DNA of 64,000 nt from positions 3,186,001 to 3,250,000 of the forward strand of contig NZ_AP024233.1 of NCBI RefSeq assembly GCF_025998535.1. The letters run 5' to 3'. The notes under the pieces are model-generated. The model was given only the letters and a program-made list of their open reading frames with translations, was not told the origin of the DNA and did not search any database. Below, piece by piece: positions 1 through 64,000 of the stretch. The stretch's first letter is position 1; each line of letters starts with the position of its first letter. Position numbers and translations under genes: made by a program. The stretch comes from Desulfolithobacter dissulfuricans. GTDB taxonomy: Bacteria; Desulfobacterota; Desulfobulbia; Desulfobulbales; Desulfobulbaceae.

Positions 1-417
1 GACAAAATCCAGGCATTCCTCGCTGATGCGGCGGATCTCCTCTTCTTCCCGCCGCTGGGTCGGGGTGTGGAAAATCGCTCCCAGAGCCCCGGCCGAGGTT
101 CGGCAATGCTGACCGGACATCACGTTTTCAAGCACCGACATGGATTTGAACAGACGCAGGTTCTGAAAGGTCCGGGCCATGCCCTTGCGGGTGATGCGGT
201 GCGGCTTGAGGCCGGTTATCCTCCGGCCGTCAAAGATGATCCGGCCGGAGTCCGGCCGGTAAAAGCCGGTCAGGCAGTTGAAAACCGAGGTCTTTCCGGC
301 GCCGTTGGGACCGATCAGACTGGCGATACTGCCCTTTTCCACCGAAAAGCTGAGACCACGGATGACCTGCAGCCCGGCAAAGCTCAGACAGAGATCAGTT
401 ACTTCAAGAAGTGCCAT
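1..417 (-). CDS. livG: Branched-chain amino acid ABC transporter ATPase LivG (partial)
   Basis: This is the N-terminal 139 residues of an ABC ATPase; the C-terminal part lies beyond the left edge. It energises uptake of branched-chain amino acids, or a related substrate, through the LivHM channel at the inner membrane. The Walker A motif GPNGAGKT is at residues 36-43 and a Q-loop glutamine follows in ARTFQNLRLF (about residue 85). The fold start and the TFQNLRLF signature are typical of LivG rather than LivF. The ATG at 415-417 lies 43 bases beyond the livM stop, so this is the last visible gene of the livJ-livH-livM-livG run. A livF gene would be expected further left but is not in the window. 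Confidence 0.93.
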   Translation of the reverse strand, partial: MALLEVTDLCLSFAGLQVIRGLSFSVEKGSIASLIGPNGAGKTSVFNCLTGFYRPDSGRIIFDGRRITGLKPHRITRKGMARTFQNLRLFKSMSVLENVMSGQHCRTSAGALGAIFHTPTQRREEEEIRRISEECLDFV

Positions 418-460
418 ATCGTCGTTTCAGTGGGTTGAGTTACGCTCCGGGCGGACATCA

Positions 461-1417
461 TCAGGACCTCTTTTCCGGCCAGATGCCCTCGGGCCGGTAC
501 AGCATGATCACCAGCATGACAATGGCAAAGACCAGCATCCGCATGGAACCGAGATCGCGAAACACCTCGGGAAAGAGCACCAGGGCAAAGGCGCCGACAA
601 TCACTCCCGGGATCTTGCCCATACCGCCCAGGACCACGCCGAGAAGTATCAGCACCGACTGGGTGAAGGTGAATGTTTCCGGAGAGATGGCGGTCATCTT
701 GGCGGCAAAGAAACAGCCCGCCACCCCGCCGAACACCGCCCCGATCACATAGGCGTACAGCTTGACGGAAACCCGGCCGATACCCATGGCCTCGGCCGCG
801 TCCTCATCCTCGCGCACGTACTGCCAGGCCCGGCCCAGGCGAGAGTTCTGCAGCCGGTAGCTGATGAAACAGGCCAGGATGGCCAGCAGAAGAAACACGT
901 AGTAGAAGTGATGGATCCCGCTCAGTTCCATGCCGAAAAAATGGGGCCGTTCGATGCCGATCAGGCCGCTGGCTCCACCGGTGATCTTCAGGTTGCGGGC
1001 TACGATGCGGACGATCTCGCCAAAACCCAGCGTAACGATGGCCAGGTAATCGCTCCGCAGCCGCAGGGTGGGCCCGCCGATGACGATCCCGGCCAGCATG
1101 GAGCAGGCCACGGCCACCGGAATGGTCAGCCAGAAGTTGACCCCGAACTGCGAGGTCAGGATACCGGTGGTATAGGCCCCGACAGCAAAAAAAGCCGCAT
1201 AGCCCAGGTCCAGCAGCCCGGCATAGCCGACCACGATATTGAGCCCGAGGCAGAGCACCGTATAGAACCAGGCATTGGTCAGCACCTCGAGCACGTAGTT
1301 GCTGGCCACAAGCGGGATCACCATGGCCACACCGGCCAGCACCATCAGCACCACCAGCCGGTTACGCTGCACCTGCAGCCAGCCCGGCCATCCTGTCATC
1401 ACACCAGGCGTTGCCAT
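461..1417 (-). CDS. livM: Branched-chain amino acid ABC transporter permease LivM
   Basis: A 318-residue inner-membrane permease with about eight to ten hydrophobic segments. It contains the LivM hallmarks GLNIVVGYAGLLDLG near residue 58 and the cytoplasmic EAA-like loop around AAEAMGIGRVSVKLYAYVIGA. It pairs with LivH to form the translocation pore for substrate delivered by the periplasmic LivJ-type protein. The start ATG is 3 bases after the livH stop, so the two permeases are almost certainly translationally coupled. Substrate specificity is inferred from family and operon only; LIV-type systems also carry amides, urea or aromatic compounds. Confidence 0.95.
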   Translation of the reverse strand: MATPGVMTGWPGWLQVQRNRLVVLMVLAGVAMVIPLVASNYVLEVLTNAWFYTVLCLGLNIVVGYAGLLDLGYAAFFAVGAYTTGILTSQFGVNFWLTIPVAVACSMLAGIVIGGPTLRLRSDYLAIVTLGFGEIVRIVARNLKITGGASGLIGIERPHFFGMELSGIHHFYYVFLLLAILACFISYRLQNSRLGRAWQYVREDEDAAEAMGIGRVSVKLYAYVIGAVFGGVAGCFFAAKMTAISPETFTFTQSVLILLGVVLGGMGKIPGVIVGAFALVLFPEVFRDLGSMRMLVFAIVMLVIMLYRPEGIWPEKRS

Positions 1418-1420
1418 GGG

Positions 1421-2335
1421 TCACATCCTCTCTATTTCGGTTTTACCAAGCAAACCGGTTGGCTTGAAGATAAGCAGCAGAATCAGGATGCCGAAGGAAA
1501 ACACGTCTTTCCATTCCGTACCAATCGCCGGAATCTGGGTGCCGAAGGCCTCGAGCAGGCCCAGGACCAGCCCGCCGAGCATGGCCCCGGGAATGGAGCC
1601 GATGCCGCCGATCACCGCCGCGGTGAAGGCCTTGAGCCCGATCACAAACCCCATGGCAAAATGAATACTGCCGTAATAGACCCCGGCCATGACCCCGGCC
1701 GCCGTGGCCAGGGCCGAGCCGATGAAAAAGGTCAGGGCTATGACCCGGTTGACATTGATCCCCATGAGCCGGCAGGCATCCTGATCGATGGCAATGGCCC
1801 GCATGGCCTTGCCGTAGAGGGTTTTGTGGACAAAGAGATAGAGCACCACCATCAGAAAGGCGGCCGAGACCACCAGCACGATCTGGGTGTAGGTGACAAA
1901 CACGTTGCCGATATCTACCCCGTCATAGCCGAGATCGGTGATAAAGGCCTTGTATTCGCCGTTGGTCAGAGCCATGACCGTGTTGGACAGCACCATGGAG
2001 ACCGCCAGGGCGGTGATGAGAATGGACAACCGCGGGGCCGAGAGCATGGGCTGATAGGCCACCCGCTGAATGAGCACTCCGAGCAGCCCCACGGCCAGCA
2101 TACTGAGGACCATGGAGCAGAGAATGGCCGCCCAGCTGTCCCCCAGGAGACCGGAGATGGCTGACAGGATCAGGAAGCCGACAAAAGAGCCGACCATGTA
2201 CAGATCGCCATGGGCGAAATTCAGCAGCTTGATGATCCCGTAGACCATGGTGTAGCCCAGGGCCACCAGGGCGTAGAACGAACCGAGAATCAGGCCGTTG
2301 GCCAGCTGCTGCAGAAATATGTCAAGGTTGGACAT
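1421..2335 (-). CDS. livH: Branched-chain amino acid ABC transporter permease LivH
   Basis: A 304-residue LivH-type permease. I start it at the ATG of MSNLDIFLQQLANGL; the open frame extends about 40 residues further upstream, but that extension is low-complexity and not membrane-like. Signature stretches include the N-terminal GSFYALVALGYTMVYGI and the loop AIAIDQDACRLMGINVNRVIAL, the EAA-type contact with the ATPase. It lies 85 bases after the livJ-like gene and 3 bases before livM. No strong Shine-Dalgarno precedes the chosen start, which is the main doubt about the N-terminus. Confidence 0.93.
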   Translation of the reverse strand: MSNLDIFLQQLANGLILGSFYALVALGYTMVYGIIKLLNFAHGDLYMVGSFVGFLILSAISGLLGDSWAAILCSMVLSMLAVGLLGVLIQRVAYQPMLSAPRLSILITALAVSMVLSNTVMALTNGEYKAFITDLGYDGVDIGNVFVTYTQIVLVVSAAFLMVVLYLFVHKTLYGKAMRAIAIDQDACRLMGINVNRVIALTFFIGSALATAAGVMAGVYYGSIHFAMGFVIGLKAFTAAVIGGIGSIPGAMLGGLVLGLLEAFGTQIPAIGTEWKDVFSFGILILLLIFKPTGLLGKTEIERM

Positions 2336-2420
2336 GGGAGATCTTTGAATTCCGACACAGGGTAGCAGGGTAACAGGCCCCCTGCCCGGCACCTCACCGG
2401 ACAGGGGACGACAGGTCAGG

Positions 2421-3536
2421 CTACTGATACAGGGTCCACTTGCCACCCTTGGCAACCAGAATCACAAAGTTGCTCTTGGCCAGGGTGTTCTTGTCGGTGA
2501 AGGAAATTGGCCCGGCAATACCCTGAAAATCCCTGGTCTCGGCCAGGGCCTTGATAATGGCCTTCTTGTCGGTGGTTCCGGCCCGGGTGATGGCATCGGC
2601 CATCAGCTTCATGCCGTCATAGGCCAGGGCGGCATAGGCATCGGGATTCTGCTTGAAGGTTTTGCGGTAGTTGTCGGCAAAGGTCTTGGCAGCCGGCAGA
2701 TACTCCACCGTGGGGTTGGAGAAGCAGTAGACACCCTCGGCGGCCCGGCCGGCGATCTCAAGCAGTTTCGGCGAGTTGGAGCCATCGCCAACCGCGATGA
2801 GCTTGCGGTATCCGGCCTGGCGCAGCTGCTTGATAACCATGGCGCCGTCCGCGTAGTAGGCGGTCCAGAACACGGCGTCCGGCCGCTTGGACTTGATCCG
2901 GGTCACCAGGGCCGACTGATCCTGCTCACCCTTGTTCACCACCTCATAGGCCACAACCTCGTTCCCCATACCGGTCCATTTTTCCCTGGTCAGCCGGGCA
3001 AGGTCCTCGGAATAGCCGTCACCCTGGTGGATGATGGCCAGCCGCTTGACACCTTTTTTCTTGAACAGGTCCACGGCGGTATTCACCTGGTCGAAACCAG
3101 TGGAGTTGATCTGGAAAGCATTGCCGGGGTTGGCGGTGATCAGCTTGGTGGAGTTGGCCGCCGGGATGACCATGGGGATGCCGGCATCACCGTATATCTT
3201 CAGGGTGGGCAGGGTGGCGCCGGAGCAGTAGCCGCCGACAACCGCGGTCACATCGCTGGAAACCAGCTTGGAAGCAGCCGCGGTGGCCTGCTGCGGATCA
3301 CAGGCATCATCACCGGTGATGGTGACGATCTGCATGCCGAGAACACCGCCCGCATCGTTGATTTCGGACACGGCCAGCTTCATGGCGTTTTCCATATCCT
3401 TGCCCGCGGTGGCCTCGGAGCCGGTGGTCGGCACCATGATTCCGATCTTCAGGTCTGCGGCCACACACGCCTGGCCCAGCATCAGCAAACCAGCCAGGGC
3501 TCCACCAATCGCTGCCAACATTGTTCTCTTCTTCAC
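2421..3536 (-). CDS. Branched-chain amino acid ABC transporter substrate-binding protein (LivJ-like)
   Basis: A periplasmic binding protein of about 371 residues for the LivHMG transporter. Translation most likely starts at the GTG at 3534-3536, because the perfect Shine-Dalgarno AAAGGAGG lies 5 bases before it. This gives the signal peptide VKKRTMLAAIGG...ACVAADLKIG with cleavage near ACVAA. The mature protein begins with the type I fold strand LKIGIMVPTTG and holds the LIV-family core VSEINDAGGVLG and GDDACDPQQATAAASKLV. An upstream extension of the open frame to 3689 has no RBS and is rejected. It is the first gene of the liv operon. Confidence 0.94.
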   Translation of the reverse strand: MKKRTMLAAIGGALAGLLMLGQACVAADLKIGIMVPTTGSEATAGKDMENAMKLAVSEINDAGGVLGMQIVTITGDDACDPQQATAAASKLVSSDVTAVVGGYCSGATLPTLKIYGDAGIPMVIPAANSTKLITANPGNAFQINSTGFDQVNTAVDLFKKKGVKRLAIIHQGDGYSEDLARLTREKWTGMGNEVVAYEVVNKGEQDQSALVTRIKSKRPDAVFWTAYYADGAMVIKQLRQAGYRKLIAVGDGSNSPKLLEIAGRAAEGVYCFSNPTVEYLPAAKTFADNYRKTFKQNPDAYAALAYDGMKLMADAITRAGTTDKKAIIKALAETRDFQGIAGPISFTDKNTLAKSNFVILVAKGGKWTLYQ

Positions 3537-3633
3537 TGCGACCTCCTTTGCAAATAGAAATAGATCTCTTCTACTCTCTCTGTTTCTGTTTTCGCCAGCG
3601 CAAAAACACAACACAAAGCATTTCAAATGATGA

Positions 3634-3652
3634 TCAGACGGGCATCGTCTGA
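3634..3652. promoter_or_regulatory. Inverted repeat upstream of the liv operon
   Basis: TCAGACG-GGCAT-CGTCTGA is a perfect 7-bp inverted repeat with a 5-base centre, about 100 bases upstream of the livJ-like start. It lies in the 344-base divergent gap shared with the EamA gene. Position and symmetry fit an operator, but no regulator gene is adjacent and no clear promoter was assigned around it. Confidence 0.3.
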
Positions 3653-3880
3653 ACTCAAACCCTATAGCGTATAACAAATTTCGACGCATGGCAAAAGTAC
3701 GTCTTTGCCTGGGGGAGAATAATTTTCAGGATGAACATGGGAAGAGGCAAACGAAACAGGTTTGTTTCCTGTACGAATCCCGGTATATAGGAGGAAACCA
3801 ATGAAGGAATCGAACCCAGGGGAATCCCGGGAGTATTTTCCCCCGATGTACCTGTTTTCAGGAACTGACAGGCAAAGAAC

Positions 3881-4771
3881 ATGAAAAACCAGACCAGGGC
3901 ATACCTGCTGACCACACTGGTCATTACCTTCTGGGCCACCGCGGCGTCGGCCTTCAAGATCGCCCTCCGGTACGTGACACCCTATACCCTGCTCCTGTAC
4001 TCGATCCTCTTTTCCACCATGGCCCTGCTGGGTATCATGGTATGGCAGGGACGGCTTGGCCATCTCAGAACGATTCGGGGCAAAACCCTTGCCAAGGCGG
4101 CACTGCTCGGATTCCTGAACCCTTTCCTGTACTACGTGGTCCTGTTCAAGGCCTACGCCATCCTGCCCGGCCAGATCGCCATGTCCCTCAACTACGGCTG
4201 GCCCCTGGTCCTGACCATCCTCTCGGTGCCGATCCTCCGCCAGCATCTGAGCCGCAGCCAGCTCCTGGCCATCATTGTCAGTTTTCTCGGCGCAGTGATC
4301 ATTGCCACCCGGGGAGAGTTCACCAGTTTCGGCGATGTCAGCCGGGCAGGCGTACTGCTGGCCGCCGGGAGCACCGTGATCTGGGCCACCTTCTGGCTCT
4401 TCAACGCCCGGGATGGCCTGGACCCGGTGAGCAAACTGTTCACCGGTTTCTGCTTCGGTCTCTTCTACACCGCCCTGTTCAGCCCGCTGGCCGGCACCAT
4501 CGAGCTGCCCCCCACCCGGGCCTGGCTGCCGCTCATCTACGTCGGCCTCTTTGAAATGGGCATCACCTACGTCCTCTGGCTCACCGCCCTGCAGCTCACC
4601 ACCACGGCGGCAAAAATCGGCAACCTGATCTACATCACCCCGTTTTTCTCCCTGGTCATCCTCAACCTGGTCGTGGGCGAAAAAATCCATCCCGCCACCT
4701 TCATCGGCCTCTTCCTCATCGTAAGCTCCATCATCTTCCAGAGCATGCAGACAAAGAAGCAGCAGGCCTGA
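3881..4771 (+). CDS. EamA/DMT-superfamily transporter
   Basis: A 296-residue inner-membrane protein with about ten hydrophobic segments arranged as two EamA halves. The first half covers roughly residues 8-140 and the second 150-290. The repeat-end signatures are AMSLNYGWPLVLTILSVPIL and IGNLIYITPFFSLVILNLVVGEKI. Drug/metabolite transporters of this type export amino acids, metabolites or drugs; the substrate cannot be told here. It is divergent from the liv operon and ends 53 bases before the first CRISPR repeat, so it marks the left border of the accessory island. Confidence 0.88.
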   Translation: MKNQTRAYLLTTLVITFWATAASAFKIALRYVTPYTLLLYSILFSTMALLGIMVWQGRLGHLRTIRGKTLAKAALLGFLNPFLYYVVLFKAYAILPGQIAMSLNYGWPLVLTILSVPILRQHLSRSQLLAIIVSFLGAVIIATRGEFTSFGDVSRAGVLLAAGSTVIWATFWLFNARDGLDPVSKLFTGFCFGLFYTALFSPLAGTIELPPTRAWLPLIYVGLFEMGITYVLWLTALQLTTTAAKIGNLIYITPFFSLVILNLVVGEKIHPATFIGLFLIVSSIIFQSMQTKKQQA

Positions 4772-5185
4772 AAAGGCACCTCACATCCTCAAGCACCGAA
4801 GCTGCCCCGGCACCCACAATGCCGGTTTCAATCCATGCCCCCGCGTGGGGGGCGACCATCTCTGTAGCAATCTTCCCCAACTCAGTAGCCGTTTCAATCC
4901 ACGCCCCCGCGTGGGGGGCGACTTGTAGATGCCCACCCAGTCAACCAGGCCGGCGCCGTTTCAATCCACGCCCCGCGTGGGGGCGACTGGTGTGGGTTGG
5001 GTAAAACGAGATTTCAGACTTGTTTCAATCCACGCCCCGCGTGGGGGGCGACTTGTGGCGATCGTGACCGTGCTGGTCGTATCAAATGTTTCAATCCACG
5101 CCCCCGCGTGGGGGGCGACACTGTGTCACGTCCATCTATATATGTAATTTCACGTTTCAATCCACGCCCCCGCGTGGGGGGCGAC

Positions 5186-5350
5186 GGTTGCTGAGATAGC
5201 AAAGGGTAGCAGGTTGAGAGTTTCAATCCACGCCCCCGCGTGGGGGGCGACCTGGTTTTTAATATACAGCGGTATTTTGTAGAAAGTTTCAATCCACGCC
5301 CCCGCGTGGGGGGCGACCGATTTTGTTGTCAAGCGGGTAGTGCCGCAGAT
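5186..5350. repeat. Duplicated spacer block, leader-distal copy (A-B-C)
   Basis: Three consecutive spacers at 5186-5219 (A, starts GGTTGCTGAGATAGC), 5252-5285 (B, starts CTGGTTTTTAATATAC) and 5318-5350 (C, starts CGATTTTGTTGTCAAG) recur base for base at 6175, 6240 and 6437. Identical spacers in one array indicate recombination between repeats, not independent acquisition. Confidence 0.95.
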
Positions 5351-6174
5351 GTTTCAATCCACGCCCCGCGTGGGGGGCGACCGGGCGGGCCGCCATCTTA
5401 CGTGTCCCGTCTTCAAGTTTCAATCCACGCCCCCGCGTGGGGGCGACTTTACAGCTCTCGGGGCAAACAATATACCCTTCAGGTTTCAATCCACGCCCCC
5501 GCGTGGGGGGCGACGGGAGTAACCGTGCCGGGATTTGCTATGAGCAGAGTTTCAATCCACGCCCCCGCGTGGGGGGCGACTGCACTACATTGAACAAATG
5601 CGACGGCATCCGCAGTTTCAATCCACGCCCCCGCGTGGGGGGCGACGTCATCCACACTGGCTGCTGCGTAGTCCTGCATGTTTCAATCCACGCCCCCGCG
5701 TGGGGGGCGACGGGGCCACGGTGGGGCCAGGTGCCATGGCCTGGGGTTTCAATCCACGCCCCGCGTGGGGGGCGACGTACGGTACATCGGCCCGGGCTCC
5801 ATACCCGGTGACGTTTCAATCCACGCCCCCGCGTGGGGGGCGACGTTTGAGTGTCACGAGCGCTTACATGGGCGGAAAGTTTCAATCCACGCCCCCGCGT
5901 GGGGGGCGACCATTCCGGGCTGATATTTTCTGACACATACCAGTGTTTCAATCCACGCCCCCGCGTGGGGGGCGACTTAGTTATTTTCTCAAGCGACCGG
6001 CTACCAAAATGTTTCAATCCACGCCCCCGCGTGGGGGCGACCATTTTAGACCCCTTTGCAAATCATCAATTGAATAGTTTCAATCCACGCCCCCGCGTGG
6101 GGGGCGACGTGACGATCCTGTTTATGCGGGATAATGACGAAGGGTTTCAATCCACGCCCCCGCGTGGGGGCGAC

Positions 6175-6472
<298 letters not shown>

Positions 6473-6767
6473 TCAATCCACGCCCCGCGTGGGGGCGACC
6501 GCTTTTACGACATCGAGCCGGATCCGCTCGGCATGTTTCAATCCACGCCCCCGCGTGGGGGGCGACCTTGTGATGCGCCTGTATCTTGTTGCCAGGACTA
6601 TGTTTCAATCCACGCCCCCGCGTGGGGGGCGACTTAAAATAGCAGGTCCTAAGCCGCGTGAATTTAAGTTTCAATCCACGCCCCGCGTGGGGGGCGACAT
6701 AAGGATTTTTTGAGGGGATGGTATACATGATGTTTCAATCCACGCCCCCGCGTGGGGGGCGACACAA

Positions 6768-6784
6768 CCCCGCGTGGGGGCGAC
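6768..6784 (-). repeat. Truncated CRISPR repeat with 4-base spacer remnant
   Basis: After the full repeat at 6732-6763 comes only ACAA, then 17 bases matching the right half of a repeat (CCCCGCGTGGGGGCGAC), then a normal 34-base spacer. About 15 bases of repeat and roughly 30 of spacer are missing, consistent with an internal deletion. On the crRNA strand this unit lacks the GGATTGAAAC handle, so the spacer to its left in transcript order is unlikely to mature normally. Confidence 0.85.
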
Positions 6785-7511
6785 GCCTGGTAAAATGGTC
6801 ACGCATTACTGATTTCTTGTTTCAATCCACGCCCCCGCGTGGGGGGCGACCTTGTAAACAAAAAAATGCATTATTTTGAAAAAGTTTCAATCCACGCCCC
6901 CGCGTGGGGGGCGACCACCGAGTACAACCCCGACCGATTCGCCGAAACGGTTTCAATCCACGCCCCCGCGTGGGGGGCGACGCAATTGACGGCTATGCTT
7001 TGGACTAGTGCAGCAGGTTTCAATCCACGCCCCCGCGTGGGGGGCGACTCAAGCTAAATGCTTGAAAGAGTGAAGTTTTCCAGTTTCAATCCACGCCCCC
7101 GCGTGGGGGGCGACGTATTAAAAGACGGTTTTTTGACATAGTGACAATGTTTCAATCCACGCCCCCGCGTGGGGGGCGACGGATTGCCAACCTTAAGCAC
7201 GCTATCGATACCCAGTTTCAATCCACGCCCCCGCGTGGGGGGCGACGCCAAACGAACAACCTTAAAATCCCGCATATTGAGTTTCAATCCACGCCCCCGC
7301 GTGGGGGGCGACCCCGGTCTGTTAAGTCAACCATCTCTCGCCTTAAGTTTCAATCCACGCCCCCGCGTGGGGGGCGACGCTGTCTTGCCCTCATTCTCCG
7401 TACTCTTGTACGGTTTCAATCCACGCCCCCGCGTGGGGGGCGACGCTGAAAAAGAGTTCTCCCGGTCCTGGGAGCCTGAGTTTCAATCCACGCCCCCGCG
7501 TGGGGGGCGAC

Positions 7512-7728
7512 TGTCAGCTTTTTCTGGCAGAGCTGACAAGGAGGAAAAGCATTTTTTTGCGAACCTCTCAAACTGCATGGCAACACTCTCTTAGCACATC
7601 CGCTCAAAAATAAAAAATATTGCAAATACAGAAAGATAATCAAAATGCGAACCTCTACGGGAAACCATGCCCACTAAGGGTTCGCAGTGCCATAAACATT
7701 TTTCAGATAATCCCCTCCTTATATGCTG
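7512..7728 (-). promoter_or_regulatory. CRISPR leader
   Basis: This 217-base, comparatively AT-rich segment lies between cas2 and the first repeat, on the side opposite the degenerate repeat, as expected of a leader. Directly against the repeat is an 8-bp inverted repeat, TGTCAGCT...AGCTGACA (7512-7538, 11-base loop). TGCGAACCTCT occurs twice (7558-7568 and 7646-7656), with an inverted GGTTCGCA at 7679-7686. These may be Cas1-Cas2 or host-factor docking sites. On the minus strand TTGATT and TATTTT, 18 bases apart, could serve as a weak promoter for the precursor RNA. Confidence 0.75.
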
Positions 7729-8019
7729 TTATACCAGCAACAGTCCCTCCTGGTCCACTCCCGGTTTGGCACCCACATGCTCCACCCGCCGCTTCCAGTT
7801 GGAACCAAGATAGTAAAAACGCAGGCTGTCGGTCTCCGGATCGATCACATCAACCAACTGCTGGCGCATCACGGTCCATTGGGCCGGATCGACCAGGCAT
7901 TCGAACACGGAAAACTGCACCCGCTGACCATAGTTCTTGCACACCTTGGCCACCCTGCGCAAACGCCGCCGACCTGCCTTGTCAATGGTTGACACATCAT
8001 AGCTCACCAACACAAACAT
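7729..8019 (-). CDS. cas2: CRISPR-associated endoribonuclease Cas2
   Basis: A 96-residue Cas2, the dimeric core of the Cas1-Cas2 spacer integrase. I start at MFVLVSYDVST because GAGG lies just upstream; the open frame reaches 18 residues further but into cas1. The first strand VLVSYDV with Asp8 and the following RRRLRRVAKVCKNYGQRVQFSVFEC are the Cas2 ferredoxin-like fold signature, and the length fits the 90-100 residue family. It is 7 bases downstream of cas1 and is the last gene before the leader. Confidence 0.96.
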   Translation of the reverse strand: MFVLVSYDVSTIDKAGRRRLRRVAKVCKNYGQRVQFSVFECLVDPAQWTVMRQQLVDVIDPETDSLRFYYLGSNWKRRVEHVGAKPGVDQEGLLLV

Positions 8020-8026
8020 AAATACC

Positions 8027-9058
8027 TCACTGCCAGCAAAACACGGGATAGCCGTCCAGATCGCCCCGGACATGCCGGGCCAGAAGCAGGGCCTGGGTAT
8101 GGAACAGCAGGCCGATGGGCATCTTTTCCTGCAAAAAGGGGTGGGTCACAACATCCTGCTTGCGCTTTTGATATGCCACCAGCACAGTCTTGCGGGTATC
8201 GTCATCCATGAGCACGGCCCCGGTCTCCGTCTGCCGGAAGCCCTTACTTTTGACCTGGCCAAGATTTATCAGGGACAGGGCCAGGCGGTCGGCAAGATAG
8301 GGCCTGAATTCTTCCATCAAGTCAAGGGCCAGACCAGGCCTGCCCGGCCGGTCCCGATGCAGAAACCCTACTGCCGTATCAAGCCCGGTGCATTCGAGGG
8401 CGGAGCGGACATCATGCATGAGCAGGGTGTACAGAAACGACAACAAACAGTTGACCCGATCAAGGGGTGGCCTACGGCTGCGCTCTTCGAAGAAAAACTC
8501 CTTCTTGCGGCTGAGAATCAAGTGGTCGAACACTCGAAAATAGACCATGGCACCCTCCCCTTCGTAGCCCCGCAGCCTGTCGAGCGAAGTGCCGACGCGG
8601 ACATGCATGAGAATGGACTTCAGGCGGTCCATAGCCTGTTCTACAACAACGGTGTCCACCTTGTCCGGGTGATCACGCACCACTCGATGCAGCACTTTGC
8701 GGCTGTTGACAATCTTGCCGATGATCACGGCCCTGGCAATGGCGGCCGACCGCTCCGGATCATCCGCCCAGCGGTACTGCTCCCGGCGCAGCAGGACATT
8801 TCCAGAGACCGGGCCCTGAACCCTGGCCAGGAAACGGCCATTTTCGGTCAGAAAACTGATGCAAACATCCCGCTCCGCGCAAAACCCCATGAGAAAAGGG
8901 CTGCACGAAACCTGGCCGAAACAGACAATCCCGTCCAGGGTGTGAATGGGAAGCTGCAAGCGTACCTTGCCCCCAACCTTGACAGCCACGGTCTCGCCCT
9001 CTTTGGCAAGATAGGCTCCCTGGGTAGTCACAAACAGGGTGTTGAGATGTTTTTTCAT
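8027..9058 (-). CDS. cas1: CRISPR-associated integrase Cas1, type I-C
   Basis: A 343-residue Cas1 that integrates prespacers at the leader-repeat junction with Cas2. The N-terminal beta domain covers residues 1-90 and the alpha-helical catalytic domain 110-340. Metal-binding candidates are Glu166 in GYEGEGA, His234 in GFLHRDRPGRPG and Asp246 in LALDLMEEFRP, matching the Glu-His-Asp triad of the family. The start codon shares one base with the cas4 stop (TGATG), a sign of coupled translation. Length and motifs are complete. Confidence 0.97.
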   Translation of the reverse strand: MKKHLNTLFVTTQGAYLAKEGETVAVKVGGKVRLQLPIHTLDGIVCFGQVSCSPFLMGFCAERDVCISFLTENGRFLARVQGPVSGNVLLRREQYRWADDPERSAAIARAVIIGKIVNSRKVLHRVVRDHPDKVDTVVVEQAMDRLKSILMHVRVGTSLDRLRGYEGEGAMVYFRVFDHLILSRKKEFFFEERSRRPPLDRVNCLLSFLYTLLMHDVRSALECTGLDTAVGFLHRDRPGRPGLALDLMEEFRPYLADRLALSLINLGQVKSKGFRQTETGAVLMDDDTRKTVLVAYQKRKQDVVTHPFLQEKMPIGLLFHTQALLLARHVRGDLDGYPVFCWQ

Positions 9059-9687
9059 CAGTCAGCCATCATCCGCTTGAGATACCGTTCCACCCGGTAA
9101 GGCTTTTCCAGGGTTTTCGGCAAACAGAATTCCTTCAAAGAGCAGGAATCGCATTTTTTGTCATACGAGGGTGGCGGGGTTCGGCCCAAGGCGATCAGCT
9201 CATGGAGACGGGCCGCTGTTTCTTCGGTCTCGGCCCGCAGGGATGAATCGAACACCACCGGCTGCCGTCGCCGATTCCTGCCATAAAACAGAGCCCCTTC
9301 CGGCACCTTGACTCCCAACGCCTCTTCGAGGCAGATCGCCTGGGCACAGAGTTGCACCCGGTCCCAGTTCTCCTTCTTGGGCCGGCCCCGCTTATGCTCC
9401 ACCGGAAAGGGCAGCCACTCTCCCGACTCCTGCCGGTGAAACTCCACCACATCGGCCTTGCCGACCAGGCCCAGGCGCAGCGAACGCAGCGGCATGGCAT
9501 ACACCGTGCGGACATCGCCCCGGCTCTCGTGGCCGCCGCCATCCACCCGTTCATGCATCAACCGCCCCTGGGCGGTAAAAAGATTCTCCACCCAGAGCTG
9601 CTCCACATGAATCAGGGCGCACTGCCGCTCGCAGAAAAGGAGGTGCTGCAGGGCGGAGAGGGGCAGGAGATCGTCTTCAGCAAACAT
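9058..9687 (-). CDS. cas4: CRISPR-associated exonuclease Cas4
   Basis: A 209-residue RecB-like Fe-S nuclease that trims prespacers and helps select PAM and orientation in type I-C adaptation. Cysteines 19, 179, 182 and 188 form the predicted 4Fe-4S ligand set, and Asp79 (GKADVVEF), Glu97 and Lys99 (VEHKRG) the nuclease core. I choose the ATG at 9687 rather than the GTG one codon earlier, because GGGGAG sits 5 bases before the ATG. The upstream Fic gene ends inside this junction (TAGTGATG), so the two are tightly coupled. Confidence 0.95.
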   Translation of the reverse strand: MFAEDDLLPLSALQHLLFCERQCALIHVEQLWVENLFTAQGRLMHERVDGGGHESRGDVRTVYAMPLRSLRLGLVGKADVVEFHRQESGEWLPFPVEHKRGRPKKENWDRVQLCAQAICLEEALGVKVPEGALFYGRNRRRQPVVFDSSLRAETEETAARLHELIALGRTPPPSYDKKCDSCSLKEFCLPKTLEKPYRVERYLKRMMAD

Positions 9688-9689
9688 CA

Positions 9690-10670
9690 CTACTCCCCGG
9701 TAATCAGATGGGTAATCAGCCGCACCAGGATCTCCTTCTGGCCCGGATCACTGGCCGCGATTAAAAGAGTCAGGGCCACCAGGGCATTATTGGAGAAGCG
9801 ACGCTGGACTCCCAGACGGTTTTTCCGCAGAAAGAGCAGAAACAAAAAGGCCCCGATACGCTTGTTGCCATCACTGAACGGGTGATCCTTGATGACAAAG
9901 TAAAGAAGATGCGCCGCCTTCAGGGCCACACCTGGATAAAGATCGTGACCACCGAAGCTCTGGCCCACAGCACCAAGAATAGCGGCCAGCCCCTCGCCGC
10001 GCTCCTGGCCGAACAGGTCGGAGGCCTCGCCCTTGCTCAGCAGCTCGTTCTTGAGCTTGGCAATGGCCGCGCGCGCCTCGTAAGGATCAGGCACCACTGC
10101 ATTGGCGTCCGGTTCGGCAGGAAGCGCCAGCCGGTCTTCGTCGTACTGCAACAGCAGGTTCCAGGTCGCCGCGTAAGCGGAGACGATCTCCAGCACGGCC
10201 CGACCTTCATCGTTTACCAAGCCGTGGGTTTCCAGGGTACTGGACAACAGGGAAAGAACCTCCTGTAACTCACTGGTGCCTTTCTCCGCCAGACGGCGTT
10301 CATTCAAGGTGTACCCCTTAACCAGATGATCTTTGAGCACAGAGGTGGCCCAGATGCGGAACCGGGTGCCTCGTTTTGAGTTAACTCGATATCCCACGGA
10401 TATGATGGCATCAAGGTTGTACCAGTCCACCTGATAGGTTTTACCGTCAGCGGCAGTTGTTGCATTTTTTGCAACAACTGATTCTTTTACAAGTTCGCCC
10501 GTTTGGAAGATATTCCGCAAATGACGCGAAATAACCGACTTGTCCCGGCCAAACAGTTCCGCCATCTGGTTCAGAGTCAGCCAGACCGTTTCGTTCCTGA
10601 GCCGTACATCAACCAGGGAACTCCCGTCCTCTGCCTGATACAGGATAATCTCGCCCAATTCCGATTGCAT
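9690..10670 (-). CDS. RhuM/Fic-Doc domain protein within the cas operon
   Basis: A 326-residue protein with two parts. Residues 1-120 match the RhuM-type DNA-binding region (VWLTLNQMAELFGRDKSVISRHLRNIF, then YNLDAIISVGYRVNSKRGTRFRIWAT). Residues 210-320 form a Fic/Doc domain with the catalytic loop HPFSDGNKR at 263-271. The loop has Lys where AMPylating Fic proteins have Gly (GNGR), as in Doc-like kinases, so the transferred group is uncertain. It sits between cas7c and cas4, same strand, 73 bases after cas7c with its own GGGGAAAG site, and overlaps the cas4 start region. No separate antitoxin gene is visible. Co-expression with Cas proteins is an inference from position. Confidence 0.9.
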   Translation of the reverse strand: MQSELGEIILYQAEDGSSLVDVRLRNETVWLTLNQMAELFGRDKSVISRHLRNIFQTGELVKESVVAKNATTAADGKTYQVDWYNLDAIISVGYRVNSKRGTRFRIWATSVLKDHLVKGYTLNERRLAEKGTSELQEVLSLLSSTLETHGLVNDEGRAVLEIVSAYAATWNLLLQYDEDRLALPAEPDANAVVPDPYEARAAIAKLKNELLSKGEASDLFGQERGEGLAAILGAVGQSFGGHDLYPGVALKAAHLLYFVIKDHPFSDGNKRIGAFLFLLFLRKNRLGVQRRFSNNALVALTLLIAASDPGQKEILVRLITHLITGE

Positions 10671-10743
10671 GCCGCTTTCCCCTCTGATCGCCTGAAGCCC
10701 CTTTATTTTCGTTACCCAAAAAGGTCAGGACGGAACACGCCAC

Positions 10744-11634
10744 TTAGATTATTTCGATCAATTCAACTCCGTCCGGAGCCACTCCCACGGTCACCGAATA
10801 ATCGGCAAAGGAGCGCGGAGGAGCTTCGCCGCAGGTTTTCTCAACCGTTACCAGATCAAAGAGCTTACTTGCCGGGGCATTTCCGAGTTCGGAATCATGT
10901 TTGAAAACGATCAGCTTCCGGGCCGCCATCTCGCCCCGGGCGGCGGAGCGGTCATGATCGAACATGTTTTGCAGGGCGTCCCAAAAAAGTTGCAGGTCTT
11001 CTCCGGAAAACCCGGTCTGTTTTGCCAGGGGCGCGGAGATATAGCCGTGGACACGGTAGAGCCCATAGGGAACCGTGAATTTACGGCCCATGGTACGGTT
11101 GTCTCCGCCCTGGGACTCGGCCTCACCTTCCGTGGCCACCGCCATTCTGGTTATGCTATGTTCGCCGGTGAATACTCTGTCGATACTGCGACCGAAGGCG
11201 AACTGTACCGGTCCGCGAACCTGGCCGCAGTTGACCCCGGTGGACATGACCGCGCCAAAGGTGCGCACATCAAAAAAATTATCACATAACCATTGGCGGG
11301 CATCATCATTACTGCCTTTGCCTTTGGACTTCCAGTGCCCTTTCTTGTCCTGTTCAAGTTGATCTTCATGATTCGTGGCCTTGTAGGCCCGCACATGCTG
11401 CAAATTGAGAACAGCCTTTTCCTTGATATAAATTTCATAAGGAGGCTGCTCGCCATGTACCAGACCTACATAATTGCGCACCTTGCGCTTCAGGCAGACA
11501 TCGGTGACCAGGCCGTGACCGGTCTCGGGATCGATACGCGGCAAGTTGCCGGCATCCGGGTCGCCATTGGGGTTGCCGTCTTTCACATCGAAAAGCAGGA
11601 CAAATTCATAACGGTTTTTGATTGCCTCACTCAT
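10744..11634 (-). CDS. cas7c: Type I-C Cascade backbone protein Cas7 (Csd2)
   Basis: A 296-residue RAMP protein that polymerises along the crRNA to form the Cascade backbone. The N-terminus [25 protein letters not shown] and the following [13 protein letters not shown] are diagnostic of Csd2/Csh2-type Cas7. The thumb region around FGAVMSTG and [15 protein letters not shown] is also present. The ATG lies 2 bases after the cas8c stop, with GGAG inside the end of cas8c. Cas7 is followed by a 73-base gap, the longest in the operon, where the Fic gene begins. Confidence 0.96.
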
Positions 11635-11636
11635 GA

Positions 11637-12014
11637 TTATTCTCCTTCCTCGCTGTTTTTACTGGTGTTAAAAAAATCCTGCCTCTGGTGGTAGTAGCCC
11701 ACCGCAAAACGGCCCTGATCCTCCAGGACAAGGGTGGCCGGTATTCCGGAAGCCGGAATTTTGCCCATCACCTCGCCCATAAGTTTGTCAAGCCACACCG
11801 TACTTTTACCTGAATTCCTGATCTTGGCCAGATGGTGAACGGCCAGTTCCTGCAAACGTTTGAAGATCACCAGCGGGCTGCTGGTGGCAGCGCTGAAATA
11901 GGTATCGCGTATGGTTTTGTTGAGCCCGGAATGGGCCTGTTCCTGGATGCGCTCCAGCACGGCGAACAAGCGGCCGAGCACATATCCGATATTGTCGTTT
12001 GATGTATCCAACAT
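11637..12014 (-). CDS. cas11c: Cas11c small subunit from an internal start in cas8c
   Basis: Inside cas8c, in the same frame, the ATG at 12012-12014 ([14 protein letters not shown]) is preceded by the full Shine-Dalgarno AAAGGAGG at 12023-12030 with an 8-base spacer. This is better than the site of most genes in the operon, and an anti-SD match inside a coding region is rarely kept without reason. The product would be 125 residues, largely helical. Work on type I-C Cascade has shown that Cas11c is translated from within cas8c; the position here fits that. I infer expression from the site, not from data. Confidence 0.8.
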
Positions 12015-13373
12015 CTTGCCAACCTCCTTTATTTTTGATTTTCGAATTCGAGCTTCCCGAACCAGAAAGGCCTTTATTAACGCCGCACGAACTCGATTTA
12101 CCTTTTGTTCCGCCTTACAACGGCGGATTGCGCCTGCAAGCAAGGTGCGGGGGTATACAGAGCCATTCAACACCGACCGGGCAACCTCGCCGCCGAGGTT
12201 GGGAGGAATGTTGTCAGCTTTTCCTTCCGCAGCCGTAGCAACAAGTAGCTGAAATAGAGAAAGAAACTCCCGGTCATGCGGAGCCCGGATAATATCCGTG
12301 TCCTCAAAATGTTGGGCGATCTTCTCTTTCAGGTCACGAACACTGCCCTCGTACCAGAAGCGGATGGCAATCCTGGAAGCGTTGGGAGCAAGGCCGAGTA
12401 CATAAAATGGCGTCGTGTCCTCTCCAGGAGGGATTCCGGTTCGTACCGCCGAGAGCAGGGAGCGCAATGGACCGTAATCCGGTTCCCGGCCCTTGTCGGG
12501 TTCTCCAAGAAACAGGGAAAAATCATCTTCAAATTCATGTTGCTCCCGGGCCCAAAAGACCGTACTGGCATCCCCCACCTGAATTCGCTGTCTGGATCCT
12601 TTTGCCAAAAGGGTGTTTAATGCGGTGGTGTAGGCAAAGGTGGTTTTCTGCCCAACCGGTGCATTCAATCCTTTTTTCTTGCCGAAGGATCGGAAAGCGT
12701 CCAGGTTGAACGAGACAATGTTAGCCCCGGACGATTGAGCTCCCCATACCCCTTTTATAGATGGGTGCAACTCTGCCGGGATGTCTGCCTTGCCGGTAAT
12801 AGAACACGGTTGTCCGGTTTCGCCCTTATCTTCAATTTCTCCAAGATGCTTCATAACCTGTGGCCGTTGTGGAACCAGACAGGTATCTCCCTCCAGCATG
12901 AAGGTGATATTGGCTTTTGTCTCCAGAATTTCTGGCCAGAGCTCATGGCCAAAAACCGGGGTGAAGTCTTTTGCCTGCAAAAATTTTCTTACCGCGCTGA
13001 TTCCTTCATCATCTATATCATTAGGGAAAGTATCCGCGATTCTCTTCAGGAATTGCTCCTGGGAGTCCGCCGCCCTCTTTCGGTCTTTCTCCTTATCGCT
13101 TTTGGGAATGCCAAAGACATATTGGGGGGTATCCCATAGAAGATTGGCCTTGACCCCGGATGTCTTTTTTTCTCCTTGCGGGACAATGAAATCACGAGCT
13201 GTTTTTTTCTTGCCTTCCCCGGTCCGGGTGTCACGAATGTTGATAAATCGGCCATCTTTATCAAGTACAATAAGATACGGTATGGGTTTTCTCTCAAAGC
13301 CGGGAGGGGCCACACCGCTATCTGGATCATTGAGCAGCCGTTCGTAATACTCCGCCAATGCCTTCAAAATCAT
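11637..13373 (-). CDS. cas8c: Type I-C Cascade large subunit Cas8c (Csd1)
   Basis: A 578-residue Csd1 family protein. It begins [14 protein letters not shown] with the usual N-terminal strand [11 protein letters not shown], and contains the family stretch [23 protein letters not shown] near residue 345. Cas8c recognises the PAM and positions target DNA for Cas3. The start overlaps the cas5c stop in an ATGA. The C-terminal 125 residues are also expected to be made separately as Cas11c (see the entry at 11637-12014), which type I-C systems need because they lack a separate small-subunit gene. Confidence 0.96.
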
Positions 13374-14038
13374 GACCGCACCTCCACATTTCGGAGATCC
13401 ACCCGCCCGTGTTGCATGACAGCATGGAAAAACCGGGGCATGGGCTCCTTGCCGGTGTAATCCATGTCATACAACATCCAGCCGAGATCGCGGCTGTCCG
13501 GGATAGGTGCGGGGGGCTCGGCATCCCTGGGCAGAAATGCAAAGTCCACCGGGAATTCACGGCAGCCAAAATAGGGGCGGTGAAAACATTGCCCCCTGGA
13601 GGCCCGGCGAATAAACATCTGCTCAAATTTCGTGACATTATCATCAGACCCGGCCTTGTCGGTCATCTCGAAATCAGCATGGATGACATAGGCCACATCC
13701 CGCAAAAACAATCCGGCCCGCTGCTGGCGTTCCTTTTCCACGTACAGTCCGAGATTGCCGTTGCCCCTGTTCATGGCTGTCTGCACATTGCGGGCAGAGA
13801 TCACCGCGCCCACCTCGTTACGGCGCACCGATTCCCAGCGGACAGGCTTCAACACATCAATCTGGAGGATCTTCCAGGCAATGGCCGGTTTCCATAAAAT
13901 GGCTTCCAGAATTCCACGGGCCGCCGATGGGGTCATTATATCGTAACTCACCCGTTCCACTTTCATTTCCGGCCGGGTAAAACAGGCATTAGCGCCGCTC
14001 ACCTTCAGCCGGAAAGGACTGCTTCTGCTCATAGACAC
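13370..14038 (-). CDS. cas5c: CRISPR-associated endoribonuclease Cas5c (Csd5d)
   Basis: A 222-residue Cas5d/Cas5c protein. In type I-C it replaces Cas6, cutting precursor crRNA within the repeat and staying bound to the 5-prime handle. The family pattern is ANACFTRPEMKVERVSYDIMTPSAARGILEAI near the N-terminus, RNVQTAMNRGNGNLGLYVEKERQQRAGLFLRDVAYVIHADF mid-protein, and a glycine-rich RRASRGQCFHRPYFGCREF. Length matches the 210-240 residue norm. It lies 10 bases after cas3 and overlaps cas8c by four bases. Confidence 0.95.
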   Translation of the reverse strand: MSMSRSSPFRLKVSGANACFTRPEMKVERVSYDIMTPSAARGILEAILWKPAIAWKILQIDVLKPVRWESVRRNEVGAVISARNVQTAMNRGNGNLGLYVEKERQQRAGLFLRDVAYVIHADFEMTDKAGSDDNVTKFEQMFIRRASRGQCFHRPYFGCREFPVDFAFLPRDAEPPAPIPDSRDLGWMLYDMDYTGKEPMPRFFHAVMQHGRVDLRNVEVRS

Positions 14039-14048
14039 CTCCTCTAAA

Positions 14049-16271
14049 TCATGAATTGTTCCGGATCGATCTCCGTGTCCTCATCCGGGGGACGAAGCCG
14101 TACCTCTTGTCATACAGGGTGTTGTCAAGCAGGTAGAGACCGGGATAACCGATCTCCCTCACATATTCCCTGGCCGCCAGCGGCGCTAATAATTTTTGGG
14201 GAATACCTACAGAGTATCGGCCAAGCCGACGCAGCAGCATTCTCTGGTTCCAGGGTTCAGAGGTTAACCGTCCCAAGAGTTCGACCGCCTCGTCCCAGGG
14301 GGCAAGCACACTCACCTGCCAATCATCATCAATCAACCGGAACCGCTCGGCCGCTGTCCGATAGTAATAGTTCATTCTTCCGGCAAAGAGCGGCATAATA
14401 CCCTTCCGGTCGAGGGCCTGTTCCCCCAGCAGCCAAAAACGCTGGCGGAAATAATTTTCGTAATTACCGGGAGAAAGCAAATTGTCAGGGCTATCCTTCA
14501 GGATTTCGGAAGCAATCCCGGCCGGCACTCGAACATAACCGGGCTGCTTTTCCGGCATAAAAACAACGGTCCGGCCAGAAGCGAGTTTCCCCTCCCGGTT
14601 GCAGCGGCCCGCCGCCTGGGCGATGGAATCCAGCCCGGACAGAGCCCGGTAAACCACTGGAAAATCGAGATCTACTCCCGCTTCCACCAGCGAGGTGCTG
14701 ATCACCTTTATCCCTTCGCCGTCATTCAATCTCGTTCGGATATCATCCATGACCCCGAGACGATGGGCGGCGCACATATTGGTGGAAAGGTGCAGGGTGA
14801 TGCCTTCCGGTAATAAACGGGCCAGATCGCGGGCGTCATCCCTGCGGTTGACGATACAGAGAAGCGCCTTTTTCTCGGCCTGTAGATCTTCTGCCAGTTC
14901 CGGAAGCGAAACCGGTGAAAACCCTTTCTCATGGATAACGACCTCTACCCGCTTCAGTCTGGCTGCCAGCTCATCCGGGTTGTCAACAATTTCCTGCGGC
15001 GGACTATCAAATCCCTCTCTGAACCTGAAATCGAAGGATTCTGTTTTGTTCAGCACCGGCTGGGTTGCGGTGCACAAGAGTGGCGTGACCCGGTAGTGCT
15101 TTTGCAGTTCACGGATAGCAAAGACCACCGGCCTCAGGTATTCAGGGGGCAGGCATTGGGCCTCGTCAAAAATAACTACCGAGTTTGCGATATTGTGCAG
15201 TTTCCGGCAACGGCTGGTGCGACAGGCATACAGAGACTCAAAAAACTGTACAGAGGTGGTGACAATGATGGGCGCATTCCAGTTTTCCGCAGACAGCCGG
15301 CTGCGGGCCGTCTCCCGGTCCTCGCCGGTTTCGGCAATATTGCAGTGATGTTCCACCACCGCCTTTTCAAAGCCGGGGATTTTGCCAAAAACTTTCGCGG
15401 TCTGTTCTATGATGCTGGTATAGGGGATCACATAGATGATTCTGCTTTTTTCATACTTGACTGCGTGACGTAGGGCAAAGGCCAATGACGCCAGGGTTTT
15501 GCCCCCGCCGGTGGGAACAGTCAAGGAAAATACAGACGGCTCTTGCTCGGCAACTTCACGGCACCGGGCCAGAATTTCCGCCCGAATGGTGTTGACCGGC
15601 GTCTGTCTGGCCTTTTTGCAAAGTAGATCCATATATGCGTCAAAATCTTCCAGTAAATCACCAGGCCCTGGATAGTCTTCTTTGCGTAACGCCGCCCTGG
15701 CCTGATCCATGAAGGCCTCGGTGTCAAGGAAATCAGCATCCACCAGGCAGGAGAAGAGCATCCGGATAAAGAAGGATGGGTCGGCGCCGTTTTGCAGTTT
15801 TTCAGGGGGAGGCGGTAAGGCCTGCGTCCTTATCCATTCCGGAATATTGGCCAATGTTTTTACCGAGCGGTCGGTGGCTGACATTTTGGGTGACAAGGCC
15901 TTGGCGCCAACGTATTCCGGTTCGTAATCGGTCAGCCCGGCGTGATGGCCCATAATGAGCCAGGAAAGCACCCGGTCAGCCCCCTTCCAGCCGTTAAGCG
16001 TAGCCAGATGACCACCCGCCTCAGAGTGAACAACCTTGCCCGGTTGGGTTTCGATATGACATTCAATGCCGTTGGCGTCATACAGCCTCTTCTGAAAACC
16101 ATCCGAATACTTGCCCAGGTCATGCCAGAGCCCGGCCAGATACGCCCAGTCCTCTCCTCCGAACGGGCGGGCGAAGTCTGCCGCCATCTCAGCGACATTT
16201 TTCAAATGTTTGGAAAGCTCCTGCCAATTTCCCGGAGATTTGCCTTCCAGACTGTGAGCATAATATTTCAT
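14049..16271 (-). CDS. cas3: CRISPR-associated helicase-nuclease Cas3
   Basis: A 740-residue fused Cas3 that degrades target DNA after Cascade binding. The N-terminal HD nuclease has His22, the His50-Asp51 pair in LWHDLGKYSDGF, and His109-His110. The SF2 helicase follows with Walker A PTGGGKT (253-259), the DExQ-type box DEAQ (369-372), the SAT-like TATQP and a C-terminal QAAGRCNRE motif VI. All catalytic motifs look intact. It is the first certain gene of the operon; a small open frame ends 3 bases upstream. Confidence 0.96.
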   Translation of the reverse strand: MKYYAHSLEGKSPGNWQELSKHLKNVAEMAADFARPFGGEDWAYLAGLWHDLGKYSDGFQKRLYDANGIECHIETQPGKVVHSEAGGHLATLNGWKGADRVLSWLIMGHHAGLTDYEPEYVGAKALSPKMSATDRSVKTLANIPEWIRTQALPPPPEKLQNGADPSFFIRMLFSCLVDADFLDTEAFMDQARAALRKEDYPGPGDLLEDFDAYMDLLCKKARQTPVNTIRAEILARCREVAEQEPSVFSLTVPTGGGKTLASLAFALRHAVKYEKSRIIYVIPYTSIIEQTAKVFGKIPGFEKAVVEHHCNIAETGEDRETARSRLSAENWNAPIIVTTSVQFFESLYACRTSRCRKLHNIANSVVIFDEAQCLPPEYLRPVVFAIRELQKHYRVTPLLCTATQPVLNKTESFDFRFREGFDSPPQEIVDNPDELAARLKRVEVVIHEKGFSPVSLPELAEDLQAEKKALLCIVNRRDDARDLARLLPEGITLHLSTNMCAAHRLGVMDDIRTRLNDGEGIKVISTSLVEAGVDLDFPVVYRALSGLDSIAQAAGRCNREGKLASGRTVVFMPEKQPGYVRVPAGIASEILKDSPDNLLSPGNYENYFRQRFWLLGEQALDRKGIMPLFAGRMNYYYRTAAERFRLIDDDWQVSVLAPWDEAVELLGRLTSEPWNQRMLLRRLGRYSVGIPQKLLAPLAAREYVREIGYPGLYLLDNTLYDKRYGFVPRMRTRRSIRNNS

Positions 16272-16274
16272 CTT

Positions 16275-16577
16275 TCAAATCCCCATACCGGCGAGCAGCG
16301 GTGAGGTGGCAACAGCCTTGCGGACCTCTCGCCGAAAAGCGGAATAGCGACTGAAGACCTGGTAATAGTATCCATGCAGCAGTTCCTTTGCCTCCTGCTT
16401 CGCTCCCTGCGCCACAAGCATCTCGGCCATGGCTTCCAGGGTGCAGGCAGCCCGGTTGTAGGCGTTGCGGTTTGTGCCAGCAGAATCTACACGTATTTCT
16501 TCTGTTTTCTTCCCTTGACACTCCCACCCTACCCCACCCACAGTCTCATATAGTGAGCACCCCCCTGATTTTTTCAT
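16275..16577 (-). CDS. Small hypothetical protein ahead of cas3
   Basis: A possible 100-residue protein ending 3 bases before the cas3 start. The last 60 residues (from AYNRAACTLEAMAEMLVAQ to the end) have the GC-rich third positions of the neighbouring genes and look like two amphipathic helices. The first 40 residues look less coding, so the true start may be an internal ATG (for example the M of EAMAEM). I do not recognise a family. It may be a genuine small operon gene or the surviving end of a longer gene cut when the island was rearranged. Confidence 0.45.
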   Translation of the reverse strand: MKKSGGCSLYETVGGVGWECQGKKTEEIRVDSAGTNRNAYNRAACTLEAMAEMLVAQGAKQEAKELLHGYYYQVFSRYSAFRREVRKAVATSPLLAGMGI

Positions 16578-16592
16578 TTTTTCTCAAATCGA

Positions 16593-16638
16593 ATTATACG
16601 CAGAGAGGATGGTCTTTTATATAGGTATATTTACCTAT
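16593..16638 (-). promoter_or_regulatory. Candidate cas operon promoter and operator
   Basis: On the minus strand a perfect TATAAT lies at 16593-16598, about 16 bases before the small frame preceding cas3. No good -35 is seen at the right distance. Instead a perfect 7-bp palindrome ATAGGTA-TATT-TACCTAT (16621-16638) abuts that position. The arrangement suggests control by a dimeric activator or repressor. Start point and regulator are unknown. Confidence 0.4.
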
Positions 16639-16728
16639 TTTGAGGCAAATAATGACGATTTTTCATTGGATTGGCCTAAACAGACGGTTTGCAAATCAGG
16701 AAACGGGGCTTATATTGAATGAAAAATG

Positions 16729-16754
16729 TTTTCTGATTACCACCGAACCTCAGC
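16729..16754 (+). repeat. Dispersed repeat end, left of IS110
   Basis: TTTTCTGATTACCACCGAAC plus CTCAGC. About 22 of 26 bases match the inverted copy at 18542-18567, and the first 20 resemble both ends of the palindromic element at 32181-32352. Between it and the cas promoter (16639-16728) I see nothing identifiable. Confidence 0.65.
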
Positions 16755-16775
16755 TTGAAGAAGAGACACCATCAC

Positions 16776-17098
16776 CTGCGTGCCACGGAGCCGGGCAGCT
16801 ATAAAAACCGCCCGGACTTCTCGTTCCTCCGCTCCCGCGGTACCCTGATGTATCTGGCAGGAATGGCCCATGGTTCGCAAGGCCCGCAGACAACCACTGC
16901 CAAAACCAGTTGCTCCGACACCTGTTAGGGCGTCACCCCGCAGAGCGGGGCATGGCCTGCCGGCCACTTCGTCGGCTACCCGGTCACCTGCGTGACACCG
17001 CGGAGGTAAAATGAGAAGGCTGATTCCCCGCGAGCTGTGTTATAAACACGCTCAAGAATAACCGCAGTCGAATGCTGCACAACCTGGGAGAACCAGCC
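16776..17098 (+). ncRNA. Candidate IS110 bridge RNA region
   Basis: The 320 bases before the transposase carry no gene but several hairpins: CCGGGC/GCCCGG (16791-16796 with 16810-16815), CCCCGC-AGA-GCGGGG (16936-16950) and others. IS110-group elements encode a structured bridge RNA in this position that pairs with target and donor DNA. I cannot assign the two guide loops by eye, so boundaries are nominal and the call rests on position plus structure. Confidence 0.3.
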
Positions 17099-18154
17099 AT
17101 GCACAATGTAACAATCGGAATGGACCTTGGCGATAAAAATCATGTTATCTGTATTGTTGATCATGCAGGCCGAATCGTGCGTCGAGATACGGTTACTAAT
17201 ACCAGAGAGGCGTTGAGTGAGTTTTTCTCACCCCATAAAGGGGCAACTGTTGCCCTTGAAGCCGGTACCCATTCGGCCTGGATCAGCAGGCTGTTATCCA
17301 GGCTGGGCTGCCATGTTTTGGTTGGCAACCCTCGTAAATTACGCGCCATCTGGGACAGCAACGATAAATCAGATACCAGAGACGCTGAAATGCTGGCCCG
17401 CATAGCCCGGATGGATCCTGATCTGCTCTATCCGGTCAACCACAGGGGCGAACAGGCCCAGATTGATCTGGAGATATTGCAGGCCAGGGATGTCCTGGTG
17501 AGGAACCGCTCCAGCCTGATCAACCATGTTCGTGGCAGTGTCAAGGCGCTGGGATATCGCCTGCCGGGATGCAGCGCAGACAGTTTTCACCGGCAGGCAG
17601 ATGAACATCTTCCTGAAGACTTACGTGGCGCTCTGGAGCCTGTATTGACAATTATCGGCCAGATTACGTCCCAGATCAAAGAATTTGACAGGGAAATAGA
17701 GCGTATCAGTGCGGAGCGATACCCGGAGACCGAATTATTGCGGGCCATAAAAGGAGTTGGTCCTCTGACGGCCCTGGCCTTTCTATTAATCGTGGAAGAC
17801 CCGGCACGATTTGGCAAAAGTAGACAGGTTGGATGTTTTCTTGGCCTGACTCCCCGCCGCGACCAGTCAGGAGAAACCGACAGGCAGCTTCGGATAACCA
17901 AAGCGGGCAACCCCTATCTGCGGAGGTTACTGGTCGGTTCGGCCCAGTACATCCTGGGACCTTTTGGAGAGGATTGCAATTTACGAAGATTTGGTCTTCG
18001 CCTGGCAGCCAGGGGAGGTAAAAACGCAAAGCGTCGTGCCGTGGTTGCCGTAGCCAGAAAACTGGCGGTACTCATGCATCGCCTCTGGCAGCACGGTGAG
18101 ATATATGACCCTTTTTACAAACCGCAATCTCGCCCCCTGGCAAAGGCTGCGTAG
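17099..18154 (+). CDS. IS110-family transposase
   Basis: A 351-residue DEDD recombinase. The RuvC-like N-terminal half starts MHNVTIGMDLGDKNH (Asp9 region), with ALEAGTHSAW and SDTRDAEMLARIARMD supplying further acidic residues. The C-terminal domain has the conserved IKGVGPLTALAF, then LGLTPRRDQSGETDRQLRITKAGNPYLRRLLV, where the serine of the RNA-guided recombinase is expected. The ATG at 17099 is chosen because GGGAG precedes it; the open frame reaches 9 codons further. The gene looks intact, so the element may still be active. Confidence 0.93.
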   Translation: MHNVTIGMDLGDKNHVICIVDHAGRIVRRDTVTNTREALSEFFSPHKGATVALEAGTHSAWISRLLSRLGCHVLVGNPRKLRAIWDSNDKSDTRDAEMLARIARMDPDLLYPVNHRGEQAQIDLEILQARDVLVRNRSSLINHVRGSVKALGYRLPGCSADSFHRQADEHLPEDLRGALEPVLTIIGQITSQIKEFDREIERISAERYPETELLRAIKGVGPLTALAFLLIVEDPARFGKSRQVGCFLGLTPRRDQSGETDRQLRITKAGNPYLRRLLVGSAQYILGPFGEDCNLRRFGLRLAARGGKNAKRRAVVAVARKLAVLMHRLWQHGEIYDPFYKPQSRPLAKAA

Positions 18155-18541
18155 AAAACCCGGTTGAACCAGAGAGTGAACAAAGGGAAAAAAGGATGTT
18201 TTTCCTTCTGTTTCCAAAGGCAGTTGAGAGTTTTTAATATCTCCCTCAAAAAAACGTCCCGTCCGGAAGACTGCGTGACACCGCTCGGTCCGTCATCAGC
18301 CAGTGACATATTCAAAGACCGCCGCGGAGGTTGCAGCTTCCACGACGGATTGTACGATGCATCGAGCTTATGGCTGAGCTCTTTATATGAATGCGAATGG
18401 AAGCCTGACGTTACAGGGATTTATAAAAAAAATGGTTCGCCACGTCGAACTTTTCTTGACAAGCCTTCTCATGGAAGCGGTGATCACGAGTTTTTCTCCA
18501 GGTAGAGAGAAAAAGCGATGTTATCCCTCGGATGGGTGAGA
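18155..18541. other. IS110 right flank, no gene
   Basis: This non-coding stretch holds the second CTGCGTGACACCGC copy (18271-18284), a further CCGCGGAGGT shared with the left flank, and the 18-mer TCGAACTTTTCTTGACAA (18445-18462), which recurs at 62213. No convincing open frame with a ribosome site was found. Confidence 0.5.
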
Positions 18542-18567
18542 GCTGAGCTTTGGTGATAATCAGAAAA
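18542..18567 (-). repeat. Dispersed repeat end, right of IS110 (inverted)
   Basis: The reverse complement reads TTTTCTGATTATCACCAAAG plus CTCAGC, an inverted imperfect copy of 16729-16754 and akin to the ends at 32181 and 32352. Confidence 0.65.
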
Positions 18568-18610
18568 TGTTTTGATAGCGCAATGCACATATAAGAGGGA
18601 GGAACAATAA

Positions 18611-18805
18611 ATGAAAAAGAAACTAAAGAACAAGAAGGTGACCGCCCGGGACTGGGGCGTGGTGGCCCTGATCAACCGGGCTGGCGGCAAGGGGCGTCAC
18701 CGGTCAAAGAAACACCGGCCCAGATGCACTGAAAAAGTGGCGCTTAAAAAAAGCCTCATGCGAAACGATTCGCATGGGGCTTTTTTCATGTTTTCTTCAA
18801 ATTAA
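18611..18805 (+). CDS. Small basic hypothetical protein
   Basis: A possible 64-residue protein with a good ribosome site (GAGGGAGG, 8 bases before the ATG). About a third of it is Lys or Arg (MKKKLKNKKVTARDWGVVAL...KKHRPRC). I do not recognise it. The last 15 codons run through the hairpin at 18750-18783, which is unusual and suggests either a read-through tail after loss of an original stop or that the frame is not a real gene. It converges on the large helicase gene. Confidence 0.35.
   Translation: MKKKLKNKKVTARDWGVVALINRAGGKGRHRSKKHRPRCTEKVALKKSLMRNDSHGAFFMFSSN
18750..18786. terminator. Hairpin terminator with ACGA loop (copy 1)
   Basis: A 15-bp stem (AAAGCCTCATGCGAA with TTCGCATGGGGCTTT, one G-T pair) closes an ACGA loop and is followed by a T-run on the plus strand. 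An A-run on the other side makes it usable for the helicase gene as well. It is nearly identical to the hairpin at 24286. Confidence 0.85.
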
Positions 18806-21800
18806 CGAATCAAACTCCTGCCGGATTGATACCTCACCTCGACAATGGGCAACTCCCAGCAGGTTCCGTAACATTTTTCCCTGAAGGCCGGGTCTGCAAC
18901 ATCGTCGAGATAGCGGCGGACCATTGCAACCACCTGCATGGAATGGATGGTGGCGAGCCTTGATTGCCAGCGGGCCTGACCCTTTTTTGACAGCCTGGCA
19001 ATCGGGACGTTCTGGTTGTTTTTCAGGACTATCAATCCGTTTTCCCTGCAACAACTGATCAGGTCACCGGTTTCCAGTCCACTGACGGCCATGCGTACAG
19101 GATGATTTTCCCTGCGAATACCGGCAAAATCGAGAAAGAGGTCCTTCATTCCCAGCAAATCCACCATGTCCCATGGGGGCGGGGTTCCTGTCTTGCTGCC
19201 TGACACCTCACGCTCAATAAAACAGTCGCCGTGCAATCCGTGCAGATGGGGATGTCGATGGCCCTGGACCTGAAAAAGGCTCAGGCTGACACGTGCTCTG
19301 GTCATCCCGACATAGAAGAGTCTTCGTTCCTCCTCCAGCGTTTCTGGCTTCCCTCCGGGCCAGTTTGTACCAAGCAGCAGAACATGCTCAAACTCCAGGC
19401 CCTTGACAGAGTGAACCGTGGAGAGAAAGACGCCCGAACCGAGACTTCTGCTCCGGGCCTGCTCCCCAAGCCCTTCATAAAGATACTCCTCAATCCTGGA
19501 AACAGCCAGATTCACATCGCCGGCCTCCTGCTTCAGGTCGTGCAGCAGTCGGCGCAGGTTGGCCTGCCAGAAGTTGTCTTCCGCTTCCCTGTCGGGCAGG
19601 AAAGAAAAAAGCTCCTGAACCCGCAGACTCCTGTTCCGGTTTTCCCGCAGGAACTCCAGCAGTTGTGCATTTTCCCTGATTCGGCTCAAACGTGGAAAGG
19701 AACTCCCGCCTCCCCAGTTGACATCAACAGGAATCCTGGCCGCCTCCAACGCGGCCCGGACCGGTGACAGACTGCGCCAGTCGCGTGCCAGCACAGCGCA
19801 CCCGGACCAGTCAAACCCATCACCAAGGGTTCTCAGCCGCTGCAGTTCCTCAACCACTGCGCTCCCCTGGATCTCTTCTCCCTTGACCTTGAGTATCTGC
19901 ACTCTGCCACGGGCAAGGGGATCACGATCTGCCAACTGCCCGCCCGGAGGCAGCATGGCACGGGCTTCGTTTACCCGGATCGGGTGGTCGCTCTTCATTC
20001 TGTCGCGATTCTTCTCTATAAGCAGGTTTGCAGCATTGATGATATGACCGGTGGAACGAAAGTTTTCAGTGAGATGATAGACCGTTGCCTGATAGTCCTC
20101 CCTGAACCTGCGGATAAACTCAATATTGGCCCCGCGAAACCGGTAGATGTTCTGGTCATCGTCGCCCACTGCCAGAATCGACATCTTCTGATCCTGCTCA
20201 TCCAGACTCTTGCCGACAAGCAGGGAAATCAGTTCGTATTGATCCGCGTCAATATCCTGGTACTCGTCAACCAGCAGATGGCTGAATCGTCCTACCAGAA
20301 CATCCCGCTCCATCCCTTCCTGAAAGCCAAGCGACACCTTATCTCCCCTGAGCAGACGATTGGCATCCCGGATCAGTTCCGCAAAATCAATATCCTCCCC
20401 TCTCTCCTTTTCCGCAACCGCAAGAGAGCGGCCGGTCAGCCTCAGAGCCAGCCCGTGGAAGGTCAACGTCGTCACCCGTGACATCTCATCCCCCACAAGG
20501 TCACGCAGCCTGCTGCGCAGATCAACCACAGCCGCCCGGTTAAAGCAGAGTACGAGTATCGATGTCGGTCGAACCCGCTCAACCCGCAGAAGCCAGGCTA
20601 CCCTGTGGATGACCACCCTGGTCTTGCCGGCTCCCGGTCCGGCCAGAACCAGCATGTTCTGCCCTGCCGGCGCAGAAACAATTTTCTGCTGATGCCTGTT
20701 ACGCAGGGAAACCACCAGTTTTTCCCATGACTGCTCACTTGTGGCCCGTAAAATGGACTGCTTTCTACCAGGGAAAAACCGTTGGAGAAAGCTCTCCCTG
20801 TCGTCATTGAAATATGAGGCCACCAGCCGCATGGCAGAACTGATTTTCAGCAGTGCCTGGCGGGCATACTCGTTCATCACATGGATCTGGAAATTCTGCT
20901 CTTTGTAATGCGTCTCAAGCGGTTCAAAATCCTTTTTGAGATAGCGCCGTGACCTTGCCTCCGGGTGAAGGTGGATGGTCATGGCCTGGCGAAAAACAGC
21001 CAACCCCTGCTGCAGATCAATAACCCGATGCTCATGCATGAAGGTCAGAGCCCGTTCCGCGGCGGCCAGAGGATTTTTCAGCAGCGGCAGCAGGGTCAGA
21101 TCCGCCTTCAACCCCTCGATAACCCGCTCCAGGGTAAAGGTGACCATGAGGGTGGCACTGGGCTTCTGATCTTTTCCAACAGCCTGCAATATGACCTCCA
21201 GCGCCACCCGGGCAGACTGCTGACGGATATGCATGGTTGTTTTGATATCCTCCCAGGTTCGAAGCAGGGAAACCGCATAGCAGTTCCCCTGGATTTTTTT
21301 AACTTTCAGCGAGCCCTTCTGCCCCGCAAGCCCTCGTCCATCCCTGCTCAGACCGTAGAGCAAATGTTGCAGTACCTCGGGATTGGAAGCCGTACTTCCC
21401 CGATCGATCAACTTCTGATTCACCTGACGAAGATCAAGCTCCAGATGCTGTTCAACTTCCGCATCCCAGGCCTCTTTGCTGAGAAGATCGACAAAGTCCC
21501 GCTCCAGTGCGCAGAGGGTCTCCAACTGCTTTTCCGCGCTGTTTTTCACCTTGTAACGCAGCCAGGCCGAAAGCGTGGTTTCCTTGGTGAGCAGTCCCTG
21601 TTCAGCCATGTCGTGCAGGGTTTTCAACACCCTCTGGCTTTCGGTTTCATCCCCTGGTTCATCCTTGTCCCTTGCAAACGCAGAATAACCAGCCAGCTCA
21701 TCGGCGCTGAAACTTTCATCCTGCCTGTCTTGCTGCATCAGCTCCCTGAGGATGACAAGCCACCGCTCCTGCTGCCGTCTGGAAAGCCCCAGGTCCGCAA

Positions 21801-24075
21801 TCTTTTTTTGAGCCTCTGCAAGATCTTTCACCAGGGGCCTGCCCTGGAAGACCCTGGTGTAGTTCTCGTTGCGCTCAAGAAAACCCGCACGTTCAAGCCA
21901 GGCCAGCGCTGTCCGTACCCGGGTTTCGGGATCTGTTTTTTCCATCTCATCAAGTTCAACCACCTGCTGGCGAATGATGTCTCCAGCGGTCATCACCACC
22001 TCACTGGTGCCTCTTGCGGCATAGCGAATCCCACGCAGGATCTGGCTGATATCCTTTCGGGCGAGGCGGGAAAAACAGGAGAGCTGAAACTGTTTTTCAA
22101 TATCCTGCTCGTCAAAGACCAGCACACATTCCGCCTGCTGCAGGTCCCGTCCTGCACGGCCCGCCTCCTGGAGATAGTTTTCAAGCGATCCCGGGATATC
22201 GGCGTGGATCACCAGCCGCACATCCTCCTTGTCGATTCCCATGCCAAAGGCATTGGTGGCACAGATGATCGGTAATTCCCCGCTGATAAAAGCCTCCTGC
22301 AGACGCTTTTTTACCGGGACCTCGAGTCCGGCATGAAAGGGTTCCACCGTATAGCCCTGGTCTGCCAGAAACTCAGCCATGAGTTCGGTGTTTTTCCTGG
22401 TGGCACAGTAGATGACAACGCTGCCCCTGCCCTCTTCATATCGCTCCTGCAGCAGACTGAGAATGGTACGGTTTTTTTCACTGGTCTCCGCGCTTATCAC
22501 CTGGTAGCTGAGATTGGTCCGTTCATGGCCGCCTTCAAAAAGCTTTACCTTTTTTCCAAGCTCTGACTGGATAAGGTCAACGATTTCCCGGCGGACATCC
22601 TTCTTGGCCGTGGCTGTGAAACACTGTACCGGAGGAATTGCCGCCTGCGCCTCCTCTGCCCGTTCCCGAATAAACCGGATGGCGTAGAGATAATCCGGCC
22701 GGAAATCGTGGCCCCATTTGGAAAGGCAATGCGCCTCGTCAAATACCCAGGCGCCGATCTCGCGCTGGCGGACCGTGGAAAGAAAGGAAGGGTTGCGCAA
22801 CTGTTCCGGCGAGACGTAGAGGATACCGATATCACCAAGCCGCACCGCCTCGATGACTTCCGCCCGCTCCACCGGGGTCAACATGCCGTAAAGCGCGGCA
22901 GCCAGCCTGGTTCCTGTCTGCCGGCAGAAGTTATCGACCTGATCCTTCATCAGGGCCTGCAGGGGCGAGATGACAATGGTCAGTTGATTACACCGCCTGT
23001 AGCGCATTATTGCCGGCAGCAGGTAACAAAGCGACTTGCCGCCACCGGTCGGCAGGACGGCAAACATGGTCCTGTTGCCGGCCGCAGCCCGGACAATTTC
23101 CCCCTGCAGGCTTTCCCCGGTCTCTGTTGCCGGATGTGGACGAAAGGACGGAAAACCATAGTATCGTTCCAGGGCGGCCTGCGGATCGAAATGCCCGCTG
23201 CAGTAAGAACAGGCCGGATCCCTGCAGTCCACATCCCGCAATCTGCGTAGCACTGTCGTAATCTGCGGAAAACGGCGTCTCACCCAGGGCGGCAGGATGG
23301 AGTTGCCGTCCGCAACCGACAACCAGGCACTGACATAGGCATAGAGAACAGGCTCCCCAACCCCGTCGTGAAGTTCATCCACCAGTTGCTGCGCGGCTGT
23401 CCTGCAGCCATGCTTGCCGGCAAACCAGCCAAAGGCCTCAAAAAGATCTGCACCGGTCAGGAGAGGAATCCCCATGGCCGCAAGCGATTCACCAGTACCT
23501 CGAAACTGCCTGCTCTGCTCCAGAAAGCCGCGAGAGTGAACAACCGATTCATCACCGGCTGCAAACCGCTCCACCAGCGCCTGCCACTGCTCACAGAAGA
23601 TGCGTCCGGCAAGACGGGCGTCATGTTCAGGATTACTCATGCTGTCCCGGACAATTTGATAATCCTTCACCAGTCGATGGTAGGGGTTTGCCGGATAGGC
23701 AAGGGGGGAGAGAACAAGGGTATCGATGGCCGGTTTTTTCAGTAGCAGAAGATCGGGGGCAATTGCCTTGAGGCGGGGGATATCATGGTCGATGATATTG
23801 TGACCGAGCAGAAACCTGGCATCCGAAGCAAACCCGGAGAGTTCTTCAAGCGTTTCAGGGGTGATCCTCTTGCCTGGTCTGCAGAGGAAAACCTCATCTC
23901 CCAATATGCCGGCCAAAGCATAGATCACCCCATGCTCGTTGACTTCAATATCAAGGAGCAGGCAGCTCTTGAGAAAATCCTGACAGGGATTGTTCACCAT
24001 CTCAAACCGGTACGGCTGTTCAGATACACATAACTCTCTTGCCATATACCACAACAATCCGGAAATTTGAGGCAT
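18802..24075 (-). CDS. Exonuclease-RecQ-UvrD fusion helicase
   Basis: A 1757-residue protein. Residues 36-165 resemble a DEDDh 3-to-5-prime exonuclease: Asp42 and Glu44 in LLLDIEV, Asp96/Asp98 in GHNIIDHD, His151-Asp152. Residues 300-720 form a RecQ helicase: Walker A LPTGGGKS (341-348), DEAH (446-449), QEAGRAGRD (637). Three cysteines (284, 289, 292) precede it. Residues 1125-1660 form a UvrD/PcrA-type SF1 helicase: GPGAGKT (1146-1152), DEYQD (1270-1274), VHSVKGLEFEHV and a GMTRARVSLSLF motif VI. The middle 400 residues and C-terminal 100 are unassigned. Such an architecture implies unwinding plus degradation of DNA, in repair or phage defence. It stands alone between two hairpins. The start is uncertain; Met26 is an alternative. 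Confidence 0.88.
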   Translation of the reverse strand: MPQISGLLWYMARELCVSEQPYRFEMVNNPCQDFLKSCLLLDIEVNEHGVIYALAGILGDEVFLCRPGKRITPETLEELSGFASDARFLLGHNIIDHDIPRLKAIAPDLLLLKKPAIDTLVLSPLAYPANPYHRLVKDYQIVRDSMSNPEHDARLAGRIFCEQWQALVERFAAGDESVVHSRGFLEQSRQFRGTGESLAAMGIPLLTGADLFEAFGWFAGKHGCRTAAQQLVDELHDGVGEPVLYAYVSAWLSVADGNSILPPWVRRRFPQITTVLRRLRDVDCRDPACSYCSGHFDPQAALERYYGFPSFRPHPATETGESLQGEIVRAAAGNRTMFAVLPTGGGKSLCYLLPAIMRYRRCNQLTIVISPLQALMKDQVDNFCRQTGTRLAAALYGMLTPVERAEVIEAVRLGDIGILYVSPEQLRNPSFLSTVRQREIGAWVFDEAHCLSKWGHDFRPDYLYAIRFIRERAEEAQAAIPPVQCFTATAKKDVRREIVDLIQSELGKKVKLFEGGHERTNLSYQVISAETSEKNRTILSLLQERYEEGRGSVVIYCATRKNTELMAEFLADQGYTVEPFHAGLEVPVKKRLQEAFISGELPIICATNAFGMGIDKEDVRLVIHADIPGSLENYLQEAGRAGRDLQQAECVLVFDEQDIEKQFQLSCFSRLARKDISQILRGIRYAARGTSEVVMTAGDIIRQQVVELDEMEKTDPETRVRTALAWLERAGFLERNENYTRVFQGRPLVKDLAEAQKKIADLGLSRRQQERWLVILRELMQQDRQDESFSADELAGYSAFARDKDEPGDETESQRVLKTLHDMAEQGLLTKETTLSAWLRYKVKNSAEKQLETLCALERDFVDLLSKEAWDAEVEQHLELDLRQVNQKLIDRGSTASNPEVLQHLLYGLSRDGRGLAGQKGSLKVKKIQGNCYAVSLLRTWEDIKTTMHIRQQSARVALEVILQAVGKDQKPSATLMVTFTLERVIEGLKADLTLLPLLKNPLAAAERALTFMHEHRVIDLQQGLAVFRQAMTIHLHPEARSRRYLKKDFEPLETHYKEQNFQIHVMNEYARQALLKISSAMRLVASYFNDDRESFLQRFFPGRKQSILRATSEQSWEKLVVSLRNRHQQKIVSAPAGQNMLVLAGPGAGKTRVVIHRVAWLLRVERVRPTSILVLCFNRAAVVDLRSRLRDLVGDEMSRVTTLTFHGLALRLTGRSLAVAEKERGEDIDFAELIRDANRLLRGDKVSLGFQEGMERDVLVGRFSHLLVDEYQDIDADQYELISLLVGKSLDEQDQKMSILAVGDDDQNIYRFRGANIEFIRRFREDYQATVYHLTENFRSTGHIINAANLLIEKNRDRMKSDHPIRVNEARAMLPPGGQLADRDPLARGRVQILKVKGEEIQGSAVVEELQRLRTLGDGFDWSGCAVLARDWRSLSPVRAALEAARIPVDVNWGGGSSFPRLSRIRENAQLLEFLRENRNRSLRVQELFSFLPDREAEDNFWQANLRRLLHDLKQEAGDVNLAVSRIEEYLYEGLGEQARSRSLGSGVFLSTVHSVKGLEFEHVLLLGTNWPGGKPETLEEERRLFYVGMTRARVSLSLFQVQGHRHPHLHGLHGDCFIEREVSGSKTGTPPPWDMVDLLGMKDLFLDFAGIRRENHPVRMAVSGLETGDLISCCRENGLIVLKNNQNVPIARLSKKGQARWQSRLATIHSMQVVAMVRRYLDDVADPAFREKCYGTCWELPIVEVRYQSGRSLIR

Positions 24076-24089
24076 TTTTCATGCAATCT

Positions 24090-24257
24090 GCCCGGAACTC
24101 CCGGCCAATACCGCGCTGATGCTGCTGGCTGTGGCCTGTTCACTCCTTGACCGGCAGGCAGGTTGCACGACTGGCGAAGGATTTCGAAAACCAGAGCGGA
24201 TTTACCGAACAGCTCTACCGGGTGCACACCACCGCCAAACGAAGGAAGATTACCTGA
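24090..24257 (+). pseudogene. C-terminal remnant of a four-helix-bundle suffix-type protein
   Basis: A coding-like stretch reads CPELPANTALMLLAVACSLLDRQ and, after a frameshift, VARLAKDFENQSGFTEQLYRVHTT, ending at TGA 24255-24257. A tandem CAGGCAGG explains the shift as a 4-base insertion. The pattern (ANxx...LLDRQ...GGFTExLYRVR) is what I recall for proteins with a four-helix-bundle suffix domain. The N-terminal part is missing where the helicase gene begins, so the island seems to have cut this gene. Confidence 0.4.
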
Positions 24258-24285
24258 GCCTTCACAGATTTTGTCAGTGGTGAGC

Positions 24286-24321
24286 AATCGCCCCATGCGA
24301 AACGATTCGCATGGGGCGATT
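24286..24321. terminator. Hairpin terminator with ACGA loop (copy 2)
   Basis: A perfect 16-bp stem, AATCGCCCCATGCGAA with TTCGCATGGGGCGATT, closes an ACGA loop. It lies 1 base from the LysE-family stop and serves as its transcript end. The central 20-base palindrome CATGCGAAACGATTCGCATG is identical to that at 18750. Confidence 0.8.
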
Positions 24322-24322
24322 T

Positions 24323-24946
24323 TCATGTCTCCTGGACCAGGGCCAGCAGGCAGGCGCCTATGGTGAGCAGCAGGGCGGTTACCCGGCCCTGGATCAGGCG
24401 GAACCTGGTGTCCTGCAGGAGATCGGCCAGCCACTCGCCCAGGCATGCGTAGAGGAACAGGGCCGTCCCGTTGAGAACCATGAATGTCGTGCCAAGGAGC
24501 AGGCACTGGGCGGTGGTGTTGTGGTGATCATCCAGAAAGATGGGAAAGAGCACCGAGAAAAAGATGATCGCCTTGGGGTTGGTGAACGAGGTGAGAAAGC
24601 CCTGGCGGTACCGGGCCAGGGCAGTGTCGTGGCGGTCTTCCTGCCGCAGCTTGAGCGGTGTATCCTGTTTCCAGAGCCGGATGGCCAGGAGGAGGATATA
24701 ACCGACCCCTACCCACTTGACCGCGTGAAACAGCAAAGGCGCGTTTTTCAGCAGCAGGCCCAGGCCCAGCGAGGCCAGCAGGATCTGGATGCTGTTGGCG
24801 CTGACATTGCCGGCAATGGTCTGGAGCGCCTTCAGGCGTCCATAGCGGATGCCGTGCGACAGGGCCAGCAGCACCGACGGTCCCGGAGTCAGCACCAGGA
24901 GCGTGACCGTGGCAACGAAGATGGGCCAGTTTTCCATATCTTCCAC
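24323..24946 (-). CDS. LysE/RhtB-family exporter
   Basis: A 207-residue inner-membrane protein with about six hydrophobic segments and the LysE signature LLVLTPGPSVLLALSHGIRYG at residues 15-37. The second conserved stretch is GFLTSFTNPKAIIFFSVLFPIF near 115. Members export amino acids (lysine, threonine, homoserine, leucine) or related metabolites; the substrate is not predictable here. It is the last gene of a probable ilvD-rhomboid-lysE unit, 11 bases after the rhomboid stop, so export of branched-chain amino acids is a reasonable guess. Confidence 0.9.
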   Translation of the reverse strand: MEDMENWPIFVATVTLLVLTPGPSVLLALSHGIRYGRLKALQTIAGNVSANSIQILLASLGLGLLLKNAPLLFHAVKWVGVGYILLLAIRLWKQDTPLKLRQEDRHDTALARYRQGFLTSFTNPKAIIFFSVLFPIFLDDHHNTTAQCLLLGTTFMVLNGTALFLYACLGEWLADLLQDTRFRLIQGRVTALLLTIGACLLALVQET

Positions 24947-24957
24947 CCGGCCGGTGG

Positions 24958-25679
24958 TCAGGCCCGCTGCCGGTAATACTGCGGGTTGACAAAGGAACCG
25001 ACCAGGAACAGCCCGGCCAGAAATCCGCCGATATGGGCCCAGAAGGCCACCCCGCCGCCGGCGGCGGCCAGGGCCGGCAACCCGCCGAGCAACTGGATCA
25101 GAAACCAGTAACCAAGCATGGCAATAGCCGGCACCTCGAAGGTGGTGATAAAAAAGCCCAGGAAAACAAGGGTGTGTACCCGGGCGTGAGGGTAGAGCCT
25201 GGCATACCCGCCCATTACCCCGCCGATGGCCCCGGAGGCCCCACCATGGGCAGAATCGACGAGGGCTGGGTCATGGTCTGGGCGGCCGCAGCGGCAAGGC
25301 CGCAGACGAGATAGAAGGCGAGGAAACGGACCGGGCCCATGGCGTCTTCCACATTATCGCCAAAGACCCAGAGAAACCACATGTTGCCGATCAGGTGGAA
25401 CCAGCCGCCGTGCATGAACATGTGGGTGAGGATGGTATAGAAGCCTCCCTGGCCCTGGATCACGCAGTACAGGTCCCGACCGACCTGAACATGGGTTCCC
25501 GGCGGCACAAGCCCCAGAACCTTACCGGGGATCAGGCCGAAATAGCACAGCGAGCGGGCCAGAGCCTGGTGCGCGCCAAAGCCCTGGAGAAACATCCACG
25601 AGGCCACGCAGGCGACGATGATGCTGATGGTCGCCACCGGCGTTCGGACCGTCGGGTTGACGTCATGGAGAGGAAACAT
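24958..25679 (-). pseudogene. Rhomboid-family intramembrane serine protease, frameshifted
   Basis: The first 148 residues (MFPLHDVNPTVRTPVATISI... HMFMHGGWFHLIGNMWFLWVFGDNVED) and a second frame (MGGYARLYPHARVHT... FWAHIGGFLAG) together make one rhomboid of about 240 residues. The break falls at the catalytic GASGAIGG motif near 25240: the sequence has GTGGGGCC where GTGGGGGCC would restore the serine motif. The catalytic His lies in WAHIGGF. The missing base is in a G-run, so this may be a sequencing error rather than true loss. It lies between ilvD (3 bases apart) and lysE. Confidence 0.8.
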
Positions 25680-25682
25680 GGC

Positions 25683-27512
25683 CTACGGCACCAGCCGCAC
25701 CGCGCCCTTGTCGGCCGAGGCGGCAAAATGGGCATAGGCGCGCAGGGCCGGAGACACGGTCCGCTCACGGTCCGGAGTAAAGGCTGCCTCGCCTTTGGCC
25801 TCCTCTTCGGCCCGCCGGCGGGCCAGTTCGTCCTCGGAGATCATCAGGTTGATGGTCCGCTCCGGGATGTTTATATCCACGGGATCACCGTTGCGAACCA
25901 GGCCGATGGCCCCTCCCCCGGCCGCCTCGGGCGAGACATGGCCGATGGACAGGCCCGAGGTGCCGCCGGAGAACCGGCCGTCGGTGACCAGGGCGCATTC
26001 GGCGCCCAGGTGCATGGATTTCAGGTAGGAGGTGGGGTAGAGCATCTCCTGCATGCCTGGTCCGCCCCGGGGCCCTTCATAGAGAATGAACACCACGTCC
26101 CCGGCCTTGATCTCGCCGCCGAGGATGCCCTCGCAGGCGTCCTCCTGGGAATGATAGACCCGGGCCGTACCCTTGAAGTGAAGAATGGAGGGATCAACGC
26201 CGGCGGTCTTGACGATACAGCCGTCAACGGCGATGTTGCCGTAGAGCACGGCCAGCCCGCCATCCCTTGAATAGCTGTGCTCCAGATCCCGGATACAGCC
26301 AGCGACCCGGTCCCGGTCCAGTTCGTCGTACATGGTGTCCTGCGAACCCATGACCAGGTTGCGGCCCTTGCCTGCCGGGGCCGAGCGGTACAGTTCAATG
26401 GCCTCGTCGGTCACGGTGTCGCGCATGATATCAAACCTGTCCAGGGCCTCGGCCAGGGAGAGCCCGTCGGCCCGGGAGACCGAGGTGTCCACCAGCCCGG
26501 CCCGGTCCAGCTCGCCGAGGATGCCCAGGATGCCACCGGCCCGGTTGACGTCTTCCACGTGGTAATGGGAGCTGGGCGCCACCTTGCACAGGTTGGGCAC
26601 CTTGCGGGAAAGGGCGTCGATATCCGCCATGGTGAAATCCACCCCGGCCTCGTTGGCAATGGCCAGGATATGCAGCACCGTGTTGGTGGACCCGCCCATG
26701 GCGATGTCGAGCGCCATGGCGTTCATGAACGAGGCCCGGGTGGCGATGGAGCGCGGCAGAACCGAGGCGTCCTCGTTATCGTACCAGGCCTCGCACATGG
26801 CCACGATCCTGCGGGCCGCCTTTTCAAACAGACCAAGCCGGTTGCGATGGGTGGCCACCACAGTGCCGTTGCCTGGCAGGGCCAGGCCCAGGGCCTCGTT
26901 GAGGCAGTTCATGGAGTTGGCCGTGAACATGCCCGAGCACGAACCGCAAGTGGGGCAGGCCGAGCGCTCGATGACCGCGATCTCCTCATCGGATACCGAG
27001 GCATCTCCGGCCATGACCATGGCATCCACCAGGTCCAGGGCCCTGTCGCCGGCATGACCGGCCTCCATGGGCCCGCCCGAGACGAAGATAGCCGGAATAT
27101 TGAGCCGCATGGCTGCCATGAGCATACCCGGGGTGATCTTGTCGCAGTTGGAGATGCAGACCATACCATCCACCTTGTGGGCGTTGCACATGTACTCCAC
27201 ACTGTCGGCGATCAGCTCCCGCGACGGCAGGGAATAGAGCATGCCGTCGTGGCCCATGGCGATGCCGTCGTCAATGGCGATGGTGTTGAACTCGGCCGCG
27301 AAGCAGCCCTGCTCCTCGATATATTTCTTGACCTGCTGGCCGATCTCGTGCAGGTGCACGTGGCCGGGCACCATCTGGGTAAACGAGTTGACCACCGCGA
27401 TGACCGGCCGGCCGATCTGTTCTTCTGTCATGCCGTTTGCCCGCCACAGTGCCCGGGCACCGGCCATGCGCCGGCCCTGGGTGGTTACGGCGCTGCGAAG
27501 TGGAATAGCCAT
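25683..27512 (-). CDS. ilvD: Dihydroxy-acid dehydratase IlvD
   Basis: A 609-residue Fe-S dehydratase that converts 2,3-dihydroxy-isovalerate and its homologue to the 2-oxo acids in valine and isoleucine synthesis. Cluster ligands are expected at Cys123 (SNCDKITPG) and Cys192 ([16 protein letters not shown]), with a further conserved Cys in [12 protein letters not shown]. The C-terminal [20 protein letters not shown] is complete. AAGGAGAAG lies 7 bases before the ATG, and a strong promoter is at 27582-27609. The closest alternatives, Edd and sugar-acid dehydratases, are longer or lack this start. Confidence 0.97.
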
Positions 27513-27581
27513 GGTGTAAACTTCTCCTTAACTTAAAATCACTCTTTCGATTTTTTCCTTGTATTTTACCCTGTCCACGCG

Positions 27582-27609
27582 ATAGTACCTAATCAGGGTG
27601 CTTTGTCAA
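27582..27609 (-). promoter_or_regulatory. Promoter of ilvD
   Basis: On the minus strand TTGACA (27604-27609) and TACTAT (27582-27587) are separated by 16 bases, about 70 bases before the ilvD ATG. This is a near-consensus sigma-70 promoter. Confidence 0.7.
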
Positions 27610-27650
27610 TTTTTCCCTGAACCCGTGACGGAAAATTATTTCTGATATCT

Positions 27651-28826
27651 ATGAGACAGCAGGAAATCAATTACTGGATCACCGCCATGATGCAGACCCA
27701 CGGCCGGGTCTCTGACCTGAACATCACCGTGGGCCGCCCTCTCCAGGTGGAAAGCGACGGGGTGCTGGTGCCGGTGGACGTGGAACCGCCGGTCACCGAA
27801 CTGACCCCGTTCCAGGCCGAGGTCTTCGCCCTCAACCTCATCGGCGGCAACCGCCGCCTGCTGCGTGACCTGGTCACCAAGGGCTCCTGCGACCTTTCCT
27901 ACTCCCTGGAAGACACGGCCCGTTTCCGGGTCAACATCTTCACCCAGAAGGGCTTTTTCACCTCGGTACTGCGGAAGCTGGAAACCAAGATACCCTCCAT
28001 CACCGGCTTTGACTTTCCCGAGGCCTTTGAGAAAATGGCCCGGGAAAAAAACGGCCTCATCCTCTTTACCGGTGCCACCGGTACCGGCAAGACAACCTCC
28101 ATGGCCGCCATCCTCAACCGCATCAACGAGGAGCGGGCCATCCATGTGGTCACCCTGGAAGACCCGATCGAATACATCCATCCCCACAAGAAGGCTACCT
28201 TCAACCAGCGGGAAATGGGCGATGACTTCGACACCTTTGCCGGCGGCCTGCGGGCCGCGCTCCGCCAGGCGCCCAAGGTGATCCTGGTGGGCGAGATCCG
28301 TGACCGGGAGACCCTGGAAATAGCCCTGACCGCGGCCGAGACCGGGCACGTGGTCTTCTCCACCCTGCACACCATCGATGCCGGCCAGACCATCAACCGG
28401 ATTCTCGGCATGTTTGAAAAGGATGAGCAGCCCCAGATCCGCAACCGGCTGGTGGATACCATCCGCTGGATCGTCAGCCAGCGGCTGCCGCCCCGGATCG
28501 GCGGCGGCCGGATCGCGGCTCTGGAGATCCTCTGCACCTCGCTGCGGATCAAGGATCTCATCCTCAACGGCGAGACCGAGGAAAAAACCTTCTACAACGT
28601 GCTCAAGGAAGGCTCGGCCCACAACATGCGCACCTTTGACCAGCACCTGCTGGAACTCTACGAGCAGGGGCTGATCACCGAGGAATCGGCCATTGCCTAC
28701 TGTTCGCATCGCAGCGAAATCAAGCGCGGCCTCGATACGATCAAGGCGGCCCGGGGCGAAAAGACCTCGGACATCGAAGGACTGGCCGTGGAACAGGAAG
28801 AGAAGGACCCCTTCGGCTGGTCTTGA
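27651..28826 (+). CDS. PilT/PilU-type pilus retraction ATPase
   Basis: A 391-residue hexameric secretion ATPase. It has Walker A GATGTGKTTSM near residue 142, the Asp box TLEDPIEYIH, the retraction-type AIRAGPD-like loop ALRQAPKVILVGEIRDRETL and the His box TGHVVFSTLHT. The N-terminal domain ends before DLSYSLEDTARFRVNIF. These features place it with PilT/PilU, which drive type IV pilus retraction at the inner membrane, rather than with the assembly ATPase PilB. No other pilus gene is nearby, as is common for PilT paralogues. No clear ribosome site precedes the start, so the N-terminus is provisional. Confidence 0.9.
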   Translation: MRQQEINYWITAMMQTHGRVSDLNITVGRPLQVESDGVLVPVDVEPPVTELTPFQAEVFALNLIGGNRRLLRDLVTKGSCDLSYSLEDTARFRVNIFTQKGFFTSVLRKLETKIPSITGFDFPEAFEKMAREKNGLILFTGATGTGKTTSMAAILNRINEERAIHVVTLEDPIEYIHPHKKATFNQREMGDDFDTFAGGLRAALRQAPKVILVGEIRDRETLEIALTAAETGHVVFSTLHTIDAGQTINRILGMFEKDEQPQIRNRLVDTIRWIVSQRLPPRIGGGRIAALEILCTSLRIKDLILNGETEEKTFYNVLKEGSAHNMRTFDQHLLELYEQGLITEESAIAYCSHRSEIKRGLDTIKAARGEKTSDIEGLAVEQEEKDPFGWS

Positions 28827-28865
28827 CCGTAACCGCCCACAGAGAAAAAGAACCCGCAGAGCCCT

Positions 28866-29549
28866 ATGATATCATCCTGCCCCCACTGCCAGACAAAACT
28901 GCAGTTCACCGAGGCCCAGAAGGCCAAACTGCAGCATGCACTGGCCCGGCTGGAACCGGGAAAAAACCTGAGCATAAAATGTCCCAACTGCCACCAGGCC
29001 ATCAGGCTTGGCCGGGAACACACCACCGACAAAGGCGACCGCGGCCTGCGGCCGCCGCCACCGCCTGACATCAACTGGCTCAAAGATGGCCGCTTTGAAA
29101 CCGACGACAAGATTCAGGACGTGCCCATGGCCCTGATCATGCACCCGGATCCAGCGGTGAGCGAAAAACTGAAGACCGCCATGGAGTCGGTGGGATACCA
29201 GGTCATGATTGCCGAATCCGTTGCCAACGCCCGCGAACGGATGCAGTTTGTCAACTTTGCCTGCGTGGTCCTGCACAGCCGCTTCGAGGGAAGCAGCCTG
29301 GACGAGTCCACCTTTCACCAGTTCATGCGCAAGATGGCCATGGATCGCCGGCGCTATGTCTTCTATATACTCATGGGGCCGGAATTTCACTCCCTCTACG
29401 ACCTCCAGGCCCTGTCCTGCAGCGCCAACCTCGTGGTCAACGATCAGGACCTCAAATACTTCGACACCATTCTGCGCAAAGCCATTCCGGACTACGAAGA
29501 ACTCTTCGGCCCCCTGCTGGAAGAACTTGGTGCCCATGGCAAACGCTGA
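28866..29549 (+). CDS. Zinc-finger and receiver-like domain protein
   Basis: A 227-residue protein. The N-terminus has a two-CxxC finger (CPHC at residue 5 and CPNC at about 39) of the MJ0042/zinc-ribbon kind. A proline-rich linker (RPPPPPD) leads to a receiver-like domain from about residue 87 (VPMALIMHPDPAVSEKLKTAMESVGYQVMIAESVANA). The usual phospho-acceptor Asp position reads CVVLHSRF, so it is probably not phosphorylated in the standard way. It lies 40 bases after the PilT-like gene and may work with it, but the role is unknown. Confidence 0.75.
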   Translation: MISSCPHCQTKLQFTEAQKAKLQHALARLEPGKNLSIKCPNCHQAIRLGREHTTDKGDRGLRPPPPPDINWLKDGRFETDDKIQDVPMALIMHPDPAVSEKLKTAMESVGYQVMIAESVANARERMQFVNFACVVLHSRFEGSSLDESTFHQFMRKMAMDRRRYVFYILMGPEFHSLYDLQALSCSANLVVNDQDLKYFDTILRKAIPDYEELFGPLLEELGAHGKR

Positions 29550-29977
29550 TCTGCCAACCGGGATCAGGTTGCGCCTGCCTGAAAAATCATGCAAAAAAAG
29601 ACAGTTTTTCAACAGGAAACAGTTGTTTTTCGAAAACAACTTTGGTAATAGAGGGTTTTTACACCTGAACTGAGTGTTTCACTGGGCCCGTAGTGGAAAA
29701 AAATAAATCATTTTAAATGGTTTTCTTTCCAGACCGGCGTAGTCAGGCGAAACCCTTCGGGATTTTCATATTGGTCCGGCCCGCCCTGCCTGTGACCGCC
29801 TCCTGAAGGATGGACCGCCAGGGGAATTCACCGGGCTCGATACACCCCGGGACGACCTGAAAAACAACTGAGTGCAGGCAAACAGTACTGCCCATGGGGG
29901 GCAGTATTTTTATTTAACTTTTTACCCGATAATCTCAAACGGCTGGCATGTGCCGGTCAACAGAGGAAGTGCAACCC
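29550..29977. other. Intergenic region upstream of rpsA
   Basis: A 428-base gap with no gene. Apart from the hairpin at 29886-29911 I recognise no riboswitch or clear promoter; the rpsA promoter must lie here. Confidence 0.5.
29886..29911 (+). terminator. Hairpin and T-run in the rpsA leader
   Basis: TACTGCCC-ATGGG-GGGCAGTA followed by TTTTT forms an intrinsic-terminator shape 67 bases before the rpsA start. It may end the upstream transcript or attenuate rpsA. Confidence 0.55.
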
Positions 29978-31717
29978 ATGACTGAAAATGGAACTCAGCC
30001 CGCCATGGCGGCAGAAGAAAATGGCACCGAGGAGATGAGCTTTGCTGAACTCTTCGAGCAGGAAGACAACAACACGGTTATCAAGGTAGGCGAGGTAGCC
30101 ATCGGTACGGTCGTTGACATCAACAACGATGCCGTACTCATCGATGTGGGGGATAAGGCGGAAAGCTACATCCCGCTTTCAGAATTCCGCCACGAAGATC
30201 CGGACCGGGAAATCAAGATTGGCGACCAGTTCGAGGTATTCATTGAAAAACGCAAGGAAGAGGGCGGCCTGCAGCTCTCCCGTGAAAAAGCCATTGCCAT
30301 TAAAGTCTGGGAAAAGATAGCAAAAATCCAGGAAGAAGACGGCACCATCGAGGGCCGTATCGAGAACCGGGTCAAGGGCGGCATGTCCGTCGACATCGGA
30401 GTTCCGGCCTTCCTTCCCTATTCGCAGATCGACCTGCGGCCGGTCAAGGACCTGGACAGCCTCATCGGCAAGACCTTCGAGTTCAAGATCCTCAAGTTCA
30501 ACCGCAAACGCAACAACGTGGTTATCTCCCGCCGTGCCATTCTCGAAGAGAAGCGGGCCAAGCTGCGCGAGAAGATGCGTTCCACCCTGGAAGAAGGCCA
30601 GACAATCCGCGGCGCCATCACCAACATCACCGACTACGGTCTGTTCATCGACCTCGGCGGCATGGACGGCCTGTGTCATATCACCGACCTCTCCTGGGGC
30701 CGGGTATCGCATCCGTCCAAGCTCTATAACGTGGGCGACGAGATCGAGGTCAAGATCCTCAAGTATGACAAGGAAAACGACCGTGTTTCCCTGGGTGTCA
30801 AGCAGCTCAAGTCCGATCCGTGGGAGCGGGTACCGGAAGAGTATGCCGTCGGCTCCCGGGTCAAGGGCAAGGTGGTTTCCATCACCGATTACGGTGTATT
30901 CGTGGAACTCGAGGAAGGTGTCGAGGGACTGGTCCACATCTCCGAGATGAGCTGGTCCAAGAAGCCGCGCCATCCCTCCAAGATGGTCACCGTGGGTGAC
31001 GAGATCGAGGTTCAGGTACTCAAGGTCGAGGCCGAGACCAAGCGTATCTCTCTGGGCATGAAGCAACTGCAGCCCAACCCGTGGGATGTGGTCGAGGAGA
31101 ACTATCCGGTCGGCTCCATCATCGAGGGCAAGATCAAGAACATCACCGATTTCGGTATTTTCATCGGCATTGAGGAAGGCATCGACGGCCTGATTCACGT
31201 CTCTGACCTCTCCTGGACCGAGCGGATCAAGCATCCGTCCGAGAAATATGCCAAGGGTGAGACCATCCAGGCGGTTGTCCTGAAGATCGACAAGGAAAAC
31301 GAGCGTTTCTCGCTTGGTGTCAAGCAGCTGCAGCCGGATCCATGGCAGGCGGCCCTCAGCAACTACCCCACCGGCTCCACGGTGGAAGGCACGATCACCA
31401 ATGTCACTGATTTTGGTGTGTTTGTGCAGCTTGAGGAAGGGATCGAAGGACTGGTGCATGTCTCCGAGATCAGCCGCGAGAAGGTCAAGACCCCCGTGGG
31501 CATGTTCAATGTCGGTGACCCTCTCAAGGCGATGGTCATCAATGTATCGCCCGAGGACCGCAAGATAGGCCTGTCCATCAAGGCGCTCGAGCAGAAGGAT
31601 GAAACCGGTTCCATGCCTTCGGAATACGAGCCCAAGGAGACCGCCGGCCCCTCCACCTTTGGCGACCTGCTGAAAAAAGCGGCTGCCGGGGGACAGGACG
31701 ACGAATCAAACAAATAA
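29978..31717 (+). CDS. rpsA: 30S ribosomal protein S1
   Basis: A 579-residue protein built from six S1 RNA-binding domains of about 85 residues. Each has the recurring pattern GxVxxITDYGxFVxLxxGxxGLxHxS, clearest in domains 3-6 (ITNITDYGLFIDLGGMDGLCHITDLSW and relatives). It binds mRNA upstream regions and unwinds structure on the 30S subunit. I start at MTENGTQPAM, with AGAGGA before it; an in-frame ATG 30 bases earlier lacks a site. The acidic N-terminus and downstream ihfB gene match the usual rpsA context. Confidence 0.96.
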   Translation: MTENGTQPAMAAEENGTEEMSFAELFEQEDNNTVIKVGEVAIGTVVDINNDAVLIDVGDKAESYIPLSEFRHEDPDREIKIGDQFEVFIEKRKEEGGLQLSREKAIAIKVWEKIAKIQEEDGTIEGRIENRVKGGMSVDIGVPAFLPYSQIDLRPVKDLDSLIGKTFEFKILKFNRKRNNVVISRRAILEEKRAKLREKMRSTLEEGQTIRGAITNITDYGLFIDLGGMDGLCHITDLSWGRVSHPSKLYNVGDEIEVKILKYDKENDRVSLGVKQLKSDPWERVPEEYAVGSRVKGKVVSITDYGVFVELEEGVEGLVHISEMSWSKKPRHPSKMVTVGDEIEVQVLKVEAETKRISLGMKQLQPNPWDVVEENYPVGSIIEGKIKNITDFGIFIGIEEGIDGLIHVSDLSWTERIKHPSEKYAKGETIQAVVLKIDKENERFSLGVKQLQPDPWQAALSNYPTGSTVEGTITNVTDFGVFVQLEEGIEGLVHVSEISREKVKTPVGMFNVGDPLKAMVINVSPEDRKIGLSIKALEQKDETGSMPSEYEPKETAGPSTFGDLLKKAAAGGQDDESNK

Positions 31718-31784
31718 GATCAAACTGTAACGTATTGAATTATAAGGGTATTTGGTTTGCAACCAGTACCCTTTTCCCATTTTG

Positions 31785-31818
31785 CCAGGACAGGGCCCTC
31801 TCTGTGCCCCTGTCCTGG
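31785..31818 (+). promoter_or_regulatory. Hairpin between rpsA and ihfB
   Basis: CCAGGACAGG pairs perfectly with CCTGTCCTGG around a 14-base loop, ending 22 bases before the ihfB ATG. A weaker AAGGGTA/TACCCTT stem plus T-run just upstream (31745-31775) may terminate rpsA. The strong stem may be an RNA-stability or processing site. Confidence 0.5.
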
Positions 31819-31840
31819 ATTTGAAAGAGGTAGAGTAACA

Positions 31841-32122
31841 ATGCTTAAACGGGAACTGGTTAATGAAGTTGCTGAGCAGCTGGGCGGATACTACAAACAG
31901 GATATCGCCCGGGCAGTGGACATCATCCTGGAAGAGATATCCCAGGCGCTGGTTGATGGACGTCGGGTGGAAATCCGTGGTTTTGGCAGTTTTTCCGTCC
32001 GGACACGCAAGCCGCGCACAACCAAGAATCCGAAGACGGGTAAGATGATGAATATTCCTGCCCGCAAAACACTCCATTTCACCATGAGTAAATCACTCAA
32101 GGAAGTGCTTATCGAGGAGTAA
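31841..32122 (+). CDS. ihfB: Integration host factor/HU-family DNA-binding protein
   Basis: A 93-residue protein of the HU/IHF family. It begins MLKRELVNEVAEQLGGYYKQDIARAVDIILEEI and has the DNA-bending arm region RRVEIRGFGSFSVRTRKPRTTKNPKTGKMMNIPARKTLHF with the conserved proline in NIPARK. The gene order rpsA-ihfB is the same as in many proteobacteria, so I favour the IHF beta-type subunit over HU. AGAGG precedes the ATG by about 10 bases. It organises the nucleoid and could assist spacer integration, but that link is not shown here. Confidence 0.88.
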   Translation: MLKRELVNEVAEQLGGYYKQDIARAVDIILEEISQALVDGRRVEIRGFGSFSVRTRKPRTTKNPKTGKMMNIPARKTLHFTMSKSLKEVLIEE

Positions 32123-32141
32123 TCGCAGGAAACCAGGTCTT

Positions 32142-32177
32142 GGCCGGGGCTGCAGAGGTGGCCCCGGCTTTTTTTAT
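32142..32177 (+). terminator. Terminator of ihfB
   Basis: GCCGGGGC and GCCCCGGC form an 8-bp stem around a 10-base loop, followed by seven T residues, 20 bases after the ihfB stop. Confidence 0.9.
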
Positions 32178-32180
32178 TTC

Positions 32181-32352
32181 TGATTACCACTGAAATTCAG
32201 CCACCATTGAATGAAGGTGTCGGGGCTTGCTTGTTGCACGGGTGTCTGTGGCCTGGATGGCCACAGTCAAGCCCCCAGGGACGGGTTTATGGCGTCCCGT
32301 GAAACAAGCGAGGCCCGACACCGGTTTCAATGCTGAAGATTGATGGTAATCA
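32181..32352. repeat. 172-bp branched palindromic element
   Basis: The ends TGATTACCA...TGGTAATCA are inverted. Inside, 27 bases at 32216-32242 (GGTGTCGGGGCTTGCTTG...) pair with 32296-32322 at 24 of 27 positions. Within that arm lie two further perfect hairpins: CTGTGGCC-TGGAT-GGCCACAG and GGGACG...CGTCCC. The whole can fold as one long stem with two branches. Its ends resemble those flanking the IS110 segment. It occupies the gap between the convergent ihfB and YrdC-type genes. Confidence 0.8.
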
Positions 32353-32410
32353 CATTTTTTATTTTGCTTTTCACTGTCCGCAGCGAAAAGCACGGGGGAC
32401 CGGGCGGAAG

Positions 32411-33028
32411 CTACAGGAATACGGAGATGTCGCCCTTGCCCTCACGCAGGATCTCGGGCTGGTCGTCGACGAGGGAAACAACGGTGGAGGGGTTGGGAAA
32501 GACTTCGCCGCCGTCGATTATGAGGTCCACCTGGGAGCCGAATCGGTCGGCCACATCATAGGCATCGATCACCGGCTCTTCATCGTCTTCGCGCATGGCC
32601 GAGGTGTTGAGAACCGGGTTCCCCAGGGCCTCGACGATGGCCAGACATATGGGGTTGTCCGGCACCCTGATACCAACGGTCTTCTGCTTGGTCAGCATGA
32701 TTTTCGGCACCAGCTTGGTGCCGGGCAGGACAAAGGTGTACGGACCGGGCAGGTTCTTGCGCATCAGCCGGTAGGCCGTATTGCCCACATGGCTGTACCT
32801 GGCGATGTCCTTGAGGTCCGGACACATGAAGGAAAAGGGCTTGTGCTTGGGTCGCTTCTTGATCTGATAGACCCGCTTGACCGCCTTCTGATTGAAAATA
32901 TCGCAGCCGATACCGTACATGGTATCGGTGGGATAACAGATGACTCCGCCTCTCTTGAGGACATCGACAACCTGGGCAATGAGCCGGGGCTGTGGATTGT
33001 ATGGATTTATTTCGAGTAATGAAGCCAT
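32411..33028 (-). CDS. YrdC/Sua5/YciO-family protein
   Basis: A 205-residue YrdC-fold protein with GGVICYPTDTMYGIGCDIFN near residue 27 and PFSFMCPDLKDIARYSHV. The lysine-rich KKRPKHKPF and the later GIRVPDNPICLAIVEALGNPVLNTSA are the ATP/threonine-binding features. The length without a C-terminal Sua5 domain and the RPKHKP pattern suit the YciO subgroup. Sua5/YrdC enzymes make threonylcarbamoyl-AMP for the t6A modification of tRNA; YciO members are weaker. The exact role is therefore left open. Confidence 0.88.
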   Translation of the reverse strand: MASLLEINPYNPQPRLIAQVVDVLKRGGVICYPTDTMYGIGCDIFNQKAVKRVYQIKKRPKHKPFSFMCPDLKDIARYSHVGNTAYRLMRKNLPGPYTFVLPGTKLVPKIMLTKQKTVGIRVPDNPICLAIVEALGNPVLNTSAMREDDEEPVIDAYDVADRFGSQVDLIIDGGEVFPNPSTVVSLVDDQPEILREGKGDISVFL

Positions 33029-33244
33029 AGAAGAAAGATGCGGATGAACCCCGGCAGCCGGTGATGTGGTCGCCGGACCGGACGAAGCGTTCTGATTTTA
33101 CTGCAGGATCAAATAAAGCAGGAATCTCCCGCCAGTGCCAGAGATATTTTTTATAACCCCGTTTTCTTTTACCGCGTAACATGCTACACTGCGCGATAGG
33201 AATAGTTACTACCTAACCGGCGCGGACTGACCGGATCCTGGTAG

Positions 33245-34786
<1,542 letters not shown>

Positions 34787-34846
34787 TCCGCCACATGCCG
34801 GGACTGATGCCAACCGACCACCCTGATACCCACATTACGTGATTCC

Positions 34847-36397
34847 ATGGCGACACATACTGAAAAGATACTGATCCTCGATTTCGGCTCCCAGACGACC
34901 CAGCTCATTGCCCGGCGCATCCGGGAGCAGAAGGTGTACAGCGAAATCCACCCCTACAATCTGCCCCTGGAAAAGATCAAGACGCTCAAGCCGTCAGGCA
35001 TTGTTCTTTCCGGCGGACCGGCCTCGGTCTACGACGAGGACGCACCGATTTCCGACCCGGGCATCTTCGAGCTCGATATCCCGGTGCTCGGTATCTGCTA
35101 CGGCGCCCAGCTGATGATGCAGCAGCTCGGCGGCCGGGTGGAGAAGGCGGAGAAACGCGAGTTCGGCAAGGCCGAGCTTTCCATCGAGTACACCGGCGGT
35201 ATCTTTGCCGGCATGGAAACACCACCCATTCATTACCAGGTATGGATGAGCCACGGCGACCGGATCGAGGAGCTGGCCCCGGGGTTCGAGGCCACGGCCT
35301 CCAGCCCGCACTCGCCCTATGCCGCCCTCAGGCATCGGGAGAAGCCCCTTGTCGCGGTCCAGTTTCACCCTGAAGTCGCCCATACCCTGATCGGTACCGA
35401 TGTCCTGCGAAACTTCATTTTCGGCATCTGCGGCTGCACCCCTTCCTGGACAATGCATTCCTTCATCGACACCACGGTGGAGGAAATCCGCCGCAAGGTG
35501 GGTGACGACCGGGTCATCTGTGCCCTGTCCGGCGGGGTGGACTCATCGGTCACTGCCGCCCTGGTCCACCGGGCCATCGGCGATCAGCTGACCTGCATCT
35601 ACGTCAATAACGGGCTCATGCGGACCGGCGAGTCGGAAAGTGTGCTCCGGTTTTTCCGTCAGAAAACCAGCCTCAAGGTCATCGACGTGGACGCGACCGA
35701 CTACTTCCTCGACCAGCTCAAGGGGGTGGCCGATCCGGAGGAAAAACGCAAGCGCATCGGCTACGGATTCATCAAGATCTTCGAGGAAGAGGCGAAAAAG
35801 CTTGGCGAGGTCAAATACCTGGCCCAGGGAACCCTGTATCCGGATGTCATCGAGTCGGTTGAATTCCGTGGCAAGGCTCCCATCAAGTCGCATCATAACG
35901 TGGGTGGCCTGCCCGAGCGCATGCAGCTGGACCTTATCGAACCGCTGCGGGAACTGTTCAAGGACGAGGTCCGGGAACTGGGCCTGGAGCTTGGCCTGCC
36001 CGAGGAGGCTATCTACCGCCAGCCCTTCCCCGGGCCGGGGCTGGGTATCAGGATCATGGGCGAGGTCACGGCCGAACGGCTCAACATCCTCCGCCAGGCC
36101 GATGTCATTGTCCTGGATGAGTTTAAGAAAGAAGGCTGGTACCGAAAGGTATGGCAGTCCTTTGCCGTGCTTCTCCCCATCCAGACCGTGGGCGTCATGG
36201 GCGATGGCCGCACCTATGAACATGTGATCGCCATCCGCTGCGTGGACAGCAAGGACGCCATGACCGCGGACTGGTCCCGGGTGGACTACGACCTGCTGGG
36301 CCGGATATCCAACCGGATCATCAACGAGGTCCGCGGCGTGAACCGGGTGGTCTACGATATCTCATCCAAGCCTCCTTCCACCATCGAGTGGGAATAA
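34847..36397 (+). CDS. guaA: GMP synthase (glutamine-hydrolysing)
   Basis: A 516-residue two-domain enzyme that aminates XMP to GMP. The class I glutaminase covers residues 1-200, with nucleophile Cys in [10 protein letters not shown] and His/Glu in QFHPEVAHT. The ATP pyrophosphatase domain has the P-loop [20 protein letters not shown] near residue 228. The C-terminal dimerisation domain includes [18 protein letters not shown] and ends KPPSTIEWE, the family terminus. It follows guaB in the same operon. Confidence 0.98.
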
Positions 36398-36483
36398 AAA
36401 ACAAGAGACCGGGAGACAGGGACACTGAGACAGCGGGTATTTTCTTTTCACCCCTCGTCTTGAGTCCCGACTCCCCATAGAAT

Positions 36484-37260
36484 ATGCTCAAAACCGGAAT
36501 ATACGTCGACGCCGAGAATATCAAGATGAGTGGCGGGTACGGCATGCGCTACGACGTGCTTGTCGATCTCGCCAACTCGGGCCACTCCGTTATGCTGCGT
36601 GCCAACTGCTACCTGGCCGAAGACCGGGAACGGACCAAGCGTGACCAGGAGTATCGCCACAAGGTCTATGCCTATCACGATATTCTCCGCCAGTGCGGGT
36701 TCAAGATCATCAAGAAGTATGTCCGCCGCTACCAGGACGAGGACGGCAACGTCACCACCAAGGCCAATGCCGACATGGACCTGGCCATCGATGCCCTGCT
36801 CCAGGCCCGCAACCTGGACCGGGTGATTCTGCTCACCGGTGACGGCGATTTCATCCGTCTGGTCATCGCCCTGCAGAACATGGGCTGCCGGGTGGAGGTC
36901 ATCGGCTTCCGCAACGTCAGCCATGAACTCAAGGAGGTGGCGGACGCCTACTTCTCCGGCTACCTGATACCGGGCCTGCTGCCCATCCACCAGAACGGCA
37001 GTGTCCAGAATGACGAGTGGCAGCGGGGCACGGTGACCAGCTTCCACCCGGATCGCGGTTTTGGTTTTTTCCGGTATTATCACATGGTCGATGGTGTCCT
37101 GATCCCGCAGACGGTCTTTTTTCATCTATCCCAGTCTTCCCTGGACGGGGATTACCACTTTCAGGACTCCTCCCAGATCTTCGAGTTCCGGGTCATCAAC
37201 AATCCGGCCAACGACAACCGGTCCGAGGCCAGAGACATACGGCTGGTGCGCGAAAACTGA
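36484..37260 (+). CDS. NYN-domain protein with C-terminal cold-shock-like domain
   Basis: A 258-residue protein. Residues 1-160 form a NYN (LabA/DUF88-type PIN-like) domain: YVDAENIKMSGG at the start, NADMDLAIDAL, then the acidic site LLTGDGDFIRLVIAL near 120. Asp residues 9, 98 and 121-123 are likely metal ligands of an RNase. Residues 180-255 read RGTVTSFHPDRGFGFFRYY...VFFHLSQSSL, a cold-shock/S1-like RNA-binding motif pair. The fusion points to RNA cleavage or turnover. It lies 86 bases after guaA in a gap without a clear terminator. Confidence 0.82.
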   Translation: MLKTGIYVDAENIKMSGGYGMRYDVLVDLANSGHSVMLRANCYLAEDRERTKRDQEYRHKVYAYHDILRQCGFKIIKKYVRRYQDEDGNVTTKANADMDLAIDALLQARNLDRVILLTGDGDFIRLVIALQNMGCRVEVIGFRNVSHELKEVADAYFSGYLIPGLLPIHQNGSVQNDEWQRGTVTSFHPDRGFGFFRYYHMVDGVLIPQTVFFHLSQSSLDGDYHFQDSSQIFEFRVINNPANDNRSEARDIRLVREN

Positions 37261-37291
37261 GCCTCCCGGCCGGCAAGCAGGAAAAATCGGT

Positions 37292-37477
37292 ATGTGGAAG
37301 GTCACAGTGGATAACGACAGATGTCAGGGCTGCGGAACCTGTGTGGACGCCTGCCCCGGCGAAGTATACGAGATGGTGGATAACCTGGCCAGGCCGGTCC
37401 GGATGGACGACTGCCACGGCTGCCATACCTGCGAGGCGCTCTGTGAGCAGGATGCCTGCCATATCGAGGCCCGGTAG
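37292..37477 (+). CDS. Small ferredoxin, two 4Fe-4S clusters
   Basis: A 61-residue protein with two cysteine groups, CQGCGTCVDACP from residue 11 and CHGCHTCEALCEQDAC from residue 41. These give eight ligands for two low-potential 4Fe-4S clusters. It starts MWKVTVDNDRC with AGGA upstream and lies 31 bases after the NYN gene. An electron carrier role is expected; the partner is not evident. Confidence 0.88.
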   Translation: MWKVTVDNDRCQGCGTCVDACPGEVYEMVDNLARPVRMDDCHGCHTCEALCEQDACHIEAR

Positions 37478-37569
37478 CGGGAGTTGCTCTTCTCTTCGTC
37501 CCCCTGCACCAGGCACCGGCAGAGCTGACACCGGCTGTGGTGCTCCCATAACCCTGGAACCTGTTTCCC

Positions 37570-38205
37570 ATGCATATTGATCTCCTTTTTGATCTGGATG
37601 GCACCCTGTGCGATCCTCGAACCGGTATAGTCCGCAGTTTCAACCATGCTCTGCGCGCCCTTGGCCGGCCGGAACTGCCAGGCGAGGAACTGGAGCAGTT
37701 CATCGGCCCGCCCCTGGAACAGGCTTTCGAGACGCTCTTGCCCGGCAGCGACGAGACCGTGATAGCCCAGGCAGTGGCCGCGTTCCGCAAGCGGTATGTC
37801 GCCACCGGCTGGAGAGAGAATATGGTCTACGGCGGCGTTCACGAGGTCCTGCAGGGACTGCGGAGCAAGGGCTATACCATGGCGGTCTGCACGGCCAAGC
37901 GCACCGACATCGCCAGCATGATCCTGGAACATTTCCAGCTCAGCCCCTACTTTGCCGGGGTGTTTGGCGCCGACCTTGCCGCGACCAAGTCCCGCCTGGT
38001 TGCCCGCCTGCTTGAAAACAACCTCTGTAGCGATTATACCTGGATGATCGGCGATCGGTGTTACGACATCCTTGCGGCAACGGATAACGGCCTGCGGTCC
38101 GTCGGGGTGCTCTGGGGCTACGGTTCGGCGGAAGAACTGGAACAGTGCCTCCCCAGCCTCTTTGCCCGGCTGCCGCACGACCTGAAAAACATTCATTTTT
38201 CATGA
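37570..38205 (+). CDS. HAD-family phosphatase (phosphoglycolate phosphatase-like)
   Basis: A 211-residue HAD hydrolase with motif I LLFDLDGTLCD (Asp8, Asp10), motif II in AVCTAKR, motif III Lys in AATKSRLV and motif IV GDRCYDILAA. The helical cap between residues 16 and 90 (FIGPPLEQAFETLLPG) is of the Gph/PgmB kind. The pattern YGGVHEVLQGLRSKGYTMAVCT matches the Gph-like group, which removes 2-phosphoglycolate or related small phosphates. The substrate is unproven. Confidence 0.85.
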   Translation: MHIDLLFDLDGTLCDPRTGIVRSFNHALRALGRPELPGEELEQFIGPPLEQAFETLLPGSDETVIAQAVAAFRKRYVATGWRENMVYGGVHEVLQGLRSKGYTMAVCTAKRTDIASMILEHFQLSPYFAGVFGADLAATKSRLVARLLENNLCSDYTWMIGDRCYDILAATDNGLRSVGVLWGYGSAEELEQCLPSLFARLPHDLKNIHFS

Positions 38206-38335
38206 CATTTTGACCTAAAAGGACTATTTTTGTCTGCTTATCGGACCCTGTGGTCCGGCGGGATGAACTCCTCCCGGTTCCACTTCTGGTCCATGCCGGA
38301 CACCACAACCCGTCCTGAGCGTAACGAGGCGCGTC

Positions 38336-39255
38336 ATGATCTCTGTTATCATTCCGATATATAACGAAAAGGATTCAATAGATCCCCTGCAGCGCGATAT
38401 AGAGCGGGTAATGAAAGGACTGGAGCAGGAGTATGAGATCCTGTTCGTCGATGATGGCAGCACCGACGGTTCCACCGAGCTCATCCGGGAAAAAGAGACC
38501 AGCAGCCCGGCAATCCGGGCCATCTTCTTTCGCAAGAATTTCGGTAAATCAGCGACCCTCAACGCCGGTTTCCAGGCCTCCAGGGGAGAGATCATCTTTA
38601 CCATGGACGGCGATCTGCAGGATGACCCCGAGGAGATACCCAGGTTTCTGGCCAAGCTGGACGAAGGATATGACCTGGTGACCGGCTGGAAGGTGAAGCG
38701 CAAGGATCCGCTGGAGAAACGGCTGCCCTCCAAACTGTTCAACGCCATTACCTCCAGGATGAGCGGCCTCAACCTGCGGGACTACAACTGCGGCTTCAAG
38801 TGTTACCGCCGGGAAGTGATCAAGGAAATTCGCCTGTACGGTGAACTGCACCGCTTTATCCCTTCCTGGCCCACAAGAAGGGTTTCCGGGTGGCGGAGAT
38901 CCCGGTGAAGCACCATGCCCGCCGGTTCGGCCGCTCCAAATTCGGCCTGGAGCGATATTTCCGCGGCTTTTTCGACCTGTTGACCGTGGTTTTCATAACC
39001 AACTACCTGACGCGGCCCATCCACTTTCTCGGCGGCATCAGCACGGTCTTTTTCGGAAGCGGGGTGGCGATATTCTGTTATCTCTTCTTTGGACGCTGGA
39101 TTCACGGCCAGTCAATCGGTACCAGCCCGCTTTTCAGCATATCCATCTTTCTGCTGGGAACCGGTATACAGATCTTCACCATTGGGCTGGTGGCGGAACT
39201 CATTGTCCACAACCGTGAACGCGATAACATCCAGAACTATTCCATACGCAAATAA
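38336..39255 (+). pseudogene. GtrB/DPM1-type glycosyltransferase, frameshifted
   Basis: A family 2 glycosyltransferase in two frames. The first part has ISVIIPIYNEKDSI, the DDGSTDGS metal/nucleotide site and FTMDGDLQDDPEEIPRFL. The second has the C-terminal MAEIPVKHHARRFGRSKFGLERYFRGF and two membrane helices. Together they make about 306 residues, typical of GtrB, which loads undecaprenyl phosphate with glucose or a similar sugar. The break is near 38861, where ATCCCTTCC needs one more C to read through as PFLAHKKGFRVAEIP. This is probably an under-called C-run. gtrA follows directly. Confidence 0.85.
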
Positions 39256-39260
39256 TAACC

Positions 39261-39653
39261 TTGAAACTCATTAAATTTTTCACATCTTCCAGCATCGGCA
39301 CCGGCGTCGACTTCACCATCTATACCGTGCTGTCCACCTTTCTCTTTCCGCCGGTCGCCAACCTGATCAGCGCCGGGGCCGGAATGGTGACCAACTATGT
39401 CATCCAGCGCCGCTTTGTCTTCGAGGCCTCCAGGTCCATACCGGTTTCCTTCATTCTCTCGGTGCTGTTTTCCCTGGGCGGGATCGGTCTGGGTACCCTG
39501 TTCATCTATATACTGATCCACATTCCGGTCATGCGCCAGCAACCGGTCATGGCCAAGATCATCAGTACGGCCATCATCTTTTTCTACAACTACGAAACAA
39601 AGAAAATCGCTTTTGGTGACACAAAGGAGCGGTCTGTTGCGTCCAATTACTGA
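39261..39653 (+). CDS. GtrA-family membrane protein
   Basis: A 130-residue protein with four hydrophobic segments and the GtrA signature KFFTSSSIGTGVDFTIYTVLSTF at the N-terminus, then NYVIQRRFVF. GtrA-type proteins are thought to flip undecaprenyl-phosphate sugars made by GtrB. The start is a TTG, 3 bases after the glycosyltransferase stop, and translation is probably coupled. It forms a three-gene glycosyl-transfer cluster with its neighbours. Confidence 0.85.
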   Translation: MKLIKFFTSSSIGTGVDFTIYTVLSTFLFPPVANLISAGAGMVTNYVIQRRFVFEASRSIPVSFILSVLFSLGGIGLGTLFIYILIHIPVMRQQPVMAKIISTAIIFFYNYETKKIAFGDTKERSVASNY

Positions 39654-41076
39654 TTTCATCCTCCAGCGATTTCCCCTTTTCATCGGTCTCTATTTTCTCG
39701 CCCACCTGTTTCTGCGCCTCCTGAGCAACAACACCCTCACCATCGACGAATCGGAGCAGATGCTGGTATCCCAGTATTTCAGCCTGGGCTATAATGCCCA
39801 GCCGCCGCTCTACACCTGGATCCAGATCCTGTTCTTCAGGATCTTCGGTCAGTCGATCCTGGCCATTGCCCTGCTCAAGAACCTTTTTCTCTACCTGCTC
39901 TATCTCTTCACCTGGCTAAGCGCCAGAATGATCAGCCGGGACAGGCTGGTGGCCGCCCTGTCGGCGCTTTCCCTGATCCTGCTCTTTCAGATCGCCTGGG
40001 TGGCCCAGATCGACCAGATCCACTCGGCCGCGGTCACCACGACCGCAGCGGCGGCCCTCTATTTTTTCCTGCGCCTGATCAACCATGGCAGGGCAGTGGA
40101 TTACCTGCTCTTCGGCATGGTCTCCGGCTGCGGACTGCTGTTCAAGTACAACTTCCTCCTCCTGCTCCTGGCCATGGGCCTCACCTGCCTGTTCCATGCC
40201 GAACTGCGGCCCAGAATCCTGACCCGGAAGGTCTTTCTGGCCCTCGGTCCAATCGTACTTATCACCCTGCCCCACACCCTCTGGTTCATCCAGCACACCG
40301 GCCTGGCCACCGGCGAGACCATCCAGCGGATGAACATGGACGATATCGGCCACCCGGTCCAGGACCGGCTCCGCGGCATGGCCGATCTGCTCAAGGTCAG
40401 CCTGGCCTTTGTCAGTCCCTTCTGGCTCATCTTCCTGCTCCTGTTTCGCAGGGGCCTGGGCCCCACCCGCTACCCGCAGAGCAAAATCCTCGGCTCTATC
40501 CTGATCTGGATCGTGGTCCTCCTTGTCCTCATCATCATGGCCAGCGGCATCTCAAACATCAAGGAGCGATGGCTGCAGCCCTATCTCTTCTTCTTTCCCC
40601 TCTGGTGCCTGCTCCATGTCCACGAGTCAGCCCTGCGCACCAGGGCGGCAAAACTTGCAGCCACTGCGGCACTCTTCATGTCCCTGGTTCTCCTGATCAT
40701 CCCGCTGCGGCTGGTAACCATCGATCTCACAGGGAAACCGCACCGGGAAAATTATCCCTTCAGGCAGCTTGCCCAGCGGATTCAAAGCCGGGGAATCAAA
40801 CCGCAGCTGATCGTTGCCGAGGACATGTTCATCGGCGGCAACCTGCGTCTCTTCTTTCCCCAGGCCAAAGTCCGTACGCCCGCCCTGCCCATGGGACCGC
40901 CTCCCAAAGCGGAAACGATCCTCCTGGCCTGGCACAACCACAAGCCGACGCTGGCCCCGGAAGCCCTGGACCCGGAGAGCTACCAGTGCGTGGAATACAA
41001 GGAGAGCATTCCTTTCAAATTCTCCCGCAAACTGCTCTACAGGCCGCACTACCTGGTCTGCAGAGACCTGAAATGA
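39637..41076 (+). CDS. ArnT/PMT-type membrane glycosyltransferase (GT39/GT83-like)
   Basis: A 479-residue membrane protein with about 11-12 hydrophobic segments. The first loop carries TIDESEQMLVSQYFSLGYNAQPPLYTWIQ, the acidic catalytic loop of the GT-C fold (DExE-type). I choose the TTG at 39637 because AAAGGAG lies 7 bases upstream; the frame reaches 8 codons further. It overlaps the gtrA end by 17 bases. The likely job is to move a sugar from the lipid carrier supplied by GtrB/GtrA onto an outer-surface acceptor such as lipid A, O-antigen or protein. Confidence 0.82.
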   Translation: MRPITDFILQRFPLFIGLYFLAHLFLRLLSNNTLTIDESEQMLVSQYFSLGYNAQPPLYTWIQILFFRIFGQSILAIALLKNLFLYLLYLFTWLSARMISRDRLVAALSALSLILLFQIAWVAQIDQIHSAAVTTTAAAALYFFLRLINHGRAVDYLLFGMVSGCGLLFKYNFLLLLLAMGLTCLFHAELRPRILTRKVFLALGPIVLITLPHTLWFIQHTGLATGETIQRMNMDDIGHPVQDRLRGMADLLKVSLAFVSPFWLIFLLLFRRGLGPTRYPQSKILGSILIWIVVLLVLIIMASGISNIKERWLQPYLFFFPLWCLLHVHESALRTRAAKLAATAALFMSLVLLIIPLRLVTIDLTGKPHRENYPFRQLAQRIQSRGIKPQLIVAEDMFIGGNLRLFFPQAKVRTPALPMGPPPKAETILLAWHNHKPTLAPEALDPESYQCVEYKESIPFKFSRKLLYRPHYLVCRDLK

Positions 41077-41125
41077 GAGCGTTCCCGGCCATGACACATC
41101 ATCAGCCCATGTTCGCAGGCCCGCA

Positions 41126-42271
41126 ATGAAGCCCCCGCCCGCTGTCAGATCGCCGAGTGCGAAAGAAGCCGTCGCCGTCGCCGCGTCTGGTCCTCTCGTC
41201 CTGGCCGGTGATATCGGCGCGACCAAGTCGGATCTCTGCCTGTGTCGGGAAACGGAATCGGGTCTAGTGACAGTCCGGGAACAGAAATATCGCAACCAGG
41301 AGTGGAACTGCCTGGAGGCCATTATCGATGATTTTCTCTCTCTGGAGCCGGAAAAGCCCCGGGCCGCCTGTTTCGGGGTAGCCGGACCCATCCGGGACAA
41401 CCGGGTGCGGATGACCAACCTTGGCTGGACCCTGGACGCAGTCAGGCTCCAGGACCGGTTTACTATCAGGCAGGTGGCGCTGATCAACGACCTGGTGGCC
41501 ATGGCCCTGGGTACCCTGGAGCTGCCGTCCCGGGATCTCAAGCCCATAAACCGTGGCCAGGCAGACCCTGCCGGTGCCATAGGCGTGCTCGCCCCGGGTA
41601 CCGGCCTGGGCGAGGCCTTCATCCTCCGCCTGCCCGCCGGCCCCCTGTCGGACAGTCAAGCTGTCCCACCGTCGAACAGTCGAGCTGTCCCACCGTCGAA
41701 CAGTCGAGCTGTCCCACTGCCGTGCGGATCCGAAGGGGGGCACGTGGACTTCGCCCCGCGCGACGAATTGCAGATCGAGCTGCTGCGATACCTCAGGCAG
41801 CGAAAAGCGCATGTCAGCGTCGAGGATGTCTGCTCCGGCCGGGCCATTCCGATGCTCTATGATTTTCTCGACAGCCACACCGGCGCCGGCGAACGGCTGC
41901 TTTCATTCCAGGATCCGGACCTAGACCCGACAGCGGCCATTGTCCAGGCCGCCCGCCGCAGCCTGGAGGGACGGGAGGGCGGCAGCGACCTGGCAGTCAG
42001 GGCCCTCGAACTCTTCTGGGACATCCTGGCCGCCGAGGCTGCCAACCTGACACTCAAGGTGCTCTGCTGGGGCGGGATCTATATCGGCGGCGGCATGCCG
42101 CCCCGGATTCTCCCCTTTCTCAAGCCGGACCGGTTCCTGGACCGTTTTGCCCGCGGGGTCTACCGTGACCTGCTGACCGCGGTCCCGATCCATGTTATCC
42201 TGAACCCGAAAACCGGCCTGCTCGGCGCCGCTTCCCGGGCCCGGGCCCTGCTCCGGGAAAAAAGCTCCTGA
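41126..42271 (+). CDS. glk: Glucokinase with an internal 8-residue tandem repeat
   Basis: A 381-residue bacterial glucokinase of the ROK-unrelated Glk family: LAGDIGATKSDLCL (ATP site), FGVAGPIRDNRVRMTNLGW, LINDLVAMALG, APGTGLGEAFI, GGHVDFAPRDELQIELL, and the C-terminal GGIYIGGGMPPRILPFL. It phosphorylates glucose to glucose-6-phosphate. Residues 175-198 hold three 8-residue repeats (SDSQAVPP, SNSRAVPP, SNSRAVPL) from a 24-bp tandem DNA repeat at 41648-41719. They lie between GTGLGEAFI and GSEGGHVDF, where family members have only a short loop. The N-terminal 20 residues are also extra and the start is uncertain. Confidence 0.88.
   Translation: MKPPPAVRSPSAKEAVAVAASGPLVLAGDIGATKSDLCLCRETESGLVTVREQKYRNQEWNCLEAIIDDFLSLEPEKPRAACFGVAGPIRDNRVRMTNLGWTLDAVRLQDRFTIRQVALINDLVAMALGTLELPSRDLKPINRGQADPAGAIGVLAPGTGLGEAFILRLPAGPLSDSQAVPPSNSRAVPPSNSRAVPLPCGSEGGHVDFAPRDELQIELLRYLRQRKAHVSVEDVCSGRAIPMLYDFLDSHTGAGERLLSFQDPDLDPTAAIVQAARRSLEGREGGSDLAVRALELFWDILAAEAANLTLKVLCWGGIYIGGGMPPRILPFLKPDRFLDRFARGVYRDLLTAVPIHVILNPKTGLLGAASRARALLREKSS
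41648..41719 (+). repeat. 24-bp tandem repeat, three copies, inside glk
   Basis: Units at 41648, 41672 and 41696 share the core CAGTCGAGCTGTCCCAC; copy 1 has two base changes. Being a multiple of three, the insertion keeps the reading frame. Each unit has a short palindromic centre (CAGTCGAGCTG). Confidence 0.93.
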
Positions 42272-42349
42272 ACCAGGTAACCAGACATTTTCTGCGATGG
42301 GCACCCATCAGGGCAGACCATCGCTTCCTTCCACGTTCCTCATCCCGCT

Positions 42350-43045
42350 ATGCAGCGTCGTACGGTCTATAAAATCGCTCTTGCCGGCACGGCCCTGGCC
42401 CTGTCGGTCCTGTTCTATCTCCTGGAACTGGATCAGTACCTCACCCTGGACATGCTCAAAGCCAGGCAAGGGGAGCTCACCGTTCTGGTCGCCCGCCACC
42501 GGGGCATCATGATCATTGCCTACATGATCGTCTATATCGTGGCCACCGGACTGTCCCTGCCCGGGGCCGTGATCCTGACCCTGGCCGGCGGGGCCATGTT
42601 CGGCCTGGTCACCGGCACCATCGTGGTCTCCTTTGCCTCGACCATCGGCGCGACCCTGGCCTGTCTGGCGGCCCGGTACCTGCTGCGGGACTGGGTCCAG
42701 GAACGGTTCGGGGACAAGCTGCGGACAATAAACGAAGGCATGGCCCGGGAGGGTGCCCTCTATCTATTCTCCCTGCGCCTGGTCCCGGTCTTTCCCTTTT
42801 TCCTCATCAACCTGGCCATGGGCCTGACCTCTATCCGGCTCACCACCTTCTATCTCGTCTCCCAGCTCGGCATGCTGCCGGCGACCATCGTCTATGTCAA
42901 TGCGGGTCGGCAGCTCGCCCAAATCCAGTCACCAGCGGATATCCTCTCCCCGGGTCTGCTGATCTCCTTTGCTCTCCTGGGCCTTTTGCCCATAACCACT
43001 CGCAAGCTGCTGGACCTGTACCGTCGACACCGGGTTCGGCCATGA
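42350..43045 (+). CDS. TVP38/TMEM64-family (DedA-like) membrane protein
   Basis: A 231-residue inner-membrane protein with about five to six hydrophobic segments. The VTT/SNARE-associated motif is GAVILTLAGGAMFGLVTGTIVVSFASTIGATLACLAARYLLRD (residues 76-118), followed by LRLVPVFPFFLINLAMGLTSI. DedA/VTT proteins are linked to lipid carrier or lipid scrambling. It is 9 bases upstream of a flavin disulfide reductase; these two families are often adjacent or fused, so they probably act together. Confidence 0.88.
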   Translation: MQRRTVYKIALAGTALALSVLFYLLELDQYLTLDMLKARQGELTVLVARHRGIMIIAYMIVYIVATGLSLPGAVILTLAGGAMFGLVTGTIVVSFASTIGATLACLAARYLLRDWVQERFGDKLRTINEGMAREGALYLFSLRLVPVFPFFLINLAMGLTSIRLTTFYLVSQLGMLPATIVYVNAGRQLAQIQSPADILSPGLLISFALLGLLPITTRKLLDLYRRHRVRP

Positions 43046-43054
43046 GGTGCCTCC

Positions 43055-44519
43055 ATGGCTAAGTTTGATTATGACATCGGTATCATCGGCGGCGGGGCCG
43101 CCGGATTGACTGTCACCGCCGGCGCGGCGCGGCTCGGCGCCCGCACCCTGCTTATCGAAAGGGAACCTCTGCTGGGTGGCGACTGCCTGCATTACGGCTG
43201 CGTTCCCAGCAAGACCCTGATCCGGACGGCCCATGTCTATCACACCGTCCGGCAGACAGAGCTCCACGGCCTGCCCGGCGCAGAGATCGGCCCGGTGGAT
43301 TTTTCCCGGGTGGCGGCCCGCATCCGGGACGTGATAGCCACCATCGGGATCCATGACAGCGTGGAACGGTTCCGCGGCCTCGGGCCACGGTGCTCTCAGG
43401 CCAGGCCGAATTTCTCGATGAGCACAGCGTGCGGGTCAGCGACCGGAGGATTTCGGCCAAAACGTGGGTGATCGCCACCGGCTCGTCATCGGCCCCGCCA
43501 AGGCTGGAGGCCCTGGAAAACATCGACTGTCTCACCAACCGGGATATCTTTTCCCTGGAGCGGCTGCCTGCCACCTTCATCGTGCTCGGCGGAGGGCCCA
43601 TTGCAGTGGAGATGGCCCAGGCCTTCAACCGCCTCGGCAGCCGGGTCCTGCTGGTACAGCGCTCAGGCCAGATCCTCTCCCGGGAAGATGCGGACATGGC
43701 GGACACGGTCATGGCGGCCATGGCAGACGAAGGGGTGAAATTTTTCCTCAACACCACGGTCACCGATGCCCGGCAGGAGGGTGACGAGAAAATCATCACC
43801 GTGGTCTCCGGAGATGGCAGAACCATGGAACTGCGGGGGGACGCCGTGCTGCTGGCCCAGGGACGAACCGGCAATCTGACCGGCCTTGGCCTTGAATCCC
43901 TCGGCATGGAACGTACGGGCGGTTTTCTGGCCGTGGATAACCGGATGCGCACCAGCCTTCACCACATCTATGCCCCGGGCGATATCAATGGCCGCTTTCA
44001 GTTTACCCATGCCGCCGGCTACGAGGGTGGGATCGTGGTGGCCAATGCCATCTTTCACCTGCCGCGGAAGGCCGATTACACCTGGATGCCATGGTGTACA
44101 TACACGGATCCCGAGCTGGCCTCCATCGGCATGAACGAAAAAAGCGCTGCCAAGGCCGGGATCGAGGTGCGCGTCTGGCGCGAAGATTTCCAGGCCAATG
44201 ACCGGGCTGTTACCGAGGCACGCACCCGGGCAGTCTCAAGCTGGTTCTGGACAGCAGAGAAAGGATCCTCGGGGTGCAGATAGCCGGGCCCAGGGCCGGA
44301 GACCTGATCGGTGAGTGGGCGGCCATGGTCGGCGGTCGTATCAAACTCTCCACCCTGGCCTCCACAGTCCATCCCTATCCCACCCTGGCCGAGATCAGCA
44401 AACAGGTGGCCGGCTCGGTGCTTGGCCCGAAACTCTTTTCCAACCGGGTACGAAAGGGGCTGCGGTTTCTTTTCCGATTCCGCGGTCCGGCCGTTTCCCC
44501 TGTCCCGGAAAAAGACTGA
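43055..44519 (+). pseudogene. Pyridine nucleotide-disulfide oxidoreductase (MerA/Lpd-like), two frameshifts
   Basis: Three consecutive frames together encode one FAD enzyme of about 485 residues: [25 protein letters not shown], the redox pair [15 protein letters not shown], the NAD site IVLGGGPIAVEMAQAFNRLG, YAPGDINGRFQFTHAAGYEG and the C-terminal dimerisation domain AAMVGGRIKLSTLASTVHPYPTLAEI. Breaks occur at about 43382-43384 and 44228-44230, each a GGG where GGGG restores the frame. Residues on both sides are well conserved, so assembly error is more likely than decay. Its position after the TVP38 gene is a known pairing. The substrate is unknown. Confidence 0.82.
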
Positions 44520-44563
44520 CAGGAACCGGCCCCAGGAGCCAAGATTACATTTATGCAATGGTC

Positions 44564-44589
44564 TTGACGGCCTTATCGCTAAGTATAAT
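44564..44589 (+). promoter_or_regulatory. Candidate promoter of htrA
   Basis: TTGACG (44564-44569) and a perfect TATAAT (44584-44589) lie 110 bases before the htrA start. The 14-base spacer is shorter than the ideal 17, so this is tentative. Confidence 0.35.
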
Positions 44590-44699
44590 TGTATGAGCTG
44601 CGTGGAACGAATACCTGAAGATCTGCCATCTGCGGATAGTGGTGCACCGTCATCCATGGATCAGGTCAACCCATAAACCGATAGCCAATGGAGCACATC

Positions 44700-46172
44700 A
44701 TGAGAATACGACAGCAGCGCCCGAGAATGCGCGTCATCGCCGCTCTCTTCCTCTGTTTTTCCCTTCTGCTCTCCGGCCCCGTGCTGGCAGAGAATAACAA
44801 CAGCGATATCGAAATGCTTGCCCGCTCGGCCAAGGCCTTTGCCGCGGTGGTGAAAAAGGCCGCCCCGGCGGTGGTGCATGTCCGGGTGGAAAAAACGGTC
44901 CAGGGCCAGCAGGGCGGTCCCCAGGGACCCAACCCGTTTGATTTCTTCAACGATCCCTTCTTCGAGCGGTTCTTCGGTCCCCAGTTCCGTCATCCCCAGC
45001 CCCGGCAGCGCAAATTCAAGCAGCAGGCCGCAGGCTCGGGATTCATCATCTCCAGCGACGGCTATATCCTGACCAATAATCACGTGGTCCAGGACGCCGA
45101 CAATATCACCGTCCGCATGGCGGACAAACAGGAGTTCAAGGCCAGGATCATAGGTACGGATCCACAGTCGGACGTGGCCCTGATCAAGATCGACGGCGAA
45201 AACCTGCCGGTCCTGCCCCTGGGTGATTCTGACAGGCTGGAGGTGGGTGAATGGGTTATCGCCATCGGCAGCCCCTTCGAGCTCAGCCAGACCGTTACCG
45301 TGGGTGTGGTCAGCGCCAAGGGCCGCTCCGGCATAGGCCTCAACGATTACGAAAACTTCATCCAGACCGATGCCGCTATCAACCCCGGCAATTCCGGTGG
45401 CCCACTGCTCAACATCTACGGTGAGGCCGTCGGTATCAACACCGCCATATTCTCCCGCTCCGGCGGCTACATGGGCATTGGTTTCGCCATTCCAATCAAC
45501 ATGGCCAAGGCCATTGAAAAGCAGCTGCAGAAGAGTGGCAAGGTCATCCGCGGCTGGCTGGGCGTGGTTATCCAGGATGTCAATGAAGACCTGGCAAAAT
45601 CCTTTGACCTGAAAACTGCCAGCGGTGTCCTGATCTCCGAGGTGACCGAGAAGTCTCCGGCGGCCAAAGCCGGCCTGCAGCAGGGAGACGTGATCATTGC
45701 CCTGGACGGAAAGAAAATCAAGGACGTGGCTGAGCTGCGCAACCGCATCGCCCTCACCGCTCCCGGCAGCGAGGTGACCCTGACCATTGTCCGGGATGGC
45801 CGGGAAAAGAGCCTCCAGGTGACCATTGGTGAACAGCCCTCTGACTTCGGCAGTATCGCCTCCAGGGGTCCGGCCGGGGACACCGTGCTCAAGGACATGG
45901 GCCTGACCCTGCAGAACCTGAACGATATGCTGGCCGAACAGTTCGGCTACGAGAAGGGCCAGGGTATCCTGATCGCCGACGTGGCGCCGGACAGTCCGGC
46001 AGACCGGGCCGGCCTCCAGCCGGGCCAGCTCATCGAAGAGGTGAACAAGGTCCGGGTTCACAACATCAGGGAGCTGAAAAAGGCCCTGAAACGGTCCCGC
46101 TCCTCCAAACAGATTCTCCTGCGGATCCGCGCTGGTGAATACAGCCAGTATGTGGTCCTGCGGGCGGAATAA
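44700..46172 (+). CDS. Do-family periplasmic serine protease (HtrA/DegP-like)
   Basis: A 490-residue protease/chaperone. A signal peptide covers residues 1-30 (RVIAALFLCFSLLLSGPVLA). The trypsin-like domain holds the triad His128 (LTNNHVV), Asp158 (SDVALIKI) and Ser232 (INPGNSGGPLLN). Two PDZ domains follow, about 290-375 (GWLGVVIQDVNEDLAKSF) and 400-485. A Q/F/P-rich LA-loop segment lies between 65 and 105. I use the ATG at 44700 because GGAG precedes it; an ATG 12 bases earlier has none. It degrades or refolds damaged envelope proteins. Confidence 0.95.
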   Translation: MRIRQQRPRMRVIAALFLCFSLLLSGPVLAENNNSDIEMLARSAKAFAAVVKKAAPAVVHVRVEKTVQGQQGGPQGPNPFDFFNDPFFERFFGPQFRHPQPRQRKFKQQAAGSGFIISSDGYILTNNHVVQDADNITVRMADKQEFKARIIGTDPQSDVALIKIDGENLPVLPLGDSDRLEVGEWVIAIGSPFELSQTVTVGVVSAKGRSGIGLNDYENFIQTDAAINPGNSGGPLLNIYGEAVGINTAIFSRSGGYMGIGFAIPINMAKAIEKQLQKSGKVIRGWLGVVIQDVNEDLAKSFDLKTASGVLISEVTEKSPAAKAGLQQGDVIIALDGKKIKDVAELRNRIALTAPGSEVTLTIVRDGREKSLQVTIGEQPSDFGSIASRGPAGDTVLKDMGLTLQNLNDMLAEQFGYEKGQGILIADVAPDSPADRAGLQPGQLIEEVNKVRVHNIRELKKALKRSRSSKQILLRIRAGEYSQYVVLRAE

Positions 46173-46186
46173 TTCCTCCTGCCAGC

Positions 46187-46222
46187 AAAAGCGGCGCCGG
46201 TTACCGGCGCCGCTTTTTTTTT
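46187..46222 (+). terminator. Terminator of htrA
   Basis: AAAGCGGCGCCGG-TTA-CCGGCGCCGCTTT, a 13-bp perfect stem with a T-run, 15 bases after the stop codon. Confidence 0.95.
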
Positions 46223-46274
46223 CAACCAGTGACGGGCCTGCCTGCCACCAGATGGGCACCGTTAAGGAAACGGT

Positions 46275-46640
46275 ATGGAAATACACACTATTGACGAACT
46301 GAAACAGGCCCTGCGCGACTTCTCGGCCCGCCGGGACTGGGACCAGTTTCACACCCCCAAGAACCTGGCCATGGCCCTGATCGTCGAAGCGGCCGAACTG
46401 GTGGAACAGTTCCAGTGGCTCTCGCCGGAAGAAAGCATGGATCCTGACCCGCAGCGCCGGGAGGCGGTAGCCCTGGAAATGGCCGATGTGCTGATCTACC
46501 TGGTACGGCTGGCCGACCGGCTGGACATCGACCTGCTGGAGGCGGCCGGGCGAAAGATGGTCCTCAACGCCAGAAAATATCCGGCCAGGCTGGTTCGCGG
46601 CCGGGCCGACATGGCCGCCAGACCGGAGACCGATCCATGA
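46275..46640 (+). CDS. MazG-like nucleotide pyrophosphohydrolase
   Basis: A 121-residue all-alpha NTP-PPase. The ExxE...D motif is spread over IVEAAELVEQFQWL (Glu38, Glu42 region) and EMADVLIYLVRLADRL (Glu/Asp about 68-72). The short length and QFQW pattern match the RS21-C6/dCTPase-like group that cleans aberrant or excess nucleoside triphosphates. AAGGAAA lies before the ATG. It overlaps the next gene by four bases, so the two are co-translated. Confidence 0.88.
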   Translation: MEIHTIDELKQALRDFSARRDWDQFHTPKNLAMALIVEAAELVEQFQWLSPEESMDPDPQRREAVALEMADVLIYLVRLADRLDIDLLEAAGRKMVLNARKYPARLVRGRADMAARPETDP

Positions 46641-47746
46641 TGACCCCGCGGGAGGCTGCGGGTTGTTTTGTCTCTCCCGACCAGGTCGACATCCTGGAAC
46701 CCCTGGGCAGCGGCAACATCAATGATACCTGGCTGCTGCAACTGACGGGCGGAGAGAAGCGGATCCTGCAGCGGCTCAACCCGGTGGTATTTACGGAGCC
46801 GGAAGGTGTTATCAGGAACATGCGGCTGGTCACCACCCATCTCCGTGAGCGGTTCCACGGCCTGGCTGCGGTCTGTACCATGGTCCCTACCCCTGAAGGG
46901 AAGTACGGGGTGGTCGATACCGACGGCTCCTGCTGGCGTCTGCTCACCTATATAGGCCACACCAGGTGTCTGAACAGCCTGCACAACAAAGACCAGGCCC
47001 GGGAGATCGGCCGGATGCTTGGTCTCTTCCACCGGGGTCTTGCCGATCTGGATCCCCATCTGTTGACCGATCCCCTGCCCGGCTTCCACGACACGCCGGC
47101 CATTCTTGCCCGATACCATGCCCGCCTGGCCCGCTCGGAGCTGAAAAACCGTCCAGAGAAGGATTGCCAGCGCTTCATAGAGGCCAGGAGCGAACTCGCC
47201 ACTGTCCTGGACTCCGCCGACCGGCAGGGCAAGCTCAGCCGCCAGGTGGTCCACGGTGATCCCAAGGTGGCCAACTTTCTCTTTGCCGAAGACTCGGACA
47301 CCGTGGTCAGCCTCATCGACCTGGACACGGTCCGTCCGGGCCTGCTGCTCCATGACCTGGGCGACTGTCTCCGGTCCGCCTGCAACAGGGCGGGCGAGGA
47401 GGTGAACGACCCGGAAATGGCCCTCTTTGACCGGCAGATATTTCGCGGTGTACTGGAGGGATATTTCGCCCGGGCCGGCTCCCTGCTGCAACCGGGCGAC
47501 CGCGAGCACCTTGTGGCCAGTGCCCGGGTGCTGGCCTTTGAACTGGGTATCCGTTTTTTTACAGATCATCTGGCGGGAAACCGCTATTTCAAGGTACAAT
47601 ACGAGCAACAGAACCTGCTGCGGGCCAGGATCCAGTTCGCCCTGGTCCGGTCCATGGAAGAGCAGGAACAGGACCTGCGGGAGTGCGTGGCCTCCCTGTC
47701 GGCGTCCTGCATCCCCCAGTCCTCCGCACTCGGGAGCCTCCCATGA
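46637..47746 (+). CDS. Aminoglycoside-phosphotransferase-fold kinase (NahK-like)
   Basis: A 369-residue APH-family kinase. The N-terminal ATP lobe has LGSGNINDTWLL and KRILQRLNPVVF. The catalytic loop is VVHGDPKVANFLF (Asp near 206) and the metal site is SLIDLDTVRPGLLLHDLGD. The PKVANFLF plus IDLDTVxPG combination resembles N-acetylhexosamine 1-kinase more than antibiotic kinases or homoserine kinase II. The true substrate, probably a sugar, is inferred. It overlaps the alanine dehydrogenase start in an ATGA. Confidence 0.8.
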   Translation: MMTPREAAGCFVSPDQVDILEPLGSGNINDTWLLQLTGGEKRILQRLNPVVFTEPEGVIRNMRLVTTHLRERFHGLAAVCTMVPTPEGKYGVVDTDGSCWRLLTYIGHTRCLNSLHNKDQAREIGRMLGLFHRGLADLDPHLLTDPLPGFHDTPAILARYHARLARSELKNRPEKDCQRFIEARSELATVLDSADRQGKLSRQVVHGDPKVANFLFAEDSDTVVSLIDLDTVRPGLLLHDLGDCLRSACNRAGEEVNDPEMALFDRQIFRGVLEGYFARAGSLLQPGDREHLVASARVLAFELGIRFFTDHLAGNRYFKVQYEQQNLLRARIQFALVRSMEEQEQDLRECVASLSASCIPQSSALGSLP

Positions 47747-48855
47747 TTATCGGCATCCTCAAAGAGATCAAGACCGACGAGTACCGGGTATCCATGACGC
47801 CTGCCGGGGTGGAAATCCTCCACCAGGCCGGGCACGAAATCCTGGTGGAAAAAAACGGCGGCATTGGCTCCGCCTTCACCAACGAGGAATACGTTGCCCA
47901 CGGGGCGCAGATCGTTGACACCCCGGAGGAGATCTATCGCCGGGCCGATATGATCATGCATGTCAAGGAGCCGCAGCCCTCGGAATACCCGCTGCTGCGC
48001 CGGGGCCAGATCCTCTTTACCTACCTGCACCTGGCGGCCAGCGAGGACCTGACCCGGGCCCTGATGGACAGCGGCGCGGTCTGCATCGCCTATGAAACCA
48101 TTCAAAAGGACGATGGCTCCCTGCCCCTGCTCACTCCCATGAGCGAAGTGGCCGGGCGCATGTCGGTCCAGGAGGGGGCCAAGTACCTGGAAATGGCCCA
48201 TGGCGGACTCGGGGTCCTGCTCGGGGGGGTCCCCGGGGTGGACCCGGGTAACGTGCTGATCATCGGCGGCGGAGTGGTGGGTGTGAACGCGGCCCGGGTA
48301 GCCTGCGGCCTGGGCGCCAAGGTGACCATCCTGGACACCAATATTGACCGGCTCAGATATCTCTCCGACATCATGCCCAGAAACTGTTTTCCGCTCATGT
48401 CAAGCCCGGCGGCGGTCCGCGACCTGATCCAGCGGTCCGACGTGGTCATAGGTGCGGTCCTGATCCCCGGGGCCAAGACCCCGAAACTGGTGACCAGGGA
48501 CATGCTGGCCACCATGAAGCCCGGGGCGGTGATGGTGGATGTGGCCATTGACCAGGGCGGCTGTTTCGAAACATCCCACCCCACCACCCACCGCAACCCG
48601 GTCTTCAAGGTGGACGGCATCATCCATTACTGTGTTTCCAACATGCCCGGCGCGGTACCCAAGACCTCTACCCAGGCCCTGACCAACGCCACCCTGCCCT
48701 ATGCTGTGCAGCTAGCCGACAAGGGCTGGCAGCAGGCCATGCGGGAGAGCCCTGAAATTGCCCGGGGCGCCAACGTGGTGCTGGGCCGGATCACCTACAA
48801 AAATGTGGCCGAGACCTTTGGGCTCGAATACGTTCCCCTGGAAGAGCTTCTCTGA
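47743..48855 (+). CDS. ald: Alanine dehydrogenase
   Basis: A 370-residue NAD-dependent enzyme that interconverts L-alanine and pyruvate plus ammonia. [22 protein letters not shown] is the canonical N-terminus. His/Lys of the active site lie in [13 protein letters not shown]. The NAD fold is [29 protein letters not shown], and the C-terminal [20 protein letters not shown] with [12 protein letters not shown] is diagnostic. It is coupled to the upstream kinase by overlap. The open frame extends 20 codons upstream into that gene but without a ribosome site. Confidence 0.97.
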
Positions 48856-49143
48856 CCCCGGGTACCGGGCGGAGCGGACTTCAATGGAAAAACAGTCTGT
48901 TCGCCCCATACTCCTGTTGCATTATCCGTGCACTCGGGCTATAAGGTTACATTGCCTTTCGTCTCCCGCCTGGAAGCCGATTCCCGCTGCTTGTACTCCG
49001 GTTCATCTGTATCCGAATCCAGCCTTTCCCTTCGAGTCAGCCTGTACGTACAACTGCCAGCCCGATTCTTTGCAGGCCCGGGCCGAACAGGCATCATTGT
49101 TCAATCCCATATCAAAAAAAAATCCATACAAACGGAGCAGTAG
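48856..49143. other. Intergenic region without a supported gene
   Basis: 288 bases between ald and the SlyD-type gene. A 71-codon open frame at 48928-49143 has no ribosome site and an unlikely composition. I see no clear terminator or promoter. Confidence 0.5.
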
Positions 49144-49566
49144 ATGAACATCAGCGAAGGAAAACAGGTATCCATCGAATACACAGTAACCCTGGACACC
49201 AACGAAACCATTGACACCAACGTCGGCCAGGAGCCGCTGACCTACACCCAGGGTGCGGGCGAAATCATTCCGGGCCTGGAAAAAGCCGTGGAAGGAATGG
49301 CGGCCGGCGAGAGCATGACCACCACCATTGGTCCTGAAGATGCCTATGGCCCGACCAATCCGGAGGCACTGGTGGAGGTTCCCCGGGACCATCTGCCGCC
49401 CGAGGCGTGGGAAGTTGGTGCCCAGCTCCGGGCCGAAGGCCCGGACGGACAGACCGTGGAAGGGGTGGTGGCCGAGCTCAGGGACGAGACCGCCATCGTC
49501 GACTTCAATCATCCCCTGGCCGGCAAGACTCTCCATTTCGAGGTCAAGATTATCGACGTCCGGTAA
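49144..49566 (+). CDS. FKBP-type peptidyl-prolyl isomerase (SlyD-like)
   Basis: A 140-residue FKBP with an inserted IF chaperone domain. It begins VSIEYTVTLDTNETIDTN, has the active-site stretch GAGEIIPGLEKAVEGMAAGESMTTTIGPEDAYGP, and then the insert EVPRDHLPPEAWEVGAQLRAEGPDGQTVEGVVAELRDETAIVDFNHPLAGKTLHFEVKI. The histidine-rich tail of E. coli SlyD is absent, as in most short members. It accelerates proline isomerisation and folding in the cytoplasm. CGGAG precedes the ATG. Confidence 0.93.
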   Translation: MNISEGKQVSIEYTVTLDTNETIDTNVGQEPLTYTQGAGEIIPGLEKAVEGMAAGESMTTTIGPEDAYGPTNPEALVEVPRDHLPPEAWEVGAQLRAEGPDGQTVEGVVAELRDETAIVDFNHPLAGKTLHFEVKIIDVR

Positions 49567-49583
49567 TACGACCGCCAGGGCCT

Positions 49584-49613
49584 GTTCCCTGTCCCGGAGC
49601 CGGGGCAGGGAAC
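49584..49613. terminator. Bidirectional terminator
   Basis: GTTCCCTG-T-CCCGG and CCGGG-G-CAGGGAAC form a long stem with a 2-base turn and one internal mismatch, between two convergent genes. Confidence 0.75.
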
Positions 49614-49634
49614 AAAATTCTTCGCGGCAGGGAA

Positions 49635-50747
49635 TCAGGTGGCGCTGCGCAGAGATTTACGGACAAAGAGCAGCAGCCGGCCAAGGCTCAGCTCGCCGGC
49701 AAAGCCACGCCACCGGTTTCTGAGAACCTCGGAAAACGGTACCGGCCGCGCCGCCAGGGCCGTGCCGAAGGCCATCTGCCTGGCCGCCAGCCGGAAATCT
49801 TCCATGGTTTTAACCGTATAACCTCCCAGGGAGGCCAGCAGGGACGGTATGGAACAGGCCGGCAGTTCATGCCGCTGCCAGCCGCCGGGCAGTTCCATGA
49901 AGAATTGCATCCCCCGGCGATGCACCCGGTTGCCCATGACCACTGTCTGCTCCAGGTCACCCGCCGGGATAGCTGGCCGGGAAAAATCGATAATAACGGC
50001 GTTTTCCGGAATCCGTCGGTGGAGTCGACAGGCCATGAAATCCCGGCCCCTGGGCAGGAGATTGACAACAAAATCCACCTCCTGCAAACGACGATCGGCC
50101 TCCTGTTCATCCACCAGCCTCACATCGTCCCTGCGGGTATAGCGGACATCGACCATCACGGTCCGATAGCCGTCCGCACCAAGATTGCTCTCCAGCAGCT
50201 CTCCCAGTTCTCCTCCGCCAAGGATAGCCACCGAAACCTGCCAGGGTCGGCGCTGGCCCCTGGCCGCCATGTGATTGACCGCCTCCTGAATGCTGAAAAT
50301 ATTACCCATGGTGGAACTGTAAATGGGCGGTTCAATGGGAATGTTATGCCGTTTTTCAAAGATAGGCCCTAACTGTCCGGCCAGTCCGATAGCCCGGGCA
50401 CCTGTAAGTTTCTTGATCCACAACATCCGCCGGAGTATGGCCTCGGCCTTGTGCCGGTTTTTCCTGAGCATAAGCTGCATGGGCGGATCAGGAATAACGA
50501 AATAGATCCCCACCGGCAGCCAACCGTCCATGATAAGGCCGGCCGGGGTGGGCCGAGCGGAAAAAAACCGCCTCAACCAGGAAATGTTGGGGCAAAGTTC
50601 ATTACACTCGGTATCGTCGGTGGGGTAGACGAGGAACAGGGTTTTGATCATTCCAGTCAGGCCAAGGGCCCAGATCAGCAGCCAGAGCGGCCAGCGCAGG
50701 AGCAGGCCGTAGACCAGAAAAACAAACTGGCGCAGGTATCTTTTCAT
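49635..50747 (-). CDS. Membrane-anchored Rossmann-fold protein, AAR-like layout
   Basis: A 370-residue protein I cannot name with confidence. The N-terminus has one or two hydrophobic segments (FVFLVYGLLLRWPLWLLIWALGLTGMI). The middle reads ARAIGLAGQLGPIFEKRH... YSSTMGNIFSIQEAV, followed by a dinucleotide-binding motif VSVAILGGGELGELLESNLGADG near 170-192 and DVRYTRRDD. This order (IxAxGGxx, TxGNxxx, then GxxGxxG) recalls fatty acyl-ACP reductases of cyanobacteria and related aminoacid/shikimate dehydrogenase folds, though the anchor is unlike them. AAGGAGGACACC precedes the ATG. It is convergent with the SlyD-type gene. Confidence 0.6.
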   Translation of the reverse strand: MKRYLRQFVFLVYGLLLRWPLWLLIWALGLTGMIKTLFLVYPTDDTECNELCPNISWLRRFFSARPTPAGLIMDGWLPVGIYFVIPDPPMQLMLRKNRHKAEAILRRMLWIKKLTGARAIGLAGQLGPIFEKRHNIPIEPPIYSSTMGNIFSIQEAVNHMAARGQRRPWQVSVAILGGGELGELLESNLGADGYRTVMVDVRYTRRDDVRLVDEQEADRRLQEVDFVVNLLPRGRDFMACRLHRRIPENAVIIDFSRPAIPAGDLEQTVVMGNRVHRRGMQFFMELPGGWQRHELPACSIPSLLASLGGYTVKTMEDFRLAARQMAFGTALAARPVPFSEVLRNRWRGFAGELSLGRLLLFVRKSLRSAT

Positions 50748-50944
50748 GGTGTCCTCCTTTATCTTTGTTCTCGCTTGGCCGCCTCACCCCTCCAGTGGCT
50801 TGAACAAGGCAGCAAACAGTCTCGATTCTTTTTTTATCGGTCGCTGGTAAGATATTGATTATCTGTTTGTTCAAAATTAATTACACAAGAATTACTTTTT
50901 GGTTATTTTGCGGCCTGGTTTCCGGAAAAACAGGCCGTAAAAAC

Positions 50945-50979
50945 AAAAAAAGGCCGCGTCATCCTGCGATAACGCGGCC
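50945..50979 (-). terminator. Terminator of the hybrid histidine kinase gene
   Basis: On the minus strand GGCCGCGT and ACGCGGCC form a perfect 8-bp stem followed by TTTTTTTGTTTTT, 42 bases beyond the kinase stop. The rest of 50748-50944 shows no gene. Confidence 0.9.
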
Positions 50980-51020
50980 TCTGCCGAACCTGGATCTGTA
51001 CTAAATTTTTAACCTATAAC

Positions 51021-52919
51021 TTATCCATCAAGCTCCCGACCAATAGCGCCGGCTATCTCCTCGAGGGTATAGGGCTTTTTCAGGTAACTGCGGACTCCCA
51101 GCTCCAGGGCTTCCCGCACCCGGTCGGTCTCGGAATAGCCGGAGACGATGATCACCTTCTGGTCCGGGTGCAGCTGGCGGATTTTCCGGTAGGTATCCAG
51201 GCCATCCATTCCCGGCTCCATGATCATATCCAGCAGGACAAGATCCACCTCCATTCCCCCCTGCAGGGCCGCCACCGCCTCTTCGCCGCTGGCGACCGTC
51301 TCCACCCGGTAGCCCAGGGTGGTCAGAATGCTGTTGCCAAGGGAGCGTTGTTCCGGCGCATCGTCGACCAGAAGAATCCGCTCGCCGCTGCCATGTTCGA
51401 TCCGCCGGGCTCCACCGGCCTCACGGGCCTGTTCCCTTTCCCCGGCTTCTGCGGCCGGCAGGAACACGGCGATGGCCGTGCCCCGGCCCCGAACACTCTC
51501 CACATCCAGGTAGCCGCCATGATCCTTGACCGTCCCCCAGACCACGGTCATGCCCAGCCCGGTGCCGCTGCGTCCCATGATCTTGCTGGTGTAGAACGGC
51601 TCAAAAATCTTTTCCAGGTTTTCTCTGGAGATACCCACCCCGGTATCTGTGACCGTCAGGACCACGTAGTTTCCGGGAATAATGGTGTCATACCCCTGCC
51701 GCGATGAATCGAGCCACCGATTTTCGGTGGTCACCACCACGGTGCCCTCCTGCTCGATGGCCTCAAAGGCGTTCACCAGGAGATTCATCACCGCCTTTTC
51801 CAGGTGCAGCGGCGAACCGATGACAGTCTGCAAATCTCCGGCGAGCCTGGTTTCCACCCGTACTTTGGGATATTCCTGCTTAAGGGCGATGAACTCCGGG
51901 CTCTGGAGATAGCTCCTGACGATTTCATTGAGCTGCACCTGCTCCTTGACCGAGATCCCCCGGCGGGCCAGGGTCAGGAGATCCTGGACAATGGCCGCGG
52001 CCCGCTCACCGGCCCGCTTGATATTCTGCAGCGGCACCCGCATCTCGCTCTCCGGCGGCAGTTCGAGAAGCAGCAGGTCCGGATAGCTGACAATACCGGA
52101 AAGAACATTGTTGAGATCATGGGCCACCCCGCCGGCCAACCGCCCCAGCAGTTCCATCTGCTTGGCCCGCAGCAGTTCGGCCTCCAGCCGCATCCGCTCC
52201 TCCTCGGCCCATTTCCGTTCCTCTATCTCGATCCGCAGGTGAGCATTGGCCCGCTCCAGCTCATCGGTCCTCAGGGCAACCCGGATCTCCAGCTGGTCGC
52301 GGATCTCTTCCAGCTCAGCCTCCTTCCTGCGCAACTGGTCAACGGTGTCGGAAAGAACGCGTTGTTTTTCCAGCATGGCGTCCCACGCCCCGGAGCGGCT
52401 ATGCTCCACCAGAAAGGCCAGGACACTGACCAGCAGGAAAGAAGGGATGAAGCGGATGGCGAAGTCCCGGGTGTACACATTCACCAGATCGCTCAGGAGA
52501 TCAAAGGTGAGGAAACCGCAGCAATAACAGAAAAGTAGACTGGTAGCCAGTATGCCCTGGCGCAGTCCCAGAAGATAGAGGGAAAAGAGGGGGAAGGTGT
52601 AGAGCCACATGAAGGCGGTGGTATGAACCCCGCCGATAAAAAAAAGATAACTGAAAAATATGCCGACAATGGTGACCCCGACACGGGAGACCAAAGGTTC
52701 GTTCCCGGTCTGGCGCAGGTAGAGAAAGAGGCCGGTATAGACAACGGCCATGACAAAATCCGCCAGGCCAAGGGCCACCGCATCCTGCACCAGGGCCACC
52801 GCTCCCAGGACCAGCAAAAGGATGATGCCGAGAATCAGGAAGGTATTAAGCAGAAAAATCCTTCTTCTGCTCTCACTTTCATGGTGCTCGCGCAGTCCAC
52901 TGTAAATTAAAAAACGCAT
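51021..52919 (-). CDS. Hybrid sensor histidine kinase with C-terminal receiver
   Basis: A 632-residue membrane kinase. Residues 25-175 hold about six hydrophobic segments (a 7TMR/MASE-like sensor). A coiled coil covers 185-260. The dimerisation box is GRLAGGVAHDLNNVLSG with phosphorylated His267. The ATPase part has NLLVNAFEAIEQ (N), VTDTGVGISRENLEKIFEPFY (G1/F) and SGTGLGMTVVWG (G2). The receiver starts at about 515 (RILLVDDAPEQ) with the acceptor Asp in VDLVLLDMIMEPGMDG and Lys in SYLKKPYT. The stimulus is unknown. No ribosome site is obvious at the start. Confidence 0.92.
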   Translation of the reverse strand: MRFLIYSGLREHHESESRRRIFLLNTFLILGIILLLVLGAVALVQDAVALGLADFVMAVVYTGLFLYLRQTGNEPLVSRVGVTIVGIFFSYLFFIGGVHTTAFMWLYTFPLFSLYLLGLRQGILATSLLFCYCCGFLTFDLLSDLVNVYTRDFAIRFIPSFLLVSVLAFLVEHSRSGAWDAMLEKQRVLSDTVDQLRRKEAELEEIRDQLEIRVALRTDELERANAHLRIEIEERKWAEEERMRLEAELLRAKQMELLGRLAGGVAHDLNNVLSGIVSYPDLLLLELPPESEMRVPLQNIKRAGERAAAIVQDLLTLARRGISVKEQVQLNEIVRSYLQSPEFIALKQEYPKVRVETRLAGDLQTVIGSPLHLEKAVMNLLVNAFEAIEQEGTVVVTTENRWLDSSRQGYDTIIPGNYVVLTVTDTGVGISRENLEKIFEPFYTSKIMGRSGTGLGMTVVWGTVKDHGGYLDVESVRGRGTAIAVFLPAAEAGEREQAREAGGARRIEHGSGERILLVDDAPEQRSLGNSILTTLGYRVETVASGEEAVAALQGGMEVDLVLLDMIMEPGMDGLDTYRKIRQLHPDQKVIIVSGYSETDRVREALELGVRSYLKKPYTLEEIAGAIGRELDG

Positions 52920-54387
<1,468 letters not shown>

Positions 54388-54509
54388 ACCCCATGGCTGG
54401 AGGACGGTCACCGCGCCACCAGCCACAACAGACAGTGAAAGTCCATTCCGGACCCGTTATCGTATCCAGCGGACTTTCAGCAACAACCTTGTATCCGGAG
54501 GATATATCC

Positions 54510-54854
54510 ATGACAGGAATTGCATATGCCGCGGGCGGAGCCCCGGCAGCCGGACCGGCCGGTGGCCTGGCCTCGTTCGTACCCCTTATTCTGATCTTTG
54601 TGATCTTCTACTTTCTGCTCATCAGGCCGCAGCAGAAAAAGGCCAAACAGCATCAGATCTTTCTCAACAACCTGAAAAAGGGCGACGAGGTGGTCACCAG
54701 TGGCGGCATCTTCGGCAAGATCACCGGTCTGACCGATACGGTCGTGACCCTGGAGATCGCCGATGGCGTGCGGATCAAGGTCACCCGCGCCTCCATCCTC
54801 GCCTCGGCGGCCGATACCCGCAAGCAGGCCGAAGCGCCTGCCAAGGGAGGATGA
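54510..54854 (+). CDS. yajC: Preprotein translocase subunit YajC
   Basis: A 114-residue single-pass inner-membrane protein. The N-terminal Gly/Ala-rich stretch is followed by the helix FVPLILIFVIFYFLLIRPQQKKAKQHQIFLNNLKKGDEVVTSGGIFGKI, the YajC signature. CGGAGGA is 7 bases before the ATG at 54510; the upstream extension lacks a site. It associates with SecDF. secD and secF would be expected next but are not here. Confidence 0.95.
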   Translation: MTGIAYAAGGAPAAGPAGGLASFVPLILIFVIFYFLLIRPQQKKAKQHQIFLNNLKKGDEVVTSGGIFGKITGLTDTVVTLEIADGVRIKVTRASILASAADTRKQAEAPAKGG

Positions 54855-54905
54855 GGCATAGGAGGCTGCTGATTTTTCATCGTGCATGAAAAAGAGAGTT
54901 TCCAG

Positions 54906-54945
54906 AGGCCGGACGACTGCCAAGAGCAGTTGCCCGGCCTTTTTT
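54906..54945 (+). terminator. Terminator of tgt-yajC
   Basis: AGGCCGG and CCGGCCT, with an inner ACTGC/GCAGT stem, followed by six T residues, about 50 bases after yajC. Confidence 0.9.
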
Positions 54946-55008
54946 CATGGTTCTTCCGCTGCCGATCAGCCTGCGGATTCCTGCCAGGCCACCCCCTGAA
55001 CCCTTTCC

Positions 55009-55791
55009 ATGGAACGTATCGTCCACAGCTCCCATGACGGCAACCATCCCACGGTGGTGGCCGACCAGGACAGTATCCGTATCCTGCGCTTTGGCACCGG
55101 GGCCCGGCAGAGCTGTGTCAACACCATGGAACCTCACCAGCTGGTCCTCGAATACACCCGCTGGATGATGACCGGCCTGCTCCTGACCCCGTCACCATCC
55201 CGGTTCATGGTCCTTGGCCTGGGCGGCGGCGCCATTGTCCACTACCTGCTGCACCGCTACCCGGGCTGCCAGATCACGGCGGTGGAACGCTCCCTCCAGG
55301 TCATCGACCTGGCCCGCTCCTGGTTCCTGCTCCCGGACGACCCCGCCCTGACCATAGTGCACGGTGACGCGGACGCCCATATTGCCCGGGACGATACGCT
55401 CTACGACATGATATTCGTGGATATTTTTGAACCAAACCACATGTCACCCCTGCTCTATGAGCCCGAATTCTACTCTCGGGTCCGGGCCCGGCTGGCCCCG
55501 GACGGTGTCATGGCGGTCAACCTGTGGAACGGTGAGAAAAAACCCTTTCTTAAGGCCAGAAACGCCGTCCGGAGCGGTTGCGGGGACCAGGTCCTTGAAC
55601 TGCCGGTCAGGAAACGGAGCAACCTGATTCTGCTGGGCTTTGAAGACACTGTGCCAAGGCAGCGGATCCGCCGGGCCCGCAAGAGGGTGGTCGAACTGGA
55701 AGAGCGGCTGGGGTTGCCGGTGGGCAAATATCTGAAAAAACTGCGCCGCACCAATCGCTCCCTGCTGCGCAACCTGCTCTGTCCACTGTAA
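55009..55791 (+). CDS. Spermidine-synthase-like methyltransferase-fold protein
   Basis: A 260-residue protein with the aminopropyltransferase/SAM fold: MVLGLGGGAIVHYLLHRYP (motif I), ITAVERSLQVIDLARSWF (acidic end of strand 2), IVHGDADAHIARDDTLYDMIFVDIFEPNHM and LYEPEFYSRVRARLAPDGVMAVNLW. The SpeE-type catalytic Asp is replaced by the VDIFE context, as in many orphan SpeE-like proteins, so polyamine synthesis is not assured. It is convergent with the radical SAM gene. Confidence 0.8.
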   Translation: MERIVHSSHDGNHPTVVADQDSIRILRFGTGARQSCVNTMEPHQLVLEYTRWMMTGLLLTPSPSRFMVLGLGGGAIVHYLLHRYPGCQITAVERSLQVIDLARSWFLLPDDPALTIVHGDADAHIARDDTLYDMIFVDIFEPNHMSPLLYEPEFYSRVRARLAPDGVMAVNLWNGEKKPFLKARNAVRSGCGDQVLELPVRKRSNLILLGFEDTVPRQRIRRARKRVVELEERLGLPVGKYLKKLRRTNRSLLRNLLCPL

Positions 55792-55803
55792 GCCGCGACC
55801 GTT

Positions 55804-56769
55804 TCAGGAGGAGATCCGGCTTCCCTGGTACACCCCTTTTTCCGCCAGGGCCCGGTGGAGCATGCGGGTCAGCCGCGGAGGCGGGACATCCCACCGCGGT
55901 CCGATGAGCAGGTGGAGATGGGAACGGGACCAGAGCCTGTGAATGACCACCCCGGGCGGTATGCGGGGGAGAATCTCTGTCAGCAGTTCGATGTAGGCCG
56001 GGGCGTCGAAAAGGGGAATCGGGGCCGCCCGGTGCATGGCATGGAGCGGAGTGTGGCGGATCACCTGCAGGTGGTGCAGCTTGATGGCATCGAGCCCATG
56101 GGCGCAGACCGTGTCGACCGTGGCCATCATATCCGCCCGACTCTCGCCGGGGATCCCCATGATGAGATGCACGCCAAGACCCAGGCCGACTGAGCGAATG
56201 CGGTGCGCCGCCTCAAAGTAGCACTCCACCCCATGGTTGCGGTTCAGAAGCTGCAGGCTGCGCTCGTGGACGGACTGCAGGCCAAGCTCCACCAGGATTT
56301 CCCGGCCACTTTGCCGGGCAAGATCCGCCAGGGCCCGGACCAGTCCGTCGGCCACCGCATCCGGCCGGGTGGAGAGGATCAGCCCCACGCAGTCCTCGAC
56401 CCCGAGGACCTGCTCAAGCATGGGCAGCAACCGGTCCAGCGGGAGCGCAGTGCAGGTTTCCTGCTGAAAGTAGCCGAAGTAGAGGCGAAACCGGTCGCGG
56501 AGCAGATAGCGACTCCCCCGGGCGATCTGGATTTCGATGGGATCGACGGCGTGGAGATAGTTGGGGGTGAAGCTGTCGGCCAGACAGAAGATACAGCCGC
56601 CCCGGGCGCGGTTGGGACAGGGATGGCCGGTGTGGAGGGGGATCTTGCCCACCGGTTGGCCATATCGATACCGGTAATGACGACTGAAGGTATTGATCAG
56701 TGGGCCCGGGAAGTCCAGGCTGCCGGATACGGGCTCCGTGTTTCCGCCGGCCCCGGTCTGGCGCGTCAC
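55804..56769 (-). CDS. TIGR01212/YhcC-type radical SAM protein
   Basis: About 321 residues of a radical SAM enzyme. The cluster motif is HPCPNRARGGCIFC (a long CxxxxxxxCxxC version) after INTFSRHYRYRYGQPVGKIPLHTG. Family-specific stretches are YLYFGYFQQE-like LYFGYFQQETCT, ILSTRPDAVADGLV, ELGLQSVHERSLQLLNRNH and HLIMGIPGESRADMM. The start is unclear: I use the GTG 14 bases after the fmdE stop, while an ATG at 56838 would overlap fmdE. An open frame reaching 57252 is a shadow of fmdE. The reaction is unknown. Confidence 0.85.
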   Translation of the reverse strand: MTRQTGAGGNTEPVSGSLDFPGPLINTFSRHYRYRYGQPVGKIPLHTGHPCPNRARGGCIFCLADSFTPNYLHAVDPIEIQIARGSRYLLRDRFRLYFGYFQQETCTALPLDRLLPMLEQVLGVEDCVGLILSTRPDAVADGLVRALADLARQSGREILVELGLQSVHERSLQLLNRNHGVECYFEAAHRIRSVGLGLGVHLIMGIPGESRADMMATVDTVCAHGLDAIKLHHLQVIRHTPLHAMHRAAPIPLFDAPAYIELLTEILPRIPPGVVIHRLWSRSHLHLLIGPRWDVPPPRLTRMLHRALAEKGVYQGSRISS

Positions 56770-56782
56770 GCCGCCATCCAGC

Positions 56783-57364
56783 TCACAACCGCTCGTAATA
56801 GCGCTCACCGGCACAGGCGCGGCAGAGGATACGGCCATAGCGCTCCACCTCCCGGCAGTCCTGGACCCAGTCGCCGCACCCCTCACACTGGACCCGCCGT
56901 ACCGGCCGGCCCGGCATGTCGCATTCGGAGATCTCCACCCGCACCTCTTCCACCTTGAACAGCTCCTCTTCCGGCATGATCCGGTAGGCGTCAAGCTGCT
57001 GCTGGTACTTGTTGCCCACCGCCGGGGCATATTTCTTCGCCAGTTCCCGCGATTCCTCCCTGGCCGTGATCCGGACCGCGCGGCCGGTCTCCAGGTTGAC
57101 AAAAGTGGCAGCCATGATCCCGAAATCCTTCCAGCGCATGGAGCGCTTGCCCAGGCTGCAGCCGGTAACCGACTGGATGGCGTCGGTGGCGCACCTGTCG
57201 ATCTCGACGACCACATAGAGCTTCTTGCGGTCATTACCCTTGGGATCATCAATGCCTATCAGCCTGAGCCCAAGCATGGACATCCGCACCCCGATCACCT
57301 GTCCGGCACAGACATGGCCGTGGATCTTTGTCGATATTTCAAGCAGCTTTTCAAAGGATTCCAT
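56783..57364 (-). CDS. FmdE-family protein with zinc ribbon
   Basis: A 193-residue FmdE-type protein. The N-terminal domain begins EKLLEISTKIHGHVCAGQVIGVRMSMLGLRLIG, with the conserved HGHxCAG, then EIDRCATDAIQSVTGCSLGKRSM. The C-terminus has a four-Cys ribbon, CEGCGDWVQDCREVERYGRILCRACA. FmdE was named for formylmethanofuran dehydrogenase but is widespread in sulfate reducers lacking that enzyme and may serve molybdenum or tungsten enzyme maturation. It is upstream of the radical SAM gene. Confidence 0.9.
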   Translation of the reverse strand: MESFEKLLEISTKIHGHVCAGQVIGVRMSMLGLRLIGIDDPKGNDRKKLYVVVEIDRCATDAIQSVTGCSLGKRSMRWKDFGIMAATFVNLETGRAVRITAREESRELAKKYAPAVGNKYQQQLDAYRIMPEEELFKVEEVRVEISECDMPGRPVRRVQCEGCGDWVQDCREVERYGRILCRACAGERYYERL

Positions 57365-57618
57365 AGTTGCAAACCTGTAGAGTTGTACAGAAAATCACCA
57401 TGATCTGCCTGTTTCCATGATAATTTTCATGTTTGGTTGTGGCCGGATACTGCGCATGTCCGCTCCAGCCCTGCCGGGTTATCATGGAGCGCGGCCCAGT
57501 CGCAGGGACGGGCCCGCCACCGCCGGACGGTGGAAAGGGAAGGAGACTGAAACGCTCAATTTAGGAGAAACAAACCTACCGCGCCCGGGAGGCAGCTTAC
57601 CTGGAGGCGGCAGCAGTG
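57365..57618. other. Intergenic region upstream of fmdE
   Basis: 254 bases rich in short stems but matching no riboswitch class I could confirm by eye, including molybdenum cofactor and cobalamin types. It separates fmdE from the upstream U32-like gene on the same strand. Confidence 0.35.
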
Positions 57619-58689
57619 TCAATCAACAGCAACACGCCTGTCCTGGAGGACGAGAGGCAGGGGCCGGGAAATGGTCTCGAAAAGTTCCTTGCAAAAGCCA
57701 CACTCATCGCATTGATGGGCGCACATGGAGAGGATATTGGCAAAATCGAACGACAGCCCGCGGTTATCCACGTAAAGCCGGTCGGAAAGGTGGTACATGG
57801 CGTCAAGCAGCTCCAGCAGATTACCCTCCCAGCGGTGCTCGATGTAGGCGGTAACGGTCCTGGTCAGAAATTCCGGTCCCAGGGTCCGGCCGCAAATCTT
57901 GATGGATTCCACGTGATAGAGGTAGAGGTCCGTGTCCTCCGGGCGGATGAAGGGAGACTGCAGCAGACGGTGCGGCTGCTGCTCCACCAGCCGCAGACAG
58001 CCCAGTTCCCGGTTCAGGTGATAGGTGCAGTCCCGCCCCATGAGATTGGAAAAGGCAATGTAGGCGTCATGGGACAACTTGTAGGGACAAAAGGGCAGGC
58101 AGCCCTCATTGGCCAGCAGTTCCAGGCCTATCTGCGGCAGTTCCTGGTCCCGCTGCAGGCCGATGGCGGCCAGCCGGTCCAGGTCGCGGTTCAGGGAACG
58201 ATCCAGGATTATCTTTGCCGGCCGGCGGAACCCGGTTTCGCGAATATAACCCAGCTGGGCCTCGATACGGGCAAAGCTGTCGAGCATGGTGTTGACGCTG
58301 GGCACGGCCTCGAGCAGGGCCACCAGGTCGGGCGCGGCATCGGCGAGCAGCTGCAGCAGGTAATGGTCACTGTAGATGATGCCGTCTATGCCGACCCTGG
58401 AAGCACAGTGATCCAGAATCTCCACCAGGGCGCGCAGGGCTTCTGAGTCGGTGAACAGGGCAGGTGAATAGAAACGGCTGTTGAGCAGGACATAGCGCCG
58501 TGGTCCCATGATGGTGCCCAGCAGCTCCAGGGTGGACTCAAGCGCCGCGTGATCAAAACGAACCCGGCTGTCAAAGCCGTGGTTGCCCGGCAGTTCGAAA
58601 TGGATGGATTCCAGGGCCGCGACATTGTCTGCCAGAAAAGAGGCATACTGCGGATCGGGGAGAAAGGGGACATTGAGAAAAGAAGTCAT
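57619..58689 (-). CDS. U32-peptidase-like protein
   Basis: A 356-residue relative of the U32 family. It has the cysteine-containing core NEGCLPFCPYKLSHDAYIAFSNLMG near 195 and YHVESIKICGRTLGPEFLTRTV near 265, where U32 proteins have their Fe-S or tRNA-modification residues, and a cysteine group CAHQCDECGFCKEL near the C-terminus. The first half is a divergent TIM-type barrel (SVNTMLDSFARIEAQLGYIRE). Its neighbour upstream is a canonical U32 protein, so a joint role in tRNA hydroxylation or a related modification is possible. Confidence 0.75.
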   Translation of the reverse strand: MTSFLNVPFLPDPQYASFLADNVAALESIHFELPGNHGFDSRVRFDHAALESTLELLGTIMGPRRYVLLNSRFYSPALFTDSEALRALVEILDHCASRVGIDGIIYSDHYLLQLLADAAPDLVALLEAVPSVNTMLDSFARIEAQLGYIRETGFRRPAKIILDRSLNRDLDRLAAIGLQRDQELPQIGLELLANEGCLPFCPYKLSHDAYIAFSNLMGRDCTYHLNRELGCLRLVEQQPHRLLQSPFIRPEDTDLYLYHVESIKICGRTLGPEFLTRTVTAYIEHRWEGNLLELLDAMYHLSDRLYVDNRGLSFDFANILSMCAHQCDECGFCKELFETISRPLPLVLQDRRVAVD

Positions 58690-58736
58690 GGCTGCTGCTC
58701 AATCGTTTTCCTGGATCCGTAAGCTGAACGCCTCTG

Positions 58737-60002
58737 TCACCGGTTCATGTTCTTGCGTAAAATTCCGTGGACCTCTGCCTGGTTCAGTTCCGGTTCGGTT
58801 CGGAGAATCACCCTGTTGCCGGGATTGGCCCGATCCAGTTCCTCGCCCCGGGCGCTGATCATGCCGGTCACGATACAGGAAACCGTCTCCAGACCACGGC
58901 CAAGATACTCAACCCGGTCACCGGTCTTGAGGACATTGCGGGTCTCGATCTCAAGCGGCCTGATCCCGCGGACTATGCCCACCGGCGCAAATCCCTGAGC
59001 TGTACGCATTGTATCATAAAGCATGGCGTCAGCTGAAGGGCGGCCATCAAAAAAATTCTGGGTCTGACCCCGGGTCCCTGTTTTCTCTATTTCTTCCGAA
59101 AAGTTATGTGGCAGAATAATTTTGCGCGGATCCTCTCCGGCCTGCAGCCGGGAACCGATCCAGTCCAGGGCCGCCCGGTAGACCCTGACCACGCTCCCCA
59201 CATACCCCATGGATTTCATCCGTCCCTCGATCTTGATGGAATCGACCCCGGCCTCGACAAGCTCGGGCAGGCGGGGCAGCAGACAGAGATCCTGGGAGTT
59301 GAAGATATAGGTCCCCCGCTCGTCTTCCTCCACCGGGAAATACTGGCCCGGCCGCTTCTCCTCAACCAGGTGATACGAATAACGGCAGGGATGGGCACAG
59401 TCGCCCTGGTTGGCGTCCCGGCCGGTGAAATAGTTGGAGAGCATGCAGCGGCCTGAATAGGAGATACAGAGCGCGCCATGGACAAAAATCTCCAGTTCCA
59501 CGTCGGTGGCATCCCTGATCTGGCGGATCTCCCCGATGCCCAGCTCCCGGGCAAGGTTGAGCCGCCGCACCCCCTGCATGGCCCAGAAACGGGCACTGGC
59601 CGCATTGGTGACATTGGCCTGGGTGGACAGGTGAAGCACCATCTCCGGTACCGTCTCCCTGGCGGTGAGGAGGATACCGGGATCGGCGATGATCAGCCCG
59701 TCCACGCCGATGTCGGCCAGGAAACGAAGATACTCCGCCAGGCCGGCAAAATCTCGGTTATGGGCAAAGATGTTGACCGTGACATAGACCCGGACCCCAT
59801 GTTCATGGGCATAGGCCGTGGCCTGGCGCATCCCCTGGTCATCAAAATTACCGGCCCGGGCCCGCAGGCTGTAGTTCCTGCCGCCCAGGTAGACGGCATC
59901 GGCCCCGTAATGGATAGCGGTGACCAGTTTCTCGAAATTCCCGGCCGGGGCCAGCAGCTCGGGCAGCCTGATATTTTTTTTACTCTGTTTTTCCAGTGTC
60001 AT
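58737..60002 (-). CDS. U32-family protein, TrhP/YegQ-like
   Basis: A 421-residue U32 protein. It starts PELLAPAGNFEKLVTAIHYGADAVYLGGRNYSLRA, the family N-terminus, and carries the signature EIFVHGALCISYSGRCMLSNYFTGRDANQGDCAHPCRY with the conserved cysteines. The C-terminal part has PHNFSEEIEKTGTRGQTQNFFDG and a small barrel domain. TrhP (YegQ) takes part in prephenate-dependent 5-hydroxyuridine formation in tRNA. Old annotation as a collagenase is probably misleading. It lies 47 bases upstream of the U32-like gene. Confidence 0.9.
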   Translation of the reverse strand: MTLEKQSKKNIRLPELLAPAGNFEKLVTAIHYGADAVYLGGRNYSLRARAGNFDDQGMRQATAYAHEHGVRVYVTVNIFAHNRDFAGLAEYLRFLADIGVDGLIIADPGILLTARETVPEMVLHLSTQANVTNAASARFWAMQGVRRLNLARELGIGEIRQIRDATDVELEIFVHGALCISYSGRCMLSNYFTGRDANQGDCAHPCRYSYHLVEEKRPGQYFPVEEDERGTYIFNSQDLCLLPRLPELVEAGVDSIKIEGRMKSMGYVGSVVRVYRAALDWIGSRLQAGEDPRKIILPHNFSEEIEKTGTRGQTQNFFDGRPSADAMLYDTMRTAQGFAPVGIVRGIRPLEIETRNVLKTGDRVEYLGRGLETVSCIVTGMISARGEELDRANPGNRVILRTEPELNQAEVHGILRKNMNR

Positions 60003-60096
60003 GGTGTACCTCTACGGGATAGAATTGGTAAGAGAGGTACCGTAATTGGCCGGGAAAGTCCAGCGCTGTGCCCGGCCCCGGCAGGAGTTCTCAACC

Positions 60097-60858
60097 ATGG
60101 CTGACATCACCATCATCGACACCCACACCCATCTGGGCGACCGGAATTTTGATCCGGACCGGGAAGAGGTTCTGGCCCGGGCTGCGACAAAGGGCGTCCA
60201 GGCTGTCATTGCGGTGTCCGAGACCATCGAAGACGCCCTTCGCAACCTGGAGCTGGCAGGGAGCCACCCGATGATCCTCCCGGCGGCCGGGCTCTATCCC
60301 GGCTGTGTCTCCCTGGAAGCGTGTGACCAGATGACAGCTCTCATACGGGCTGCGGCGGACCGGCTGGTCGCCATCGGCGAGGTGGGGCTGGATTACCGGC
60401 TGGCAAAGGAGGACGAAGAACGGCGGCTGCAGCGCCAGGTCTTTGCTGCGTTTATCCACCTGGCCAGGGAACTGGACCTTCCCCTCAACATCCATTCCCG
60501 CTCCGCCGGGCGCCATGTGGTGGCCATGCTCCTGGACGAAAAGGCGGAGAAGGTGCACCTGCACGCCTTTGACGGCAAATGGTCCGCGGCCCGGCCAGCG
60601 GTGGAAGCGGGCTGGTATTTTTCCATTCCTCCGTCGATTGTCCGTTCGCGCCAGAAACAGAAACTGGCCCGCCACCTGCCCCTGGCCAGCCTGCTCCTGG
60701 AAACCGACAGCCCGGTGCTGGGCCCGGAACCGGGAATCCGCAATGAACCGGCCAATATCCTGGTGGCTGCAAAAGCGGTGGCCGAGCTGAAACGCATTCC
60801 CGTGGAAGAGGTTCTGGCCGCGGCCCGGGAAAACAGTCGAGCACTGTACGGCATATGA
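60097..60858 (+). CDS. TatD-family metal-dependent hydrolase
   Basis: A 253-residue TIM-barrel deoxyribonuclease-type protein. Metal ligands are seen in IIDTHTHLGD (start), IGEVGLDYRL, NIHSRSAG, HAFDG and LLLETDSPVLGP. CAGGAG lies 8 bases before the ATG chosen (MADITIIDTH); the frame extends upstream without a site. TatD enzymes act in DNA repair or D-Tyr-tRNA quality control; the actual substrate is uncertain. It is divergent from the U32 pair. Confidence 0.9.
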   Translation: MADITIIDTHTHLGDRNFDPDREEVLARAATKGVQAVIAVSETIEDALRNLELAGSHPMILPAAGLYPGCVSLEACDQMTALIRAAADRLVAIGEVGLDYRLAKEDEERRLQRQVFAAFIHLARELDLPLNIHSRSAGRHVVAMLLDEKAEKVHLHAFDGKWSAARPAVEAGWYFSIPPSIVRSRQKQKLARHLPLASLLLETDSPVLGPEPGIRNEPANILVAAKAVAELKRIPVEEVLAAARENSRALYGI

Positions 60859-61018
60859 AAACATTTCTCCTAAGATCGGCCAGGTATCATCCGCAAATTA
60901 CAGGCGAACAGATAGACGATTTATCAGCTCTAAACAGTTGACTTATCCTCCCGGTGCTCTACTTTACAGCTACACTCATCAGCAACAAACCAGTCCGTTC
61001 GAGAAGGAGGATAGTGCC

Positions 61019-61315
61019 ATGCTGAAGAAAAATTACACCAAGACAGGGCGCCGTTGTCGGGTGACCTTCAAGTATCCCAACGAAGAACAGGCAAAAACTG
61101 CGGTCCTGGCCGGAGATTTCAACCAGTGGTCCACCGACGCCACCCCGATGAAAAAACTGAAAGATGGCTCCTTTTCGGTGACCATCACCCTGCCGGCGGG
61201 CCAGTCATACGGCTACCGCTATGTGCTGGACAATACCACCTGGGTTAACGATCCGGCGGCAGACCGATACGTGGCCAACGAGTTCGGTGAACAAAACTCG
61301 GTGGTCGAACTCTGA
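61019..61315 (+). CDS. Glycogen-binding-domain (isoamylase early set) protein
   Basis: A 98-residue single-domain protein. VTFKYPNEEQAKTAVLAGDFNQWSTDATPMKKLKDGSFSVTITLPAGQSYGYRYVLDNTTWVNDPAADRYVANEFGEQNSVVEL matches the CBM48/AMPK glycogen-binding fold, with the usual GDFNxW and YxYRYVxD motifs. GAAGGAGG is 8 bases before the ATG. Such free-standing domains are common in sulfate reducers and presumably bind glycogen or a similar glucan. No glycogen enzyme lies in this window. Confidence 0.85.
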   Translation: MLKKNYTKTGRRCRVTFKYPNEEQAKTAVLAGDFNQWSTDATPMKKLKDGSFSVTITLPAGQSYGYRYVLDNTTWVNDPAADRYVANEFGEQNSVVEL

Positions 61316-61366
61316 TCCACCGGCCCGAACACAACACCTTACTACTCCCTAAATTGAGTATCCAGT

Positions 61367-62149
61367 ATGGATATCCCCTATTTTCATGTCGATGCCTTTA
61401 CCGATCAGGTCTTCAAGGGTAACCCGGCCGGTGTCTGCCTGCTGGAAGGGTGGCCCGCAGACTCCACCCTCCAGGCCATCGCGGCGGAAAACCGCCACTC
61501 GGAAACCGCCTTTCTGAGCCGGGATGGGGCTGACTGGCGCCTGCGCTGGTTCACCCCGTCCATGGAGGTGGATCTCTGCGGTCACGCCACCCTGGCCGCC
61601 GCGGCCGTCCTTTTTGCACAGGAACTCATCCCCACCGACCGGGTGCAGTTTCAGACCATGAGCGGTCCTTTGGCCGTGGAGCGATCGGAGAACGACCTCT
61701 ATGTGCTCGATTTTCCAGCCCGTCCGGCCCAGTCCGTCGAGATTCCGGCAGGGTTGGTGGAAGGGCTTGGCCAGGCACCGCTGGCGGTCTACAAATCACG
61801 GGACCTGCTGACCATTTTCAACAGCGAGGAGGAAGTTCGGAGCCTGAAGCCCGACTTTGTCCGGCTGGCCACCCTGGACTGCCTGGCGGTGATCGCCACG
61901 GCCCCCGGAGAGGAGGTGGACTTTGTCTCCCGCTGCTTTGCCCCGGCCGCCGGCATTGACGAGGACCCGGTCACCGGCTCGGCCCACTGTACTCTCATCC
62001 CCTACTGGGCCCACCGGCTGGAACGGAAAAAACTCCACGCCCGCCAGATCTCGGCCCGGGGCGGAGAGCTACTGTGCGAAATGGCCGGGGAGCGGGTTCT
62101 GATCGGCGGTCGGGCCACCCTCTACCTCTCGGGAACCATCCACCTCTGA
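61367..62149 (+). CDS. PhzF-family isomerase
   Basis: A 260-residue PhzF-type protein. Catalytic Glu46 sits in NRHSETAFL, and the other half-site motifs are DLCGHATLAAAAVLF and GIDEDPVTGSAHCTLIPYWA. Two similar halves form the active cleft. The founding member isomerises a phenazine precursor, but most family members, including this one with no phenazine genes nearby, have unknown substrates. It lies 51 bases after the glycogen-binding gene. Confidence 0.9.
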   Translation: MDIPYFHVDAFTDQVFKGNPAGVCLLEGWPADSTLQAIAAENRHSETAFLSRDGADWRLRWFTPSMEVDLCGHATLAAAAVLFAQELIPTDRVQFQTMSGPLAVERSENDLYVLDFPARPAQSVEIPAGLVEGLGQAPLAVYKSRDLLTIFNSEEEVRSLKPDFVRLATLDCLAVIATAPGEEVDFVSRCFAPAAGIDEDPVTGSAHCTLIPYWAHRLERKKLHARQISARGGELLCEMAGERVLIGGRATLYLSGTIHL

Positions 62150-62212
62150 CATAAATTTCGGGCCCGATTTTGCCGATAAAGAGCACAAATAGAAAACATC
62201 AATTTTTTCTAT

Positions 62213-62252
62213 TCGAACTTTTCTTGACAATCCACTCTTTTCAGTTTAGAGA
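62213..62252 (+). promoter_or_regulatory. Promoter-like element with 18-mer shared with 18.4 kb
   Basis: TCGAACTTTTCTTGACAA contains TTGACA (62224-62229), with TAGAGA 17 bases on. It could drive the HTH gene 160 bases downstream. The other copy, at 18445, lacks a fitting -10. The rest of the gap 62150-62413 shows no gene. Confidence 0.35.
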
Positions 62253-62413
62253 TGCTCCCGACCATCTGGTTCAGAAACAACTTTTTTCCCGTTTCCCCCG
62301 CCTGATTTTTATATTCTGCTTCTAAGAAAAACTGTAATAAAATTCTTGCTCTTTGTGACACACTGTAGTACACGAGTAATGGTAACCACTATCTTTCACC
62401 ATGCGGACCAGTC

Positions 62414-62788
62414 ATGAACAAAGAACAGTTTTCCAAAGCTAGATCCATTCTTGGCAAGACCCAGAAACAGCTTGCTCAGCTCCTTGGAGTTTCCCTCAAG
62501 GCGGTGCAGAGTTATGAGCAGGGCTGGCGTTCCGTTCCCCTGCACGTCGAACGGCAGGTCTATTTCCTGCTTGTCAACCGTCGCCAGAAGGATCAGCCCA
62601 GGAAACGGAAGGATTGCTGGACCCAGAAAAAATGTTCCAACAAGAAAAACTGCCCGGCCTGGGAATTTCAGGCAGGCCATCTCTGCTGGTTCCTCAGCGG
62701 TACCCAGTGTGACTGCACGGTGGACAAAGACTGGAAAGGCAAGATGGAAGTATGTCGCAACTGCGAAGTTCTTGCCTCGCTCCTCTGA
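62414..62788 (+). CDS. HTH regulator with cysteine-rich CW-type tail
   Basis: A 124-residue protein. Residues 5-45 form an XRE-like helix-turn-helix (SKARSILGKTQKQLAQLLGVSLKAVQSYEQGWRSVP). Residues 66-118 hold eight cysteines in CWTQKKC...CPAWEFQAGHLCWFLSGTQCDC...CRNC, a two-CW-type domain seen chiefly in delta-type anaerobes and probably binding metal. It may sense metal or redox state, which is inference. It stands alone between PhzF and mnmA. Confidence 0.8.
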   Translation: MNKEQFSKARSILGKTQKQLAQLLGVSLKAVQSYEQGWRSVPLHVERQVYFLLVNRRQKDQPRKRKDCWTQKKCSNKKNCPAWEFQAGHLCWFLSGTQCDCTVDKDWKGKMEVCRNCEVLASLL

Positions 62789-62948
62789 CAGACCAGTGAG
62801 AGCCGCTCGCACAGGACATTTTCAGCGGTCTTGAAAACAGCCCGAAGCCCGAGGCTACCCGGCGCTGCCTGCTCCTTTCAGTTCCCTTTCCCGCCCCGTG
62901 GAAAAGTCCCCGGTATCCGTCTAACCCACGACAGATTCAGAGTTGCCC

Positions 62949-63989
62949 ATGAAAATCGGTATGGCCATGAGCGGTGGCGTTGACTCCAGCACAGGAGCGG
63001 CGCTCCTGCGCAGGCAGGGTCATGAGGTGCACGGTTTTTTCATGCGGTTGCCGGTTCCGAACCAGGAGGACCAGATCCGCCGGGTCGGGCAAGTTGCCGA
63101 CATGCTGGGGATCCCCCTGCATCTGGTGGACATGGACCAGGTTTTCACCGACACGGTCATCGACTACTTTCTCTCCACCTACCAGGATGGCCAGACCCCC
63201 AATCCATGTATCCGCTGCAACCGTGAGATCAAGTTCGGTTCTCTCCTGGATATCATGCAGGAACATGGCATGGAGCGGGGCGCCACCGGCCATTACGCCC
63301 GTATAGCCACGGACGGGGACAGGCCGGTGATCCGACGGGGCCGGGACCAGCGCAAGGATCAGTCCTATTTCCTCTGCCGGATCCGGCCGGAGCGGCTGTC
63401 GCGGATCCTCTTCCCGCTTGGGGAGCTGCACAAGAAACAGGTCTATGATCTGGCCGAGGAGCTGGGGCTCAGCGGCTTTCGCCAGCAAAAGGAAAGCCAG
63501 GACGTCTGCTTCCTCAGCCACTGCAGCGTGGCCGAGTTTCTCCGCCAACATGGCGGTCCGGAGCTGCCCGGAGATATTGTCGATACCCGGGGCCGGGTGC
63601 TCGGCACCCACCGGGGAATATGGAAGTACACCATCGGCCAGCGCCGCGGTCTCGGCATCCCCGATGCCACGCCCTGGTACGTGGTTGCCCTGGACGGCCG
63701 ACACAACCAGGTGATCGTTGGCAAGGATGAGGAACTCTGGCGCCAGAGCATCGATCTCTGTCAGGTGGAATGGGCCCTGGCGCGGACCATGCCGTGGGAA
63801 GGTCTCATTCAGCTCCGCTCCCGCCACCAGCCGGCCCCGGCCACCGTGACCAGAACTCCCCGGGGCTGGCGTGCGACCTTCCAGAGCCCGCAGCGGGCCA
63901 TCACCCCGGGACAGTTTGCCGCCTTTTATGAAGAGGACCGACTGGTGGGCAGCGGGATTATCGCTATCCCTCCTGAATCCTCAACCTGA
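62949..63989 (+). CDS. mnmA: tRNA-specific 2-thiouridylase MnmA
   Basis: A 346-residue ATP pyrophosphatase that thiolates U34 of tRNAs for Lys, Glu and Gln. The P-loop MAMSGGVDSSTGAALL is at residues 5-20. The cysteine pair is in TPNPCIRCNREIKF and ESQDVCFLS. GATGHYARI and KDQSYFLCRI are further signatures, and the C-terminal barrel ends the protein. I start at the ATG at 62949; a TTG two codons earlier is also open. The gene is complete 11 bases before the window ends. Confidence 0.96.
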   Translation: MKIGMAMSGGVDSSTGAALLRRQGHEVHGFFMRLPVPNQEDQIRRVGQVADMLGIPLHLVDMDQVFTDTVIDYFLSTYQDGQTPNPCIRCNREIKFGSLLDIMQEHGMERGATGHYARIATDGDRPVIRRGRDQRKDQSYFLCRIRPERLSRILFPLGELHKKQVYDLAEELGLSGFRQQKESQDVCFLSHCSVAEFLRQHGGPELPGDIVDTRGRVLGTHRGIWKYTIGQRRGLGIPDATPWYVVALDGRHNQVIVGKDEELWRQSIDLCQVEWALARTMPWEGLIQLRSRHQPAPATVTRTPRGWRATFQSPQRAITPGQFAAFYEEDRLVGSGIIAIPPESST

Positions 63990-64000
63990 GAATCTGACTT

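Follow-up and report, generated by a model that had tools for sequence, protein, structure and literature searches.

A predicted exonuclease-RecQ-UvrD triple fusion in Desulfolithobacter dissulfuricans and its plausible role in defence against mobile elements

What would a protein that joins an exonuclease to two helicase motors be doing next to a CRISPR-Cas locus? The question arises from a 64,000-nucleotide stretch of Desulfolithobacter dissulfuricans DNA (NZ_AP024233.1, positions 3,186,001 to 3,250,000; hereafter the window). An initial annotation proposed that one 1757-residue chain carries an intact DEDDh exonuclease site and full RecQ and UvrD/PcrA motif sets, compared its opposite-polarity or tandem motors and exonuclease with RecBCD-like machines, and suggested a defence role for a stand-alone gene boxed by near-identical hairpins. 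Each of these proposals was followed up computationally, and the features of the locus are collected in Table 1.

Table 1. Features of the fusion gene and its immediate surroundings, in window coordinates
Feature	Position	Strand	Remarks
Small basic ORF	18611..18805	+	64 aa; 3′ end contains hairpin 1
Hairpin 1, terminator-like	18747..18786	+	In 3′ end of small basic ORF
Whole ORF, exonuclease-RecQ-middle-UvrD fusion	18802..24075	-	1757 aa; at least 1500 residues matched by each of 82 further ORFs
C-terminal domain, residues 1602-1757	18805..19272	-	Weakly conserved
Compact UvrD/PcrA-type SF1 motor, residues 1126-1601	19273..20700	-	Walker A K1151, Walker B D1270-E1271
Middle region, residues 663-1125	20701..22089	-	Winged-helix-like segments with long helices; no known fold matched with confidence
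RecQ-type SF2 motor, residues 300-662	22090..23178	-	Walker A K347, DEAH 446-449
C284-x4-C289-x2-C292 cluster	23188..23226	-	All three Cys in 83/83 rows
All-helical region, residues 173-282	23230..23559	-	AlphaFold secondary structure; DinG alignment spans region
DnaQ-like exonuclease domain, residues 36-172	23560..23970	-	D42, E44, D98, D152 conserved; His position is S147
Remnant of a cut gene for a 'four helix bundle suffix' domain protein	24120..24254	+	TIGR04258
Hairpin 2	24286..24321	+	Sole other genomic copy

The single chain was confirmed as one open frame on the minus strand, with no stop or frame break seen, running from a DnaQ-fold exonuclease through a Cys cluster, a RecQ motor, a winged-helix-like middle and a compact UvrD motor to the C-terminus. 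The 82 further ORFs share 28-61% identity with it and, together with the query, form the 83-row alignment used for residue counts (at least 1500 query residues covered, score >500), which includes one near-copy row at 95%. Copies that were split or ran into a contig edge did not enter these counts (among them L023, L027, L030, L036, L065, L068, L081, L087, L088, L090, and L094). Split related loci (L023, L027, L068, L081, L087, and L090) are what might be expected if two or three adjacent genes had been read as one, or if the frame had arisen in assembly or belonged to a dead copy, but domain order is the same in all 83 rows, RecQ motif VI and the Walker A motif of UvrD are always 479-521 residues apart, and single open frames of 1719-1756 codons are present in six genomes of one or two contigs (G378, G472, G473, G509, G522, and G523). 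A chance or artefactual fusion was therefore rejected for the family, and its probability for this locus is close to nil. Since the Walker residues and exonuclease carboxylates are kept across six named phyla, the exonuclease, RecQ, and UvrD sites all seem to be under selection within one chain.

The exonuclease proposed for the N-terminus was found by structure prediction: in the AlphaFold model of residues 1-298 (pLDDT 89.5), roughly residues 30-203 adopt the RNase H-like fold of DnaQ exonucleases. Among the 50 matches listed, the nearest solved fold belongs to DinG of Staphylococcus aureus (235 residues, Z 13.1, rmsd 4.5), and the DnaQ domain 8h18 also matches (Z 10.8). Alignment with hhalign gave 97.8% over 119 columns against 20 DnaQ-type sequences and 88.6% over 76 columns against an RNase_H_2/YprB-type set of 10, a comparison made uneven by the sizes of the sets; RNase_H_2/YprB-type enzymes as nearest kin gained no support from it. 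Both the RNase H-like fold and the four carboxylates (D, E, D, D) of a DEDDh enzyme are present, the latter nearly without exception in rows that have the residue (D42 80/80, E44 79/80, D98 81/81, and D152 82/82). The site is nevertheless not the intact one first described, with His151 paired to D152. Position 151 is His solely in the window protein (1/82 rows), and the catalytic His expected five residues before the last Asp is absent in all 82 rows, being replaced by Asn in 73, Ser in eight including the window protein, and Ala in one; hhalign pairs the catalytic His of DnaQ with S147. A WRN-type DEDDy site was likewise rejected, as Tyr four residues before the last Asp occurs in 0/82 rows (position 148: D 44, N 31, S 3, H 2, K 1, and R 1). 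The domain is best described as a predicted DnaQ-fold 3′-to-5′ exonuclease with a changed active site, whose activity is uncertain because the catalytic His of DEDDh enzymes is missing. The Cys cluster ahead of the RecQ motor is probably metal-binding.

Both helicase motors were confirmed. The RecQ motor passes the RecQ subfamily model TIGR00614 at residues 322-662 (283.1 bits against a cut-off of 219.8), and TIGR01389 matches it at 300-662; against the RecQ equivalog cut-off of 640 bits it scores far lower, at 337. The residues K347, D446 and E447 of the DEAH box (446-449), TAT at 487-489, R640, and R643 are present in 83/83 rows, and G344 in 82/83, G345 in 74/83, and S348 in 81/83. The motor aligns with RecQ structures along its full length, and BLM, RecQ5, and WRN are among the matches. 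No Pfam match to RQC or HRDC domains was obtained anywhere in the 1757-residue protein at E ≤0.001, and the middle region has winged-helix-like parts. This region, about 460 residues long, has the winged-helix protein CodY as its best structural match (Z 8.4 over 79 residues), which is why it is called only winged-helix-like; these modules probably bind DNA.

The second motor was matched by PF00580 (E 2.3e-41) and PF13361 (E 5.6e-23), and K1151, D1270, E1271, Q1308, R1340, and H1555 are found in 83/83 rows. Compared with E. coli UvrD, two stretches are shorter by 61 and 68 residues, which we take to be subdomains 2B and 1B. The motor is not a UvrD, PcrA, or Rep equivalog, with scores of 113-198 bits against cut-offs of 911-1168. 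A HIRAN-like C-terminal domain found no support in Pfam or PDB.

The triple fusion is carried by at least six named phyla and by plasmids, and its distribution is patchy, with 67/257 genomes of the order (fragments counted) and 27/69 genera. A one-sequence query matched 9/395 genomes of the phylum, two of the nine weakly. On the tree, members of one phylum group strongly together, with 12 changes of phylum label compared with 32 after shuffling, so the gene does not often pass from phylum to phylum. Among plasmid records, 27 have a match at E ≤1e-60, and in 17 of them a single place accounts for 80% or more of the protein; the annotated product is mostly 'RecQ family ATP-dependent DNA helicase'. 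One intact plasmid-borne member is that of Allochromatium vinosum (WP_223295316). Six Rhizobium plasmid copies comprise two intact by annotation, in Rhizobium ruizarguesonis TP15 and TP23, three that were checked and are broken, and one that aligns in two pieces only. A sister Rhizobium plasmid lacks the region, and the gap of about 12 kb, which includes HipA, exceeds the gene alone, so that no clean empty site was found in Rhizobium. Seven members (G000, G378, G472, G473, G509, G522, and G523) lie on contigs of 3.6-6.8 Mb (contig scan, with 80 of 580 relatives listed). In a collection of 50,697 phage records, no match reached 80% coverage of the protein. In a single viral contig the gene adjoins Mu-like early genes, and this may be host DNA next to a prophage end.

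Patchiness, plasmid carriage, frame breaks, and the lack of a constant partner (see below) make this an accessory gene, and the pattern is not one of housekeeping contexts only. Accessory behavior of this kind fits a defence gene. Carriage by about a quarter of the genomes of the order also fits an optional repair gene. An optional genome-maintenance enzyme, laid out like WRN or Gram-positive DinG, would clear 3′ flaps, stalled forks, or protein blocks on host DNA and have no immune role. This account draws on the DinG fold nearest to the N-terminus among the 50 matches listed, on BLM, RecQ5, and WRN among the RecQ matches, and on B. subtilis DinG, a 3′-to-5′ exonuclease tied to replication stress (PMC12525004). 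Against it are the patchy and plasmid-borne distribution, the broken Rhizobium copies, the variable neighbors, and the presence in the window genome of separate RecQ-motor and UvrD-type matches, in frames of 727 aa (G000:C1:1951764) and 748 aa (G000:C1:860196), respectively. We consider genome maintenance a doubtful account, but one that deserves to be taken seriously.

The surroundings of the window copy are much as first described. Type I-C CRISPR-Cas genes (cas3, cas5, cas8c, cas7, cas4, and cas1) and an IS110 transposase lie next to the fusion gene, and the cut gene first suspected is real: what is left of it encodes the final part of a 'four helix bundle suffix' domain, although its TIGR04258 match (E 1.2e-6, 28 bits) is under the 40-bit cut-off. 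The near-identical hairpins form a direct repeat of 44 nt (89% identity), and their 20-nt core (≤2 mismatches) occurs in the 3.6-Mb genome in these two places only, bracketing the fusion gene. The hairpins were rejected as a genome-wide terminator repeat on that count, and within the order they were seen in 1/249 genomes, the window's own. Viral contigs gave no hairpin match and plasmids only four weak partial ones. Rfam models had no hit at gathering scores in 16200-26000. Across 26 other genomes, the small basic ORF has one strong relative (68%) with a similar hairpin and two weak ones (29-31%). Synteny beside ilvD in 10 relatives, over 3-10 kb mostly downstream, included no rhomboid, exporter, IS110, cas3, or fusion-family gene, and the start of pilT (13 residues) adjoins ilvD in one of them, so no empty site was obtained for the window copy.

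Flanking repeats recur in a minority of the family. Of 77 loci with full 1-kb flanks, from 85, five have direct repeats on the two sides of the gene, no more than 1 kb away, compared with 0/570 control placements (p 2e-5, or 2e-4 without the window); the window prompted the test and counts among the five positives, and the 45-bit threshold was chosen after first results were known. Without the window and L112, whose repeat is 41 nt and T-rich, the excess is 3/75 loci (p 0.0015). Inverted repeats were found at 1/77 loci and 1/570 controls. In Sulfitobacter the flanking repeat consists of the 3′ part of a gene with its hairpin (495 nt at 93%). These repeats might mark a small mobile cassette, and the gene might belong to mobile elements, as a plasmid- or element-borne helicase-nuclease that suppresses rivals or helps the element carrying it to establish itself, replicate, or integrate. 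The 27 plasmid records, the confinement of the hairpin core to the window cassette, and the Mu-like neighbors point the same way, whereas the hairpin-to-hairpin unit of the window contains no recombinase, 72/77 loci lack direct flanking repeats of at least 45 bits, the seven members on megabase-sized contigs sit uneasily with it, and the Mu-like case has the host-DNA explanation given above. We judge this account improbable.

The proposal of a stand-alone gene is supported. In 93 loci the commonest neighbor cluster is found at 24, with scattered distances and orientations, and the next at nine; among 102 nearest-gene proteins, each Pfam family is represented three times at most. A constant operon partner was rejected on these two surveys. 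The defence genes that do occur near members include CRISPR I-C (window), CRISPR I-D (Thiothrix), type I restriction (Allochromatium), and a type III-like Mod (L211). Enrichment beside defence genes was not significant for two markers, Cas1 and N6_Mtase, in 57 genomes (55/67 of the order plus G378 and G234; the 12 omitted are mostly partial or fragmentary matches). Cas1 lies within 20 kb in 1/57, the window's own, compared with 0.73 expected (p 0.52), and N6_Mtase in 3/57, one match strong and two weak, compared with 1.44 expected (p 0.18), these expectations being upper bounds because contig breaks are ignored. A fourth N6_Mtase, in G378, is about 24 kb away, just beyond the limit. The lack of significant enrichment also counts in favor of genome maintenance. 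PADLOC models matched numbered 85 for 102 near proteins, 76 for 120 far proteins, and 24 for 95 random proteins from seven genomes only, counting redundant models and not genes, with no clear difference between near and far. The near and far sets were 102/198 and 120/253 eligible genes from a codon-usage gene finder, including 13 and 15 plasmid-locus genes; families were listed for the best 25 of 85 near, the best 25 of 76 far, and all 24 random matches.

The defence idea therefore survives in part: it fits the accessory behavior and is plausible, and the best partial PADLOC matches are to motors of defence systems (DpdF, PsyrT, and GajB), but it gains nothing from Cas1 or N6_Mtase, from a constant partner, or from the phage collection. 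The reading preferred here, with slightly less than even confidence, is a self-contained helicase-nuclease that acts on foreign or damaged DNA and has a defence role against mobile elements. Its RecQ and UvrD motors, linked in one chain by winged-helix-like modules, would load at a 3′ single-stranded end or branch of incoming, replicating, or broken foreign DNA. Once loaded, the protein would strip bound proteins while its two motors unwind the DNA, and the exonuclease would trim or sense the 3′ strand, protecting the cell from mobile elements. Substrate, polarity, nuclease activity, and defence role are all what we infer. A bolder form, which we think unlikely, is an unnamed single-gene immune machine in which same-polarity motors feed an atypical DEDD exonuclease (Asn/Ser for His) that senses or trims foreign 3′ ends. 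Such a machine would move between genomes as a small cassette, flanked on either side by a copy of a gene's 3′ end together with its terminator hairpin. If the preferred reading is true, a helicase-nuclease machine of several bacterial phyla is now annotated mostly as a RecQ helicase in plasmid records, and it would offer a one-chain system for studying cooperation of two like-polarity motors and a DnaQ-type active site lacking the usual base; if immune, it would be one more single-gene defence protein, of a kind that discovery methods based on partners would tend to miss because its neighbors vary.

No named system with this architecture was found in PADLOC-DB, NCBIfam, Pfam, or open-licence papers, in agreement with the initial annotation, and the fusion resembles several known systems in part. 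It shares with the RecQ family a motor that passes the subfamily model and aligns with RecQ structures, but differs in its equivalog score, in having no Pfam RQC or HRDC match, and in the second motor fused to it. Like WRN, it places a DEDD-superfamily exonuclease at the N-terminus, ahead of a RecQ motor. The WRN exonuclease is DEDDy, and the fusion has neither Tyr nor His at the expected places; to our knowledge, WRN has no UvrD motor. Of the 50 structural matches listed, DinG and DnaQ are the best, and none is an exonuclease chain of WRN. Gram-positive DinG provides the closest solved fold of residues 28-298 in that list (Z 13.1 and 12.4) and also places an exonuclease before a helicase, but its motor is XPD-like rather than RecQ (PMC12525004), and it is not known to have a UvrD motor.

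With UvrD, PcrA, Rep, and the GajB protein of Gabija, the fusion shares SF1A motor motifs, and GajB models match residues 1228-1604. It differs from UvrD in the two shortened stretches and from Gabija in that no GajA-like constant neighbor was found; two GajA models were matched, by one member each, both in the far-gene set. The best PADLOC scores for the fusion are to the RecQ-like motors of Dpd (DpdF, residues 298-666) and PsyrTA (PsyrT, 324-705), each covering part of its profile only. These are motor-only matches: no full-length match to either helicase component was obtained with PADLOC, and none of the best 25 of 71 matches runs across the chain. RecBCD and AddAB also unite two motors and a nuclease in one machine, but the fusion is one chain with a DnaQ-type nuclease, whereas that of RecBCD is RecB-type. 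RecB and RecD have opposite polarities, while the RecQ and UvrD families are both 3′-to-5′, so opposite polarity is unlikely and, by family assignment, the two motors would share 3′-to-5′ polarity. The RecBCD-like comparison consequently fails, and such a machine was rejected. Hna, a single-gene defence protein, is also a large stand-alone helicase and nuclease; it has a single SF2 motor, and its nuclease motif lies at the opposite end from that of the fusion.

The fusion gene is an uninterrupted frame of 1757 codons that runs on the minus strand from 24075 to 18802, and its product carries two motors. Pfam places a DEAD-type SF2 motor at residues 323-643 and the N- and C-terminal parts of a UvrD motor at residues 1126-1600. 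In NCBIfam, the first motor falls within the RecQ subfamily (TIGR00614, 283 bits against a cut-off of 220) and well under the RecQ equivalog, and the second is UvrD/PcrA/Rep-like and far under every equivalog cut-off. With phmmer against PDB sequences, residues 300-782 match RecQ structures, and the second motor matches UvrD/PcrA/Rep and, more weakly, GajB.

The exonuclease domain (residues 1-298, modelled with 69 relatives) has a mean pLDDT of 89.5 and most closely resembles Staphylococcus aureus DinG (Z 13.1, 235 residues, rmsd 4.5), followed by a DnaQ domain (Z 10.8) and then by Pol II and oligoribonucleases. B. subtilis DinG degrades linear ssDNA in the 3'-to-5' direction (PMC12525004). 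Foldseek alone gave no match to the model with E ≤0.001, and in Pfam even a threshold of E 1 brings up nothing for the domain of the window protein. Across the exonuclease domains of 70 members, Pfam returned RNase_T in 5, DNA_pol_B_exo1 in 6, and RNase_H_2 in 4. A profile of the domain reached TREX-like and DinG chains (E 0.002-0.004), and hhalign against 20 DnaQ-type sequences of related genomes gave 97.8% probability over 119 columns. The exonuclease-RecQ-UvrD architecture proposed in the initial annotation holds.

Conservation was followed in an alignment of 83 rows, comprising the window protein and 82 ORFs that cover at least 1500 of its residues at 28-61% identity. In all 83 rows each motor has the same Walker A and B residues, RecQ motif VI and the UvrD Walker A stand 479-521 residues apart, and a C-x4-C-x2-C cluster lies between exonuclease and RecQ (83/83). 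Among rows with a residue at the position, the catalytic carboxylates are kept almost throughout (D42 in 80/80, E44 in 79/80, D98 in 81/81, D152 in 82/82). The site was initially annotated as an intact DEDDh-like one, which is not borne out, as the defining His position is Asn in 73 of 82 rows, Ser in 8 (including the window protein), and Ala in 1. H133 and K137, in the same loop, are invariant (82/82) and could stand in for the absent His; the loop is predicted less well (pLDDT 58 for residues 131-140 and 72 for 141-150). The middle region is read as predicted winged-helix DNA-binding modules with linker helices. Its model (residues 690-1125) has a mean pLDDT of 85.6 but a pTM of 0.67, its top structural match is the winged-helix part of CodY (Z 8.4, 79 residues), and several winged-helix Pfam models match weakly (HTH_Crp_2 in 10 of 65 members, best E 7e-5). 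Searches with the last 156 residues gave no fold assignment.

This helicase-nuclease fusion is real, conserved, wide in spread, and behaves as an accessory gene. A scan of the genome collection found 580 relatives, and 74 of the 80 loci listed span residues 119-1595 or more; further loci were added from searches of related genomes. Named carriers belong to Thermodesulfobacteriota (Desulfobacterota), Pseudomonadota, Verrucomicrobiota, Planctomycetota, Bacteroidota, and Bacillota, and cyanobacteria appear as well among the plasmid matches (86% coverage in one, partial in others). In the order to which the window belongs, the family's middle region is present at least in part in 67 of 257 genomes. 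A quick FastTree phylogeny mostly follows phyla, with some breaks, since it requires 12 label changes for 6 phyla (minimum 5) compared with 32 for shuffled labels. The breaks are inflated by mis-binned contigs, probably including a 'Puia' row nested among sulfate reducers. The fusion is apparently without a name so far in PADLOC-DB 2.0.0, NCBIfam 20.0, Pfam, and open-licence papers; in that literature, the titles and abstract openings of the papers listed yielded no description of the architecture, nor do passages of PMC12458937, PMC9122126, PMC5512222, and PMC12525004.

Several loci carry possible signs of mobility. Direct repeats scoring 45 bits or more flank the family gene within 1 kb in 5 of 77 loci, and such repeats occur in 0 of 570 control placements (p 2e-5). 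The window, which prompted this test, is among the five positives; p is 2e-4 without it and 0.0015 when L112, whose repeat is T-rich, is also removed. On a Sulfitobacter plasmid (L117), the gene lies between direct repeats of 495 nt at 93% identity (10980-11474 and 17335-17829). What is repeated is a gene's 3' part with a hairpin at its end; the second copy lacks that gene's 5' end, and the hairpin ends both copies. By eye, these hairpins are similar to those of the window. At L024, in genome G010, inverted repeats of 185 nt at 93% (7425-7608 and 12836-13020) flank the gene, like the ends of a small transposable unit.

Family matches occur in 27 plasmid records, and in 17 of these the match reaches 80% of the protein or more. 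Six copies are on Rhizobium plasmids. Annotation gives two of them as intact; the three that were checked are broken (a frame break in two, replacement past about residue 1124 in the third), with sequencing errors possible; the sixth (NZ_CP088107) aligns in two pieces only. A sister Rhizobium plasmid lacks a 12-kb stretch that includes the gene. No phage record has a match covering 80% of the protein, and two IMG/VR contigs (L210 and L211) do. In L210 (5600-13489), the gene adjoins Mu-like early genes resembling those for a Mu-type repressor, transposase, and transposition protein, and 5% of the flank matches the DNA of Mu-like Pseudomonas phages at 72%; the family gene is possibly host DNA beside a prophage. 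In L211, it adjoins a type III-like Mod methyltransferase gene, and this flank has no DNA match to phages.

Features of the locus around the fusion gene
Feature	Position	Strand	Remarks
CRISPR array-like tandem repeats	5154-7380		period ~66, unit begins GTTTCAATCCACGCCC; adjoin I-C cas genes
Type I-C cas genes	8027-16271		below fusion gene
RhuM-Fic/Doc-type gene	9690-10670	-	in cas7-cas4 interval of type I-C operon
33-nt inverted repeat, 85%	16723-16755 and 18541-18573		flanks IS110 region
IS110 transposase	17072-18154		below fusion gene
Small basic ORF, 64 aa	18611-18805	+	3' end contains hairpin 1
Hairpin 1	18747-18786
Hairpin 2	24286-24321
Rhomboid protease gene	24958-25679	-	two frames: 25215-25679 and 24958-25215

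In the window, the two hairpins bracket the fusion gene in direct orientation (44 nt, 89% identity). Within the 3.6-Mb genome, a search for their 20-nt core allowing up to 2 mismatches finds these two sites alone, and the same core, allowing up to 1 mismatch, is missing from the order's 248 other genomes. The initial observation of a cassette holds. The small basic ORF has no Pfam or NCBIfam match; among 26 other genomes, it has a strong relative (68%) in one and weak matches in two. Hairpin 1 resembles a native gene end because the strong relative likewise terminates in a similar hairpin, and hairpin 2, which adjoins the remnant of a four-helix-bundle suffix gene, looks like its copy beyond the cassette. 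Above the fusion gene lie a LysE-type exporter, the rhomboid gene, either broken or holding a sequencing error given its split, and ilvD. The regions adjoining ilvD in ten relatives contain neither the exporter nor the rhomboid gene nor the family gene, and therefore no empty site was identified. The RhuM-Fic/Doc-type gene looks like an insertion into the cas operon. IS110 elements usually lack inverted repeats of the kind found here.

Defence is the leading, but unproven, reading of the fusion gene. It is favoured by the accessory pattern, by the kinship of the motors to DpdF, PsyrT, and GajB in PADLOC, and by examples of CRISPR, restriction, and toxin-antitoxin genes nearby; the annotation of other neighbourhoods mentions no such gene, and no constant neighbour was found across the loci compared. 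PADLOC model counts (85 models matched by 102 near proteins, 76 by 120 farther, and 24 by 95 random) hint at richer surroundings, although the models are redundant, near and far are almost alike, and the random proteins are few and come from seven genomes. Against this reading, Cas1 lies within 20 kb of the family gene in 1 of 57 genomes (0.73 expected) and N6_Mtase in 3 of 57 (1.44 expected, p 0.18, two of the three matches weak), both expected numbers being upper bounds because contig breaks were ignored. The single Cas1 case is the window itself, so the CRISPR neighbour first remarked on is present there but does not recur in the genomes compared.

RecQ and UvrD family enzymes translocate 3'-to-5' on ssDNA, and RqlH, a RecQ-like helicase, reportedly has 3'-5' polarity, by the title of its paper. 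The two motors may pull one strand in series or, alternatively, open a branch from both arms. On the RecQ side, a 3'-to-5' exonuclease would then act on the strand that carries the motors, trimming or inspecting it. Compared with E. coli UvrD, two stretches of the second motor are 68 and 61 residues shorter in the fusion protein, presumably subdomains 1B and 2B. The motors of RecBCD have opposite polarity and travel in the same direction on opposite strands; because both motors here come from 3'-to-5' families, RecBCD-like working is unlikely for the fusion protein, and the analogy to RecBCD first drawn for it is set aside.
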